A DNA stretch of 64,000 nucleotides, taken from positions 60,609,919 to 60,673,918 of the forward strand of contig CM055099.1 of the NCBI GenBank assembly GCA_029204225.1, written 5' to 3'. Under the pieces are notes generated by a model that was not told where the DNA came from, did no database searches, and saw only the letters and a program-made list of their open reading frames with translations. Below are positions 1 to 64,000 of the stretch, piece after piece. How positions within the stretch are numbered: position 1 is the first letter of the stretch; the number at the start of each line of letters is the position of its first letter. The stretch is from Diphasiastrum complanatum. Its lineage: Eukaryota > Streptophyta > Lycopodiopsida > Lycopodiales > Lycopodiaceae. The translations under genes were made by a program, and so were the position numbers.

Positions 1-154
1 CTGAAATTTGATTTCACAAATTGAAGAATATGATAGTGTGAAAAGTATCAAAGTGATATCGATTTGATATCATAAAAGATATCAAGTATTAGAACCCTGG
101 TATAACAGATCACTCTGATATCATGAAGGTACACTCTGATATTATATATTAGAG

Positions 155-165
155 CTCTGATACCA
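155..165 (-). other. Primer-binding site of a minus-strand LTR retrotransposon
   Basis: Read on the minus strand this is TGGTATCAGAG, the usual plant primer-binding site complementary to the 3' end of initiator-Met tRNA. It directly abuts the end (CTAACA on the minus strand) of the LTR at 166-608. The internal region of the element therefore runs leftwards and mostly lies outside the window; bases 1-154 show no recognisable coding. Confidence 0.65.
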
Positions 166-608
166 TGTTAGAAAGAGGTGATAGCATAACGACAAGTCAA
201 AGCTTGTGAACGACTTATCGAACACAGTAGAATGGAGCATGTTTTCTTAATGCATGACTACGCCTATCAATATTGAACAAAACATAATGACAAAGCGTCA
301 TGTTCAATCTTATAACTGAAATTGTTAGTACTACATTGATTACATAGCCAAACAATAAAGTATTGAGTTATCAGACAAAACAATATGAGATTTATCAGCT
401 ACAAATCAATCACAGAGATGCATACATTTTGACATAATACTAATGTTCAGCTATTTATACTAAGCAAAATTCGGTTGGTCCAGTAGGATAGCTAATTAGG
501 TCGTAGATCTTAATGGCCAATTGGCCATGAATGAGCTGGCATCCATCCAGTTAGTACTTCTTGAAAATTGAGCGGTTCCCAAGTATTTCTGCAGACTGTG
601 TAGAAACA
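166..608 (-). mobile_element. LTR of a minus-strand copia-like retrotransposon
   Basis: The inner edge is fixed by the adjoining primer-binding site. The outer edge is inferred from terminal TGTT/AACA symmetry, ending in GAAACA near 608, and is less certain. A TATA-like box in minus orientation lies near 455-465 (CTTAGTATAAATAGC on the minus strand), consistent with transcription toward the left edge. I cannot see the partner LTR, so this may be the 5' LTR of an element extending beyond the window. Confidence 0.5.
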
Positions 609-1068
609 TGCATAAAACTGCAGAACTGGATAATGTAGTGGATGAAGATTAAAACCAAATAGTTGATAATCAAGAGAATAATCCAACATTAAGCTTGTCC
701 ACGATGGAACTAATCTTGCTTTGGGAATCCATGTGGAAGTTAGTCTAGGTGATAGTGAAAACTATCAGTGACTTAAGAAAGCCTGGTGGTAAGGGACACC
801 AATTATCATTGGAGGCTTGACTGGACATGATGGTGTCAATAACTCCAATGCATGGAGGGGTGTAGTGACCCTATGGATGGGCAATTATGGCGTGTCGTCA
901 CTTATATGGGGTGTGTGTCAACCTTCAAAGCTGTCGAAGATCTCTGGGAGTTGTAATACTGAGTGCATGTCTTCACGTATGGATTTGACAAGTGGTTATC
1001 ACTAGCATAGAGTGGTTCTCAAGGACATACACAAGACCAACTTTCTCATAACTTCAAGCTTGTATGAA
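609..1068. other. No recognisable gene
   Basis: AT-rich sequence between the copia LTR and a gypsy relic. The short ORF at 817-1005 has no recognisable motif. This stretch is probably decayed upstream sequence of the gypsy relic. Confidence 0.4.
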
Positions 1069-1690
1069 TTTCTTGTTGTGCCTTTGGACTCATGAATGCC
1101 CTGGCCATGAAGGAAATGATGTTTTGCCCTTATAGGCAATTTGTTGGCATTTTTAATGATATCTTGGTATTCAGCGAAAAATTGAACAACAACACAAAGA
1201 ATACCTAGACATAGTCTTCAAGACCTTGACAAGAAACTCCTTTTGTATAGGGAAGAATTTCATTTATTGGAACACATTGTCTCCAAGAAAGGCATCCAAA
1301 TGGACCCCACAAAGGCAAGTGGCCAATTCCCAAAGATGCACATGAACTTGAGTCTTTTGCTTGGGTTAAGCTCTTACTATAGAAGGTTCATTAAGCACTT
1401 TGCTTATATCTCATTAGCCCTTCATGGCCCAACTAAAAAGGGTCAAATACCATCGAGGTGAAAAGGAACAAAATGCTTTTTGATACGAATTAACATGTAT
1501 TGATTACATGTCATGCTTGAAGGCCTTTCTAAGTTGATGTAGATGTGAGTCAATAATGTATAGGGGCAGTTTTGAATAGGAAGGAAGCAATTGCTTTTGT
1601 AAGTAGGAGAGTACAAGCGACAAGAAATTCACTATAAGCTCTTAGCATTACTTTCATGCACTTAAGTTATGAAAGCATTGGAATTGTTTT
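1069..1690 (+). pseudogene. Ty3/gypsy reverse transcriptase-RNase H relic
   Basis: Broken reading frames encode recognisable gypsy pol pieces in the right order. First comes the RT palm, with FGLMNAL and then a degraded FNDILVFSE in place of the usual F-x-DD-I-L-V-Y-S. Next is the RT thumb/connection (HIVSKKGIQMDP, then LLGLSSYYRRFIKHFA at 1243-1450). Last is an RNase H start (EVDVDAS, IGAVLNRKEAIAFVSRR) near 1520-1640. Stops and frameshifts lie between every block, so it cannot be functional. No LTRs could be assigned. Confidence 0.75.
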
Positions 1691-1981
1691 TTCGTTAAAC
1701 CCAACCATAAAAACTTAGCATAAACTTAGCACAAATTCTCACATTTAGTGATAACTAGATTTAAGATCACAATTGCATGTCTACTCACAAACTTGGAGCA
1801 TTTCTAATACTAAAGGATTGAAGTAATTCATATTTCCTTTCTTTTGTGATGCTCTTCTACTATTCTCCATGGCTGATAGACATCTCCCACCTTAGCATCT
1901 GGGGGTTACATTATCATGATCTAATATGTGCTGCAAAACCCAAAAAGAAATGGATTATTCAACACTCTCATCTTGCGTACT

Positions 1982-2073
1982 ATGGAATGGGCCGGGCACA
2001 GGCCATTCTGCCGAGCCTAAAAACTTTTGGAAAGCTGAACTGGGCAGAATGGCCTATGCCCGGCCCATTCCAT
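1982..2073. repeat. Long imperfect hairpin (MITE-like)
   Basis: Two arms of about 31 bases, starting ATGGAATGGGCCGGGCA on the left and matching the reverse complement of 2042-2073, are separated by about 29 bases. Only one or two mismatches are visible. GC-rich arms in AT-rich surroundings suggest a foldback or MITE-type insertion. Near-direct repeats of TGGATT-TTCAAC flank it at about 1951 and 2081. Confidence 0.6.
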
Positions 2074-2075
2074 TG

Positions 2076-2232
2076 CGTAATGGATTGTTCAACCTTTTTT
2101 ACACCAATTCTGACGCTGCCACGTGGTAGGCGCAGGCAGAATCAGCACAAATTAAAAAAAAAAAAAACAGGTGACTATTCTACTTTTTAATGAGTCAGAA
2201 AACTGGGCAGAATACTCACCAACAATCCATTA
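2076..2232. repeat. Small inverted-repeat element (MITE-like)
   Basis: TAATGGATTGTT at 2076-2087 is matched by the inverted AACAATCCATTA at 2221-2232. The inner bases also show partial symmetry. A size of about 157 bp with TA-rich ends fits a Tourist-like MITE, but no transposase or certain target duplication is visible. Confidence 0.4.
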
Positions 2233-3668
2233 AGTGGATGTCAACTCTCTTTGTGGATCTCAATTCTCTCTCCAGATGACTCTGCTAAAAAAACTTCAAA
2301 GTGGCTCATAGTACCTACATCTACTTTGTGATAAATTATGAACTCTCAAGGTAGGACATCAATCTAGCATGGTCTTTTTGCCTCTTTCATCACAGTATGT
2401 ACCGGTACTCCATTCATGGAATTGGAGTGAGAGATGAGACTGAATTTTCAGGGCTGAGGCTGACGGTAACTTGAGGAAGGAGGCTCCAATTGGTCTTCCA
2501 TCCCTCCAGCTCTTGATGCAACATACTTTTCAGAATCTGAACTTAGTGCATGAAGTCAAAGTTCCAACTAGATGCACAGTCCCTAACCAGAATTCCTCCT
2601 CATGATATAGTTCAGAAACGTCATAGGCTGGAATTTAAGATTTCAAAATTAGAATTTGGAACAAATTAGAATGATATGAGAGTTGAGATGGCATTCAGCA
2701 GTAAAAATCAAATCCGAGGGTTTGCTAGAAGGCTCTCATTGTACGGTCATTGCTATTCTCTACTAGCTTCTAGCTTATGCACATAGCAACATATATTTGA
2801 TATATAGTTGCTGTCTAGAAGTGCTGGGACTGCAAATGCTCTAATATGTGTCATGAGTGATTGTAAACAGCTACAACTCTTAATCAATCTACACAATAAT
2901 TTTGAAGAAATGGCAAGAACGCACGTTGAGTTTGTTTTCTAATCTGTCGTTGAAACTTCTTGATGTTGATTCTAACAAGGTTGAAAATCAATAAAGTATG
3001 CTTCAGCTGGCTTGTAATGTTGTGGAGCATCAGCCTAGTTAACATACACTAACCAAATTTACAGCTACAGGGGGTAACTTATCTCCGCTACCATTTAACT
3101 AACGTGTTATCTTGACATCCAAAGTTTCTTTGGTCTCAAGTTCGAGCCTCCCCTTGGAAACCAAGAAGCATTTAACTAACGTGACGGTACACAGTATATA
3201 GTAAGGTCGGCAAGGCGGGCTCTCTGCTTTATTTTTCTACTCCATATTCTCTTGGAGATCCTTAAGAGAGTTAAGACAGGTGGAACAACCAAGACCATTG
3301 ACCATATTCTAATGCATTATTACACTATGCTAGAAACTCAAGACTACATCTTGAGAAGCAATTCGCGCATATTGGAATTTTTTTTGCCATCTTACTCATT
3401 TTGCTATGTGCATAATTAGTCCTTTATCTGCTTGTTGACTTCCAGGTGGATTATCACCGTGGATAGTCAAGTCAGTCTCTTACATTTTAGAAAGCTCCAT
3501 GGCAACGAAGTAATGAAGTAAGAATCTATGCTGCAAATATATGTGGATTTATTTGACTATGCTGTAGCGGATGACAACTTATTGGCATGGTCTGCAGTCA
3601 ATGACAGATTCCTTGCCGAGTTCATTTTCTGATTAATTGACTGAGCTGTTTTCCACATGCGAGCATCT
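2233..3668. other. Intergenic, no gene recognised; SINE-like short repeat inside
   Basis: No coding sequence is recognised. A 15-base direct repeat (CATTTAACTAACGTG) at 3092-3106 and 3169-3183 brackets 62 bases. Those contain AGTTCGAGCCTCC, which resembles an RNA polymerase III B box. This could be a truncated tRNA-derived SINE with its target duplication, or a chance local duplication. Confidence 0.35.
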
Positions 3669-4650
3669 TCACAGGCTACAGCTTTCTGCAAACACTTGCC
3701 GTTTCAAGCTATCCAGCTGTGCTTCGGCTTGCGAGCGGCAAAATTCCTTAATAACTGGAGAAAAAGGCATTGTAGGAAGGGATGAAGTGCCATTATTTCG
3801 GGTTGTCTCTTTACAAACAATTTTGCTTTTGGATCCATCATAGAGGTCTGAACCTGATGAGCTGCCTACTACAGCTGAAGTTTGTGGTATATGTGTTGTG
3901 GGAAGACCCCTATTCAGATTGGCTGCTTGGATTGTTGTGTCTGTGCCTAGAGGAGAAACTTGACTGCCAGAAGAAAATATTTCTTTACAAGTGGCACCTT
4001 GTGGTGTCTTTGGCAATCTTTCATCTGTCTTTTGCCATCCTCCTGCAGGGAATTTAAGAAGTACTTGATAGAGCTTCCTGTGAGAGAGATGCGCCGGTCT
4101 TACGCATTCTACAGGTGCTAGGATGTGGCCGTCCTGCCTTATTTCAATAGAAGATAATGACGAACCTGAACATGGAGATGGTGGCAGCGAAGATTTTGTC
4201 AGTTTTTTCAAGTGTGAAGCCAGCAGGACAAGAGGAATGTTCACTAATGTTTGAACTGAACCTATCCACACTCTCACTCCAGTGGCACATGCGCGTCGCA
4301 TCTGTCCTACAAGCCACTTACTTTGATTACATCTCACCAGGACAAACTCGCCCACTTGATAACGAAATGCTCTGCCTTCGGTAGAGTTTGTGCTCACATT
4401 ATCCCCATCAAGATTTATATATAAAGGACTCACTGGAGCAGGCTGTGTACTACGTACAGGAGCTTGAGCTAGAGGGCATTTCTTCGGCAGAATTACAGGA
4501 GAACCATCAGAGCATTGTGGGGATGGGGGAAATCCATGTGTGCTTTGAGGTGACAATCCATCCTCAAAGGATTTTGTGCCCGACTCCGGTATTTCCAGCT
4601 GAAGCCTCGTCAAGTGCTTGTTTTGATGCATACGTGAATAGGTTTCCATG
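3669..4650 (-). CDS. Probable terminal exon of an unidentified plant protein
   Basis: An open reading frame on the minus strand runs about 327 codons from a good 3' splice acceptor (TTTGTCTCCAG ending at 4651 on the minus strand) to its stop. It can be extended upstream to an ATG at 4757, but the first part then reads like intron. The centre (about 4200-4370) reads VGEFVLVR...KWLVGQM...GVRVWIGSVQ, a beta-rich stretch that could be a small Tudor- or agenet-like barrel. The flanks are serine/proline-rich. I do not recognise the family. The length and the splice site argue for a real gene or a recently dead one. Upstream exons were not found. Confidence 0.45.
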
Positions 4651-4757
4651 AGCCTCTGGAGACAAAAATAAAGATCAATAACACTGCTCAGAAAGGTAGC
4701 CAAGAACTTATTCTGACCTTTTTTCATCTCCATCTTCACATGGACCGTTCTTTTCAC

Positions 4758-7700
4758 TTACAGAAGCGCGTGCAATGAGCTTGAAAGCCTCAATTAAACC
4801 ACCAAATTCAGAAGTAGCAGGCAATGAACACGATAGGAGAATACAGTTGTACACAACGAACGTGTGCCACTTGAACTCCTTACAAGCTACTTATATGTAA
4901 TTGGTTCAATATGATGTATTTTCATGTACATTAATGCAACAAGTTGAAAAAAAAAAAGATTTTCAGGCTTAAGCGTCATCAAATCAGTTAAATTCCAGTT
5001 ATCATGGTGCTTTTATTAGGGCAACGTTGATATATATTACATGCTCACATCATTTGCCAGCATTCAGCTGTAGATATTAGCTTTCTGGAATGGTTGAGTT
5101 TTGAAATTCGAGAGCACCTTCCCATTAGGCATAGCCGTCTAGTTAGAAAGGTAATTAAAACCCAGGATCCAGAGACTATCTGGTGGCAATGACAGTTTTT
5201 AATCTCTTGAAAATTAAAGCAGCTAAATTGCCACTCAACAGCCGAGTGAACATATTCTGACTTTTAATATACTTCGGCTCAATTCTTACAAATTGACAAC
5301 TACAATTCACAACTAAGTCTCACCAAGATTTTAAAACATGCCATGAAAGCCACGCAATCTGAGAAGACCTCTCATTGACTCAATTGCCACTGTAAAAAAT
5401 GTGAAGCATCGGAAATAAACGATGAGTAATGGGACATATCACTCGATTCTGTGACCCATAAAGTGCTATCAACATACTGAAATCTTTGTTTTGAACTTTG
5501 TATTCCGAAGTGAATCATACAATACAAAAACCCCCAGTCATGAGCCCACAAAATTGTATGCCCAATTCACAATAAACAAGTAGAAATGAGAAGACTACAA
5601 TAGCAAGAGAGGGCCTGTGCAGGGTTTTTAGGACAAAATGCAAGAATGATCAGCATTCCTCAATCATCTTACCAGATATGTGGCAGCCTTGAGATAGTTA
5701 GAATATGTCAGCAGAATAGTCCTCTGATTCCTTTGTGCAAGCTTCCTCATTAAAAACTAACCGCACCATAAGGCATACATTCTGTATTTGATGATAAGCA
5801 AGCTTGTTTTGCTCCCAGATCATACATACTTTTCCAATTGCCCCCCCCCCCCCAAACACATAGCAACAGACAGGCAGTTGCATTCCCCAAATCAGAGAAG
5901 TGAATCAAGAGCAAATAGTTGGAAAAGTAGGAAAATGTGGAAGAAATTGGATGATGATTTTGGAATGTGGCAGTGGAAGAAAGGACAAACTGGTAAAGAT
6001 GGCGACCGTTATTATTACTTAAAAACGAATGCCATTTGGCACAGCAAAACATTCCTGCCACATATTCGTCATGCTACTTTTTGGTCCCAAGGGAGAGTGT
6101 GGGTGGACCCCCACGAGTTTTATGTCCTACTTGCTTTTACTAAGAGGGTGAAGTTAAGTCATAGACCCACGCATTCGATGATTCAAAAGCATCCATCCAA
6201 AATCATAATTCACGATGAAATATTTTAAACTCTTTTGGAGTGTCGGTGGATGAGGATGAGGGTGCAATTTCTTTTAGTGATGATGCGTCTTAAGCACTAA
6301 TATGTGCTTTCTTAATTTTGTCGCGATGTAAGCTATCGTGATAATTCTCTCAAAGGTGCCATGTTTTTTTTTTAGGTGAGTTTGAGTTGAATGATGCATT
6401 TTTTGTTTCCCAATTTTTATAAATTACAAAAAATCATCGCCGTGCCCACCACCCCCCCTTTTCGGCTTGCCATTTTTTTTTCTCTTTTCCAATTTTGAAC
6501 ATGTATAACTTTGTTTAAAAGGAATTCTGATTTGTAGTCATTTTTATTCCCAATAGTTTAAACGCTACTTCAAGTTTGAGCATACACATGTACAATTCCA
6601 CTTTCCGAAATATTTCAAAATGGCTTATTATTTTATAAATAAGCTTACGTGCAATTGAACACCTTTGCATTTTGTATCCATAAAACTACAATGTTAGGCC
6701 GGTCCCCCTCAAAACTGGCAAATCTAGCATGATCAAAATCATGTAGGGTGGGTCCCCCTCAAAACTGTGTTTAGATCTCAAATAGATGAGATTGGCAAGC
6801 TTTAAACCGAGTTTTTGGATCAAACAAGCAAAATATGGATCAAACCAAAAGTGTTTAACCAGGCTAGGTACCCTATCTACCTTCATTAAAAGGCTATAGC
6901 TTTTTATTGGCTCATCCAAATGGCATGAAACAAATTGCATAAAAAACTAGACTTTTTTTAGCTTTCCATCAAGCTATCAAGCATAGATTTTGGATCTAAC
7001 TTGAAGAAGAACTCATCAACCAAAGTTGGCTGACCCTAACACGTCTCTGAGCACTGGAATCTGTACAATACCAGATCATGTCCAATCAATGTCCTATTGA
7101 CCCTTCTTGATCCAAAAATTTTTAAGATGGCTAGGAAAATGCAACTAGGTGTGAGAGATTTCAACTAGTTTAGTCAAAATTTGCTACATTTGTCTATATG
7201 GCATTTGAGCCCAATTTCATATTAGACTTAGAGTTTGACTTTTTAAAGTTGTATTAGTCTAAAAGAATTTGAATAAATACTTTTGAAAAGTGTGGGAAAG
7301 TGTAGAAAACGAGTTTTGGAGGGATTCAATTTGATTAGTAGAAACATTGAATCTAGTCATAATAATAGTAAGGTTTTCATTATAAAGGGAAAACCAAAGT
7401 TTGAATTTAGGTTTGAACCTGCTATAAAAGGTTGTAACTCATGGAAAAAGAGATCACACACTCTCTTTCTTATCTCATTCATGCTTATACATGGTTCTCT
7501 TGGGTTCTACTATCCATTGGTGCACTATACTTGTAATATCTTGCAATTCTATGGGTAGAATGCTTATTAAATGCTATTTTCAGATCCACACATGTGAAAT
7601 ACAGTAGCTTACTGTTATTGTATGAACAACAACATTATTTTATGTTTTGGTTCATGTTTGATCAAGATCTATTAGAGTTTGCTTCTCATTCTTAGAGTAG

Positions 7701-9832
7701 ATGTTGATTTTTCTACATTGGCAAGATTGGTGAGTTGTTGTCTTTCTAACCCAAGATCATTATAAGGTCAGTTAGTACTCATTTTAAAGTTATTTGAAAG
7801 AAGAAAATTACACGTCATCATTTATAGAAATAATACAAAAAATCCACATCATCATTTTTTAAATGATGACATGGCATTTTTCATATCTCTCTAGCCACTT
7901 AAGTATGCTCATTTGCCCATTCGGGTGTCTTCTTTGCCACGTGACCCTTTGCCATATATCGTGCCTATCTCTTTCTCTCTCTATCACGCATTATTTGTCT
8001 CCCTCCATATCTATGTGTCTCCCTCTGGATCGATCGATTGCGCTGGTTCTTTCTGTGTAATAAAAAAGATTATGTCTCAACGACTTCTCTGGAAAGCTTC
8101 AGCGGACGTCTAGACTTGTGTCTCACATGACCTCAAAATGTTTACTGCAATGCTCCCTAAATTTTCTTGCGAGCTATGAGTGTCGATCGTGTGGGAAGCG
8201 CGAGAATAGTTAAAGCGATGTAAAAATTTAAATAGCTGATTTTGTATAGGAATGGTGAATACTGAGCAACGAGTGAAGATCATAGGGGACGCAAGAGAAA
8301 AGGATCGTCAGTCTCTCACTCTTCTGCTGCAACCAAAGCTTGCAAGGGAAAGGCATTATGGCAAGCCTCTGTCTATGACTTCGATTCTGTGGTGCAATCT
8401 CAGTCGGCTTCCTATGCCTACCAACTGGGTTGAAGTTTCCTAATGGTGACGAATTGGCTTCGACTTTTGCTACGCTTGAGGGCACCGAAGCAAATGATAT
8501 AGCTTTATCTTGCATTATAATCTTGCATTCTATACTGCATCTTAACCAGCAGTTGCATCAATCCTTGTGAGCTAAGTTAGATTGAACTAGAGCTATTACT
8601 TTATGCGATCATGTGCAGTGATAGTATGCCTAATCTCTGCAGTAATTTGTTAGGGCGTTCAATTCTTGCTGAGACCAAGCTTGTCACTCAACCACATTGC
8701 AATGATCAAGCGCCAGTTTGTGAAGCTAAAAGATTCGACCGTTATGTTGAAATGCTTACGAAGTTAATTACATGTAATTTGTACCTTCTGTAGCTGATCC
8801 AACTGAGATGTTATTGAAGCGCACGATTGGCAGAGCCAATGAATCGCGGCTCCACAACAACAAATTTTCTTTTGGAGTATAAGCAATACTTCGCTGCACA
8901 CTTGATGCCCACCACTTTAATGAGGGAGGTTTATACTGGCTGTACTGCTGAGGGGATGAGAAGGTACTTCGTGGAATTGTATGACATGCCTTCACTCACG
9001 CCCTGCAGGTCCAGCTGCACTGGGATATTAAGTGACTTTAGATGTGCTGCAGGACCGATTCCGCTGAGAATCAGTAGCTATGGGGTTCCTAGTGCACCTG
9101 TTGATAATATTACCTAGCTCCCTTCCATGCTTTTGAGAGTTGTAGTGTGCTCAACTCCTTGTGAGCCTTTGTAAATGCTCCGTAGGCACAAGGCCTATTC
9201 CTTGGAAGTGAGAAACAGAAAATGTTTTAGAGTAAAAAAACTAATGAAGTAAAAATAAGATAATAGCTTCTCATTAGAGACAATTACAACTAACACTAGA
9301 AAACTGGCAAGATACACATGGAGACAATTACATATCGGGAAGAAATCTAAAGTGAGAATAATGATGAAAGGAGATATTGTTAAGATGATGAAATCTTAAA
9401 GACTGAATGCTCAAAGTCTCAAAAGTTATATCTACATACTAAAGAGAAAGTTTCGCGGGAAGTAGAATTTTGAATCTAGTAATAAGTAGATAGACAAAAC
9501 ATTAATATTTCGGATTGGCCCACCTGTCATGGTGGGCCGCGTGCTCTGGGTCCCAGTGCCCAAAGTCCTGGGCACTCTCACACATGGGAGGTGAAGGGCT
9601 AGTTTGATATTATATGGTTGAGTGAAAAAATCCCAGCACTCGTTATGGGATATATTTCACTCAGCCATGTGGCACTCCTGGAGCAGAGAATTGGGAAGCG
9701 AATCTCGGGAGCTGCGCTCGGGGAACCAATGCCCGAGAGCGGGCCGTTGAGAGCAGGTGGCGGGCTCAAGGCCTTAATCAGGGAGGGTCACCAGCAGGTT
9801 ACCGAAAGCAAGGAGGCGCGGCAGGGGGTGGG
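4758..9832. other. Intergenic, no gene recognised
   Basis: AT-rich sequence with short random ORFs only. A run of 13 C lies at 5841-5853. A 17-base motif (GGTCCCCCTCAAAACTG) is repeated at about 6700 and 6750. At 9517-9575 three perfect dyads occur within 60 bases: GGCCCACC/GGTGGGCC, CTGGG/CCCAG and GTGCCCA/TGGGCAC. The ORFs at 5788-6228, 8827-9117 and 9618-9866 show no motif I can name. Confidence 0.4.
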
Positions 9833-10443
9833 TGTTGGAAGTATTTCTAGTGAGTGTGGTGGCTAGATCTACTTACGGGTGTAGTATAGGGATGTAGAGA
9901 TTCATTCACATTTTAAGTTTCTACAATAAGCTTCAAAACAAATATGGACAGGAATCAAAGCACTAAGGCTTACCCAACATCGTCGTTGAAGAGAGCTTCG
10001 GGAAAACTATCTTTTGAGAGTTCGGGGTTTACGGTGGGTTGAAGACGGAAAGAGAAGCATTGGTGCACGGTTTCTAGTTTATAGAGGTTGCCAAGCTCAG
10101 CAGAGGGATTATTAGCCTGTGCATAGCATCAGACAGGAAAAAATTTGGTGAAAAATTGACAATTTTGAAGCCAGTTGAAAATTGCAACCGAGTTTGGAGT
10201 TACGATTTTTTATACATAACTGGTGATTTCTTCGCTGTATGTGCACCGTTTTGGATGTCGTAAGGACGGGAAGGAAACTAATTACATTGTCAGCCAACCA
10301 TGGAGAGATTTTGAGGTTTATGTCAGAGATTTGTCTCCAGACAGTTAACCTAGCAGATTTGCGTAAAAGGTGAAAAAAGCTACTTTGTCAAGTTGAGCTA
10401 AAATCACCGTTCTCCACGGAATTTCATGATTAAACACTCTACA
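9833..10443 (+). mobile_element. Putative 5' LTR of the host copia element
   Basis: The boundaries are inferred, not proven. The stretch starts TGTTGG and ends CTCTACA, has TG...CA ends, contains a TATA-like TTTATAGAGG near 10078, and lies four bases before a primer-binding-site-like sequence. No matching 3' LTR was found, so this depends on position alone. Confidence 0.3.
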
Positions 10444-10447
10444 GACT

Positions 10448-10462
10448 TGGTATCAGTAGGGC
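10448..10462 (+). other. Putative primer-binding site of the host copia element
   Basis: TGGTATCAGTAGGGC resembles the initiator-Met tRNA complement TGGTATCAGAGC with a few differences. It lies about 0.8 kb before the gag start, a plausible leader length for a copia element. The leader at 10463-11237 has no recognised coding. Confidence 0.35.
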
Positions 10463-11237
10463 TACTCTGCTCCAGGCCTCAGATTGTGCTCAAATTGATC
10501 CAAAAACAAAATTGATCAAGCAAAAACCAGTTTGGGGAGGCGCGGCCGTAGACAAAGAGGAGCGTGGAGCTCACGCGCAATGAACAGGACAACAACTTAG
10601 TGTTTTGAAGTGTCCAGCGGCTTCAAAAGTGTAGTTCGACGCACCGATGCAAGGAAGTCCACAACATCATCTTCACAATGATTGACGGACAGGATTAATT
10701 GCATCTGGACCACAGAATTGAAACTTATAATTGGATTTAACTAAAGTCGGCCCTGAAGAATTGAAGTGTATTTTGGCCTTCAACTTCATTAAAAATTTTC
10801 ATACTGAAACTGGAGTTGGGTCCCTTCACAAGTGAAGAGTGAAGTTTCTTGAAGGTGAAGAAACAGTTCAAAAACAAAGAAAATCCCTATTTTTGGTTCC
10901 TTTGCCCGTTTTGACCCAAACGAAAGGCTATAACCTCCAAACGAAGGGCACCCGGACTGTACCTGCAAGTACAATATAGAAAACAGAGTGATTGTAGTGG
11001 AAAAAGTGTTCGGAGTGCGTCAAAAGTGATTTCACCATTCCACTGGGCACATAGTTGGGAGTTGACGATTGAGTGCATTTCGGAAAGCGACGCCGATTTG
11101 GCTTTCAAATTGGTGGGAAAGCGACGAGTGACATGGTAAGGGAAAAAAGTGCAGGTCATTATTTTCAACTTCTAACATCATAGTTGTCCTCGACATACTG
11201 CTTTTAGCCTACGGCAGAAGTTTCAAGCAGTTTTGCG

Positions 11238-12110
11238 ATGGCAAACATGGGAGAGTCCATTTTGAGTGAAAGTAGCAAATTGGACGGGATTTCCAACTAT
11301 GCAGTGTGGAAATTCAAAATGAAAAACGTATTGATGGAGAAAGACGTGTGGGAAGTTGTTGCAGGTGATGAGAGAAGGTCGTCAAATGAAGCGGATATCA
11401 AAGTGTTCGACAAAAAGATGAGGAAAGCTTTGACCTTCATTAACTTGTCAGTGAAGGATCCCATCATTACCCACATTTGTGATGCTGTTACACCCAGACA
11501 GACATGGGATGTGCTAAAGGAGCAGTTCGAGATGTCAAATCTGTCTAGAATCATGTTTCTGAAGTCAAAGCTGAATAGTTCCCGAATGGAACAAGGAGAG
11601 CACATTCAGACGTACATGACCAGAATCAAGACAATGAGGTATGAACTACATTCTATTGGTGAGCGCATACGTGATGTGGAGTTGGTGCACAATGCATTAT
11701 GCGGCATTGCAGAACCCTATCAAATGTTTGTGAGCGGAATAGCATCAAGAGAACGATTGCCAACCTTTGACGAGCTCACAAGAATCTTGATGCAAGAAGA
11801 GCAACGACGAGAAATGGTGAAAGCTAGACGTCAAAATACTGACGATCAAGCACTTGCGACATGCCAAAAACAAGGCAAGGGCAAGGGCAAGAAGAAGTCT
11901 AAACAACAATTTTCCAAGACTCAAGAGGATGAGGGATCTTCCAGTAAGACCAAGAAGAAAGGCAAGTGCTTCCATTGTGGTAAAAAGGGCCATTGGAAGA
12001 TTGAATGTCGCAAATTCCTGGCGGAACAAGGCAAGGGGAAACCAAAGCAAGCAGGTAACTTTGTCGATGAGGGTGAGATTGAAGACTCTAGCATTTTTAT
12101 TTCTGCATAG
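11238..12110 (+). CDS. gag: Ty1/copia Gag (290 aa)
   Basis: This is the nucleocapsid protein of a copia retrotransposon. The N-terminal part (KLDGISNYAVWKFKMKNVL) and the middle part belong to the plant copia Gag family (UBN2-type). A zinc knuckle of form C-x2-C-x4-H-x4-C lies at residues 244-257 (C244, C247, H252, C257), preceded by a lysine-rich linker. The frame is intact and ends at a single TAG (12108-12110). Beyond the stop the same frame continues directly into the protease (D-S-G-A-T), which normally belongs to one uninterrupted copia polyprotein. The amber is thus either one disabling mutation or, less likely, a readthrough site. Confidence 0.85.
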   Translation: MANMGESILSESSKLDGISNYAVWKFKMKNVLMEKDVWEVVAGDERRSSNEADIKVFDKKMRKALTFINLSVKDPIITHICDAVTPRQTWDVLKEQFEMSNLSRIMFLKSKLNSSRMEQGEHIQTYMTRIKTMRYELHSIGERIRDVELVHNALCGIAEPYQMFVSGIASRERLPTFDELTRILMQEEQRREMVKARRQNTDDQALATCQKQGKGKGKKKSKQQFSKTQEDEGSSSKTKKKGKCFHCGKKGHWKIECRKFLAEQGKGKPKQAGNFVDEGEIEDSSIFISA

Positions 12111-14125
12111 TCATCTAATCAAGATGATCAAGCGTGGTATAGTGACTCGGGAGCCACAAGACACATGACATGTAACAAGAATTGGTTCAATAGCTTGAAA
12201 GTGTTGGATAATAGAACGTCCGTTTCACAAGCAAATGGCGATGTGTGCAAGATGAAGGGGATAGGCATTGTTTCAATCCAACTACCTGATGGAAAAAGCA
12301 GGATGATCAGGGACGTACTTTACGTACCAGGTTCAAAGAAAAATCTACTTTTTGTTGGAGTCATTACTGATCAAAAGTTGAAAGTAGAATTCGCCCATGA
12401 TCGTTGCTTTGTGAAAGATGTGAACCAGAAGTTCAAAGTTATTACGGATGGAGTAAGAGAGCCCAATACAAAATTGTAGAGGTTGAATGCTACAATAAAG
12501 GGGCAACATGGACTTGTATCATCCATTCTATCGCAAACTGAGCTGTGGCATAAGAGGCTTGGTCACTTGAACCTGGGAAGCCTCAGTTTGATGAGAAAAT
12601 TAGAGATGGTAACAGGATTGCCTACCATAGAAGATCACTTGAAATCAATGTGCGAATCTTTTGTATAAAGAAGTTCAATAAAGGGGGTGTTGCAAGAGCA
12701 AAGAACATCCTGGATTTAATCTACACAGATTTATGCGGGCCTATGAGGAACATGTCCTTAGGTAAAGCCTTCTATTTCATGACCTTTATTGATGATATGT
12801 CATGTAAGACGTGGATCTACTTCTTGAAGAAGAAATCAGATGCATTTGACAACTTCAAGAGCTTCAAAGATCAAACAAGTAGGAAGATCAAAGACCTAAG
12901 ATCAGATTGTGGAGGTGAGTACAAGTATAATGACTTCAATGATTTTTGTGATCAATGTGGGATTAAAAGACAATTTAAGCAAGCTCATAATCCTGCTCTC
13001 AATGGTCTAGTTGAGCACAAGAATCGTACGATTGTGAAAAGTGTCAGATCGATGCTAGCTGAGATGAAACTACCAAAAGATTTTTGGTCAGAAGCATGCA
13101 GTATGGCAGTCTATCTTCAAAATAGAAGTCCTACCATTTTCATACCAAAGATAACACCTGAGGAAGCATTCATGAAGAAGAAGGAAAAGGTGAACCACTT
13201 GCAAATCTTTGGATGTAAGGCCTTTGTACACGTTCCTAAGGAAGAGAGACGTAAACTTGATATAAAAGCTATCAAGTGCATATTCCTAGGATATGATGAT
13301 CGTGTGAAAGGCTATAGATGTTTATCCAGTGTAAAACAAAATCCATGTAAGTCATGATGTTATCTTTGATGAATCCAATATGTATGAAGACGAGGATGCT
13401 AAGAAGATAGATACATCCAGTGAGAAAGATGGTATAGTGAGGATACCATTTGATGCTGATCCATTCATTGACCTTCCAAGTGATAAAAAAGATGATACAT
13501 CTCAAGATACTACTACTCAACCTCAAGAGACAGGTTGGAGAGGTAGGGACAAACCTTTTGGTGCAAGAAGGATTGAAGTTGCAGGTGACAAACGCAAAGA
13601 GAAGGATGTACCGTGGGATACATTTTCACCAAGAAGCCGATCACCTAACATGAAGCTCCCTAAGTGGTTTGAGAGATTGTTGGAGAGCCACGACATGGAT
13701 GACTTTCCAGGATCATCTAGCCAGGGAGAGCTACGAAGATCAACAAGAGAGAAGACAACCTGAAAGGTATGAAGCAAATTATACTCTCATATCTAGCATT
13801 ATTGAAAGCAAAGAACCTTCGACTTATGGTGAAGTGAAGGATGATGACATTTGGGTCAAGGCCATGGGAGAGGAGATGGAGTCAATTGCTAAGCATAACA
13901 CATGGGACTTAGCAGAACTACCAGTTGGCAAGAAACCCATTGGTTGCAAATGGGTATATAGAACTAAGTACCATGTAGATGGAAGTATAGCAAAGCATAA
14001 GGCAAGATTGGTGATCAAAGGGTATGCACAAAGTAAAGGCATTGACTATGAGGAGACCTTTGCGCTAGTATGTAAGTGGAATACTCCACGTCTACTTGTT
14101 GCTTTAGCTTCACATTTTGGTTGGC
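12111..14125 (+). pseudogene. Ty1/copia pol, part 1: protease, integrase and first part of RT
   Basis: Blocks appear in copia order. The aspartic protease has D-S-G-A-T-R-H-M near 12150. The integrase zinc-finger region has LWHKRLGHLN at about 12540. The integrase core has TDLCGPM, then LRSDCGGEY, and NGLVEHKNRT for its acidic triad (12720-13030). Next is the FLGYDDRVKGYR block. A linker leads to the RT start (KWVYRTKYHVDGSIAKHKARLV, 13940-14005, written here only as a landmark). Breaks include a TAG at 12478-12480 and frameshifts near 12650, 13330 and 13760. The sequence stops inside the RT at 14125, exactly where the TR-GAG element is inserted, and resumes at 19380. Confidence 0.85.
14121..14125 (+). 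repeat. Target-site duplication, left (TTGGC)
   Basis: TTGGC immediately precedes the 5' LTR and is repeated at 19380-19384 immediately after the 3' LTR. Removing one copy plus the element restores an open copia RT reading frame, which confirms the junctions. Confidence 0.95.
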
Positions 14126-15045
14126 TGTTGTAAAGCTGACTTGGGTGCACCCAGCGTGCCCTGTAAGACTCAAAGGGGTGACACTCCCTAAGGTCCCAGA
14201 GCAAGTTAGAATGTCAAGGACTGAGCCTCCGACCTGTGGTGAGCCAGTCAAGTAGTCACAAAGTCATGAGCTAGCTCTGGAGCTCGAGTCATGGCCTAGT
14301 CAGGAAAGCAGGTTGATTCGGCCGCCGGGACGGCTCCCGGGACCCATGTCCGGGAGCCAGACTGATTCTGCCAGGCTTGCCAGGCTTAATCAGCAAAATA
14401 AAAACTAAGTCCTAAAAAGCGTGCTTTACCAGAAAGCACTATGTTTCAAACCAGAGGGGGTGCGCCGAATCACAGCAGAACTATAGGGGGAGTCCGGCAG
14501 ACAGAAACTTGGGCGGCTCAACCAGCGCCAGGAATCCAGTCGCCAGGTCTCAGCTCCCTCTACCAGCACGAGCCAGGCACAATGCCCAGCACGTGTTGGT
14601 GGCCCCGAGACCGGTCAGTCTATGTATGAATGTAACCTCTTCCAAATCTAATAAAGTTGATCCTTGGGGATGATTACCATTTCGGTTTCGCCTCCGGGAC
14701 TGGTCCAAGTGGAAGGACCCTTACTACAACCTTTTTGCGTCGCTGGCGCCTAAGGGTCCCTGTCATCGACATGGGGCTTGCCGCTATGCCAATTGGTCAG
14801 TTTGGCGACCACTATGCCTTGGGTTTCATGTGTGGCTTGTCTTTGCCTTTGGTTACCTTTTGGGGACGGATTCTGAGTTGGCTTTCGGGTTGGTTGGGAT
14901 TCCAGTTTTCTTAAGTCTGAATGGTTAAGCTTGTTACGATTCTGAGTTGGCTTTTACGTAAGTGCGAGATGGATGAATGTTAGACTTAAGCGCGTGTTGG
15001 GGAAACCGCTCAAGTCCCAGCGCCCTTTGAGGCGCCGGCGCAACA
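14126..15045 (+). repeat. 5' LTR of TR-GAG copy 1
   Basis: It starts TGTTGTAAAGCTGACTTGGG and ends GGCGCCGGCGCAACA. A perfect dyad (GGCTCCCGG at 14332-14340, CCGGGAGCC at 14350-14358) forms a 9-bp stem with a 9-base loop. An AATAAA-type polyadenylation signal lies at about 14649. Short ORFs inside the LTR are identical in all four LTR copies of the window; they are probably not translated. Confidence 0.95.
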
Positions 15046-15047
15046 TG

Positions 15048-15060
15048 TGGTATCAGAGCC
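15048..15060 (+). other. Primer-binding site of TR-GAG copy 1
   Basis: TGGTATCAGAGCC, two bases after the LTR, is complementary to the 3' end of initiator-Met tRNA, the standard primer of plant LTR retrotransposons. Confidence 0.9.
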
Positions 15061-15136
15061 GACTAGCCGGTCAGCTACGCAAGTCTCACAGGGATGGCCA
15101 CGTTTTTGGGATTTGTCAGGACAACCGTTGCGCAAG

Positions 15137-15522
15137 GTGCTGCCCACAGTGTAAGCACGGGTGCGTCCACGGTCGGGGTGGTCGGCAGAACGGGGGACTT
15201 GATGAGTCAAAGTGCTGCCCTCGAGGTGTAAGCACGGTCAGTTCTCGCGGTTCGGGCCTGGCGCTGTCTGCACGTAGGACGGATGAGGCAAAGTGCTGCC
15301 TAGGTAGGTGAAAGCACGGTCTGTACCTTGTGGGGTGCGGGGCGACATATTCGAACTGTACGGGTTAACCATTGATACAGAGATGCTGCTCGAATTCGGG
15401 TGTAAAGCACGGGTGGTTAGCTGCCGGTGCGGGATAGCTGCCGATCGTTTAGCTATAAGGGCTATCGACCAAAAAGTGGTGGGGCGTGACTGAGGCAATG
15501 TGCTGCTTAATGGTGAAAGCAC
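15137..15522 (+). repeat. Five-fold repeated hairpin in the TR-GAG leader
   Basis: Five units of form GTGCTGC ... (G)(T/A)AAGCACGG occur at 15137-15158, 15212-15235, 15293-15317, 15384-15409 and 15500-15522. In each unit GTGCT (TGCT in the fourth) can pair with the downstream AGCAC. Spacing from one unit to the next is 75 to 116 bases. They lie between the primer-binding site and the Gag start, where dimerisation and packaging signals of retroelement RNA usually reside. A packaging or structural role is inference only. Confidence 0.7.
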
Positions 15523-15878
15523 GGATGGTTGGATGGATGTTTCCCCGTGGGCTAATTCTGTGATAGATTTGTGTGGGCGCGGCTAGGCAAAGGTCCTACG
15601 TCCGGTCTCAGGGGGGGTTTGTGGCTTGAGAGGGATCCTCTATGTTTGCTTTGGTTGGTATGTTCCGTTTGTCGTGTGCTTGCTTGGACACAAATGACCT
15701 GGTTCCTACTTGGCTCTCAGGTGATGTGGGCGTGCTAAGTTTGAGGAAGGGATATTTTCATTGAAGCTGATTTAATAAAGAAGAAAAGAGAGCTGTGGGG
15801 CCCGGCTGACAGAAGGGAGAGCTTCAAATATAAAAAGGATTGAGGCGATAATCTGTTGGAAGTACACCTCTGACTATA

Positions 15879-18092
15879 ATGGAGGACCATCTTGAAGAGT
15901 TACGAGCACTGACGGACGGAGAAGAGCTGACTCGAGAATACAGCTCTCGCATGCATCGAGATGGCACCAGGTCCAAGTCGAGAAAGAAAGAGCGTATGCA
16001 CTCCACAGTGGCGCCCCTCCATGAAGAGATGGGTGGCCCTTCTGAACCTACACCAAGAGATGAACCCTTGCCAGAGGCACAACAGGACCTCTTTGAAGTG
16101 AAGATGCGGCAATACTTATCAAGCGCAATGACGGCTATGCTTAGCGAGGTGAAGAAGGATAGAGAAACCGAAAGGAAAGAATGGCAAACATCCTTGCGAG
16201 CCATGAATCTTACCCAAATTAACCTTGCTAGAGAAATGAGAGACGGGCTAACACAGCTCGAAGCCAGGTTTGAAGAGTTGGAAGCAACTAGGGAGAATGC
16301 AGTGGCGCCTCCTCCACAGATACCAAGAGAACCACGAGCGCGAACCACGGAGGGCCCAAGAAAGACTGCCAAAGTGAAAGCACCACCTACTTTCAAAGGA
16401 GAGCGTGATATTCGAGTTGTGGAAGATTGGTTGTTTCACATGGACCATTACTTCCGTCTAATGAACACTCCTGAGGAAGAAAGAACTGACTTGGCATTAG
16501 CATATTTTGAGGGCTACACTACAAATTGGTACCGGATGGCAGGAATGCATTTTCAAACATGGGACGCATTCAAAGCCGCGTTACGAGAGGAGTTCATACC
16601 GAAGGATTCACACATGAGATTGAGGACAGAATTATCGGGGCTCAAACAGAAAGGGTCATTGCGAGAGTACCTCAATAGATTCAGACAGAGTGTATGGGTT
16701 ATTGAAGATATGTCCGAGGCGGACAAAACTCATTACCTATTGTCTGGAATGCAATCCTGGACCCGACGTGCGATAGACAGCTACATGCCCCATGATTTCA
16801 ATTCAACTATTCGAGCGGCTGAAATGGTTTGTGATTATGAGAGCACATTGGCACCAGCTGCTCCCGCAACCTCAACAAGAGTATTTAGTGGATCCAGACC
16901 GAGTCCGAGCTTCTTTTCAAGAGGGGACTCAGCTCCAAATGGCAACCAAGCCTCGAGTAGCGTGAATAAATTCCCAACAAAAACAGGGTTTGGCAACCAA
17001 GGCAACAATGGAGGGAACATGTTCCAGAGAAGAAACAATGTTGGATCTTCGACTAGTCACAGCAACAGCTCACCAACAGTGGGCAGTTCCATGCGTTGCT
17101 TCAACTGTCATCAGCAAGGTCACTCTTGGAGATCATGCCCCAAACCATTGAATAAGCAAATCATGGCTGCCATTGAAGGATTTGATAGGATGGAGAGAGA
17201 GGCATTTGATCAAGAAGATGGTGAACAAGATGATGAAGAGGACCCAGAAACGGATTTGACGGAGTCTGACCTGAATGCCTTGCAACAGATAGGGGCACTT
17301 GCGGCTTATCGTGAACATCTTATGGCGACTCCTGCGAGAGGATCCAAGTTATTGTACCTGAAAGGCTGTATTCAAGGCAGGATCATTTACTTCATGGTAG
17401 ACCTGGGGGCGTCTCATAACTACTTGTCAGAAAAACTGACAGGAGAATTGGACATCCAATGTGAAGAAAATGTGACTCCTATTTGTGTGGAGACCGCGAA
17501 AGGTACAATGACCACTTGTAGATTGGCAACCAACTTACCAATCTCTCTGGGAGCCTGGAAGAATCGACTAACGTTCACAATCTTGAAGATGGATGCCTTC
17601 GACGCTATTTTGGGATTAAGTTGGTTTAACGAACATGTGGTGGCCTTCTTGGCAAAAGGGGTTAACCTTGTGTTATTATATAATGGCAGGAGACCTTGTG
17701 TCGTCAGAGCTGTGCCAGGGGACCAACTAGAAAAGAACGACACAAATGAACCTGAGCCAACCATTCCTCCCAATCTCATTCACCTATTTAACGAAGGACA
17801 ACCAACAGTGACAGACCAGCTGGCACGGGAACAAATGGAGCCAAAATTGCCTATAGTCTCTACACCAAAGGTGAATTCAAGTGCCGATGCAGAGCTCAAG
17901 GAGCTCACCTTGTGTGACCAAGCGAAAACTCATCTTCTTAATGAAAGACATCCAACAGTGACAAACCAGTTGACGCGAGGTCAAATGGAGCCAACATTGC
18001 CTGCAGTTTCTACGTCAAAGGTGAATCTAAGTGCCGATGCAGAGCTCAAGGAGCTCAACCTGGACGACCAAACGAAATATCTAAAGTCCTAG
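15879..18092 (+). CDS. Gag-protease polyprotein of TR-GAG copy 1 (737 aa)
   Basis: The N-terminus is charged (residues 1-150, heptad-like and glutamate-rich, possible coiled coil). The central Retrotrans_gag domain (about 165-335) has the landmarks TFKGERDIRVVEDWLFHMDHY and LREYLNRFR. A C-x2-C-x4-H-x4-C zinc knuckle lies at residues 407-420. The aspartic-protease domain starts at about residue 495 with D508-L-G-A-S-H-N, followed by the usual DAILGLSWF at about 575. The catalytic motif of the family is D-S/T-G, so leucine at position 509 is abnormal. The C-terminus has two copies of a roughly 50-residue unit (about 635-685 and 686-735). The frame ends without RT. The ATG at 15879 is the first in frame and lies 834 bases after the 5' LTR. 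Confidence 0.95.
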   Translation: MEDHLEELRALTDGEELTREYSSRMHRDGTRSKSRKKERMHSTVAPLHEEMGGPSEPTPRDEPLPEAQQDLFEVKMRQYLSSAMTAMLSEVKKDRETERKEWQTSLRAMNLTQINLAREMRDGLTQLEARFEELEATRENAVAPPPQIPREPRARTTEGPRKTAKVKAPPTFKGERDIRVVEDWLFHMDHYFRLMNTPEEERTDLALAYFEGYTTNWYRMAGMHFQTWDAFKAALREEFIPKDSHMRLRTELSGLKQKGSLREYLNRFRQSVWVIEDMSEADKTHYLLSGMQSWTRRAIDSYMPHDFNSTIRAAEMVCDYESTLAPAAPATSTRVFSGSRPSPSFFSRGDSAPNGNQASSSVNKFPTKTGFGNQGNNGGNMFQRRNNVGSSTSHSNSSPTVGSSMRCFNCHQQGHSWRSCPKPLNKQIMAAIEGFDRMEREAFDQEDGEQDDEEDPETDLTESDLNALQQIGALAAYREHLMATPARGSKLLYLKGCIQGRIIYFMVDLGASHNYLSEKLTGELDIQCEENVTPICVETAKGTMTTCRLATNLPISLGAWKNRLTFTILKMDAFDAILGLSWFNEHVVAFLAKGVNLVLLYNGRRPCVVRAVPGDQLEKNDTNEPEPTIPPNLIHLFNEGQPTVTDQLAREQMEPKLPIVSTPKVNSSADAELKELTLCDQAKTHLLNERHPTVTNQLTRGQMEPTLPAVSTSKVNLSADAELKELNLDDQTKYLKS

Positions 18093-18329
18093 GGGACTCA
18101 TCCAGATGTGCGACCACAACGACATATCTGAGGCTTAAGGGAGCCGTGAGTACCTTTTTCTTTCATGCTAATAAAGTAAGCCGCATTTCTCATTGAGGAG
18201 TGAGCTTCAGTTTGATGTCTAAGTGCAGCAGCTTCACACAGGTTTTACGTAAGTGAACTAGATCCACACTTTTCCTGTGCTGGGTGTAAAACACAATATC
18301 ATTACTCTGCTTTACAGTTGGTTTTCTTT

Positions 18330-18397
18330 GGCCGGTGAATCAAGCCCGTGCCCTTGTATATGTGACTAAAGTCTGGCCGGTGAATTAAGCCCGTGCC
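18330..18397 (+). repeat. Direct repeat upstream of the 3' LTR
   Basis: A 23-base unit beginning GGCCGGTGAAT and ending AAGCCCGTGCC occurs at 18330-18352 and 18375-18397, with a single difference. It lies in the 367-base non-coding stretch between the Gag-protease stop and the 3' LTR, where an autonomous element would have pol. Confidence 0.8.
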
Positions 18398-18450
18398 ATG
18401 AGTCTTAGGTTCTAGTTTGGCCCTGATGAGGACATCAGCTTTCTCAAACG

Positions 18451-18459
18451 AGGGGAGGA
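18451..18459 (+). other. Polypurine tract of TR-GAG copy 1
   Basis: AGGGGAGGA directly abuts the TGTTG start of the 3' LTR, the expected position and composition for the plus-strand primer. Confidence 0.9.
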
Positions 18460-19379
18460 TGTTGTAAAGCTGACTTGGGTGCACCCAGCGTGCCCTGTAA
18501 GACTCAAAGGGGTGACACTCCCTAAGGTCCCAGAGCAAGTTAGAATGTCAAGGACTGAGCCTCCGACCTGTGGTGAGCCAGTCAAGTAGTCACAAAGTCA
18601 TGAGCTAGCTCTGGAGCTCGAGTCATGGCCTAGTCAGGAAAGCAGGTTGATTCGGCCGCCGGGACGGCTCCCGGGACCCATGTCCGGGAGCCAGACTGAT
18701 TCTGCCAGGCTTGCCAGGCTTAATCAGCAAAATAAAAACTAAGTCCTAAAAAGCGTGCTTTACCAGAAAGCACTATGTTTCAAACCAGAGGGGGTGCGCC
18801 GAATCACAGCAGAACTATAGGGGGAGTCCGGCAGACAGAAACTTGGGCGGCTCAACCAGCGCCAGGAATCCAGTCGCCAGGTCTCAGCTCCCTCTACCAG
18901 CACGAGCCAGGCACAATGCCCAGCACGTGTTGGTGGCCCCGAGACCGGTCAGTCTATGTATGAATGTAACCTCTTCCAAATCTAATAAAGTTGATCCTTG
19001 GGGATGATTACCATTTCGGTTTCGCCTCCGGGACTGGTCCAAGTGGAAGGACCCTTACTACAACCTTTTTGCGTCGCTGGCGCCTAAGGGTCCCTGTCAT
19101 CGACATGGGGCTTGCCGCTATGCCAATTGGTCAGTTTGGCGACCACTATGCCTTGGGTTTCATGTGTGGCTTGTCTTTGCCTTTGGTTACCTTTTGGGGA
19201 CGGATTCTGAGTTGGCTTTCGGGTTGGTTGGGATTCCAGTTTTCTTAAGTCTGAATGGTTAAGCTTGTTACGATTCTGAGTTGGCTTTTACGTAAGTGCG
19301 AGATGGATGAATGTTAGACTTAAGCGCGTGTTGGGGAAACCGCTCAAGTCCCAGCGCCCTTTGAGGCGCCGGCGCAACA
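18460..19379 (+). repeat. 3' LTR of TR-GAG copy 1
   Basis: This is 920 bp, the same length as the 5' LTR, with no differences where I compared them. Dyad, internal ORFs and ends are identical. It is followed by the TTGGC duplication at 19380-19384. Confidence 0.95.
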
Positions 19380-19650
19380 TTGGCCTTTGCATCAGATGGA
19401 TGTGAAATTTGCTTTTCTAAATGGTGAGTTCGAAGAAGAGGTGTTCATGGATCAACCTGAAGGCTTTGTAACGAAGGGATAGGAAAATAAAGTATGTCAC
19501 TTGAAGAAAGCGCTTTATGGTCTTAAACAGGGACCACGTGCGTGGTATAGCAAGATTGATACCTACTTTCGTTCAAAGGGGATGGTGAGAACACACTCTG
19601 ATCCAAATCTATATGTCTTATGCTTTGATGGTAATTAGTTGATAAGGATC
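19380..19650 (+). pseudogene. Ty1/copia pol, part 2: rest of the RT start, truncated
   Basis: After the target duplication the copia RT resumes ([15 protein letters not shown]-like, then KKALYGLKQGPRAWY and DPNLYV). A TAG at about 19480 interrupts it. Similarity ends near 19650, before the Y-V-D-D catalytic box, so the palm motif, RNase H and 3' LTR of this copia element are missing. Confidence 0.85.
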
Positions 19651-19937
19651 AGTTGGCCTCGCCACGAGGCAAGTCGACGGGACACGCGTCCCGCCAAAAG
19701 CAACCTGGGTCATGCACGGGTTGCCTGAGTAAACAACTATATGTACATTATAATTTCATTTTGAGAAATACAGTTGCTATGTGAGCTTGTTGTGGAGAGT
19801 GTTTTTCTGTCTATGTTACTGTGTAGCATGATCTGTCTTCCTGTGCAAAGCAAATTCTAAGTCTAATATGGTCCTCTATATCTAGGGGACAATTAATAAT
19901 GCTTGTCGGTACACATTACACTCGAATCCATCAGGAT
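19651..19937. other. LTR-like non-coding remnant
   Basis: No coding is seen. The sequence around 19730-19850 (GAGAAATACAGTTGCTATGT, then GTTACTGTGTAGC) has the look of an LTR R-U5 region, but I found no partner or boundaries. Confidence 0.25.
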
Positions 19938-20150
19938 TCACAAAAAGACCCAATCCCCCATTTGGAAGTCTCTCGGTGACCTTTTCAGACTTGCATAAAG
20001 TCGGTCCCCATCCCGAGTACTCAAGACATTCTCATGTGCAATTTGTAGCATTTCCTGCATATTATGTAGGAAATCCGCTACTTTCTGAAACTTGATCTGA
20101 CCAAGTCTCAACCGCAATGGGTGATCTAGGCTCAAATTTGTACATAAGCA
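19938..20150 (-). pseudogene. Ty3/gypsy integrase C-terminal relic
   Basis: The minus strand reads HNMQEMLQIAHEN, then RDGDRLYASLKRSPRDFQMGDWVFL in one frame. This matches the end of gypsy integrases, where a helix with basic residues leads into the conserved x-x-G-D-W/L-V-F/L-L motif. The similarity stops right after this motif. The open frame extends to 20249 but the upstream part is not recognisable. Confidence 0.7.
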
Positions 20151-20249
20151 TAAACGAGCTATAACTGGTAGCCAAATGCTTACTATACCCCAATCTCCAT
20201 CAAGGATAACTTCCTCTCTGAGGAGATTGCTAAGAAAATATGAATACAT

Positions 20250-23866
<3,617 letters not shown>

Positions 23867-24558
23867 ATGGCAGACAATAATGCAAATGCAGCTCTTGATG
23901 GTCAGGTGCCAATGCCTACCTATCTGCAAATTTGTCAGTCATTAAGTCAAGCGCTTAATGAAATAAACAACAGGAACACTTTACATGATCAACAAATGGA
24001 AGTACTGTTAAATCAAGTGAGAGCTTAGTCTGTTCCAAATTTGGGCTTTCAGCCTTAACCATTTTCGGGGGAGAAGAAAGAGAAGAAGCTTGAAATTGTG
24101 GATGACTGGTTAACCAAGTGGACCGGTTATTTTAATCTACACAAAATTCTTGAGGAGAAAAAGATAGAGAGTGTTACTTTGTTCTTCTGTGGTAAAGCTT
24201 CATCATGGTGGCATGATTTACAACCTAAACCTACCACATGGGACGAGTTTGTGGAGGTGTTCAGAAAGTTGTTTGTGGTTGTGGACGACTCGGATTTTTA
24301 CCAAAGATTTGTGAATTGCAAAATGGGTACTCGGAGTTTGGACTCGTACCTACAAGATGGGATCATCCAGACCCAGCCAGAAAAAAAGGAAAGAAAAGAG
24401 TTCATGGAAATAAGAATAAAAAATATTGCGACGAACTGGATCAAGCTGCATCTAAATTTAGACAAAAGAAAGAGCTGTCCCAAAAAAAGGCTAGAAGGAC
24501 CAATAATTGTTTCCATTGTGGTCAGCCTGGACACGTTATGAAATTTTGGCCAGAATGA
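23867..24558 (+). pseudogene. Ty3/gypsy gag relic
   Basis: An ATG at 23867 starts about 53 codons (ALDGQVPMPTYLQICQSL landmark) that end in stops near 24027 and 24057. The gag domain continues at about 24060 (KLEIVDDWLTKWTGYFNLHKI, then FFCGKASSWWHDLQPKPTTW and FVEVFRKLF). After a frameshift near 24360 a zinc knuckle with its last cysteine lost (C-x2-C-x4-H then F/W) ends the block at about 24555. Downstream at about 24640-24750 is a short piece of the same family (ETWDVKVPRLPLWIQDY) that also occurs in the TBL intron at about 55520. Confidence 0.75.
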
Positions 24559-24560
24559 AA

Positions 24561-26500
24561 GAAAGCTGTAGCTCAAGTGATTGAGATGCCAGAGACTCAG
24601 ACTCAAAACTGAAGCCAGTAACCATAGATATCGTGTATATCTAGCTTCAGGAGCGGAGTTGGAGACGTGGGATGTGAAAGTTCCAAGACTCCCTCTTTGG
24701 ATCCAGGACTATAGAGAGTTAATTGAAGAGGTGCATGGATCAATGGTCCAATAGGATTAAGAGATGACAAAGTGTGATCCAATCATAATAAGCATAGTGG
24801 TAGCTTGTGGATCTACTAGTATCATTGTATTCCTCATTTTGGATCTAATTGATTTGGTGATTATATGGATTTTGAGTGTTATTGGATTTCTAGCTTTCTC
24901 TCTCTACTTGAGAGCTCATGATGGTTTTTCTCTCTCTACTCGAGGAGAGTAGCTTGTTTTTACTTAAAATAATTTTTTAATACTTCTCACACGTGTGAGT
25001 GAGAGTTAGAAGTGATTGAATGCATGTAGTAGTGTGTTTTTGCCATAAGATCTAAGATTGATCTTGAATCTCAATCTAATCTTAACCTTGGTGCATATAC
25101 ACAAATTAGGAGATCACAAGTACATGTGGTGGACAATCCACACGTGTGAAATCAACACTCGTGTGAAATCAACACTGCATACGTGGCAAAAGCCTACCAA
25201 TGAACTCTGTGACTCGTTCTTCCAGCGTTCATCTCCCTCTCCCTTCATCTCCCTCTCCCTGCAAATTTACTTGTCTACCCTTCCTGGCCACGCCCTCTCT
25301 ACTTCCCTGCCTGGTCCATGACTTGCTGACCATCCCTGCCTACTGCCAGACCCTCGCTGCCTGGCCACGCCCTCTCTCCATTTGTGCTCAGCCTCTGCCT
25401 CATCTCCTATCTGCCCCGCGACCTGTCCATTCACCTGAAACGCTGCCTTGCCCTACTGCCCATTCTTTGTTAGCAGCCACTTCATTTACTCCCTGTCTGC
25501 AGGATTGACCTGATCGTAACCCTGTCTGTGGCCCTCTGCTGGTTGCTTGTTGTGGCCCGCTCCCTACCTTCCTTATTTACGCCCTCATCCGCTGTCCATC
25601 GTTGCCCTGGTATCCAAACCCGCAGCGACCCTGTGGGTGATGGATCTGCCTGTGGCAGCCCTTCACGAGTTGCCTTCTTGCCTGTGTCTAACCACCTGTA
25701 CCTCTGAATCCGCTCCCTCCACCTGTGGATCCGTGCTACAAAAACCTAATTTGCAGCCGCAGTCCCGCCCTCTACCCTCGCTTGCTTGCTCGCGATTCGC
25801 TGCCCTACTCATGGTCTCTGAACACGACCTCCTTTCTTGCTGCCAGCGGTCCTTACTTCACCTGCCAATTTACTGCCTTCGTATAGTGTAGATTTGTGTT
25901 ATTCCACCTGCGGACCCCGGGCCCCTTTATCACAAACCCTGCCCTACGGGAAAAGAAGACCGGGCCATCTGAAGCCCGATCTCTACCTATTTGTGGCCAC
26001 CTCATTCGCCATCTGTAGTTTTACTTTGCCTATAGATTTACTTAAATCCTTACTTGGGAAGACCTCTTACCTGTGGCACATCTCATAACTCTAGCCTTGC
26101 CTACATTTGGTTGGTTTGAAAGGGATTTAATAACCCATGTATATTTGTTGCAAGGGACTTTCTTTGCCAATTGTTGAAATGCAAGGCATTTGTTTGACGA
26201 GTTAAAAATTCCCAATATTTATAAAGGCAATGTTGTTGCTCTAGCTCATACATGAGTCAGGCTTGTACATCTCATCGGTATCTCAAAAGCCAGAGCTTAC
26301 ATGCGTGATCTATTGTACATTTCAAAGTTCCTTGGGCTATCTGAAAATTGTCGATAGACCATTAGAAAATTTCCTAATCGATTGCCATTAAAAGTGCCTG
26401 TGGTCATGAACGCCCTTATTTTTTACTCCATACCCAATGGAGCTTGAGCTGTAATTGTGGTATAGACCGACTTCTGTTAGCATTTCCCTATATTGGCAGT
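24561..26500. other. CT-rich non-coding stretch after the gypsy relic
   Basis: From about 25200 to 26060 the plus strand is strikingly C/T-rich, with the near-repeat CTGGCCACGCCCTCTCT at about 25283 and 25359. It could be a decayed LTR. Pro/Leu/Ser-rich ORFs here reflect composition. The rest is AT-rich and unrecognised. Confidence 0.35.
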
Positions 26501-27141
26501 CTATTTGGGGGTCGTTTTATAATCCCTCAATAAACCAAGCACTAGTCCATCTTCAAGATCTACTTGACACAAGAAAATGGCCATGAATTCACCAAAAATT
26601 GACAATCTCCAAACCTTGGCACCAAGTAGCTCAACACTTGAGAACTTGATCATGGATGAGTGATATAATGAACCTCCAATAGCTTCATTTCCATCAACAA
26701 AACCAACCAAGAATTCTAGTACAAACCCAACATCAAAACAATGCTCACCAATGTAGCTAGTTTTACCATATCTTGACAATTTGCACACATCCACATGAAA
26801 ATGCTCAAACATGAGATAGAACAAGTAAAGTAAACTTGAACAACACTTCCTTGCTGCTCCTTTGACCTTACTTGAGTCTTCAATATTCTGTAAAAACAAA
26901 TCCATAATACTTTTGCCAATTACCTCTCCTGTGATGCTCTTGACTAGCTCCAAATTGCCAACTTCCCTTTTGACCACTTGAAGCGCTTTGAGATCAACCT
27001 CTTGATCTTCAAATTGACCATCAAAGTTATTGAACAAACTTTGTTTTCCAGATCCAATACTTGATTTTACAGCAAGAAAACATCTGTCCATTTGCATAGC
27101 TTCATGTACACAAGAAGATCCTCCAAAAGATGTTCCACTCT
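26501..27141 (-). other. Unidentified open frame fused to the end of a copia relic
   Basis: An open frame of about 210 codons on the minus strand begins where copia RT similarity ends (KSGT at about 27130). I do not recognise the protein. It contains a hydrophobic cluster (SSLLYLFYLMFEHF) and a CKLSRYGKTSYIGEHCFDVG stretch. The join with copia is out of frame by one base. It may be non-coding LTR or captured sequence that happens to be open. Confidence 0.3.
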
Positions 27142-29040
27142 TCAAAGAGCTTGATACTCAAGATCCATTGCTTGGATCCACTCATCTTCCTCCCTTGCTT
27201 GATCTACACTTGTAGGCTCATCCAAAGAGGTAAGGAAAGCAACATAATTTCCAAAAACTACTTGCTTACCCTTTTGATCATATGTGAGCCTTGAAGGTAC
27301 TTGTCTTTCTCTTGATGTTCTCCTTGGCTTTTGACTTGATGAAGGTCCATCATCATCACCATCAAAAGTAAGATCCTTTTCATGAACATCAAGAATGTTA
27401 GATCCATCCACACTTTCATTAATCATGCTTGAAGACACTTTTGGAATGTTGCCCTCATAAAAAATGACATCTCTACCAATAATCACCTTGTTAGTAAAAG
27501 GAATGTAAACCTTGTAGGCTTTACTCACCTCACTATATCCAACAAAAATGAAGATGGATCCTCCTTGGTCCTATCATCAAGAGTGATGTTGACATAGCAT
27601 GTGCATCCAAAGGTTCTTAGAAAGTTGACACTCGGCCTCCTCTTGAATAGCATCTCAAAAGGTGTCCTTCCATCCAAAATAGCACTCGGCCACCTATTGC
27701 CCAAGAAATTGGCACACAACAAAGCTTGATCCCAAAATGGTTTGTCAATATTAGCACTTAACTTCATAGCTTTAGCAATTTCACATAAAGTCCTATTCTT
27801 CCTTTCAGCCACTCCATTTTGTTGTGGGGTCCTTGATGTTGTATACTCCCTCTTGATCCCATGCTCATCACAAAAGGCCTTGAACTTGGTAGATATGTAC
27901 TCACCACCATTGTCACTCCTCAAGCACTTGATCTTTGTGGAAAATTGGTTCTCCCTTTCATTCTTGAACTTGATAAAGACATCATACACTTCATCCTTGC
28001 TCTTTAGTAGATAGATCCAACAAAATCTACTAAAATCATCAATGAATGCTACATACATATTAGCTCCACTATTGCTAATTGTAGTAAATCCATGAATATC
28101 TGAATGTACAAGATGAAAAGGCTTTGTAGATTTAGATATAGATCTAGTATAGGGTTGTCTATATGACTTAGACAAAGCACAAGAGTCACAAACATGTTTG
28201 ATGCCACTTAAGGAACTTGGAAGACCTATCACAATCTTCTTCCTAGCCATTACCTCCAATGACTTGAAGTTGAAGTGTCCCATCCTTTTATGCCAAACCT
28301 CTTGAATAGGTATTTGCTCCCTTGCAACACATCCAACTTGGTTAACAATAACACAAGCATCTAGTTTGAACAACTTCCCTTGCCTTTTACCTTTTCCCTT
28401 TTCCAACCAAGACATCCTTCCTTTTGATCAAACAAGCATCTCCATCAAACTCCACCTTGAGGCCTTTACTTAGCATTTGACTCACACTAAGCAAATTCTT
28501 GGTAATAGATGGAATAAACAAGACATCCTCCAAATGAACATTCCTATTTGTAAAGAGAGAAATAGATGATTGTGCCAATCCCTTTGATTGCACACTTATC
28601 ATCATTGGCCGTGTAGATCACCCTCTTGTCATCTCCATATGCCAAAAAAGAAGTGAAGTACTCTTTGTGAAAAGTCATGTGTGAACTTGCTCCACTATCA
28701 ATCTAGATCTCCATCATTAGCAAGCATACATGAAGACATCACAAAAGCATCATCATTTGCATCTTGAACATCCAAACCATCCTCATCAAGAGTAAGATTA
28801 CCTTGCTTGTTTCCTTGATCTCTCTTCTTCTTGTAGCACTCACTTGCAAAGTGTCCTTTGATGCCACAATAGAAGCACTTGAGCTTTGATCTATCCTTCT
28901 TTTTGCCACTTGAAGAAGCATTTACTTGATCTTGCCCTTTAGACCACTTACTTTTGGTTTTGCCTTTGAATTTGCCCTTTATGAACATAGCATCCTCTTG
29001 AAGTGTCGATGTAGATCCACCTCTTGCTTGAAGTCTATAT
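27142..29040 (-). pseudogene. Ty1/copia gag (end)-protease-integrase relic
   Basis: On the minus strand, in order, are the following. The Gag end has a C-x2-C-x4-H-x4-C knuckle (28698-28988). The protease has I-D-S-G-A-S-S-H-M, preceded by a TAG at 28705-28703 where tryptophan is usual. The GAG-pre-integrase has VWHKRMGHFNFKSLEVM. The integrase core has HSDIHGF, LRSDNGGEY and QQNGVAERKNRT for the D, D and E positions (27525-28330, nearly intact). The linker reaches into the first residues of RT (EWIQAMDLEYQAL). It is truncated at 29040 by another element's LTR, so the Gag N-terminus is missing, and at about 27130, so RT is missing. Confidence 0.85.
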
Positions 29041-29303
29041 TGTCAAGTATTAGATATGCAACATCAAGCATTCACCATAAGCAATCACCACAAAAAGGCG
29101 GAAGACGAACACGCACTATCACAGTATCACTCTAACTCATACAAAATGTAGAATATACAAATAAACCCTGAACTCTTGATAGAAAAAGAAAACCTACGAG
29201 TAGACTAATAGACTAGCCTACGGCTAATGACAGCTGGTCACAATTGTCAACATTAATGTACATCATAAACAGTAACAATGAAGTTTATCATTGATTTCTA
29301 ACA
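29041..29303 (-). mobile_element. 3' LTR of a second minus-strand copia element
   Basis: On the minus strand it runs TGTTAGAAATC ... ATACTTGACA (263 bp, TG...CA). It directly follows a purine tract and the RNase H end of the same element. It ends exactly at the junction with the other copia relic's gag (29040), showing that this element was inserted into that one. Confidence 0.8.
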
Positions 29304-29312
29304 CTCTCCCTC
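29304..29312 (-). other. Polypurine tract of the second minus-strand copia element
   Basis: GAGGGAGAG on the minus strand immediately precedes TGTTAG of the LTR. Confidence 0.8.
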
Positions 29313-29338
29313 AATGATAAAATTACATTCTTCTATTT

Positions 29339-29838
29339 CTAATAGAGTACAAACCTCCCAAATTTACATCTACCTAATGACTTAGTAAAAATATCTGCCA
29401 TTTGATCTTCAGATTTACAAAAAAAAAGATCAATGGCTCCATCAAGAATTTTCTCTCGAAAAAAATGGTAGTGTATTTTGATGTGCTTGGTTCGAGCATG
29501 TAAAACTGGATTTTTGGCAAGGTGAATGCAAATTTGATTATCGCAAGATATAGTAGTCGCATCCACCTCTGGCTGACCTAAATCTACAAGCAATCTTCAT
29601 AACCATACCGCTTCTTGTGTAGCATTGCTAAGTGCTCGATATTCAGGTTCCGTCGATGATAAGGCTACTGTAGATTGCTTTTTGTTGTTCCATGAAATTG
29701 CATCTGTACCATAACTGAATGTATGACCACTGGTAGATCTTCTGTCATCAATATTACCTGCCCAATCGGCATCTGTATAACCTACCAACATTGGCGCTTC
29801 AGGATGATCATACTTCAAACGATTTATTTCATAAGCAA
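29339..29838 (-). pseudogene. Ty1/copia RNase H fragment
   Basis: On the minus strand the typical C-terminal copia blocks are present: GYTDADWAGNIDDRRSTSGH, then SWNNKKQSTVALSSTEPEYR, DNQ for the later acidic position, HARTKHIKIHYHF, and DIFTKSLG. A single in-frame TGA at about 29594-29596 replaces the usual arginine codon (CGA to TGA, a CpG transition). Upstream RT sequence is missing; the similarity ends at about 29838, where plus-strand integrase begins. Confidence 0.85.
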
Positions 29839-30236
29839 GAAATCTGATGCTTTTGCCAAGTTTAGAGAGTTCAAGGCTCCAGTTGAAAAACAAACAAATT
29901 GTTATATTAAGACCCTCAGATCAGATGGTGGCGGTGAGTATTTTTCAACAGAGTTTATAAATTTTTGCAAGGATCAGGGGATCAAGAGACAAACCACTAC
30001 ACCCTATTCACCACAGCAGAACGGAGTTGCAGAACAGAAAAATAGATCCGTTGTGGAGATGGCTAGGGCAATGCTTAAGAGCAAGGGTTTGCCAAATACT
30101 TTCTGGGCAGAAGCATGCAACACAGCTACTCATTTCTTGAATCGGTGTCCTACGAAGTGCGTGGCGGGTAAGACACCTTACGAAGCTTTTATTGGAAAGA
30201 AACCTAATGTTTCTCATTTACGAGTATTTGGTTGTA
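29839..30236 (+). pseudogene. Ty1/copia integrase fragment, opposite orientation
   Basis: The plus strand reads the second half of a copia integrase: KKSDAFAKFREFK, LRSDGGGEYFSTEF, QQNGVAEQKNRS, FWAEACNTA and HLRVFGC. It starts inside the core domain and stops at FGC, where it changes abruptly into the transposase-like gene. It is head-to-head with the RNase H fragment. Confidence 0.85.
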
Positions 30237-31725
30237 ATGAGAATGTCAATAACAAGTTGATAGTTGTTCTCAAGTTAGATGAGTTTGAAATTATAAAAGG
30301 ACAAAAAATGGAAAGAGTCAGTCTCATGATCATGAATGAACCACTTTCAAATTCAGAAAACTCAGAAGGCCTCAATTTCAGTGTTCAATCAGAAAATGAT
30401 ATCTGATGGTTGGCAGCATTTCAGGTGTAGCAGTTCCTTCACATAGTAAATAGGGATAATCATTTGAATATGGATTTCATATCTAAAATCTTTTCTGTGT
30501 TAATATTATGAGGCTAATCACATTTTTGTATTCTCTTATAGGTGCTGAAAGAAGACCATGACATTCTCTCATGGATATTTAATAGAACATCATATCCTGC
30601 CACCATAAAAAATCATATGGAGGGAGTTCCACTCAATATTCCTGGAATTGGCACTTTCAACATTCAATGGCATTTAGCAAGAGATCTGAAGACATTAAAA
30701 TGTATGTTCAATGTATCTCATGGCGCTAACTCTAAACACCCTTGTTTGTATTGCATGAAAACAACAAAAGACATGCCAAGGAGTACAGGAATATCAAGAG
30801 ATCGAGAAGATTCTAACTGGAAACCTGTACTACCGATTCCTTTACGAAATGTTCATATCTGTACATTGCATGCGGAGGTGCGTATTATAGAAAAAATAAT
30901 ATAACTTCACATCTTGTTTGCATGGAATTCCGTGCCACAGGCCTCTACGAAAGAAGCTATTTCCAGATTAGAGGATGTGTTGTCCAAAGCAGGCTTACAT
31001 AAAGGCCACGTTAAAATTAAAAAAGATGACAAGCTATCAAGTAAAATAGGAAATATTCCATGCAAGTCGAGCATTGGTGGATCTAAAGCTTGAAGATTTT
31101 TATCAAATTATTTTGGCAAACAATCTAAGGTTCAATACACGGTTTGGAAAGAAATTATTGCAGCAACTCAAGATTTCAAAGAAGAAGGTTCTACTCGTAT
31201 ACACAAAGTAGAAGTTTGGAAAAAGTTAGACAACAATTTTGAAATACTTGAAAAAAGATAAATTTTAAAATACTGATGTACAAATGATACAGAAAACAAC
31301 CAATGAATTTGTGGATGTAATTCAAATGACATGGGGTGTTGATCATATAACACATTATATGGTAAGATTTTGATTTTACACTACGATAGACAAATATGTG
31401 CAATTAAATTAGATACTTTTGGTACTGATTTAGATTATGCTTTTATGACATGCAGCACATATTACGACATCATTCGACATTCTTTGCAAGAGATAGTGGA
31501 AGTCTTAGCATACGATCATCGCAAGGAATGGAAAAATCTCATTGGCAAGCAAGAGCAGCATTTCATAAAAGTACACAACATGGCGGGACTAGCACCAAAA
31601 ATAACTATATACTGCAACTTTTCCAATGGTTTTACAGAAGAATCCAAATTCGTCATAATACAAAATTGATGAATTATAAAAAATTTCAAAAAGCATGCAA
31701 ATTTATACAAGCCAGTAGGCTATAG
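30237..31725 (+). pseudogene. Transposase-like gene with introns, 5' truncated
   Basis: Visible exons: about 30237-30409 (boundaries uncertain), 30542-30877, 30941-31361 and 31456-31725. The introns 30878-30940 and 31362-31455 are GT-AG and phase 0. Exon 2 carries WHLARDLKTLKCM and then CLYC (an acidic residue followed 20-odd residues later by C-x2-C). The last exon carries QGMEKSHWQARAAFHKS. The order D, C-x2-C, then Q-G-x-E-K resembles RNase H-fold transposases with a zinc-binding insertion (TNP2/KDZ-like, and proteins I recall from metazoan and fungal repeats). Lesions are a TGA at 31091-31093 and a frameshift near 31260. The 5' end is cut by the copia fragment. The family assignment is inference. 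Confidence 0.5.
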
Positions 31726-31799
31726 ACACACAATAAAATTTTGCATATTAGATGAAAATATTTACAAATTACAATTCAGCAGTATCTAATCTGCTTTCG

Positions 31800-33175
31800 A
31801 TATTTTTTCCAATGAAAGTTGCAACTTGAATCATGCAACAATTTTTTTCTTTCGTATGGATCCAATAGCTCATAGTTTTCATACTTACTTAGATCAACAT
31901 AAGCAGCATACACTGAGATGATCTGAGCATGGAATTCACTGGTCCATATCCTAAAATTTTAACCGCAATAGTTTTTTTTACAAAAATTATTTCATGCACC
32001 TTATTATGTCCTCCAAGAAAATGAGACAGTGCCTTAATCGCCATAATCATAGTTTCACCATGTTGATGAAACTTTGAATGGGCAACACTTATCTCATTAT
32101 TCTTGAAGGACTTCAGATAGTGCCCCAATGCATGATCTCTTGAAAATTCTCCAACAGAAGATCTCTGCCCTCCTCGACGAATTGCGAAATCATCGAGAAA
32201 AATTGTTTCCTAAAATGATAAAAAACAAAGTAAACTCCAGTATATAAACTGACGTTGGTGAATAGACAGTTGGCTGTGGAGAACCAAGTTGACTTTGGAT
32301 TCTAAGAAACTCCTCCTCAGAAGGTAGATCATCTTCTTTCTTGCGCATTTCCTCCACAGCCATTTTCAAGCAATCTTTCCCTGAATAAAACTTATCATTA
32401 TATACATCGTCAACACCAGGGAGAAGATCATTAACATCAAAATCAATTATATTCAAAAATTCATCTAGATCTTTGCCAAAATGCAAAGACTCTCAGCTTC
32501 AGTGAAGCCAAAAAGATCCGATATATCCGATATTGTCAAAAAGGTTATTATCTATATTATAAGTAGGCAAGGTGATCAAAGATTTATCAGAAGGAGAAAG
32601 AGTAGTGGGGGTTCTAGGGCCTACAAATGTAGCCGTATTTCGAGTAGGATCAAAATTAGAACAATCATCTAAACTAACACTCGTATCAATAAAAAAAGTA
32701 TCTATATCTACAATCTTTGACTTTTCAGACTTTGTACCACTAGAAGAAGCTGCTTCAAAAGTGGAGGGAACAGCCTCCGAATCGTCAGAAATATTTAGCA
32801 AAAGAAAAAAACAAAAACAGACTGAAAATCAACAAATCTACATTTCTTATTATGAATTGGGCACTCATCTACAGACTTGAAATCATTATGTAACTTGGTA
32901 AACATTCTGTCAATCTTAGCTTGATAGATATGCTTGTCGAGTGCCACCAGGTCCTGATAATGAATCATGTCCTTATTCTGAGATCTGAATAAGAGAGTAC
33001 TGAGCAGGGACTTATATCTGAGATATATCTCAGAAAATGCCTCCACACCAGGGCCCTTAGGTTTAGAAGGTAGAATAAAAAGAAAATGAGAAAAAAGAGA
33101 TTTGAAATACTCCAACCTATCAATAATACCAAATTCATGAAAAAAAGAAAGCAAACTAAATTCAAAACTAGACAT
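31800..33175 (-). pseudogene. Unidentified multi-exon gene of the 30-36 kb cluster
   Basis: On the minus strand an ATG at 33175 (an alternative at 33190) opens about 118 codons ending in a C-P-I-H-N-K-K-C motif. A second block follows in another frame (SDDSEAVPSTFEAASS, serine- and aspartate-rich, to about 32500). A third block (FGKDLDEFLNIIDFDVNDLL, 32485-32253) is very acidic. A GT-AG intron (32252-32210) leads to an exon at 32209-32000, then an intron (31999-31951) and a short last exon. Frame changes near 32820 and 32490 and phase conflicts at the last introns suggest light decay. No known family is recognised. It converges with the transposase-like gene and diverges from the H3-Ulp gene. 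Confidence 0.4.
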
Positions 33176-34079
33176 ATTAAACAAAAACAACAGAACTAAT
33201 ATTTTAAATATCGCTCTCAGGCATAAAACCCAGATCAGGCAAGCACATCAAGGCAACGTGCGCTCGAGAGAGATATTTCAAGTTGGAGTATCGGATCCGA
33301 GCGCAAGAACAAAGAGCAAAAAAAAAAAGAGATGCAAAGCACGCTTGAATGCGATATCGGATGATGCAGTATCAGATCCAGACGCAAAATAGTCAATGAA
33401 GGATAATGAGAGCAAGCGGCGCGCTTGAAATCGATATCCGGCAAAGTAGTTGTAAATTTGCGTGAAAATCCGAGCCGAAGAAGACCTATTTATAAAAAAA
33501 AAAACTCGCACGTGTGGATTAGTAGCGACGGAACACTTGTTGACTTGTGATTGGTCAAAATAATTGCGCCGTACCTAGAATGATTGATCTGACATCTGTC
33601 ACGTGCGAGAATGACACGCGTCGAGAGCGCATTCGCGCACGTGTCTCAGCCCACGTGGCCTAATAATAGGGTCATCATTGTTAGTATGGACAGTCCACAT
33701 GGGCTGATAATATATCGACACATGTCCTCGTCGTCTTTTCACACGTGCAAAAATTTCGTATACATAAGTCCTCAGAAATTTCATCTTTTTTTGCAAAATT
33801 TTCGCTTTTAGCTCCCAATATCGCTCTCAAGCACGCTCTTTCACCGTTCTAGATTTTGCCCTCTCACAGTGCGCTCGAGTCCGATACCGCTGGTATTCCA
33901 ATATCGCTTTTGAGCGCGCATCTCGTCCATAAAATAATCTCTGTAGATCTTGCGCTCAAAACTGATATTAAGTTCTGGTATCGATCTCTAGCGCCCTTTC
34001 ATTGCAAAATTTTTTGTTTTCATCCACTTTTCTTTTGTTCGATTTTTTTTTTTTTGTTTATTTTTTTCCTCTGAGTATG
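33176..34079. promoter_or_regulatory. Bidirectional promoter with CACGTG boxes and a repeated motif
   Basis: This lies between the divergent ATGs at 33175 (-) and 34080 (+). Five perfect CACGTG boxes start at 33509, 33600, 33638, 33652 and 33742. Outward TATA-like boxes are TATAAATAGG on the minus strand (33494-33485) and TATACATA on the plus strand (33759-33766). On both outer sides, in the presumed 5' leaders, lie about nine copies of a composite motif pairing GCGCT(C/T) with GATAT/GATAC in either orientation: 33260, 33289, 33341, 33421, 33817, 33871, 33900, 33952 and 33977. A G-box-driven divergent promoter and a protein-binding role for the repeats are inference. Confidence 0.6.
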
Positions 34080-36265
34080 ATGGCTAGGACCAAATCCATT
34101 GCCCATGCCATAACCACTGTACAGCCATCCCATTCACGTGTTCCTCTTGGTACTAGCCGTAGGCATGGCAGGAAGCAGGTCTGGCTGAGGGAGATAAGAA
34201 AACTCCAGAGATCAACTGAATTGTTGATCCCTAGAGCTCGAGCTCCTTTCAGCCGATCTATACGGAATGTCACTCTGTCACTTGGGCTGGATGTTCGTTT
34301 TGCCGTGACAGCCATGCAGGGTGCTGCAAAAGATTTTTTATCCTAGTTTTTTGAGGATTCGTGTCTTTTGGCAGTGCATGGTAAGCGTGTCACCATCATG
34401 CCGAAGGATTTTGTCATTCTCAAAAGGCTTCGGGACAGATATTTTGGTCTGCATGTTGATAATGCCAGCACCTCCAGAGACCTGCCTCTGGATAGAACCG
34501 ATTTGCCTACTACCTCTAGGAGGAAGAGAAAGCAGCCTGTCCCCAAGAAGGCTGGATCTCGTAGGCCAGCTGCTTCCCTTCCTCCTAGAGTTATCCCGGC
34601 CAAGAGATCTCGTGTCTTCTTGAGCTCTGAGTCAGATGCTGGAGAATCTGACTCAAATCGAGAATCTTCACCCCTTCCTCCATCTGTTATTCGTCCAGCT
34701 CCTCAGCATGTTTCATCACCAAAAGTGTTGATTACCCAAGAGGAGCTAGACAAAATAAGAGAGAAATATGTAAATATTGTTTCCACTTCTGTTTCCACTC
34801 CTGTACATAATCTTTTTGTGAGAATTCCATACGATCCAGCCCAAGTTTTTTTTTATTCTGACCATTATAATCCATACGAGGCCTACCTAGCTAACAAAAT
34901 TGATTTTCTTGGCAACGTTTTTGATTTTTTTTCTTCCACATACACGTAGAAGCTTTAGATTAGGTCTCAAATTTTGTGCCAAGCTAAAAGATAAGACTTC
35001 AAAAGTTTCAGATGCAATAGTAGAGGCCGGAGTTTCTTTTTTGCAGAATAGTATTAGTTTCGATTCCCATGGTACAATTTTTATAGTTAGTCCATTTTTC
35101 ATGGAAGCGGTAAAGGCGAAAGAAGCCAATTTTGAGAAGGCTGTCTATTTTATCGAGTGTAGTCCTATGGTGAAATTCTATTTGATTCCATATGAAAATA
35201 AGTAAGGATTGCTCTTTTGTTTTTGTTGCTTTAATCTGGATTGTTGCATGCCTCATTGCTTTAATAAGAACGGAATTTTTTCATAAATATGAATTTATCG
35301 ATATTTGTATCTTGGTTGTTGTAGTCGGCATTGGAGCCTAAACATTCTTTTTGTAAAGATAAATAAGGAGGGAGTATCAAATTTTCTAGGTGTAAAATTA
35401 AACTCAACTGCAAATACACATAGAGAATTTGAATCTCTACTTCATGATGCCGTTCGAGAAATACCGACAACGGCAACTTCAATTGGAGATATAACCATTA
35501 AATCTCTCAAAGTATATTCAATTTATTTCTGATATGCATGTATTCAATTTTTAATCCAAATGTATTGTCATAGCATAAATAAAATTTCTATCATAATATT
35601 ACTAATTTTCGTTCTATATATGCAGTGTGTACAACAAAATGACGCTTTTAGTTGTGCATGGTTCGTCTTGTACAATACGAAACTATTTTTTGAATGGTAT
35701 AATTACAAACGGATGTTGATATTGAAAAGGTAATATTCTATTCATTTGTAGTTCATTTCATTCTGATTCATATTTTATTACTATCATTGTTTGTAATTTG
35801 CTGATTCTCGTGTTTTGTGATGACAGTTCATTCTTGAGACGTATACTCCTGATGATGTATATAGATTTCAGCAAGAGTTGATCAGAACCTTTGCCCAGTA
35901 CGGTGTAAGTGTTGCACCTGCAATCGAGGGCCCTCAAAGGAAGCTGCTCCTGCCTTAACAGCCTTTCAGGTTGTTCAGGATGTAGATCTTATTTTATATG
36001 ATCAAAAAGGAATAAAAGTCCTTCCTAATACAGAGGAAGGCAATTTTGTAGCAGCTATTCCTCTTGCCTTAAATGGCATTGAGGCCCTTCTCGAAACAGA
36101 GGAGGGCAAGATTATAGAAGGAGTTGTTGCCTTATCAGTTCCTAATACTGATATAGACAATATAGAAAAATTGATTGAATAGAGGATGGGACCGCCACCA
36201 ATTTTGGTGGGGAATACTGTTGGAGGGTTTGCCGATATCAAGGCAATTAGATTATTCATTTATCA
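34080..36265 (+). pseudogene. Histone H3-like domain fused to an Ulp1/C48-type cysteine peptidase
   Basis: Residues 1-123 resemble histone H3. The tail begins M-A-R-T-K-S (canonical A-R-T-K-Q). The alpha-N helix is LREIRKLQRSTELLI (36-50). The second and third helices include FFEDSCLLAVHGKRVTIMPKD (residues 90-110). A TAG (34344-34346) splits helix 2. Then come a basic, nuclear-signal-like linker (SRRKRKQPVPKK) and an acidic serine stretch. A one-base slip in a T8 run near 34930 shifts frame into a C48-like domain. This has FYLIPYENN, then HW (His codon 35329-35331), and QQNDAFSCAWFVLY (Cys codon 35653-35655). Introns 35202-35324 (phase 2) and 35512-35625 (phase 0) are GT-AG and keep frame. 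Exons continue to about 36265, with small frame slips and a TAG at about 36180. Confidence 0.65.
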
Positions 36266-36454
36266 GAAGGTAATAAGTGAGAGGGATTTTGCACCCTATG
36301 TGTGTAATGTTCATTTCAATATGAGCAGGTCAAACCTCGATCAAATTGGAATTGGATGTCCTTGCTCTTCTATCTTGCTTCATCTCTCATGCTTTATTTG
36401 GATTTTGATGTTGCTTGGTTTTGCTAATTGTTGGAATTGATCCTTGTTATACTT

Positions 36455-36459
<5 letters not shown>

Positions 36460-36549
<90 letters not shown>
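36460..36549. repeat. (GA)n microsatellite in the left foldback arm
   Basis: About 90 bp of uninterrupted GA. The matching (CT)n in the right arm is at 37819-37908. Confidence 0.97.
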
Positions 36550-36552
<3 letters not shown>

Positions 36553-37328
36553 AAGCTTGATCTTTGGTTGAGTAATATTTTGGATCGTAGTGTTAATTTT
36601 GAAATCATAATCATGTGTATGAATCTGAACTATGCTATCGCTCTCATGGGAACGAATCTCCGCGTGACACCTTAATCTTCTTCATCCTTTGATGCTTGAT
36701 TGTGCTAGGATCTAGGGTTGAAGGTGGATAGGAAATACTCGCTTCATATTCAATGGTCTATCACCCTTCAGGGTGGAAAGCCATGAGGTAACTCAAACAA
36801 AGTCTACACTATCTCTACACTTATGGCAAAGTATTTTAGTAGTAGTGTTTTCAAAATATAAGACTTCACAATGAGGCATATAGGTTAACTTTCCGTCATA
36901 ATGGGAGTTCCATGATAGTAATTGGGTGGTGATATAAAGGATGTTGACACCATTGGCATGCTTTGTGGTATCAGCATATAAGCTCTATTTTTTTTGAAAT
37001 GGTAGATGTGGTTGCTAGGGCACAAGTAAAATGTGGAGAATCAACAAGATTGTAGGCTCATAGACCACTAGGCCTCCTATGTGATAGTGACATGTGTCTC
37101 TGTTGTATCCTTGCTAGGGTGGATTAGATACTTATGTGAAACTACCTTTTCCCTTCATCCATGTGGCACTCAGAACATATAACTTGGCCTAGAATTTTCC
37201 TCTAAACATGGAGGAGTAAACACTTGTTAAAGCAACTAAAAAAATGCTGATTAGCACCAATGCATTTTCAAGATGATGAATTGCAATTGAGAATATGCTA
37301 TAGAGATGCTCAAATTGAGCATTGTCGA

Positions 37329-37571
37329 TGAGATGCATGCCACAATGTGCTTTCTAGCACGCCTCAAGCTTGGATTGACATTCAAGCACAACAACGAACT
37401 CTTGAAGGATCAAGTGGCATAGAAAGAAAACGCCTTTAAGACCAAGAGGAGCCTTGTGGGTGACATGCATGCCACAATATGCTTTCGAGCACACCTCAAG
37501 CTTGGATTGACATTCAAGCGCAACAACCAAACCAACTTGCATAAAAAGAAAATGCCTTTAAGCCCAAGAGG
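37329..37571. repeat. Tandem duplication, about 120 bp unit
   Basis: Two copies (about 37329-37450 and 37459-37571) share GATGCATGCC-type starts, CCTCAAGCTTGGATTGACAT and AAAATGCCTTTAAG-like ends, with scattered differences. They lie in the loop of the foldback element. Confidence 0.8.
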
Positions 37572-37813
37572 AGTAATTTTTAGTGACTAGTGTAGTGGGT
37601 TTCTTTCCTTGCCTATCCTCAATCCAAGATCTAATCAATCTAGCATCAAGGAGATGAAGTTAGTTGTCACGTGTAGGTTCGTTCCCATGAGAGCGATAGT
37701 ATAGTTTAGATTTTAACATAAATGGAGGATCTAACACTAACATCCATTAACACTAAGCATTAACACTACATCCATTAACCCTAAATCCACAATAATGATA
37801 GGAACTTACTCTT

Positions 37814-37940
<127 letters not shown>

Positions 37941-38956
37941 AAGCATAAAAAATAGCAATCCCAATAATGATCAAATCCAACAATTAGTAAAATCCAAAGA
38001 AAGCATGAGAGATGGAGGAAAAGAGAGGAGGAGCAAGGACATTCATCAATCCATTTCTAAAGGGAACCAATCTGCTTTATTGAAATGAGGAAATGAACAT
38101 CAGAAGCAACTCGAGTTGGTCCCTTTATATAGTAGAGAGGAGGACCCTAACCTCTGAATCCTATTGGTCCAATCTTGCCTCTCTTTTTATTCAAATTTAA
38201 AAAAGTGTGGGAACCATCAAAATTGGAGGGAAACCCAACTTGACATTTAGGCTCTGCGACATTAAAAGTCCTGCAAAAAGGCCTGAAGTCCTTTTATTAA
38301 CTTCTAACTAATCAATCAAATAACTATGTGATCATTGGGTTGGACTTACACACGCAGGGTGCCAAATCCCTCTCACTTATTAACTAGGGTTAGGGTTGCC
38401 TTGGGATCCGCAAACCCTCCAACACTAGCCTCTAGGAAAGACAACAAGCATGCAGACACCCTCGCATGCTTGAATCTCGCCATGTCCAAAAGTTAGTCCA
38501 TCTTTCAAATTTGAGTTCGTTCACAATGCCACATGGAAAATTCTATAACAACTAACTAGCCTTTCCTTCTACAAGACCGGTGCTATTGTAATTAGTTGAT
38601 TGGTGACCCTTTATTACTATGAAATGGTGAGCATGTGGCCATGGTCCAATACCCACTAGAAATTACTTGTTAAGGGGATTTTGGGTAAAAGCATATGAGA
38701 TTGTTACATAGTGGATTCCTACCCTATAAGATAAGCCAATGTTTTTTTTAATTCTAAGCTAATATGCTACATCATGTGTCATTGCACACTTACATTAATA
38801 CATGTGATTTTTCTTACAATTCAACATCTTTTTCATGTAGCTTTAAATCATTGATTAACAGTTTTAAAGCCCAAACCAAGTCAAAGAATGCCAATTCATC
38901 CCATGCCCAATTCCACTTGGTTTCATTGCATTTTATGGCCTCACTTTTCACTCTTG

Positions 38957-38960
<4 letters not shown>

Positions 38961-39028
<68 letters not shown>
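38961..39028. repeat. (GA)n microsatellite
   Basis: An uninterrupted 68-base GA run. Confidence 0.97.
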
Positions 39029-39032
<4 letters not shown>

Positions 39033-41379
39033 AAATATGTTGATTATATTTGAAAAATTGGTTCATCCTTTTCATAAGGCAATCGATTCTCCAAATATAT
39101 TTCCACTAGCTCATCCTATCATAAATTGACCTTCTCACATAACTATTATGCATTCGAGGATTTGCGTGAGTTTAGGAAACCCGTCTACATTTGTGCTAAA
39201 TATTTTGCACTTATTTAGGCTATAAGAGAATGCATAATCCAAATAACCAATTTTTTGAGGCTATAGGTGAATGTAGTATCCAAGAGACCTTCATGCAATA
39301 GGCTAGTTTCTTTCCATATTGTGTTGTTCTTTTCATTTGCAAGGCACATTTGGAAGGGAGGCATATCTAGAAATATTCAAAGGCCCAAAGCCATAACAAG
39401 GGCCAAAGCCAACATAGATTATGTCATGCCCATGCATAGATGGAGATTCAAGCTTGGGTCATTCCTACAGGAACTATTTTTGTGTATCTCAATTATGAAG
39501 GAGAACTTTGGAAGTTTTCTCTTGTGGCAATACCACTCACAATCCTTGGATTAAAACCTTGGGATACGGAGGTGACAAGCAACATTATTATATACCATGA
39601 TAACATCATTGTTGTTAAAATTGGCCATTTTTATGGCCACTTTGATAAGTTCACCTAGATAATCCATTTCCTATACCTTGGAAAATGCAAGATATTAGAT
39701 ACATGACTCAAAGGTCACTTGGATAATCCATTCCCCTCATGCTCGAGCCTCAAAAAATGCAAGATATAAGACGTGAGAGATTATGATGGCTTGTTACAAA
39801 TATTGTACATTGTTTGGACAAGGGTGGGGCCCTAACGTTTGTTGTATTGTAATATGGGGTGTCATAACCTAGCTCAAAATAAGAATCAACTATTTTCATC
39901 TAAGGATTCATATACCTTGCCCAAATCCTTGAATGCAAATAGGGGCAGCTATTAGAGTAGGGCCCCATGGGCCGGAGGAGAGCATTGGATATTTCTGGCT
40001 TCAAGAACGATATCTCCTAAAAAAAATATGGCCCCATGAAAAATGCTTTTCAGGAGTTTTCCCAAGATCCGGGGCAGAGCATCTCCTCTCTGATTGCCAA
40101 AAGCACATAATCTACTCATCGAGAAACCTGAGAATTTTTTGAAGAGAGAGCAATAGTCACCCTTTAGGCACATCCTCGCTCCCACCCCATCCAACATTAA
40201 GTATGCTTGAAATTTGCCATGGCCTATGCAAAATCATGGACTCTTCTCCACCAGGGGATGAGGGTGGCTACCTTTGTGCAACATGGGTCAACTTTAAGCA
40301 TACGCTCCTACATCAAATAAGTTTCATGAAAGCATCAAGCGTAGGTCCCACACCCTCTTCTCATCTCCTTTCTAAGTTTGGTTAGAGAAAGCTAACAAGA
40401 AAATCTCACTTTAGTGGGTGGTGATTGGGTAACCACCTTTGCGGCCCTACCCCACCTAACTAGTAACAAAGTCTACGTGCATCGCACTGGCACTACGCTT
40501 GGGGAAAGGAGGCAGATTGCTGGAGTTGGGCGATGTGGGTGAGTGACATGTCAGATCACAATGCACATTACAGGATGTCCGACGATATAGTGCAGTTGTA
40601 CTGTTGTAGAGTCGTAGAAAATGGCACCTGTCCGCACTTTTGTGAGCTTGGGCGCTTCGCTGGATGAGCATTGAGGATTGTTGCAACTTGCGGGGCTCCA
40701 GCAACTGCAGGGACAGGGACAGGATCAGGATTTAGGAAGGTAGTTACTGCTTCCATAGCGGCCAGCGACTCTTTTTAAATGTATTAGGAGTCACAATTAA
40801 CGAATTCAATCTATAGAACGATAGAATCATGCACAGAATTTATTTGTGGGTGACGTGATCCATTCATGTATACTATCTTACCTTTGAAGATTTTGCAGTA
40901 TTTAATACGGTTAAGAAAGGGCTCCATCATCCATCATTCTACGATCCCCATCGTTCCTAATGTGACACACTTACCGATGGCATGTCGCCCATGTGGCACA
41001 GCAGGTTGCACTGTGCAGTGTGCACAACGCAGAACAAGATAAGGCCAGCAGAGAATGGGTCCAGACTCCAGCGCAAATGCTCTTCATTTCGTTTCAATCC
41101 AACCTACATCCTTAACGGAAGACGAGAGGAAAAATAATATTGTAAAATTTTTGCTAAAATAATTTGCATCAAAATAAAAAGATCAAATACAGACGGAAAG
41201 TTTTGTTGTTTGGGGGAGGGGAGTGAGGGCCTTCCTTGTCGGGAGGGTTGGGAGTACCCTTGTCCGAGGGCAGGCTCCGACCAGCAAGGAAGGCCCGAGG
41301 GCTTCGGGCCTTCTCCTACGTAATGCGATTGTGCGAAGGTTTTTTTTTTTTTTTTTTTTTTTTCCTTTCTTGGCCGTAC

Positions 41380-41384
41380 GGTAC
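41380..41384 (+). repeat. Target-site duplication of TR-GAG copy 2, left (GGTAC)
   Basis: GGTAC precedes the 5' LTR at 41385 and is repeated at 46639-46643 after the 3' LTR. It differs from the duplication of copy 1, so copy 2 is an independent insertion and not a segmental duplication. Confidence 0.95.
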
Positions 41385-42304
41385 TGTTGTAAAGCTGACT
41401 TGGGTGCACCCAGCGTGCCCTGTAAGACTCAAAGGGGTGACACTCCCTAAGGTCCCAGAGCAAGTTAGAATGTCAAGGACTGAGCCTCCGACCTGTGGTG
41501 AGCCAGTCAAGTAGTCACAAAGTCATGAGCTAGCTCTGGAGCTCGAGTCATGGCCTAGTCAGGAAAGCAGGTTGATTCGGCCGCCGGGACGGCTCCCGGG
41601 ACCCATGTCCGGGAGCCAGACTGATTCTGCCAGGCTTGCCAGGCTTAATCAGCAAAATAAAAACTAAGTCCTAAAAAGCGTGCTTTACCAGAAAGCACTA
41701 TGTTTCAAACCAGAGGGGGTGCGCCGAATCACAGCAGAACTATAGGGGGAGTCCGGCAGACAGAAACTTGGGCGGCTCAACCAGCGCCAGGAATCCAGTC
41801 GCCAGGTCTCAGCTCCCTCTACCAGCACGAGCCAGGCACAATGCCCAGCACGTGTTGGTGGCCCCGAGACCGGTCAGTCTATGTATGAATGTAACCTCTT
41901 CCAAATCTAATAAAGTTGATCCTTGGGGATGATTACCATTTCGGTTTCGCCTCCGGGACTGGTCCAAGTGGAAGGACCCTTACTACAACCTTTTTGCGTC
42001 GCTGGCGCCTAAGGGTCCCTGTCATCGACATGGGGCTTGCCGCTATGCCAATTGGTCAGTTTGGCGACCACTATGCCTTGGGTTTCATGTGTGGCTTGTC
42101 TTTGCCTTTGGTTACCTTTTGGGGACGGATTCTGAGTTGGCTTTCGGGTTGGTTGGGATTCCAGTTTTCTTAAGTCTGAATGGTTAAGCTTGTTACGATT
42201 CTGAGTTGGCTTTTACGTAAGTGCGAGATGGATGAATGTTAGACTTAAGCGCGTGTTGGGGAAACCGCTCAAGTCCCAGCGCCCTTTGAGGCGCCGGCGC
42301 AACA
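41385..42304 (+). repeat. 5' LTR of TR-GAG copy 2
   Basis: 920 bp, TGTTG...CAACA. The perfect 9-bp dyad lies at 41591-41617. Confidence 0.95.
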
Positions 42305-42395
42305 TGTGGTATCAGAGCCGACTAGCCGGTCAGCTACGCAAGTCTCACAGGGATGGCCACGTTTTTGGGATTTGTCAGGACAACCGTTGCGCAAG

Positions 42396-42781
42396 GTGCT
42401 GCCCACAGTGTAAGCACGGGTGCGTCCACGGTCGGGGTGGTCGGCAGAACGGGGGACTTGATGAGTCAAAGTGCTGCCCTCGAGGTGTAAGCACGGTCAG
42501 TTCTCGCGGTTCGGGCCTGGCGCTGTCTGCACGTAGGACGGATGAGGCAAAGTGCTGCCTAGGTAGGTGAAAGCACGGTCTGTACCTTGTGGGGTGCGGG
42601 GCGACATATTCGAACTGTACGGGTTAACCATTGATACAGAGATGCTGCTCGAATTCGGGTGTAAAGCACGGGTGGTTAGCTGCCGGTGCGGGATAGCTGC
42701 CGATCGTTTAGCTATAAGGGCTATCGACCAAAAAGTGGTGGGGCGTGACTGAGGCAATGTGCTGCTTAATGGTGAAAGCAC
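42396..42781 (+). repeat. Five-fold repeated hairpin, TR-GAG copy 2
   Basis: The same five GTGCT...AGCAC units as in copy 1, at equivalent positions in the leader. Confidence 0.7.
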
Positions 42782-43137
42782 GGATGGTTGGATGGATGTT
42801 TCCCCGTGGGCTAATTCTGTGATAGATTTGTGTGGGCGCGGCTAGGCAAAGGTCCTACGTCCGGTCTCAGGGGGGGTTTGTGGCTTGAGAGGGATCCTCT
42901 ATGTTTGCTTTGGTTGGTATGTTCCGTTTGTCGTGTGCTTGCTTGGACACAAATGACCTGGTTCCTACTTGGCTCTCAGGTGATGTGGGCGTGCTAAGTT
43001 TGAGGAAGGGATATTTTCATTGAAGCTGATTTAATAAAGAAGAAAAGAGAGCTGTGGGGCCCGGCTGACAGAAGGGAGAGCTTCAAATATAAAAAGGATT
43101 GAGGCGATAATCTGTTGGAAGTACACCTCTGACTATA

Positions 43138-45351
43138 ATGGAGGACCATCTTGAAGAGTTACGAGCACTGACGGACGGAGAAGAGCTGACTCGAGAATAC
43201 AGCTCTCGCATGCATCGAGATGGCACCAGGTCCAAGTCGAGAAAGAAAGAGCGTATGCACTCCACAGTGGCGCCCCTCCATGAAGAGATGGGTGGCCCTT
43301 CTGAACCTACACCAAGAGATGAACCCTTGCCAGAGGCACAACAGGACCTCTTTGAAGTGAAGATGCGGCAATACTTATCAAGCGCAATGACGGCTATGCT
43401 TAGCGAGGTGAAGAAGGATAGAGAAACCGAAAGGAAAGAATGGCAAACATCCTTGCGAGCCATGAATCTTACCCAAATTAACCTTGCTAGAGAAATGAGA
43501 GACGGGCTAACACAGCTCGAAGCCAGGTTTGAAGAGTTGGAAGCAACTAGGGAGAATGCAGTGGCGCCTCCTCCACAGATACCAAGAGAACCACGAGCGC
43601 GAACCACGGAGGGCCCAAGAAAGACTGCCAAAGTGAAAGCACCACCTACTTTCAAAGGAGAGCGTGATATTCGAGTTGTGGAAGATTGGTTGTTTCACAT
43701 GGACCATTACTTCCGTCTAATGAACACTCCTGAGGAAGAAAGAACTGACTTGGCATTAGCATATTTTGAGGGCTACACTACAAATTGGTACCGGATGGCA
43801 GGAATGCATTTTCAAACATGGGACGCATTCAAAGCCGCGTTACGAGAGGAGTTCATACCGAAGGATTCACACATGAGATTGAGGACAGAATTATCGGGGC
43901 TCAAACAGAAAGGGTCATTGCGAGAGTACCTCAATAGATTCAGACAGAGTGTATGGGTTATTGAAGATATGTCCGAGGCGGACAAAACTCATTACCTATT
44001 GTCTGGAATGCAATCCTGGACCCGACGTGCGATAGACAGCTACATGCCCCATGATTTCAATTCAACTATTCGAGCGGCTGAAATGGTTTGTGATTATGAG
44101 AGCACATTGGCACCAGCTGCTCCCGCAACCTCAACAAGAGTATTTAGTGGATCCAGACCGAGTCCGAGCTTCTTTTCAAGAGGGGACTCAGCTCCAAATG
44201 GCAACCAAGCCTCGAGTAGCGTGAATAAATTCCCAACAAAAACAGGGTTTGGCAACCAAGGCAACAATGGAGGGAACATGTTCCAGAGAAGAAACAATGT
44301 TGGATCTTCGACTAGTCACAGCAACAGCTCACCAACAGTGGGCAGTTCCATGCGTTGCTTCAACTGTCATCAGCAAGGTCACTCTTGGAGATCATGCCCC
44401 AAACCATTGAATAAGCAAATCATGGCTGCCATTGAAGGATTTGATAGGATGGAGAGAGAGGCATTTGATCAAGAAGATGGTGAACAAGATGATGAAGAGG
44501 ACCCAGAAACGGATTTGACGGAGTCTGACCTGAATGCCTTGCAACAGATAGGGGCACTTGCGGCTTATCGTGAACATCTTATGGCGACTCCTGCGAGAGG
44601 ATCCAAGTTATTGTACCTGAAAGGCTGTATTCAAGGCAGGATCATTTACTTCATGGTAGACCTGGGGGCGTCTCATAACTACTTGTCAGAAAAACTGACA
44701 GGAGAATTGGACATCCAATGTGAAGAAAATGTGACTCCTATTTGTGTGGAGACCGCGAAAGGTACAATGACCACTTGTAGATTGGCAACCAACTTACCAA
44801 TCTCTCTGGGAGCCTGGAAGAATCGACTAACGTTCACAATCTTGAAGATGGATGCCTTCGACGCTATTTTGGGATTAAGTTGGTTTAACGAACATGTGGT
44901 GGCCTTCTTGGCAAAAGGGGTTAACCTTGTGTTATTATATAATGGCAGGAGACCTTGTGTCGTCAGAGCTGTGCCAGGGGACCAACTAGAAAAGAACGAC
45001 ACAAATGAACCTGAGCCAACCATTCCTCCCAATCTCATTCACCTATTTAACGAAGGACAACCAACAGTGACAGACCAGCTGGCACGGGAACAAATGGAGC
45101 CAAAATTGCCTATAGTCTCTACACCAAAGGTGAATTCAAGTGCCGATGCAGAGCTCAAGGAGCTCACCTTGTGTGACCAAGCGAAAACTCATCTTCTTAA
45201 TGAAAGACATCCAACAGTGACAAACCAGTTGACGCGAGGTCAAATGGAGCCAACATTGCCTGCAGTTTCTACGTCAAAGGTGAATCTAAGTGCCGATGCA
45301 GAGCTCAAGGAGCTCAACCTGGACGACCAAACGAAATATCTAAAGTCCTAG
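43138..45351 (+). CDS. Gag-protease polyprotein of TR-GAG copy 2 (737 aa)
   Basis: Identical to the copy 1 product in every residue. It has the Retrotrans_gag domain, the C-x2-C-x4-H-x4-C knuckle (residues 407-420), the aspartic protease with the unusual D508-L509-G510 motif, and the two roughly 50-residue C-terminal repeats. The identical ORF in an independent insertion shows that the D-L-G variant was present in a copy that transposed. Confidence 0.95.
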   Translation: MEDHLEELRALTDGEELTREYSSRMHRDGTRSKSRKKERMHSTVAPLHEEMGGPSEPTPRDEPLPEAQQDLFEVKMRQYLSSAMTAMLSEVKKDRETERKEWQTSLRAMNLTQINLAREMRDGLTQLEARFEELEATRENAVAPPPQIPREPRARTTEGPRKTAKVKAPPTFKGERDIRVVEDWLFHMDHYFRLMNTPEEERTDLALAYFEGYTTNWYRMAGMHFQTWDAFKAALREEFIPKDSHMRLRTELSGLKQKGSLREYLNRFRQSVWVIEDMSEADKTHYLLSGMQSWTRRAIDSYMPHDFNSTIRAAEMVCDYESTLAPAAPATSTRVFSGSRPSPSFFSRGDSAPNGNQASSSVNKFPTKTGFGNQGNNGGNMFQRRNNVGSSTSHSNSSPTVGSSMRCFNCHQQGHSWRSCPKPLNKQIMAAIEGFDRMEREAFDQEDGEQDDEEDPETDLTESDLNALQQIGALAAYREHLMATPARGSKLLYLKGCIQGRIIYFMVDLGASHNYLSEKLTGELDIQCEENVTPICVETAKGTMTTCRLATNLPISLGAWKNRLTFTILKMDAFDAILGLSWFNEHVVAFLAKGVNLVLLYNGRRPCVVRAVPGDQLEKNDTNEPEPTIPPNLIHLFNEGQPTVTDQLAREQMEPKLPIVSTPKVNSSADAELKELTLCDQAKTHLLNERHPTVTNQLTRGQMEPTLPAVSTSKVNLSADAELKELNLDDQTKYLKS

Positions 45352-45718
45352 GGGACTCATCCAGATGTGCGACCACAACGACATATCTGAGGCTTAAGGG
45401 AGCCGTGAGTACCTTTTTCTTTCATGCTAATAAAGTAAGCCGCATTTCTCATTGAGGAGTGAGCTTCAGTTTGATGTCTAAGTGCAGCAGCTTCACACAG
45501 GTTTTACGTAAGTGAACTAGATCCACACTTTTCCTGTGCTGGGTGTAAAACACAATATCATTACTCTGCTTTACAGTTGGTTTTCTTTGGCCGGTGAATC
45601 AAGCCCGTGCCCTTGTATATGTGACTAAAGTCTGGCCGGTGAATTAAGCCCGTGCCATGAGTCTTAGGTTCTAGTTTGGCCCTGATGAGGACATCAGCTT
45701 TCTCAAACGAGGGGAGGA

Positions 45719-46638
45719 TGTTGTAAAGCTGACTTGGGTGCACCCAGCGTGCCCTGTAAGACTCAAAGGGGTGACACTCCCTAAGGTCCCAGAGCAAGTT
45801 AGAATGTCAAGGACTGAGCCTCCGACCTGTGGTGAGCCAGTCAAGTAGTCACAAAGTCATGAGCTAGCTCTGGAGCTCGAGTCATGGCCTAGTCAGGAAA
45901 GCAGGTTGATTCGGCCGCCGGGACGGCTCCCGGGACCCATGTCCGGGAGCCAGACTGATTCTGCCAGGCTTGCCAGGCTTAATCAGCAAAATAAAAACTA
46001 AGTCCTAAAAAGCGTGCTTTACCAGAAAGCACTATGTTTCAAACCAGAGGGGGTGCGCCGAATCACAGCAGAACTATAGGGGGAGTCCGGCAGACAGAAA
46101 CTTGGGCGGCTCAACCAGCGCCAGGAATCCAGTCGCCAGGTCTCAGCTCCCTCTACCAGCACGAGCCAGGCACAATGCCCAGCACGTGTTGGTGGCCCCG
46201 AGACCGGTCAGTCTATGTATGAATGTAACCTCTTCCAAATCTAATAAAGTTGATCCTTGGGGATGATTACCATTTCGGTTTCGCCTCCGGGACTGGTCCA
46301 AGTGGAAGGACCCTTACTACAACCTTTTTGCGTCGCTGGCGCCTAAGGGTCCCTGTCATCGACATGGGGCTTGCCGCTATGCCAATTGGTCAGTTTGGCG
46401 ACCACTATGCCTTGGGTTTCATGTGTGGCTTGTCTTTGCCTTTGGTTACCTTTTGGGGACGGATTCTGAGTTGGCTTTCGGGTTGGTTGGGATTCCAGTT
46501 TTCTTAAGTCTGAATGGTTAAGCTTGTTACGATTCTGAGTTGGCTTTTACGTAAGTGCGAGATGGATGAATGTTAGACTTAAGCGCGTGTTGGGGAAACC
46601 GCTCAAGTCCCAGCGCCCTTTGAGGCGCCGGCGCAACA
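45719..46638 (+). repeat. 3' LTR of TR-GAG copy 2
   Basis: 920 bp, followed directly by GGTAC (46639-46643). An ORF starting in this LTR (46566) and running into flanking DNA is an accident of the insertion. Confidence 0.95.
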
Positions 46639-49600
46639 GGTACGGCCGTACACGTGGACCAGTTTTTTTTTTTTTTTTTCAACTTTTTGTCATTTTTTTT
46701 CTAGCAAATTTTTTTACGTTTGTGGTGGAATGTGGATGTGGACAGCCAATGACGGGCTACCACATAGCACATGCACATTCCACCGGAGAGAGGAGAGAGA
46801 ACGTGCATTTCACCGAAGAGAGAAGAAAGAAAGTGAATTCCATCGAAAAGAGGAGAAAGAATGATAGATTCCTTGGAGAGAGAAAATTGGATGGACATTA
46901 TGCTCATGGAATTGGTCCCAAAATAACAAGGACACATGAGCACAAGGCATTACGTATGGTGGAAGGCACTCTTGAGAGTCTTTTGTGCCTTGCATAAAGA
47001 CCAAATACCAAGGGAAAGTTTAGTATGGTGGAAGCCCGTCCAAGAGCCTTATGTGCATGGAGGGACCTTGCAAAAGACCTCGGGACTTTCACGACGTAAT
47101 GCCAGGTGAGAAGGTGGAAAGAGAATACACATTTTGGAGAAAGAATGCACATTTTGGAGATACACTGACAGATGTCGGGGGAGAGAGAAAGGTGGCCTCC
47201 AAAATACACACAAAACCTTAGCACTTGGCATTACTTATACGAATTCATCTGCATCTAAAAGGAAAAGTTATTTGGGCGGTTTGCCCTCCCAAACCGTTTT
47301 GCCGAAAAAGGGTGGAGTAGCCCGAGGTGCAAAACGGTCAAGGAGGACCTTCCTGGGTGGAAAAACATTTTTTAAATCCTTTTATTAGTCATAATTTTAC
47401 ATGTACCTTCCGAACGAAAATTGCACTTAAGAAAAGGTAACAGAAATTTATATGCACTTTCGCGCATATGAAAGGTGCATGTAAATTTTTTTGAGCATAA
47501 AAGGGAGTCGCATGGATTCTGCTCAGGCAGACGTCTCCCTTTTCTTCGTAGAAAAAAACTGATTTTAGGATCTAAAATTTACTTGCCCATAAAGACCTTT
47601 AAAGGTTATATGAATTTTGATTGATTCCATAGATGGTTTCATCACCTAAAATCAATTTTTAATGTTTTTTGAAGGAAACTTAGTGGCCTTCTCAAGCGGA
47701 ATTGAATGTGTGCAACATTTTTTAATATTATTTAATCACACTGAACTTTCGACAAAATTTGCCCTTACTTTCACTTTTCTTTGTAATTTTCTATTTTCAA
47801 AAGAAAAAAGAAAATTTTATCTTGGGAAAGATTAGCCTCCTTGGCCCTTTCTTTTCACATTAATGCCCTTGGCCAAAGGACCTCGAGGTGAAAGGGCCTC
47901 GAAGGGTGACCTCCCTCCTTGCCTTCATAATTTTTTTGTCTTGGCCTTTATACAAGGAATGATGTTTTTAATGAGTGTTACATGTGGCCAGAATTATTTT
48001 AAGAGTGACATGAGGCACATGTCAACTTTTGAAATAATCCTTACCACATGTAAAGGTCTCATAGAGTCCATTTCCGAATACATTATGGTCTCGAGTGGCT
48101 TTCTTGCGTTAAATGAGGATGATTACATGGCAAGAATTGCCCAAAGTTCACATGAGCTGCCCAACAAGTGCCTTCAAGCCACTTCACACTTGAAATTGCT
48201 TGCATAAGGTGCTTTTAAGCTGGTTTACAACCAGAATGGTTGTTTAAATAATCACTCTAAATCGTATGGCGATGGACCGCCAAGCAAGGGCCCATTCTAC
48301 TTGCCCTTAAATCTCAACTCGCCTTACCACCAGTGCTCACCAAAATTCATGGGCAAGATCCTCACTAAAGAGAATGGATTTTGCCTAACACATTTCATAG
48401 TACATAAAACTCTCAAATCTAAAAAAAGATTTACGGGTGAAATTAGTGCCCAAAAATTAGTTTATGTGTTTTGTAAATTCAAAATTTATGGCTCTTGTTT
48501 TTGCACATTTTGTTAATAAAAATATGCAAATGTTAAAAGTAAGGGTGACTCAAAATTAACTTTAGAATGGTGAGCTTGTCATTATTCATTGATTAAAATA
48601 ACCCAAAAGGACATGCAAGGCTTTACTATTGCACTAAGATGGCCCAATGTTTCATAGGAGGTGGGCAACGAAGGACATATCTTTGGGCATGGGAGAAGCG
48701 CATGGCATCTCAGCTTTCTCCATGGCAGCTCGATGGCCATTGTATTTTCTCTCTTTTTGAAGCTTTGTTGTGTTGGATTGTGACGAAGAGTTATAGAATG
48801 TCCTCGTGATGAAGAGAAGAGGATTTGGCAAATGTGACTGGGCCATCTCACTTTTTGGGGTTTTAGAACCCTAAAACTTATGGTGAATTTTTTTTTCTAA
48901 CATGTTATAAAGAGAGATCTCTAGAACATTGAGATAGGATGTTAGAGTGAGAGATTCACAAATTGTGACACATTCATCTTAAAAGAGTTAGGTAACACAA
49001 AATATCGTAATTTAAAGTACGATTAATTTAAGATTGAGGCATGGGGATAAATCAATAGAGGTATGGTGAAATGTCTATATATTTTTAATCATCTTGACAT
49101 ATCGGGGGGCCTCCGAGGGCGTTCCACCCACGAGACACAATTTTTTTCACTTTTTTTTAGCTTTAATTTTTTTTTAACACGCACCTTCTGGCGGAAGGTG
49201 CATGTAATAAAACGATAAATTTTTTTATGTGCACGTTTCGGCAACCAGAAGATGCATGTAAACTCATTTCTACAGATTATGTTGTGGTAGCCATCACCAT
49301 TTCTTCATTAAAAAGTTAAAAATGAGATTACAATTGATTTTAGTATATATAGATTCATTTCGCATTCTAGTTTCAACTTTGTATAAAAATATGCAATAAA
49401 GCACACAAAGCTAAAAAGAAAAAATAGTTGAGGTCTGGGAATCCTATTGATCATGGGTCAAAAACCAGTATTAATAATTTGTCCTGAATTGCAAAAAGTA
49501 TATGCAACGAGTTTATGAGGAATTGAGATCAACAATGCATAGATCATGAATTATCTTCAAATGTGCTTAGCATGCAAGGTAATTAAGTTATATGCAATGC

Positions 49601-50740
49601 GTTTAAGAGAAACAGTGCAAAGATCATGAATTATAATCCAATGTGCTTAGCATGCAAGCTAGTCTCAAACAACCCACAACCCATGATACAGTGAAATGAC
49701 ATTCCAACAAATTGCCACTAAAAATTTACCCTTTTTTGGTGACCTGACTAAGTCTCTACACTGCCCAGCAGCCTCACTGGTCTGTGGCAGAGATGCTCAG
49801 AGGCTACACAATAGTATATGTGACAGGCCCCGGCAACACACGAGTAATTGAGTTTAGCCTTCGGCATTTTATCTGTTGTTAGTACTAAAAACTGAGAAAC
49901 TACAGAGTTAGAGTTATAGTAGCTACTAGCGTGGACAGATCCAAAGCCACACAGCACAAAAGTAGCTGGGGATGAACTCTCAGATTTGCTGAAGCCAATG
50001 TTCGATCCAAGCTGCCGACGATCAGCAAGCCATGGCGCCGCGTAGCTATAACTTATAGACTTGTAGTAGTATGTATAATGCGTGATTAGTGCAGGATCTT
50101 GCAGGCATTGTTGTACGGAGATAGAAATGGCACTGTAGTTGATCTTCTGAAGAACGAAAATGGTTTGAAAGTACTACTAAATATGCTTTGTGATATGAAA
50201 AGGAAGAAGCCTAGAAGGGTAGAAGCTATGCAATTGAGGAAGATGCGAGACGGGGTTAAAGCTTAAAGCCTGTTTGATGGCTTGCGTAAGAACCTCGATT
50301 TTGCTCGCTAGTGCGTACGGGTAGACAGACGTCTATGCCGGCGAGGACGAAAATTTTCGTGAGAAAGGATAGTACCGAAGAACTCAGATGGGTCCACTTC
50401 CGATCCTGATGCAAGTTACAAAGTTACAGCGTACGTCGCTGCACTTTCGAAAGATGTATCAAGTTTCAAAATGCTGGAGGAGTATTCAAGTTAATCCCTC
50501 TGGCTGGTGATTGTAGCTTTGCAAGACGACGGGCGATAAACGGCATGGAAGTTTATGCACAGATCTGATCTTTCCACGAAGATTCAGATGCTTTGATGAA
50601 AAGGAAGTGATATGTTCATTTACATCATAGGCGAAGGTAGCTAGATACTTGAGTTGAAAATTGGTTTTGAACAACGACTCGTGTGAATTTGTATGCATTA
50701 CTTCATATTTCACGTGGATTAGCTTGAAGCTCTGCAAACC
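46639..50740. other. Intergenic and upstream region of the TBL gene, no gene recognised
   Basis: It contains T-runs at about 46663-46680 and a degenerate 30-base tandem repeat at about 46770-46885 (CATTTCACCGAAGAGAGAAG-type units, about four copies). There are short hairpins at 47451-47483, 49181-49201 and 49228-49260 (GCACCTTC/GAAGGTGC type). A tandem duplication occupies 49501-49590 and 49591-49664. The last kilobase before 50741 should hold the TBL promoter, but I cannot single out a convincing TATA box. Confidence 0.4.
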
Positions 50741-51084
50741 TTGAAGAAAATGAAATCACCTACAGCTTCAGAGATGTCGGGTACGATTGCGCCACTGCCA
50801 CAGAAAAACTCCTCATGCGTATACATTCCACTGTTGATGATTACACTGCTGATTGTTCAGCTATATTTCTCGAGCGATCCGCCGTTTCGCCTCTCGCAGC
50901 AAGCTGTCGATCCTTCCAACGTTGATGGACTGCATCCGGCATCATTATCTCCTGAGGCTTACAGAAAATTTCCTGAGTCTGGTGAGCTCACAACAGGTTC
51001 TGCTGCTTAGAACTGTTCTCTTGTGTACCATCTTTCGACCTCCTTGTTTGCCAGCCTTTGAGAAGTGTTTTGGTTGAAACTATG

Positions 51085-51162
<78 letters not shown>

Positions 51163-54100
51163 GCGTTTATAAGCTGCATCACGTCCACCTCTGCTGTTTT
51201 TTTTCTGAACGAAAAGCTCTGCAACATTTTCAAACGAGTATAGCTATGGATCAGCTACACATACAATGTTTCACAGGCATACAGAAACGACACTTGAGTC
51301 GTAACTCTGTTTCGATTGCTTATGAGCCTTAATAAACTTCATAGACATGCCGGATGAGACAGTCTTGGCTTGTGATTCACAGCCTTGTTTCACCCTTTTG
51401 AAGGCAAATTGTTCTATGCTCTCAAATCTGATGTGGGCATTCCAGGTCTTTACCAGAGATTTCACTAATCCCGTGAAACGTACTTTGACCTTTTGAGCAG
51501 TCTTGCCTTTGCAAAAAGGGGAAATTAAAATAAAGCCGACTCCATCGAAATGTACCACAGTGACACTGATGGATACCTCCAAAATAAAATCACCCCACCA
51601 GCCCCCAAAACCCTTGCCCAGGATCGCAGTCATATGACTGCACATTCTCAGTCATTTTCATAAAACTTGTCTCTTTTATTCTTTTATATCAAACTTACAA
51701 ATTGACAACAATAATTTACCAACTCAAAACGTGTGCCTCTGATTTGGAAACAAGAGTCTGTTGTCACTTCTAATGGCTTTTAATGGCTAAATGTAGTTTG
51801 GATGATATTCATTTTAAAATTTTGATAACATTTTGGAGCTGAGAAACCTTTTGACGAGTGTTTACACAGAATGGAACGTTATGAACCCTGCTATGTTTCA
51901 ATACATTTATCTTCCCACATGTGGTGAGTTGGTGTATAGGGCTTGAGTTGGGCTCGCCCACCCAAGTTCTATTCTCTAAGATCTCATGGCTTGATAATAC
52001 CAAAGGGCATATTTTAATACATTTATGCTGTTTGCCAGCAAACGTTACTACGTTTGAAAAACTCTCTGAAGAATTCACAGTTTAAAAGGGTTTTGACAAA
52101 AAAACTAAAATTTTGATTCTGGGACTTGTTGCATTGCAAATTATTTTGAAACCTCAGATATTTTTTTCTGGCTCCCTTGTGGTGGATTTAAAAAATCTCT
52201 TACCTTCACGCGTCCATCCAAATCAATTTGAGCAGTCTGTCTGTACTAGCTGAGGGGACTGGTGAAAAGTTTCTTCACATAATTCAATGCAATTTTTACC
52301 CTTCGTTTTGTATGATCATTGTGAGAATAACATGTGTAGCTGACAATAAAATGTTTCCACTTTTGACCTCGAAAATTACAGTGGTGCCTTTTAGATGTTG
52401 CAAACTACTTCCAAGCAAGGGCCCAGGGGGTAAAATTGCACAACATGTTGAGGAATGATCACGCTGACTCAGTTATGAGGACTTGTACCGTGAGGTGTGC
52501 TTTGTATTGTAGACTGATGTGGGCACTTTGTATCTCTATTTGTAAGGTGACAATATGGCAAAGTTGGCTTGATTTAGAGAACAATATAGACCTGCCTGCC
52601 AAAGAGCATTGCACTGAAAGCACTTGATGTCCAATACATTTGACAATGGATAACGTTAATATGGATCAATGAGGTATGCCATAATGAGGATGTGCCAGCT
52701 AGACGAGTCCTCTGATCCTATATGAGGGATAAATTCTTTGTATCTTGGCTTCCCAATTTCTCATTTGCAAGGATTTTGTGGATCCTCTTATCTTCTCCTT
52801 TGTGTATGTTTTTGCTCCCTTTCCATGCTTTTCACCGTAAATGTTCTTGAAGCTCTGCCCTAACTCACAATACTTGTGATATGAACCTTGCTTGATAGGT
52901 GGAGGAGAAGCTTATGAGCAGTGTTAGCTAAGGTTGTGTGGTTGAGCTTTTGGAGTTTATAGTATCTTTTGCTTTTTGGCTGGAGTATGAAGAAGAGCAA
53001 AAAGAAGTAACAGAAGAAAAAGGAAAGAGATGAAGAAGAAATAACTAGGAAAAGATAACTCTCTTTTCATTTTTGTAGTGGATAAGCATTTTGTAGCTTG
53101 ATTTCTAATGCATAAACTCCTCATAATAGCTCCATATTGGATCCGTACATGCTAGAGATATAAGTAGAGGTTGTCCTCCATTGATGCAGTGGAGACAGTA
53201 AAAAGAGCAAGAACATTATCCTGATGCAATGGAGGCAGTAAAAAGTGCAAGAACATTTACCTGAGAACTTAATGCTTTGATCAATTCATTATAGAGGCAT
53301 TGATCCCTGTGGCAAAATATTGCAAAACCTAAACCTTTAGCTACTTATTGAGTCTGACAATTTTTGAAAGTTCCTAGACAGAAAATTGGTGGGTAGTGTC
53401 ATCAGTGCTCCCAGTGAAATAAAGTAATTCTGTTAGTTTCAACCTGATGATGGTTATTTCGTGTTTAATCTCTTTTGAGATACCAAAGAATGAACATGCT
53501 TCTTACTAAAGGTACGTGTGCCACTCACTGAAAACTGGAAAAATTACATGACAAAATATTGGAGACATTGCAATGCCAAAGACACTTCTTGTAAATTTGG
53601 ACTTCGACAATCCACAAAGTTTCCTTGTACGTCTATCATACTATTTTGAGTATTACTATGCTTCCTGCCATAAATTGACCAAGTTCTTTGATTTGTTATC
53701 CTTCATGAAAAACAACAAATCATTGGTGCATATTACATAAACTGCACATAAATTAGGGAATCTGAATACGAAGATTGGCCTGAACAGTTTTGCATAGTTC
53801 TGCCATAGAAGCATATAATAGAGAAAGGTCACCTTCACCATTGTAAACATACTGTCCTCACCTTCAAATTTTTATGCATTGAGAGTGACTATTTTCACCC
53901 TGATTCTTTGCTGGCAATACATGCATAACATTTAAAGTCCACTGACAATACGTGCATGACATCTAAAAGTCCAATTTTTTCAGGAACGTGTAATATTTCC
54001 AAAGGCGAATGGGTAATTGATCTGAAGGGTCCTCTTTACACAAATGCATCTTGTGCATTTATCCAGGAACATCAAAACTGTCTTAAAAATGGAAGGCCTG

Positions 54101-57100
54101 ATCTTGGCTACATGAATTGGAGATGGAAACCAGTAGAGTGCGATCTTCCCCCTTTCGATGGTCGTTTGTTTCTGAATATGATGACCCACAAGACGATGGC
54201 TTTTGCTGGTGATAGCATTGCTCGCAATCACATGCAGTCACTTATTTGTGCTCTTTCACAGGTATTTACTTGATTTTGAATTCCCTATCAAGGTCTGTTT
54301 GAAGTATTGTGAAACAGAATGTCTAAATATATAGATGGAGCATTGCTAATAGCTAGATTTTCCAAATGAGCATGTGCACATGTTGGCACTGCGTGTCCAA
54401 CAACGCCTCTGCTACTTTGTGTTATTGATATGCCATTACAGGCTTTTGCTTCAGCATCAAACCTACACGTATAAGCAAATGAGATTTTTTTGACATTTGC
54501 CTTTTGTTTAAAAGCTTTTAAGATTGAAATGAAGAAGCTTCTAACATAGATCTCTCTCTCTCTCTCTCTCTCATGCATTCAATGAAGCTTGTTAATGATG
54601 GTTTTACAAGCAAAATGTTTAGTTTTTGGTGAGTGTCTATCTTCATTTCTTTGCATGCTTGGTAACCTTTGGCTCTTCCTCTCTTTCTTTTCACTCTTCA
54701 CTCTTCATTCTCTTTGTCGTCCTCTGCTTCACACCTTTATTACCACAAGCATTGTTTTGTAGTTATAATCCAATTACAAATGTGAGGCTTTTTATTTTCT
54801 TTACCCCACGTTTTAGTTCAAATTCTTGTTTCAAAAGTAGTACTAATATATAAAGTTAAAGTGAAACAAAAAAGTGAATTTGTAAAGAAACAAGATCGAA
54901 GAATTCTCCTTGGCCAATAAAGTATAGTTGGGTTTGGAAGGTGGATGGTGGGAAAAATCTCCTATTCGTCAATTTTCACTAAGTAGTACAAAAATATAAA
55001 GTTAAAATGAAGCAAAAAATTGAATTTGTAAAGAAACAAGATCGAAGAATTCTCCTTGGCCAATGAAGTACAATTGGGTTTGGAAGGTGGATGGTTGGAA
55101 AAATCTCCTTAGTGTTTAATTTTCTTTCTGACTTGGGCACGTAGATCTTGGAATGGTTTTTGGTTCTGTGGCAGATTGTCCTTATCTCGAAAGAAAGAAA
55201 CATCTTCATATTCAATTACTACCAATTTTGGCCCCCCACCCCTCTCTTTCCATGCATGACACCTTTGTTTAAGTGTGCATACAAAACACTGGTTTTCCTT
55301 CTACCACCACACAACAATGAACATCTACCTCGAATGTTCAATGACTTTGTTTCATCTTACCACCTCTCATCTACCTTTCTTCTTAGGCTTTGCAATTTTC
55401 TGTTGATGCTAGTAGGCTGGGATAACTTCATGATGTATCTCCATTTTTCAACTTTGTATTACTCTCATTGTAGACTTTCTTTTTGTCCCGTTAACTCTCT
55501 CGACTTGTGTAAAAGCTTCAGGTGCTGACACAGAGATATGGGATGTTAAGGTCCCCGATTTGGAGCTTCGGATGTAGGACTATGCTAAGTGGCTCACAGT
55601 CCATGTCATGCACCTAATCGCACTGTCCATGTCATGCACCTGATCGCACAATTATCATTCTAGGATATGAGTGGTTTTTTGATAAATTTGATACGTTAGG
55701 TAAGCTTGATGTAATTGTGTTTTATGATTGTAACACTGGAAATTTCCATCAAGAGCAATAGATAATGCAAGCTTTAAAATAGGAATTTATTGACGTTTTT
55801 CCTAAGTAGTTGCCGTATGGTTTACCACTTGCTTGGTGTGTGGACCATCAAATAGAATTTGTGCTCGATAGCCACCCCATTTTTCGACAACCGTATAGGT
55901 TTAATCATAAGGAACAGGGGGAAGTGGCTAGGCAAGTTGACGATCATCTTAGGATGGGGCATAGTAGGCAAAGTAAATCACCATGGGGAGTGCCCGTCCT
56001 TCTCAAGAATAAGAAAGATGGGTGGTTTCGGTTGTGCATGGATTAGAAAGGCCTAAATAAAGTTATCGTTAAAAATAAATACCCGCTCCCTAGAATGGAT
56101 GATCTCATAGATCGATTAAGTGGAGCAAAATTCTTCACGAAAATTGACCTTTGAACAAGATATCATCAAATACGGATACATCTGGAGACCAATTTCAGAG
56201 CATGGTTTGACCATTACGAGTTCTTAGTTTTACCTTTTGGTTTGACAATGCTCTAACTACTTCCCAACAGATGATGAACGATTTCTTTTGTCCTTTTTTG
56301 GGAAGATTTGTTGTGGTGTTTCTAGATGACATTTTGGTCTATATTAGACCACTAAAGAGCATGTAAAGCTTCTCGTCTCAAGGATTATAAGACAAGAGAA
56401 GCTTTTTGCAAAAAGAATCTAAGTGTAAACTCTTAAAGAAAGAACTTCTTTGCCTTGGTCATAAGATTACCATGGATGGGATCAAAATTGACGATGAAAA
56501 GGTAAGATGGTAGTTGGATGGCCCATTGTTGAAACCGTATGTGAACTCAAGTCATTTTGAAAATTTGTTGTGTTCCTCCAAAAGTTTATTGAGGAATATT
56601 CGAAGATTGATGCCCCTCTTTATAATGTTTTAAAGGGAGTGAAAAGTCGAAAAGGTAGGCCTAGCCCTCCAATCAAGACTGAAAGAACTAATCAGACGGA
56701 AAGAACTAATTAGACAACATGCATGAGTCAGATTAGTGTGAGTCAGCAAGATGCATGCATACCATGCAGTAGGTATGAGGGCCAATAATGCCCACCCATG
56801 TAGTAGGTATGAGGGCCAATAATGCCCGCCCATGCAGAGACATGCATGACAGTGAGGAGCCATGCAGTCCTTTAGCAGTGGACTGGGACTCCTCATGCAT
56901 TAGTAACCCCATGCATGCAGCATGATCAGTGAGTGTCTACCAACTGCCACTTACTGCATGCAAACCCACACTGGGCTAGGAGGGACATTCTATCAGGGAG
57001 TGCATTGGCTGGGTAGATTAGACTAACTTTGCCTTCCTTGTGGTTATGTTGTTCCTAACACTGGTATCCGAGCAAGCGGTTTTGCAGTCAGAAGGGAGGA

Positions 57101-60100
57101 CCAACGCACCATTTCAGGGCAGGCAATTTTGTAGTCAAAAGGGAGGAGGACCAGCGCATTGCTTCCATCTGATCAGATGTTCAGCATTCTTCCCCTTGGG
57201 CATCACCTGTCCTCTTAGTTAAAAAGAGAGAACGGTCAATGCATTTATGTGTAGACTACAGAGCATTAAATAAGGTCACAATTAAGAATAAAGACGAGCT
57301 GTTTGATCAGCTCGACGGGGCCAGATATTTTAGTAAAATAGATCTATGTTCGGGGTATCATCAAGTCTGTATTAAGGCAGAAGATGTTCCAAAAACAGCT
57401 TTCAAAACTTGTCACGGTTAATATGAGTTTAAGGCAATGCCGTTTGGGCTCACCGACGCTCTGACAACTTTTATGATTTTGATGAACAATGTTCTTCGGC
57501 CATATTTAGGGAAATTTGTGGTTGTTTTTCTAGATGATATTTTAGTTTACAAAAGAACGAAAAAAGAGCATTTGGCTCACCTCAGAAAGGTGCTCTGTTT
57601 GCTCAAAAAGCATAAGCTATTAGCAAAGAAACCTAAATGTGAGTGTTTTACTGAAGAAGTGGTATATTTGGGCCATATTATCTCGAAAGATGAAATGGAT
57701 CCAAATAAGGTCAAAGCCATTTTCAGCTGGCCTAGACCAAGCAGTATTTCAGAAGTTCAGGTTTTTCTTGGCCTTTCGGGATACTATAGACGATTATGCT
57801 CAGATAGCGGTTCCCATGACAAATCTTCTTAAGGGGAAGGGATAGGAGTTCGCCTTGGGGCCAGACAACAGGAGAGTTTTGATGTTCTCAAAACAACATT
57901 GGTTACAACACCAATACTAAAAGTTGTAGACCCAAATCAACCTTTTGTGGTCGAAACATATGCTAGTGGCTTTGCAGTAGGTGCGGTGTTGAACCAAAAT
58001 GGACGACCAATAACGTTCAAAAGTAAGAAGCTCGAACTTGCTTAGACTAGATACATCACTTACGAGAAGGAGCTCTGTTCAATAATTCATGTCCTTAAGA
58101 CTTGGCGGCACTATTTGTATGGTGCTAGTTTCGAGATCCTGATCAGGGAAAATTCAATATAGTGGCAGATGCTCTTAGCAAAATGCCAATGGTAGACGAG
58201 TTTAGTTTTACTCAGATTTGTAATGAGTTACTTAAGTCCTTGAGGGGGAAATGCATGAGTGATTGGTATTTCTCCATAGTCTGGAAAACGGTCCAGAACA
58301 GAGATGTATAGACTTCTGAACCAGTTCCTAGGCTTGGGGTTCATCGAAATATACGACAGGTTTCATTGAGGATAAGGGTCCAAGCATATGCCAGATTGCA
58401 TTGAGGATTCTGAGTCTGTAGACCCCAATCATACCATTACGGTTGGGGGATCTAGTTCTCGAGGATTCAAATGGAAACAATATTTCATTCAAGATGAGTA
58501 TCTACGTACAGAAACAAAATTTGTGTTCCCGACTTAGAGGATTTTGGGCGCCAAGTATTATATGAATGTCATGAAAAGCCCTAGTGCGGGACACCCAGGA
58601 ATACAAAAGACCTATGAGCTTCTTCGTAGGATTTCCAGCAATATGTATGTATATATGTGTGTGTGTGTGTGTGTATACATATATATTTGAAATGAAATCA
58701 TACGAAACCATGTTGAACCACAACAAACCAACAAATGTGGCTGGCCAAAGTTGGTACTCATTGGGCCTATTGTTCAGCTGTATGTGTGAGCTTTACACCT
58801 CCAGGATTTTTCATCTAATGCACTCATATCTTGTTGAGCTACTTAATGTTCTTGTAGCAACCTCCGAGAATTGTTAAGCTCAAGCTCCACGGCGATGGGG
58901 GACTTGTGGCTCAAAGTTCTTGAAGCTCTGACTCGCAAGGTTATTGTGATATGCATACTTAATAAAAGTTGGATGGTGTTCTATATGGCTTTTTTGAGCA
59001 ACAAGGAATTGATGAAGTAGATGTAGCGTGCTTTATCTTTTCATACGGTTTTCTTCAAAAATTTTGAATCAGAATACAAATTTTTTTTCATGGAAAAGTC
59101 TTCTTAAGTAAATTTATCTGCTTCTTAAACTGTCCATGTGGGAAATCATAAATTTTTAATCCCTTTCATAAACAAAAAGATTTTCTTATTACGTGTACAA
59201 AAATTGCTTAGTTGAGTACATAATCTTACCACTACTTTTTTAAATTTTCCTTACAACTAATTGTACAATAAAATTTTGCTTGAACTTTCACTTTAGCAAA
59301 TAGCTTTCCGACACCTTGATTGGTGGTTTTATTCATTATTTTTAGTTAATTTTTGCTCTAACTGGTTTGTGTAACTTCTGAAATGATCTTGACCATTGGC
59401 CCAGAGCCTCTCTGAGAGAGATGTTGACCTCAAGACAACAATTGCTGAATTTTGTATATTGACCGAACCAAGAATGTGAGGCGCCTGTGAACACATTCTT
59501 CTTTGATTCATATGGACTGTAATTTCTGTTTTATTCTCCACCTCTGCAAGAACACAGAAAATGCTGAGCAAATCCTTTCATATATTGCTGGCGAAATCTT
59601 CCATTTGATAGCAGTTTTGTAGCATTTTACTGTCAACAATGAAAGGCCTTAACTTTTCCTTTGTCAGTACTTTGAACACACTTCTCGTGGAAATTTTCTA
59701 AAGGATTCTGACCCAAGTAGCAAACTTTTGCTGTTATAAAACTTTATTTTTCTGTGACGTGGTGCTTGAAATCCTGAGTTGCTAGTTTATAGTTTTCAAC
59801 CCAGATGATGAGATATAGCAGAGATTCAAGTCTGCTACGTAACCTGTTTCTCTGATTGCAGATTGAATCTCCTCAAAATCTGTACCGCGATGCTGAGGAC
59901 AAATTCTTGACATGGAATTTTCCTTCTTACAACTTCACTTTGGCAATACTATGGTCACCTTATCTTGTTAAGAAAACAGAAGACGCATACAAGAATGTAC
60001 CTGAAGGTGTCACAAAGCTGTTCCTGGATGTTGTTGATGATGCGTGGGTGAGTTCTTTACCTCAATATGACTATGTGGTCTTATCTTCAGGGCAATGGTA

Positions 60101-60623
60101 CTTCAAGCCAGGAGTTTATATCATAGGTGGTGAAATTGTAGGTTGCCATTACTGTCCTGGTATGAACATCAGTCAAGTCGGGTTTTTCTTTGCCTATGAG
60201 GCTGCATTACATTCAGTCTACAAGAATATTATCTCAACACCCCAATATAAGGGCACGACCATCCTGCGGACTATATCACCAGATCATTTTGAGAATGGTA
60301 CATGGTCTACTGGGGGAACTTGCTTGCGGACTGTACCTTTCATGAATCATAGTATGGATGGAATTAACGCCCTAATGCGAGACAGTCAGCTAAAAGTTCT
60401 CAACAATGTCTCTGCAAACGAACCTGCTCACGCACCAAAATTGAAACTGCTAGACATAACTTACAGTGCATTGATGCGGCCTGATGGTCATCCAGGGCCT
60501 TATCGGTATCCATTTCCCTTCTCCAATGGCAAATCTGGCCATGTGCAAAATGATTGTTTGCACTGGTGTCTTCCAGGACCAATAGATACTTGGAATGAAA
60601 TGCTTTTATGGATACTCAAATAG
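50741..60623 (+). CDS. Trichome birefringence-like (TBL) protein, polysaccharide O-acetyltransferase family
   Basis: CDS join 50741-50981, 53984-54261, 59862-60623 (426 aa). Both introns are GT-AG and keep frame (phase 1, then phase 0). TBL proteins are Golgi type II membrane enzymes that O-acetylate cell-wall polysaccharides. The protein has a short cytosolic N-terminus and a membrane anchor at about residues 26-43 ([18 protein letters not shown]). The PMR5N domain runs from about 82 ([34 protein letters not shown]). The catalytic G-D-S motif is at 156-158 (S158) and the D-C-L-H motif of the DxxH type at 404-407 (D404, H407). All key residues are present and the length is normal for the family. 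The clade resembles TBL19-26-type proteins, so the substrate (mannan, xyloglucan or xylan) is not decided. A second ATG at 50750 is also possible. Introns are 3.0 and 5.6 kb, the latter filled with gypsy relics. Confidence 0.9.
51088..51159. repeat. (GA)n microsatellite in TBL intron 1
   Basis: About 72 bp of uninterrupted GA, roughly 100 bases after the exon 1 donor. Confidence 0.97.
53182..53261. repeat. 40-base tandem duplication in TBL intron 1
   Basis: Two 40-base units starting TGATGCA(G/A)TGGAG(A/G)CAGT with few differences (53182-53221, 53222-53261). Confidence 0.85.
54551..54572. repeat. (CT)n short microsatellite in TBL intron 2
   Basis: A run of TC repeats, about 22 bases. Confidence 0.9.
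54835..55124. repeat. 146-base tandem duplication in TBL intron 2
   Basis: Copies at 54835-54980 and 54981-55124 share AAGTAGTAC starts, AAACAAGATCGAAGAATTCT and GGAAGGTGGATGGT, at roughly 90 percent identity by eye. Confidence 0.9.
55520..56640 (+). pseudogene. Ty3/gypsy protease-end and RT relic in TBL intron 2
   Basis: The start ([13 protein letters not shown]) matches the piece at about 24660. It is followed by [12 protein letters not shown], then the RT N-terminus ([36 protein letters not shown]), a stop, then [20 protein letters not shown] and a broken VVVFLDDI-like region. Many stops and shifts occur. Similarity ends near PLYNVLKG at about 56640. Confidence 0.75.
56641..57060 (+). mobile_element. 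Probable LTR ending at a primer-binding site
   Basis: The stretch ends TTCCTAACA at 57060, directly before C-TGGTATCCGAGC, which resembles the initiator-Met primer-binding site. The left boundary is not clear. Inside are a 35-base tandem repeat (GTAGGTATGAGGGCCAATAA units at about 56770 and 56806) and short direct repeats GAAAGAACTAAT. It separates two gypsy RT relics. Confidence 0.5.
57062..57073 (+). other. Primer-binding-site-like sequence
   Basis: TGGTATCCGAGC differs by one base from TGGTATCAGAGC and sits one base after the LTR end CTAACA. Confidence 0.55.
57205..58250 (+). pseudogene. Second Ty3/gypsy RT-RNase H relic in TBL intron 2
   Basis: A longer, better preserved RT has [14 protein letters not shown], a stop at 57419-57421, then [20 protein letters not shown] with the catalytic FLDD intact, and [17 protein letters not shown] (57239-57832). 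After a frameshift near 57800, RNase H blocks ([20 protein letters not shown], then ITYEKELC) run to about 58130. Stops show it is dead. It belongs to the host gene's intron and has the same orientation as the gene. Confidence 0.8.
58251..59861. other. Remainder of TBL intron 2
   Basis: Decayed gypsy-like sequence to about 58640, a (GT)n/(TA)n tract at 58641-58686, then AT-rich intron ending TCTGATTGCAG at 59861. Confidence 0.5.
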
Positions 60624-63600
60624 TGGGTGGAGTAGAGAACACTTTCCATGGCTTTCTCGTCTACATTCACCAGGATTGAAAGGCATCAGTTCTCAGTAAG
60701 CTTTACCTGAATGAATATGCAATTTTTTATCCTGCCCACCCAGGTGTTGTTTGGATACTTAATGCTCTATTCAAAGCATGATCTATATTGTAATAGCTTT
60801 TGCATGTACAAGACATATTTTTTCTGCTGTGGTGGCAGTGCCCACAGCCCAAAACCTAAAATTGCAAATTTTACTGGTCAGTCCAAAGCAGGCCTTGATT
60901 GAGCTGCTATTATTGTTCTCAGCATGCAGCAATGCAATTGGAGTTATATCATCCGGAGCTTGACATGTTTAGCTTGAGAGAATAACAGACATGACTTGCT
61001 GTAGCAAAGTTTTGTCTTCAGCAATCCATATGGACATTGACTGGAAACTATTCTGGATCCAACATCAGAAAGAGAACATATCTCCCGACGATTTGTAAGA
61101 CTACTTGGATTTGGTGACTATTCTGAATTTAGGAGAGGCAAGAAAATTCTCTCATCAGCTATGCATACCCTTCAGCCTACTTTCTCAACTTCCATCATTG
61201 GGTCACTAGTTCTACTCTTGCCTCCACTTCACCACTTCCTTCAATCTCTTAATCAATATGCTAGGCTCAACTTACGACTGTGATTTCATTCAACTTTTTG
61301 CAAGTAGCGAGGGAGGAAAACTTGACACTTGTCATTCTAGGAACTTATGCATAAGAACTCCGAAATATTTCGTTTAAAGCACATGCACTCTATTTAACAC
61401 AAGGTTGTGGTCTATGCCTTGCCATAACGGTGAAATTGTGGGATTGAAAAAAAAAAACATCTAGTAAATTTTTCTCTTTTCTTTGAGATTCAGTCAAATG
61501 CACTAGGTTTTTTCATGATTGTGATATCATGAGATTCATTCGTTTTTTTAACATTTTAAGCTGCAAGAGGCTATGCTATTGAAATCACTACCACAAAACT
61601 AGTTAAATTTTTTTACAATTGTAAAACTAAGATTGCATATTGGGATTTAAAAAGACTAAGAATTGTGTATGAAATGATTTTGCCAATAAATAGGTGATCT
61701 TCATTTGATGAGAATTTTTTACAATAGATTTCATATTTTGATCATGAAATATGTCATTTTGGATTTGGCAAGGATTCAAGAATATCTGCGATCAATATTC
61801 ACAATAATTACGATTAGTATTCAGAATGTTTTAGTATTCACGATCATATTCACAATAATCATGATCAATTCTCAAGATATTTATTTTTCAATATTTACAA
61901 TTTTAAATAATCGTCACCATTCATCAATTGGGTAACTTTATCTCTGAAGAGTTGATTAACTTTTCATCCAATATATGGAAGACATTTTGTATACATCTTG
62001 CAAAAGAAGATATTATTAGAAACATTAAAAATATATGGTCAAAGAAATTATCAAAATATATTGTCGTTTGTCATCTTTTTTCATTCAAGCATGCGGGAGT
62101 ACAATAAGAAGAATAAACTAGAACATCGTGGAATAAAACATGCATAAGCTTTCAAGTCTTTTTTTTATAAATGTGATTATGTTCACAATTGAGCATGCAA
62201 TAGCCAAATAAATTTGTTTGCTTTTGTTCATGCATGCAAGCTAAGTTTTGTTTTACATGTATGCACACTCACTTTCATGTTGGGTAATTGCACCCGCCCA
62301 TCAAAATCCAAATCTTAAAAGAGGAGTCTCGGTCACCACCATTTATCTTAAAAGAAGAGTTTCGGCCGCTATCATTTATCTTTTAACATTGATTTTTTTC
62401 AAATTTCATTGATCAACCTCAACACATGGTATTGCCTTTGCAAAGGCAAGGCCAAAAAAGTAAATCATGTCATTTTTATTTGCATCTTTAAAGGGTATGT
62501 GCTTAGCCATATAACTGTTTATATATTATAAAGGTAAAAGATCCTTCCAATCATGATGCATGCTATTATTGAAGGAAAGAATCTAAAAAAGAAACATGAT
62601 AAAACGAAAAACTATGGTGCAATGCATTGTTCTATGACCATGCTTTTAGTTGTCATGAATGGCAAATGCATGTGGTAGATCTTAAAACTATAAATTGGAA
62701 CCAAAGGTATTATAGTCGACTATAAATCTCCTCATTCACCATACTTGGTGCAAAAAGACCAACAGTTGCGTTTACACTACCCACGTAAAATCAGTTTTGA
62801 CATGTTTGTGAAGGAATTGGAAGAGCCTCACAGAATGGAATCTATGGGGCAAAATCTTTTTATGTGAAATTTTTTGATGTGCACCTTCCAAGTGCCAAAA
62901 GATGCATGTAAAAAAATTGAAGGCAAAAAAAGAGAAAAAAAGAACAAGGTAGACACAGAATTTATGGGAAGGAAGAAGCGCCCCCTCTGGTAGTGCCAGG
63001 ACGCCCTTCTTGGGCGGACCCCCCCTTTCTAAAAATAGTCAAAGCAAGGACATTGAAGATCACCACCCAAAACCAAAAGCCAATCATCAAATGACCTCAT
63101 CATAGACTTGTCACTTGTCATATTTTTTCATTTAAGTATGCGAGATCACAATAAGAAGAACAAGAAACTAGTACATTGTGGAATCAAGCCCACATCAAAG
63201 TCCTATTTCCATATGTGATTATTATAATATGCACCTTCAAGATCAAGCATGCAATAGCCAAATTAATTTGTTCGCTTTTTTTTTTTTATTGCATGCATGC
63301 TATGTTCTTTTTTTCATGTGTGAAGGCTCACTTTCATGTTGGGTAATTCAGCTTTCCACCAAAGTTCAAACTTCAAAAATGGAGACGACCACCACCATAT
63401 ATCCCTTAACATTAACTTTTTTTCAAACTCCATTGACCAACCTCAACACACAGTATAATAGCCTTTGCAAGGCAATGCCAAAAATAAAATTCTATATTGG
63501 GTTGACTTAATGTAAACTCATTTCCCATCTACTATATGAAGGGACATGACTACATATGGATTGTGTTCAGCCATAGATCTGTAGCTCGATCAATAATGAA

Positions 63601-63790
63601 TGCATATGATCATAGTGGTTCTTAGCTTGTTTTTCTATTACACACTACTTTCAAACAAGTAGCAAAAACAAAACATGAATGAAAGAAATATTAAGGAGAA
63701 CAACATTGAAAGTATTATTAAATTTCAATTGAAGATAAAAATAGGTGGAGGAAAGTATTTTTATTTGTGAGTGTCTTGTTTTTAAAATTA
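60624..63790. other. 3' flank of TBL and intergenic, with a duplicated segment
   Basis: AT-rich with no gene recognised. A segment of about 400 bases at 62070-62480 recurs at 63115-63498 in the same orientation. Shared pieces are AAGCATGCAATAGCCAAAT-like, CTCACTTTCATGTTGGGTAA, and CATTGA(T/C)CAACCTCAACACA, at moderate identity. A hairpin of the GCACCTTC/GATGCATGTA type lies at 62877-62912. Confidence 0.5.
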
Positions 63791-64000
63791 TATTGTAAAG
63801 TTGACTCAAGTGCAACAAGCATGCCCTCAAAGACTCAAATGAGTGACTCTCCCAAAGTCCCAAAGCTAGTATAGAAAGTCCAAGGTTGAGCTGTAGGAGC
63901 TAAGTTGATTCTGCCAACCTAGATAGCTTCCAAGATCCATGTTCAGGAGCTCGGTTAGTTTTGCAAGGTTTGCCAAGCTTAATCAACAAAATAAAAACTA
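63791..64000 (+). mobile_element. Diverged LTR related to the TR-GAG family, cut by the window edge
   Basis: TATTGTAAAGTTGACTCAAG corresponds to the TR-GAG LTR start TGTTGTAAAGCTGACTTGGG. The order of later blocks (AGACTCAAA, GTGACTCTCCC, GTTGATTCTGCCA, GCTTAATCA-CAAAATAAAAACTA) is also preserved. Many substitutions and the loss of the perfect dyad indicate a much older insertion or a sister family. Whether Gag or pol follows lies outside the window. Confidence 0.75.

Follow-up and report, generated by a model that had tools for sequence, protein, structure and literature searches.

The question raised by positions 34080–36182 of the 64,000-nucleotide stretch of the Diphasiastrum complanatum genome analyzed here (contig CM055099.1; hereafter, the window) is whether a histone H3-like domain and a C48/Ulp1-type cysteine peptidase domain are encoded as one polypeptide within a transposon, and what such a protein might do for the element that carries it. 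The best explanation overall, to which we assign a probability of about 0.4, is that the element encodes a selfish fusion protein that loosens the element's own silencing.

Organization and copies of gene 3

The locus corresponds to gene 3, third in order within a high-copy repeated element, and is read from the plus strand. Exon 1 (34080–35201) encodes an H3-like tail (ARTK) and fold (34080–34445, end approximate), delimited by the Pfam Histone match, the alignment, and the AlphaFold model of copy L007, followed by a basic, Ser/Pro-rich linker recognized by eye (34446–34800, limits approximate) and the N-terminal part of the peptidase. The His-Trp block is encoded by exon 2 (35325–35511, with AG/GT borders) and the Q-Q-N-D-x-F-S-C block by exon 3 (35626–35729), and exon 4 (35827–36182) runs from its AG border along an open frame to the TAG stop codon at 36180. 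The window copy is decayed, with an in-frame TAG at 34344–34346, a frameshift near 34935, and a one-base loss in exon 3, which has 104 bases as compared with 105 in L007 and L035. The first-pass annotation had placed the gene at 34080–36265, which is right to about 85 bases, but the coding region stops at 36182, two bases before the repeat does at 36184; the one TAG and one slip that it had listed are both present, but the loss in exon 3 had gone unlisted, and in place of its two introns three are supported by GT–AG borders found at the same places in two families. The contig of the window copy (C8) carries a second, near-identical copy at a distance of about 155 kb.

The 1.74-Gb genome from which the window was taken was searched with both DNA and protein queries. 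The DNA of 34080–34700 gave 40 scored matches of 89–100% identity (1763 first-look candidates), and exon 1 of L007 (373 residues) gave 112 protein matches (10462 first-look candidates, 110 scored). Among these 112 matches, referred to as family a, 11 are stop-free and five are stop-free across residues 1–373, that is, over the full exon 1; these five full-length open copies are located on contigs C577, C18, C117, C10, and C4, those on C117 and C10 being near-identical to each other. The H3 part, the linker, and the start of the peptidase stand in a single open frame in L007, L032, L033, L034, and L035, and L035 is open through four exons, encoding 591 residues after splicing of three GT...AG introns. 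L054, which shares the layout of the window gene but has diverged from it, belongs to a sister family (family b), for which a search with L054 exon 1 (337 residues) gave 119 matches of 78–100% identity, 23 of them stop-free over the whole of residues 1–337. Spliced at GT–AG borders, L054 encodes a 491-residue protein that matches both Pfam Histone (87 bits; E = 1.5e-24) and Peptidase_C48 (36.1 bits; E = 7.9e-9) over their cut-offs; an NCBIfam scan of the same protein gave no match. The three introns are 97–123 bases long, all GT...AG, and agree in place and phase between L035 and L054. The H3-like domain, the basic linker, and the C48 peptidase domain are encoded in one reading frame of gene 3. 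The fusion that had been proposed from the window is established by L054, a natural copy from the sister family in which each of the two domains scores over its cut-off, and the paralogues read hold both parts in a single frame, not as separate genes.

The transposon that carries gene 3

The window contains an internal part (30236–36184) of a transposon copy that measures about 9–10 kb at full length, both ends being missing. The limits of this part come from a blastn comparison of the window with 10 other copies, for each of which 20 kb were used; C577 and C8b, being near-identical duplicates, were counted once. The homology among the ten copies extends beyond the window copy on both sides. 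The C577 element aligns with the window at 30236–32253 and 32254–36184, and by this comparison the terminal motifs of the element are absent from the window. Along the element come gene 1 (plus strand), gene 2 (minus strand), and the fusion gene 3 (plus strand), with a short frame on the minus strand close to the right end. A remnant of gene 1 was located on the plus strand at 30236–31771 (30236–30427, 30542–30787, 31019–31370, and 31343–31771) by tblastn with pieces of C577; by eye, it is a putative DDE transposase, with no transposase match in either Pfam or the PDB. Gene 2, on the minus strand at 31790–33247 (left limit approximate), was delimited by its open frames and gave no Pfam match at curated cut-offs in the pieces scanned.

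The ends of the element, CATTAGAGAAA...TTTCTCTAATG, form an imperfect inverted repeat of ~30 bp, as judged by eye. The CATTAGAGAAA inverted repeats enclose genes 1–3 in C577, where the ends are 9920 bp apart, and the same ends, with one mismatch, are ~9.0 kb apart in the copy at C8:27.85M. Searches with the two ends gave 40 scored matches each (1476 candidates for the left and 1526 for the right); the right end of the C9:15.8M copy is absent from the stretch examined. The proposal that the gene is transposon-encoded is supported by the terminal inverted repeats that surround it. Inverted repeats and multiple copies, as expected of a DNA transposon, are present, with gene 1 resembling a DDE transposase by eye only. 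VANDAL transposons lack terminal inverted repeats and make a target duplication of 9 bp. An assignment to VANDAL/KIU elements (MULEs) does not fit what was found, namely inverted repeats together with no target-site duplication at the full-length C577 and C8:27.85M copies, and no Pfam match to a MULE transposase or DUF1985 in the pieces scanned. The full-length copies given by L011 and L012 joined (4114–14033), L069, and L070 have good inverted repeats and are without target-site duplication.

On the left side of the element fragment, a reading frame assigned by eye to a copia integrase runs into position 30236, where a sharp junction leads from the integrase frame to gene 1; on the right side, the repeat ends at 36184, two bases past the stop codon of gene 3. 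These junctions look more like segment capture than a normal insertion. Elsewhere in the window, two copies of an LTR element (14125–19379 and 41384–46638) are 100% identical over 5255 bases, with LTRs of ~925 bases that are 99.8–100% alike. By eye, its 746-residue frame resembles a Gag-protease; none of the listed frames of ≥150 residues is a reverse transcriptase, and the element is a very young, apparently non-autonomous LTR retrotransposon. An open frame at 59856–60623 resembles, by eye, a trichome birefringence-like gene of the host plant.

Peptidase domain

Over the peptidase half, L054 and L035 share 41% identity, and both retain the His, Gln, and Cys residues and the intron positions. 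A joint profile of the two, compared with the PDB, gave Ulp1 (E = 0.0031), SENP8 (0.008 and 0.039), and SENP2 (0.062) as the four best matches. The C48/Ulp1 assignment first made on the window is upheld at the Pfam cut-off by L054, but family a stays under the cut-off of 20.7 bits (12.9 bits for L035 and 14.5 bits for the window piece that includes the Cys block); because of the 41% identity to family b and the joint profile, we regard the family a domain as homologous to C48 peptidases. As in Ulp1 and SENP8, the His, oxyanion Gln, and Cys blocks occur in gene 3 in the same order and spacing, with His found in 24 of the 27 aligned copies and the Cys, like the Gln six residues ahead of it, in 23. 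Gene 3 differs from these peptidases in being fused to H3 and in that the triad Asp is not clearly kept: the corresponding position is Lys by the SENP8 alignment and, by the Ulp1 alignment, Lys in L054 (with an Asp adjoining) and Asn in family a. In 24 of the 27 copies and in L054, the SENP8-aligned Lys is followed two residues later by an Asn, which may stand in for the triad Asp. Since that residue is not clearly kept, the peptidase activity may be lost or altered. A genome-wide search with Peptidase_C48 gave three matches (L029–L031), of which L029 is a stand-alone Ulp-type gene; the fusion gene may escape this search owing to its introns.

It is conceivable, if unlikely, that the peptidase serves transposition, in repair or in freeing the transposition complex of SUMO or ubiquitin, or that it cuts the H3 part from itself, with H3 as an anchor only. 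Such a role leaves unexplained the kept H3 fold, in which the equivalents of H113, R116, and D123 (canonical numbering) are retained. In its favor, Ulp1 and OTU domains recur in transposons and have been proposed to act in transposition, as described for Ginger1 (PMC2836005).

Histone H3-like domain

The H3 fold that had been recognized in the window holds at the profile level, the segment 34080–34343 matching Pfam Histone with 33.4 bits (E = 6e-8; cut-off, 26.4), and exon 1 of L007 with 83 bits (E = 2.7e-23); the window piece after the TAG, from 34347, gives 20.7 bits (E = 5e-4), under the cut-off. With L054 (87 bits) and L035 (69.1 bits), the open copies show the core histone fold (PF00125) of the H3 type, and a chance resemblance to H3 is ruled out by the E-value of 2.7e-23. 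The FEDxxLxxxHxKRxTxxPKD block, comprising α2, loop 2, and α3, is kept in the alignment. The AlphaFold model of L007 has helices at residues 30–45, 53–66, 75–104, and 110–126, with pLDDT values of 51–57 for αN and 73–82 for the three fold helices, and a structure search with this model found 202 PDB chains at E ≤ 0.001, the best 50 being nucleosome or histone structures. Because one of the 13 rows of the alignment used for AlphaFold was the host H3, the model is supporting and not independent of homology. Structure prediction, put forward at the outset as a check, returned an H3 fold for the H3 half of L007 but failed for exon 1 of family b, which was folded without an alignment (pLDDT 33, worthless).

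The position equivalent to K4 is Lys in 25 of the 27 copies, with one gap and one Glu, and that equivalent to K9 is Ala in all 27. The K9 position is occupied by Asp in L054 of family b, and by Pro in L061 and Leu in L067 of family c. A search of the genome with a canonical plant H3 sequence gave at least 154 matches (6060 candidates, 150 scored); among the matches listed are 13 near-canonical H3 genes (97–99% over residues 1–136) and some canonical-like H3 pieces (79–93%), most of the others being H3-like at 44–57%; it was this search that brought up L054. Families a, b, and c group together in a 13-row tree (94/94, slightly short of the tool's mark of 95), and family d makes up a separate group (98/97), with open forks between H3, CENH3, and d. 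A simple capture of CENH3 was considered, and the small tree gives it no support, with a, b, and c in their own clade. One protein search for the host CENH3 brought up canonical H3 and H3-like repeats first and did not find it.

It is quite unlikely that the H3 part is a targeting factor, which steers insertion to certain chromatin or lets the element ride on centromeres. The LLIP.A.F block of the H3 part also occurs in plant CENH3, and the window H3 piece compared with PDB sequences has human CENP-A as its best match (38.6 bits, versus 31.7 for the best plant H3). Against this, families a, b, and c cluster with none of the three CENH3/CENP-A rows in the small 13-row tree; loop 1 of family a has the canonical length, not the longer one of CENH3; and the copies are spread over many contigs.

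Several other H3-like repeats were observed. Family c (L061, L067, and L068) is a third H3-like family, in which the frame of L067 is uninterrupted, matches an H3 in size, and has, like CENH3, a Trp and a longer loop 1; in L061, the fold is followed by a basic stretch that resembles the fusion linker. In families d (L050, L051, L052, L053, L055, L058, and L062–L064) and d2 (L059, L060, and L065), the H3 fold is C-terminal, after a Pro-rich, basic region, and the short stretches examined show no peptidase; in L057 and L052 combined, an ARTKQTAR tail with Asp at K9 is located upstream in another frame.

Constraint on the encoded protein

Selection was assessed on 27 aligned family a copies, reduced to 25 by dropping the near-identical L034 and L006. 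The dN/dS ratios, computed pairwise with stop codons excluded and with frameshifted copies retained as a source of noise, are 0.44 for the H3 core, 0.59 for the tail, and 0.79 for the linker, the highest among the four exon 1 regions; those for the peptidase are 0.55 in exon 1, 0.83 in exon 2, and 0.52 in exon 3. Variants were then divided into shared and private ones. The ratio is lower for shared variants in the H3 core (0.44 versus 0.71), in the peptidase part of exon 1 (0.46 versus 0.88), and in exon 3 (0.18 versus 0.95), slightly lower in the tail (0.74 versus 0.80), and also lower in the linker, with an opposite trend in exon 2 (0.82 versus 0.73). With variants common by descent counted once each and the copies not being independent, Fisher tests of shared versus private variants gave p = 0.0028 for the H3 core and all peptidase exons together (exon 2 included), p = 0.0086 for the peptidase, and p = 0.26 for the linker; the test was not significant for the H3 core alone (p = 0.21). 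Between families a and b, the H3 core is 59–64% identical, with pN of 0.30–0.32 and pS of 0.84–0.87. Because this identity persists while silent sites are saturated, selection is considered to have kept the protein. These sequence comparisons support the view that the gene 3 protein has probably been under purifying selection on active copies as the families spread, with decay afterwards. The identity of the gene and the selection on it, taken together, we hold to be highly probable.

The same data bear on whether gene 3 is a passenger, that is, a captured H3 fragment joined by accident to an Ulp1 gene of the element and copied without function. Plant transposons are described as often capturing genes (PMC2528002), the hAT-borne H3 copies of Pseudocercospora fijiensis are reported as inactivated, with the exception of the original gene (PMC6710886), and most of the listed copies of gene 3 carry stops, with 11 of the 112 family a matches being free of them. 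Such an origin is nevertheless very unlikely, in view of stop-free frames in two families with saturated silent sites, the stronger constraint on shared than on private variants, and the retention of both domains and the introns. Two adjacent genes, or a sequencing or assembly artefact, suggested by the TAG and slips in the window copy, are a negligible alternative, ruled out at the DNA level by continuous open frames in many independent copies on many contigs and in two families.

Possible role in the element

Under the reading preferred here, the gene 3 product would be an accessory protein easing the silencing of its own element. Its H3 part, paired with H4, would be taken up into, or stay bound to, the nucleosomes that cover the element, and the peptidase attached to it would remove SUMO or a related modifier from the silencing proteins at that site. 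The H3 fold would be the chromatin-binding end of the protein, in a place analogous to the role of VANC/KIU. The silencing of plant transposons relies on the H3K9me mark. Because the K9 position is Ala, with the K4 position kept, the H3 part could not carry H3K9me. From this, a stricter form can be conceived, in which the element encodes a substitute H3 refusing the K9 mark together with a peptidase for SUMO-type modifiers, so that its own nucleosomes are made unsilenceable, but we consider this form doubtful. The absence of K9 may stem from a CENH3-type tail instead of selection, and a tail of several hundred residues could impede entry into nucleosomes.

The anti-silencing mechanism is proposed by likeness to VANC and KIU of VANDAL transposons and is tentative, at somewhat under even odds. 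VANC proteins are described as acting on motif arrays in the non-coding DNA of their own elements and undoing silencing (PMC5735166, PMC10398659), and KIU (Kaonashi) comprises VANC genes with an Ulp1 domain in some VANDAL elements, the function of the Ulp1 domain in transposons being stated there as unknown (PMC13317346). Like VANC and KIU of VANDAL and other MULEs, the gene 3 product would serve a plant DNA transposon in an accessory role, and KIU also has a C48/Ulp1 domain (PMC13317346, PMC2528002). In contrast to them, gene 3 has no DUF1985 or DUF287 among its Pfam matches up to E = 1 and carries the H3 fold in the N-terminal place; its element is bounded by terminal inverted repeats, and the pieces scanned gave no match to a MULE transposase in Pfam.

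The region between genes 2 and 3 (33200–34060) contains a cluster of TATCG and AGCGC motifs. TATCG/CGATA occurs 10 times in the window, compared with 2.2 expected, a number reached by none of 400 dinucleotide shuffles, and 11 times in C577; AGCGC/GCGCT occurs eight times in the window and 11 times in C577 (reached in 2 and 0 of 400 shuffles, respectively), all these numbers being too favorable because the motifs were picked after the sequence had been seen. The cluster recalls the motif arrays described for VANC (PMC5735166, PMC10398659).

Both halves of the fusion have precedents. An H3-like gene between terminal inverted repeats, multiplied with its element, is described in hAT transposons of the fungi Pyrenophora tritici-repentis (H3L, which has ESTs; PMC3538342) and P. 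fijiensis (PMC6710886). These differ from gene 3 in being fungal and in being described there as stand-alone genes and not as fused to a peptidase, and the captured copies in P. fijiensis are reported as inactivated. Ginger1 (PMC2836005) and CACTA-ULP (PMC2528002) are, like the present element, transposons with an Ulp1 peptidase domain; the Ulp1 domain of Ginger1 sits on the transposase and that of CACTA-ULP goes with Tnp2, and neither source uses the word histone in its main text. Transposon-borne H3 in fungi and transposon-borne Ulp1 in plants and animals are each known; among the matches listed by full-text searches of one open-access library, no H3–Ulp1 fusion was found.

If the stricter reading, that of a substitute H3 refusing the K9 mark, is true, at least two diverged fused families, together with more H3-like repeats, would make this a plant genome with repeated recruitment of H3 by transposons. 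The joining of H3 to Ulp1 would tie the peptidase to chromatin and let a change that a transposon makes to its own nucleosomes be tested directly, and the fusion would add a selfish origin of plant H3 variants.
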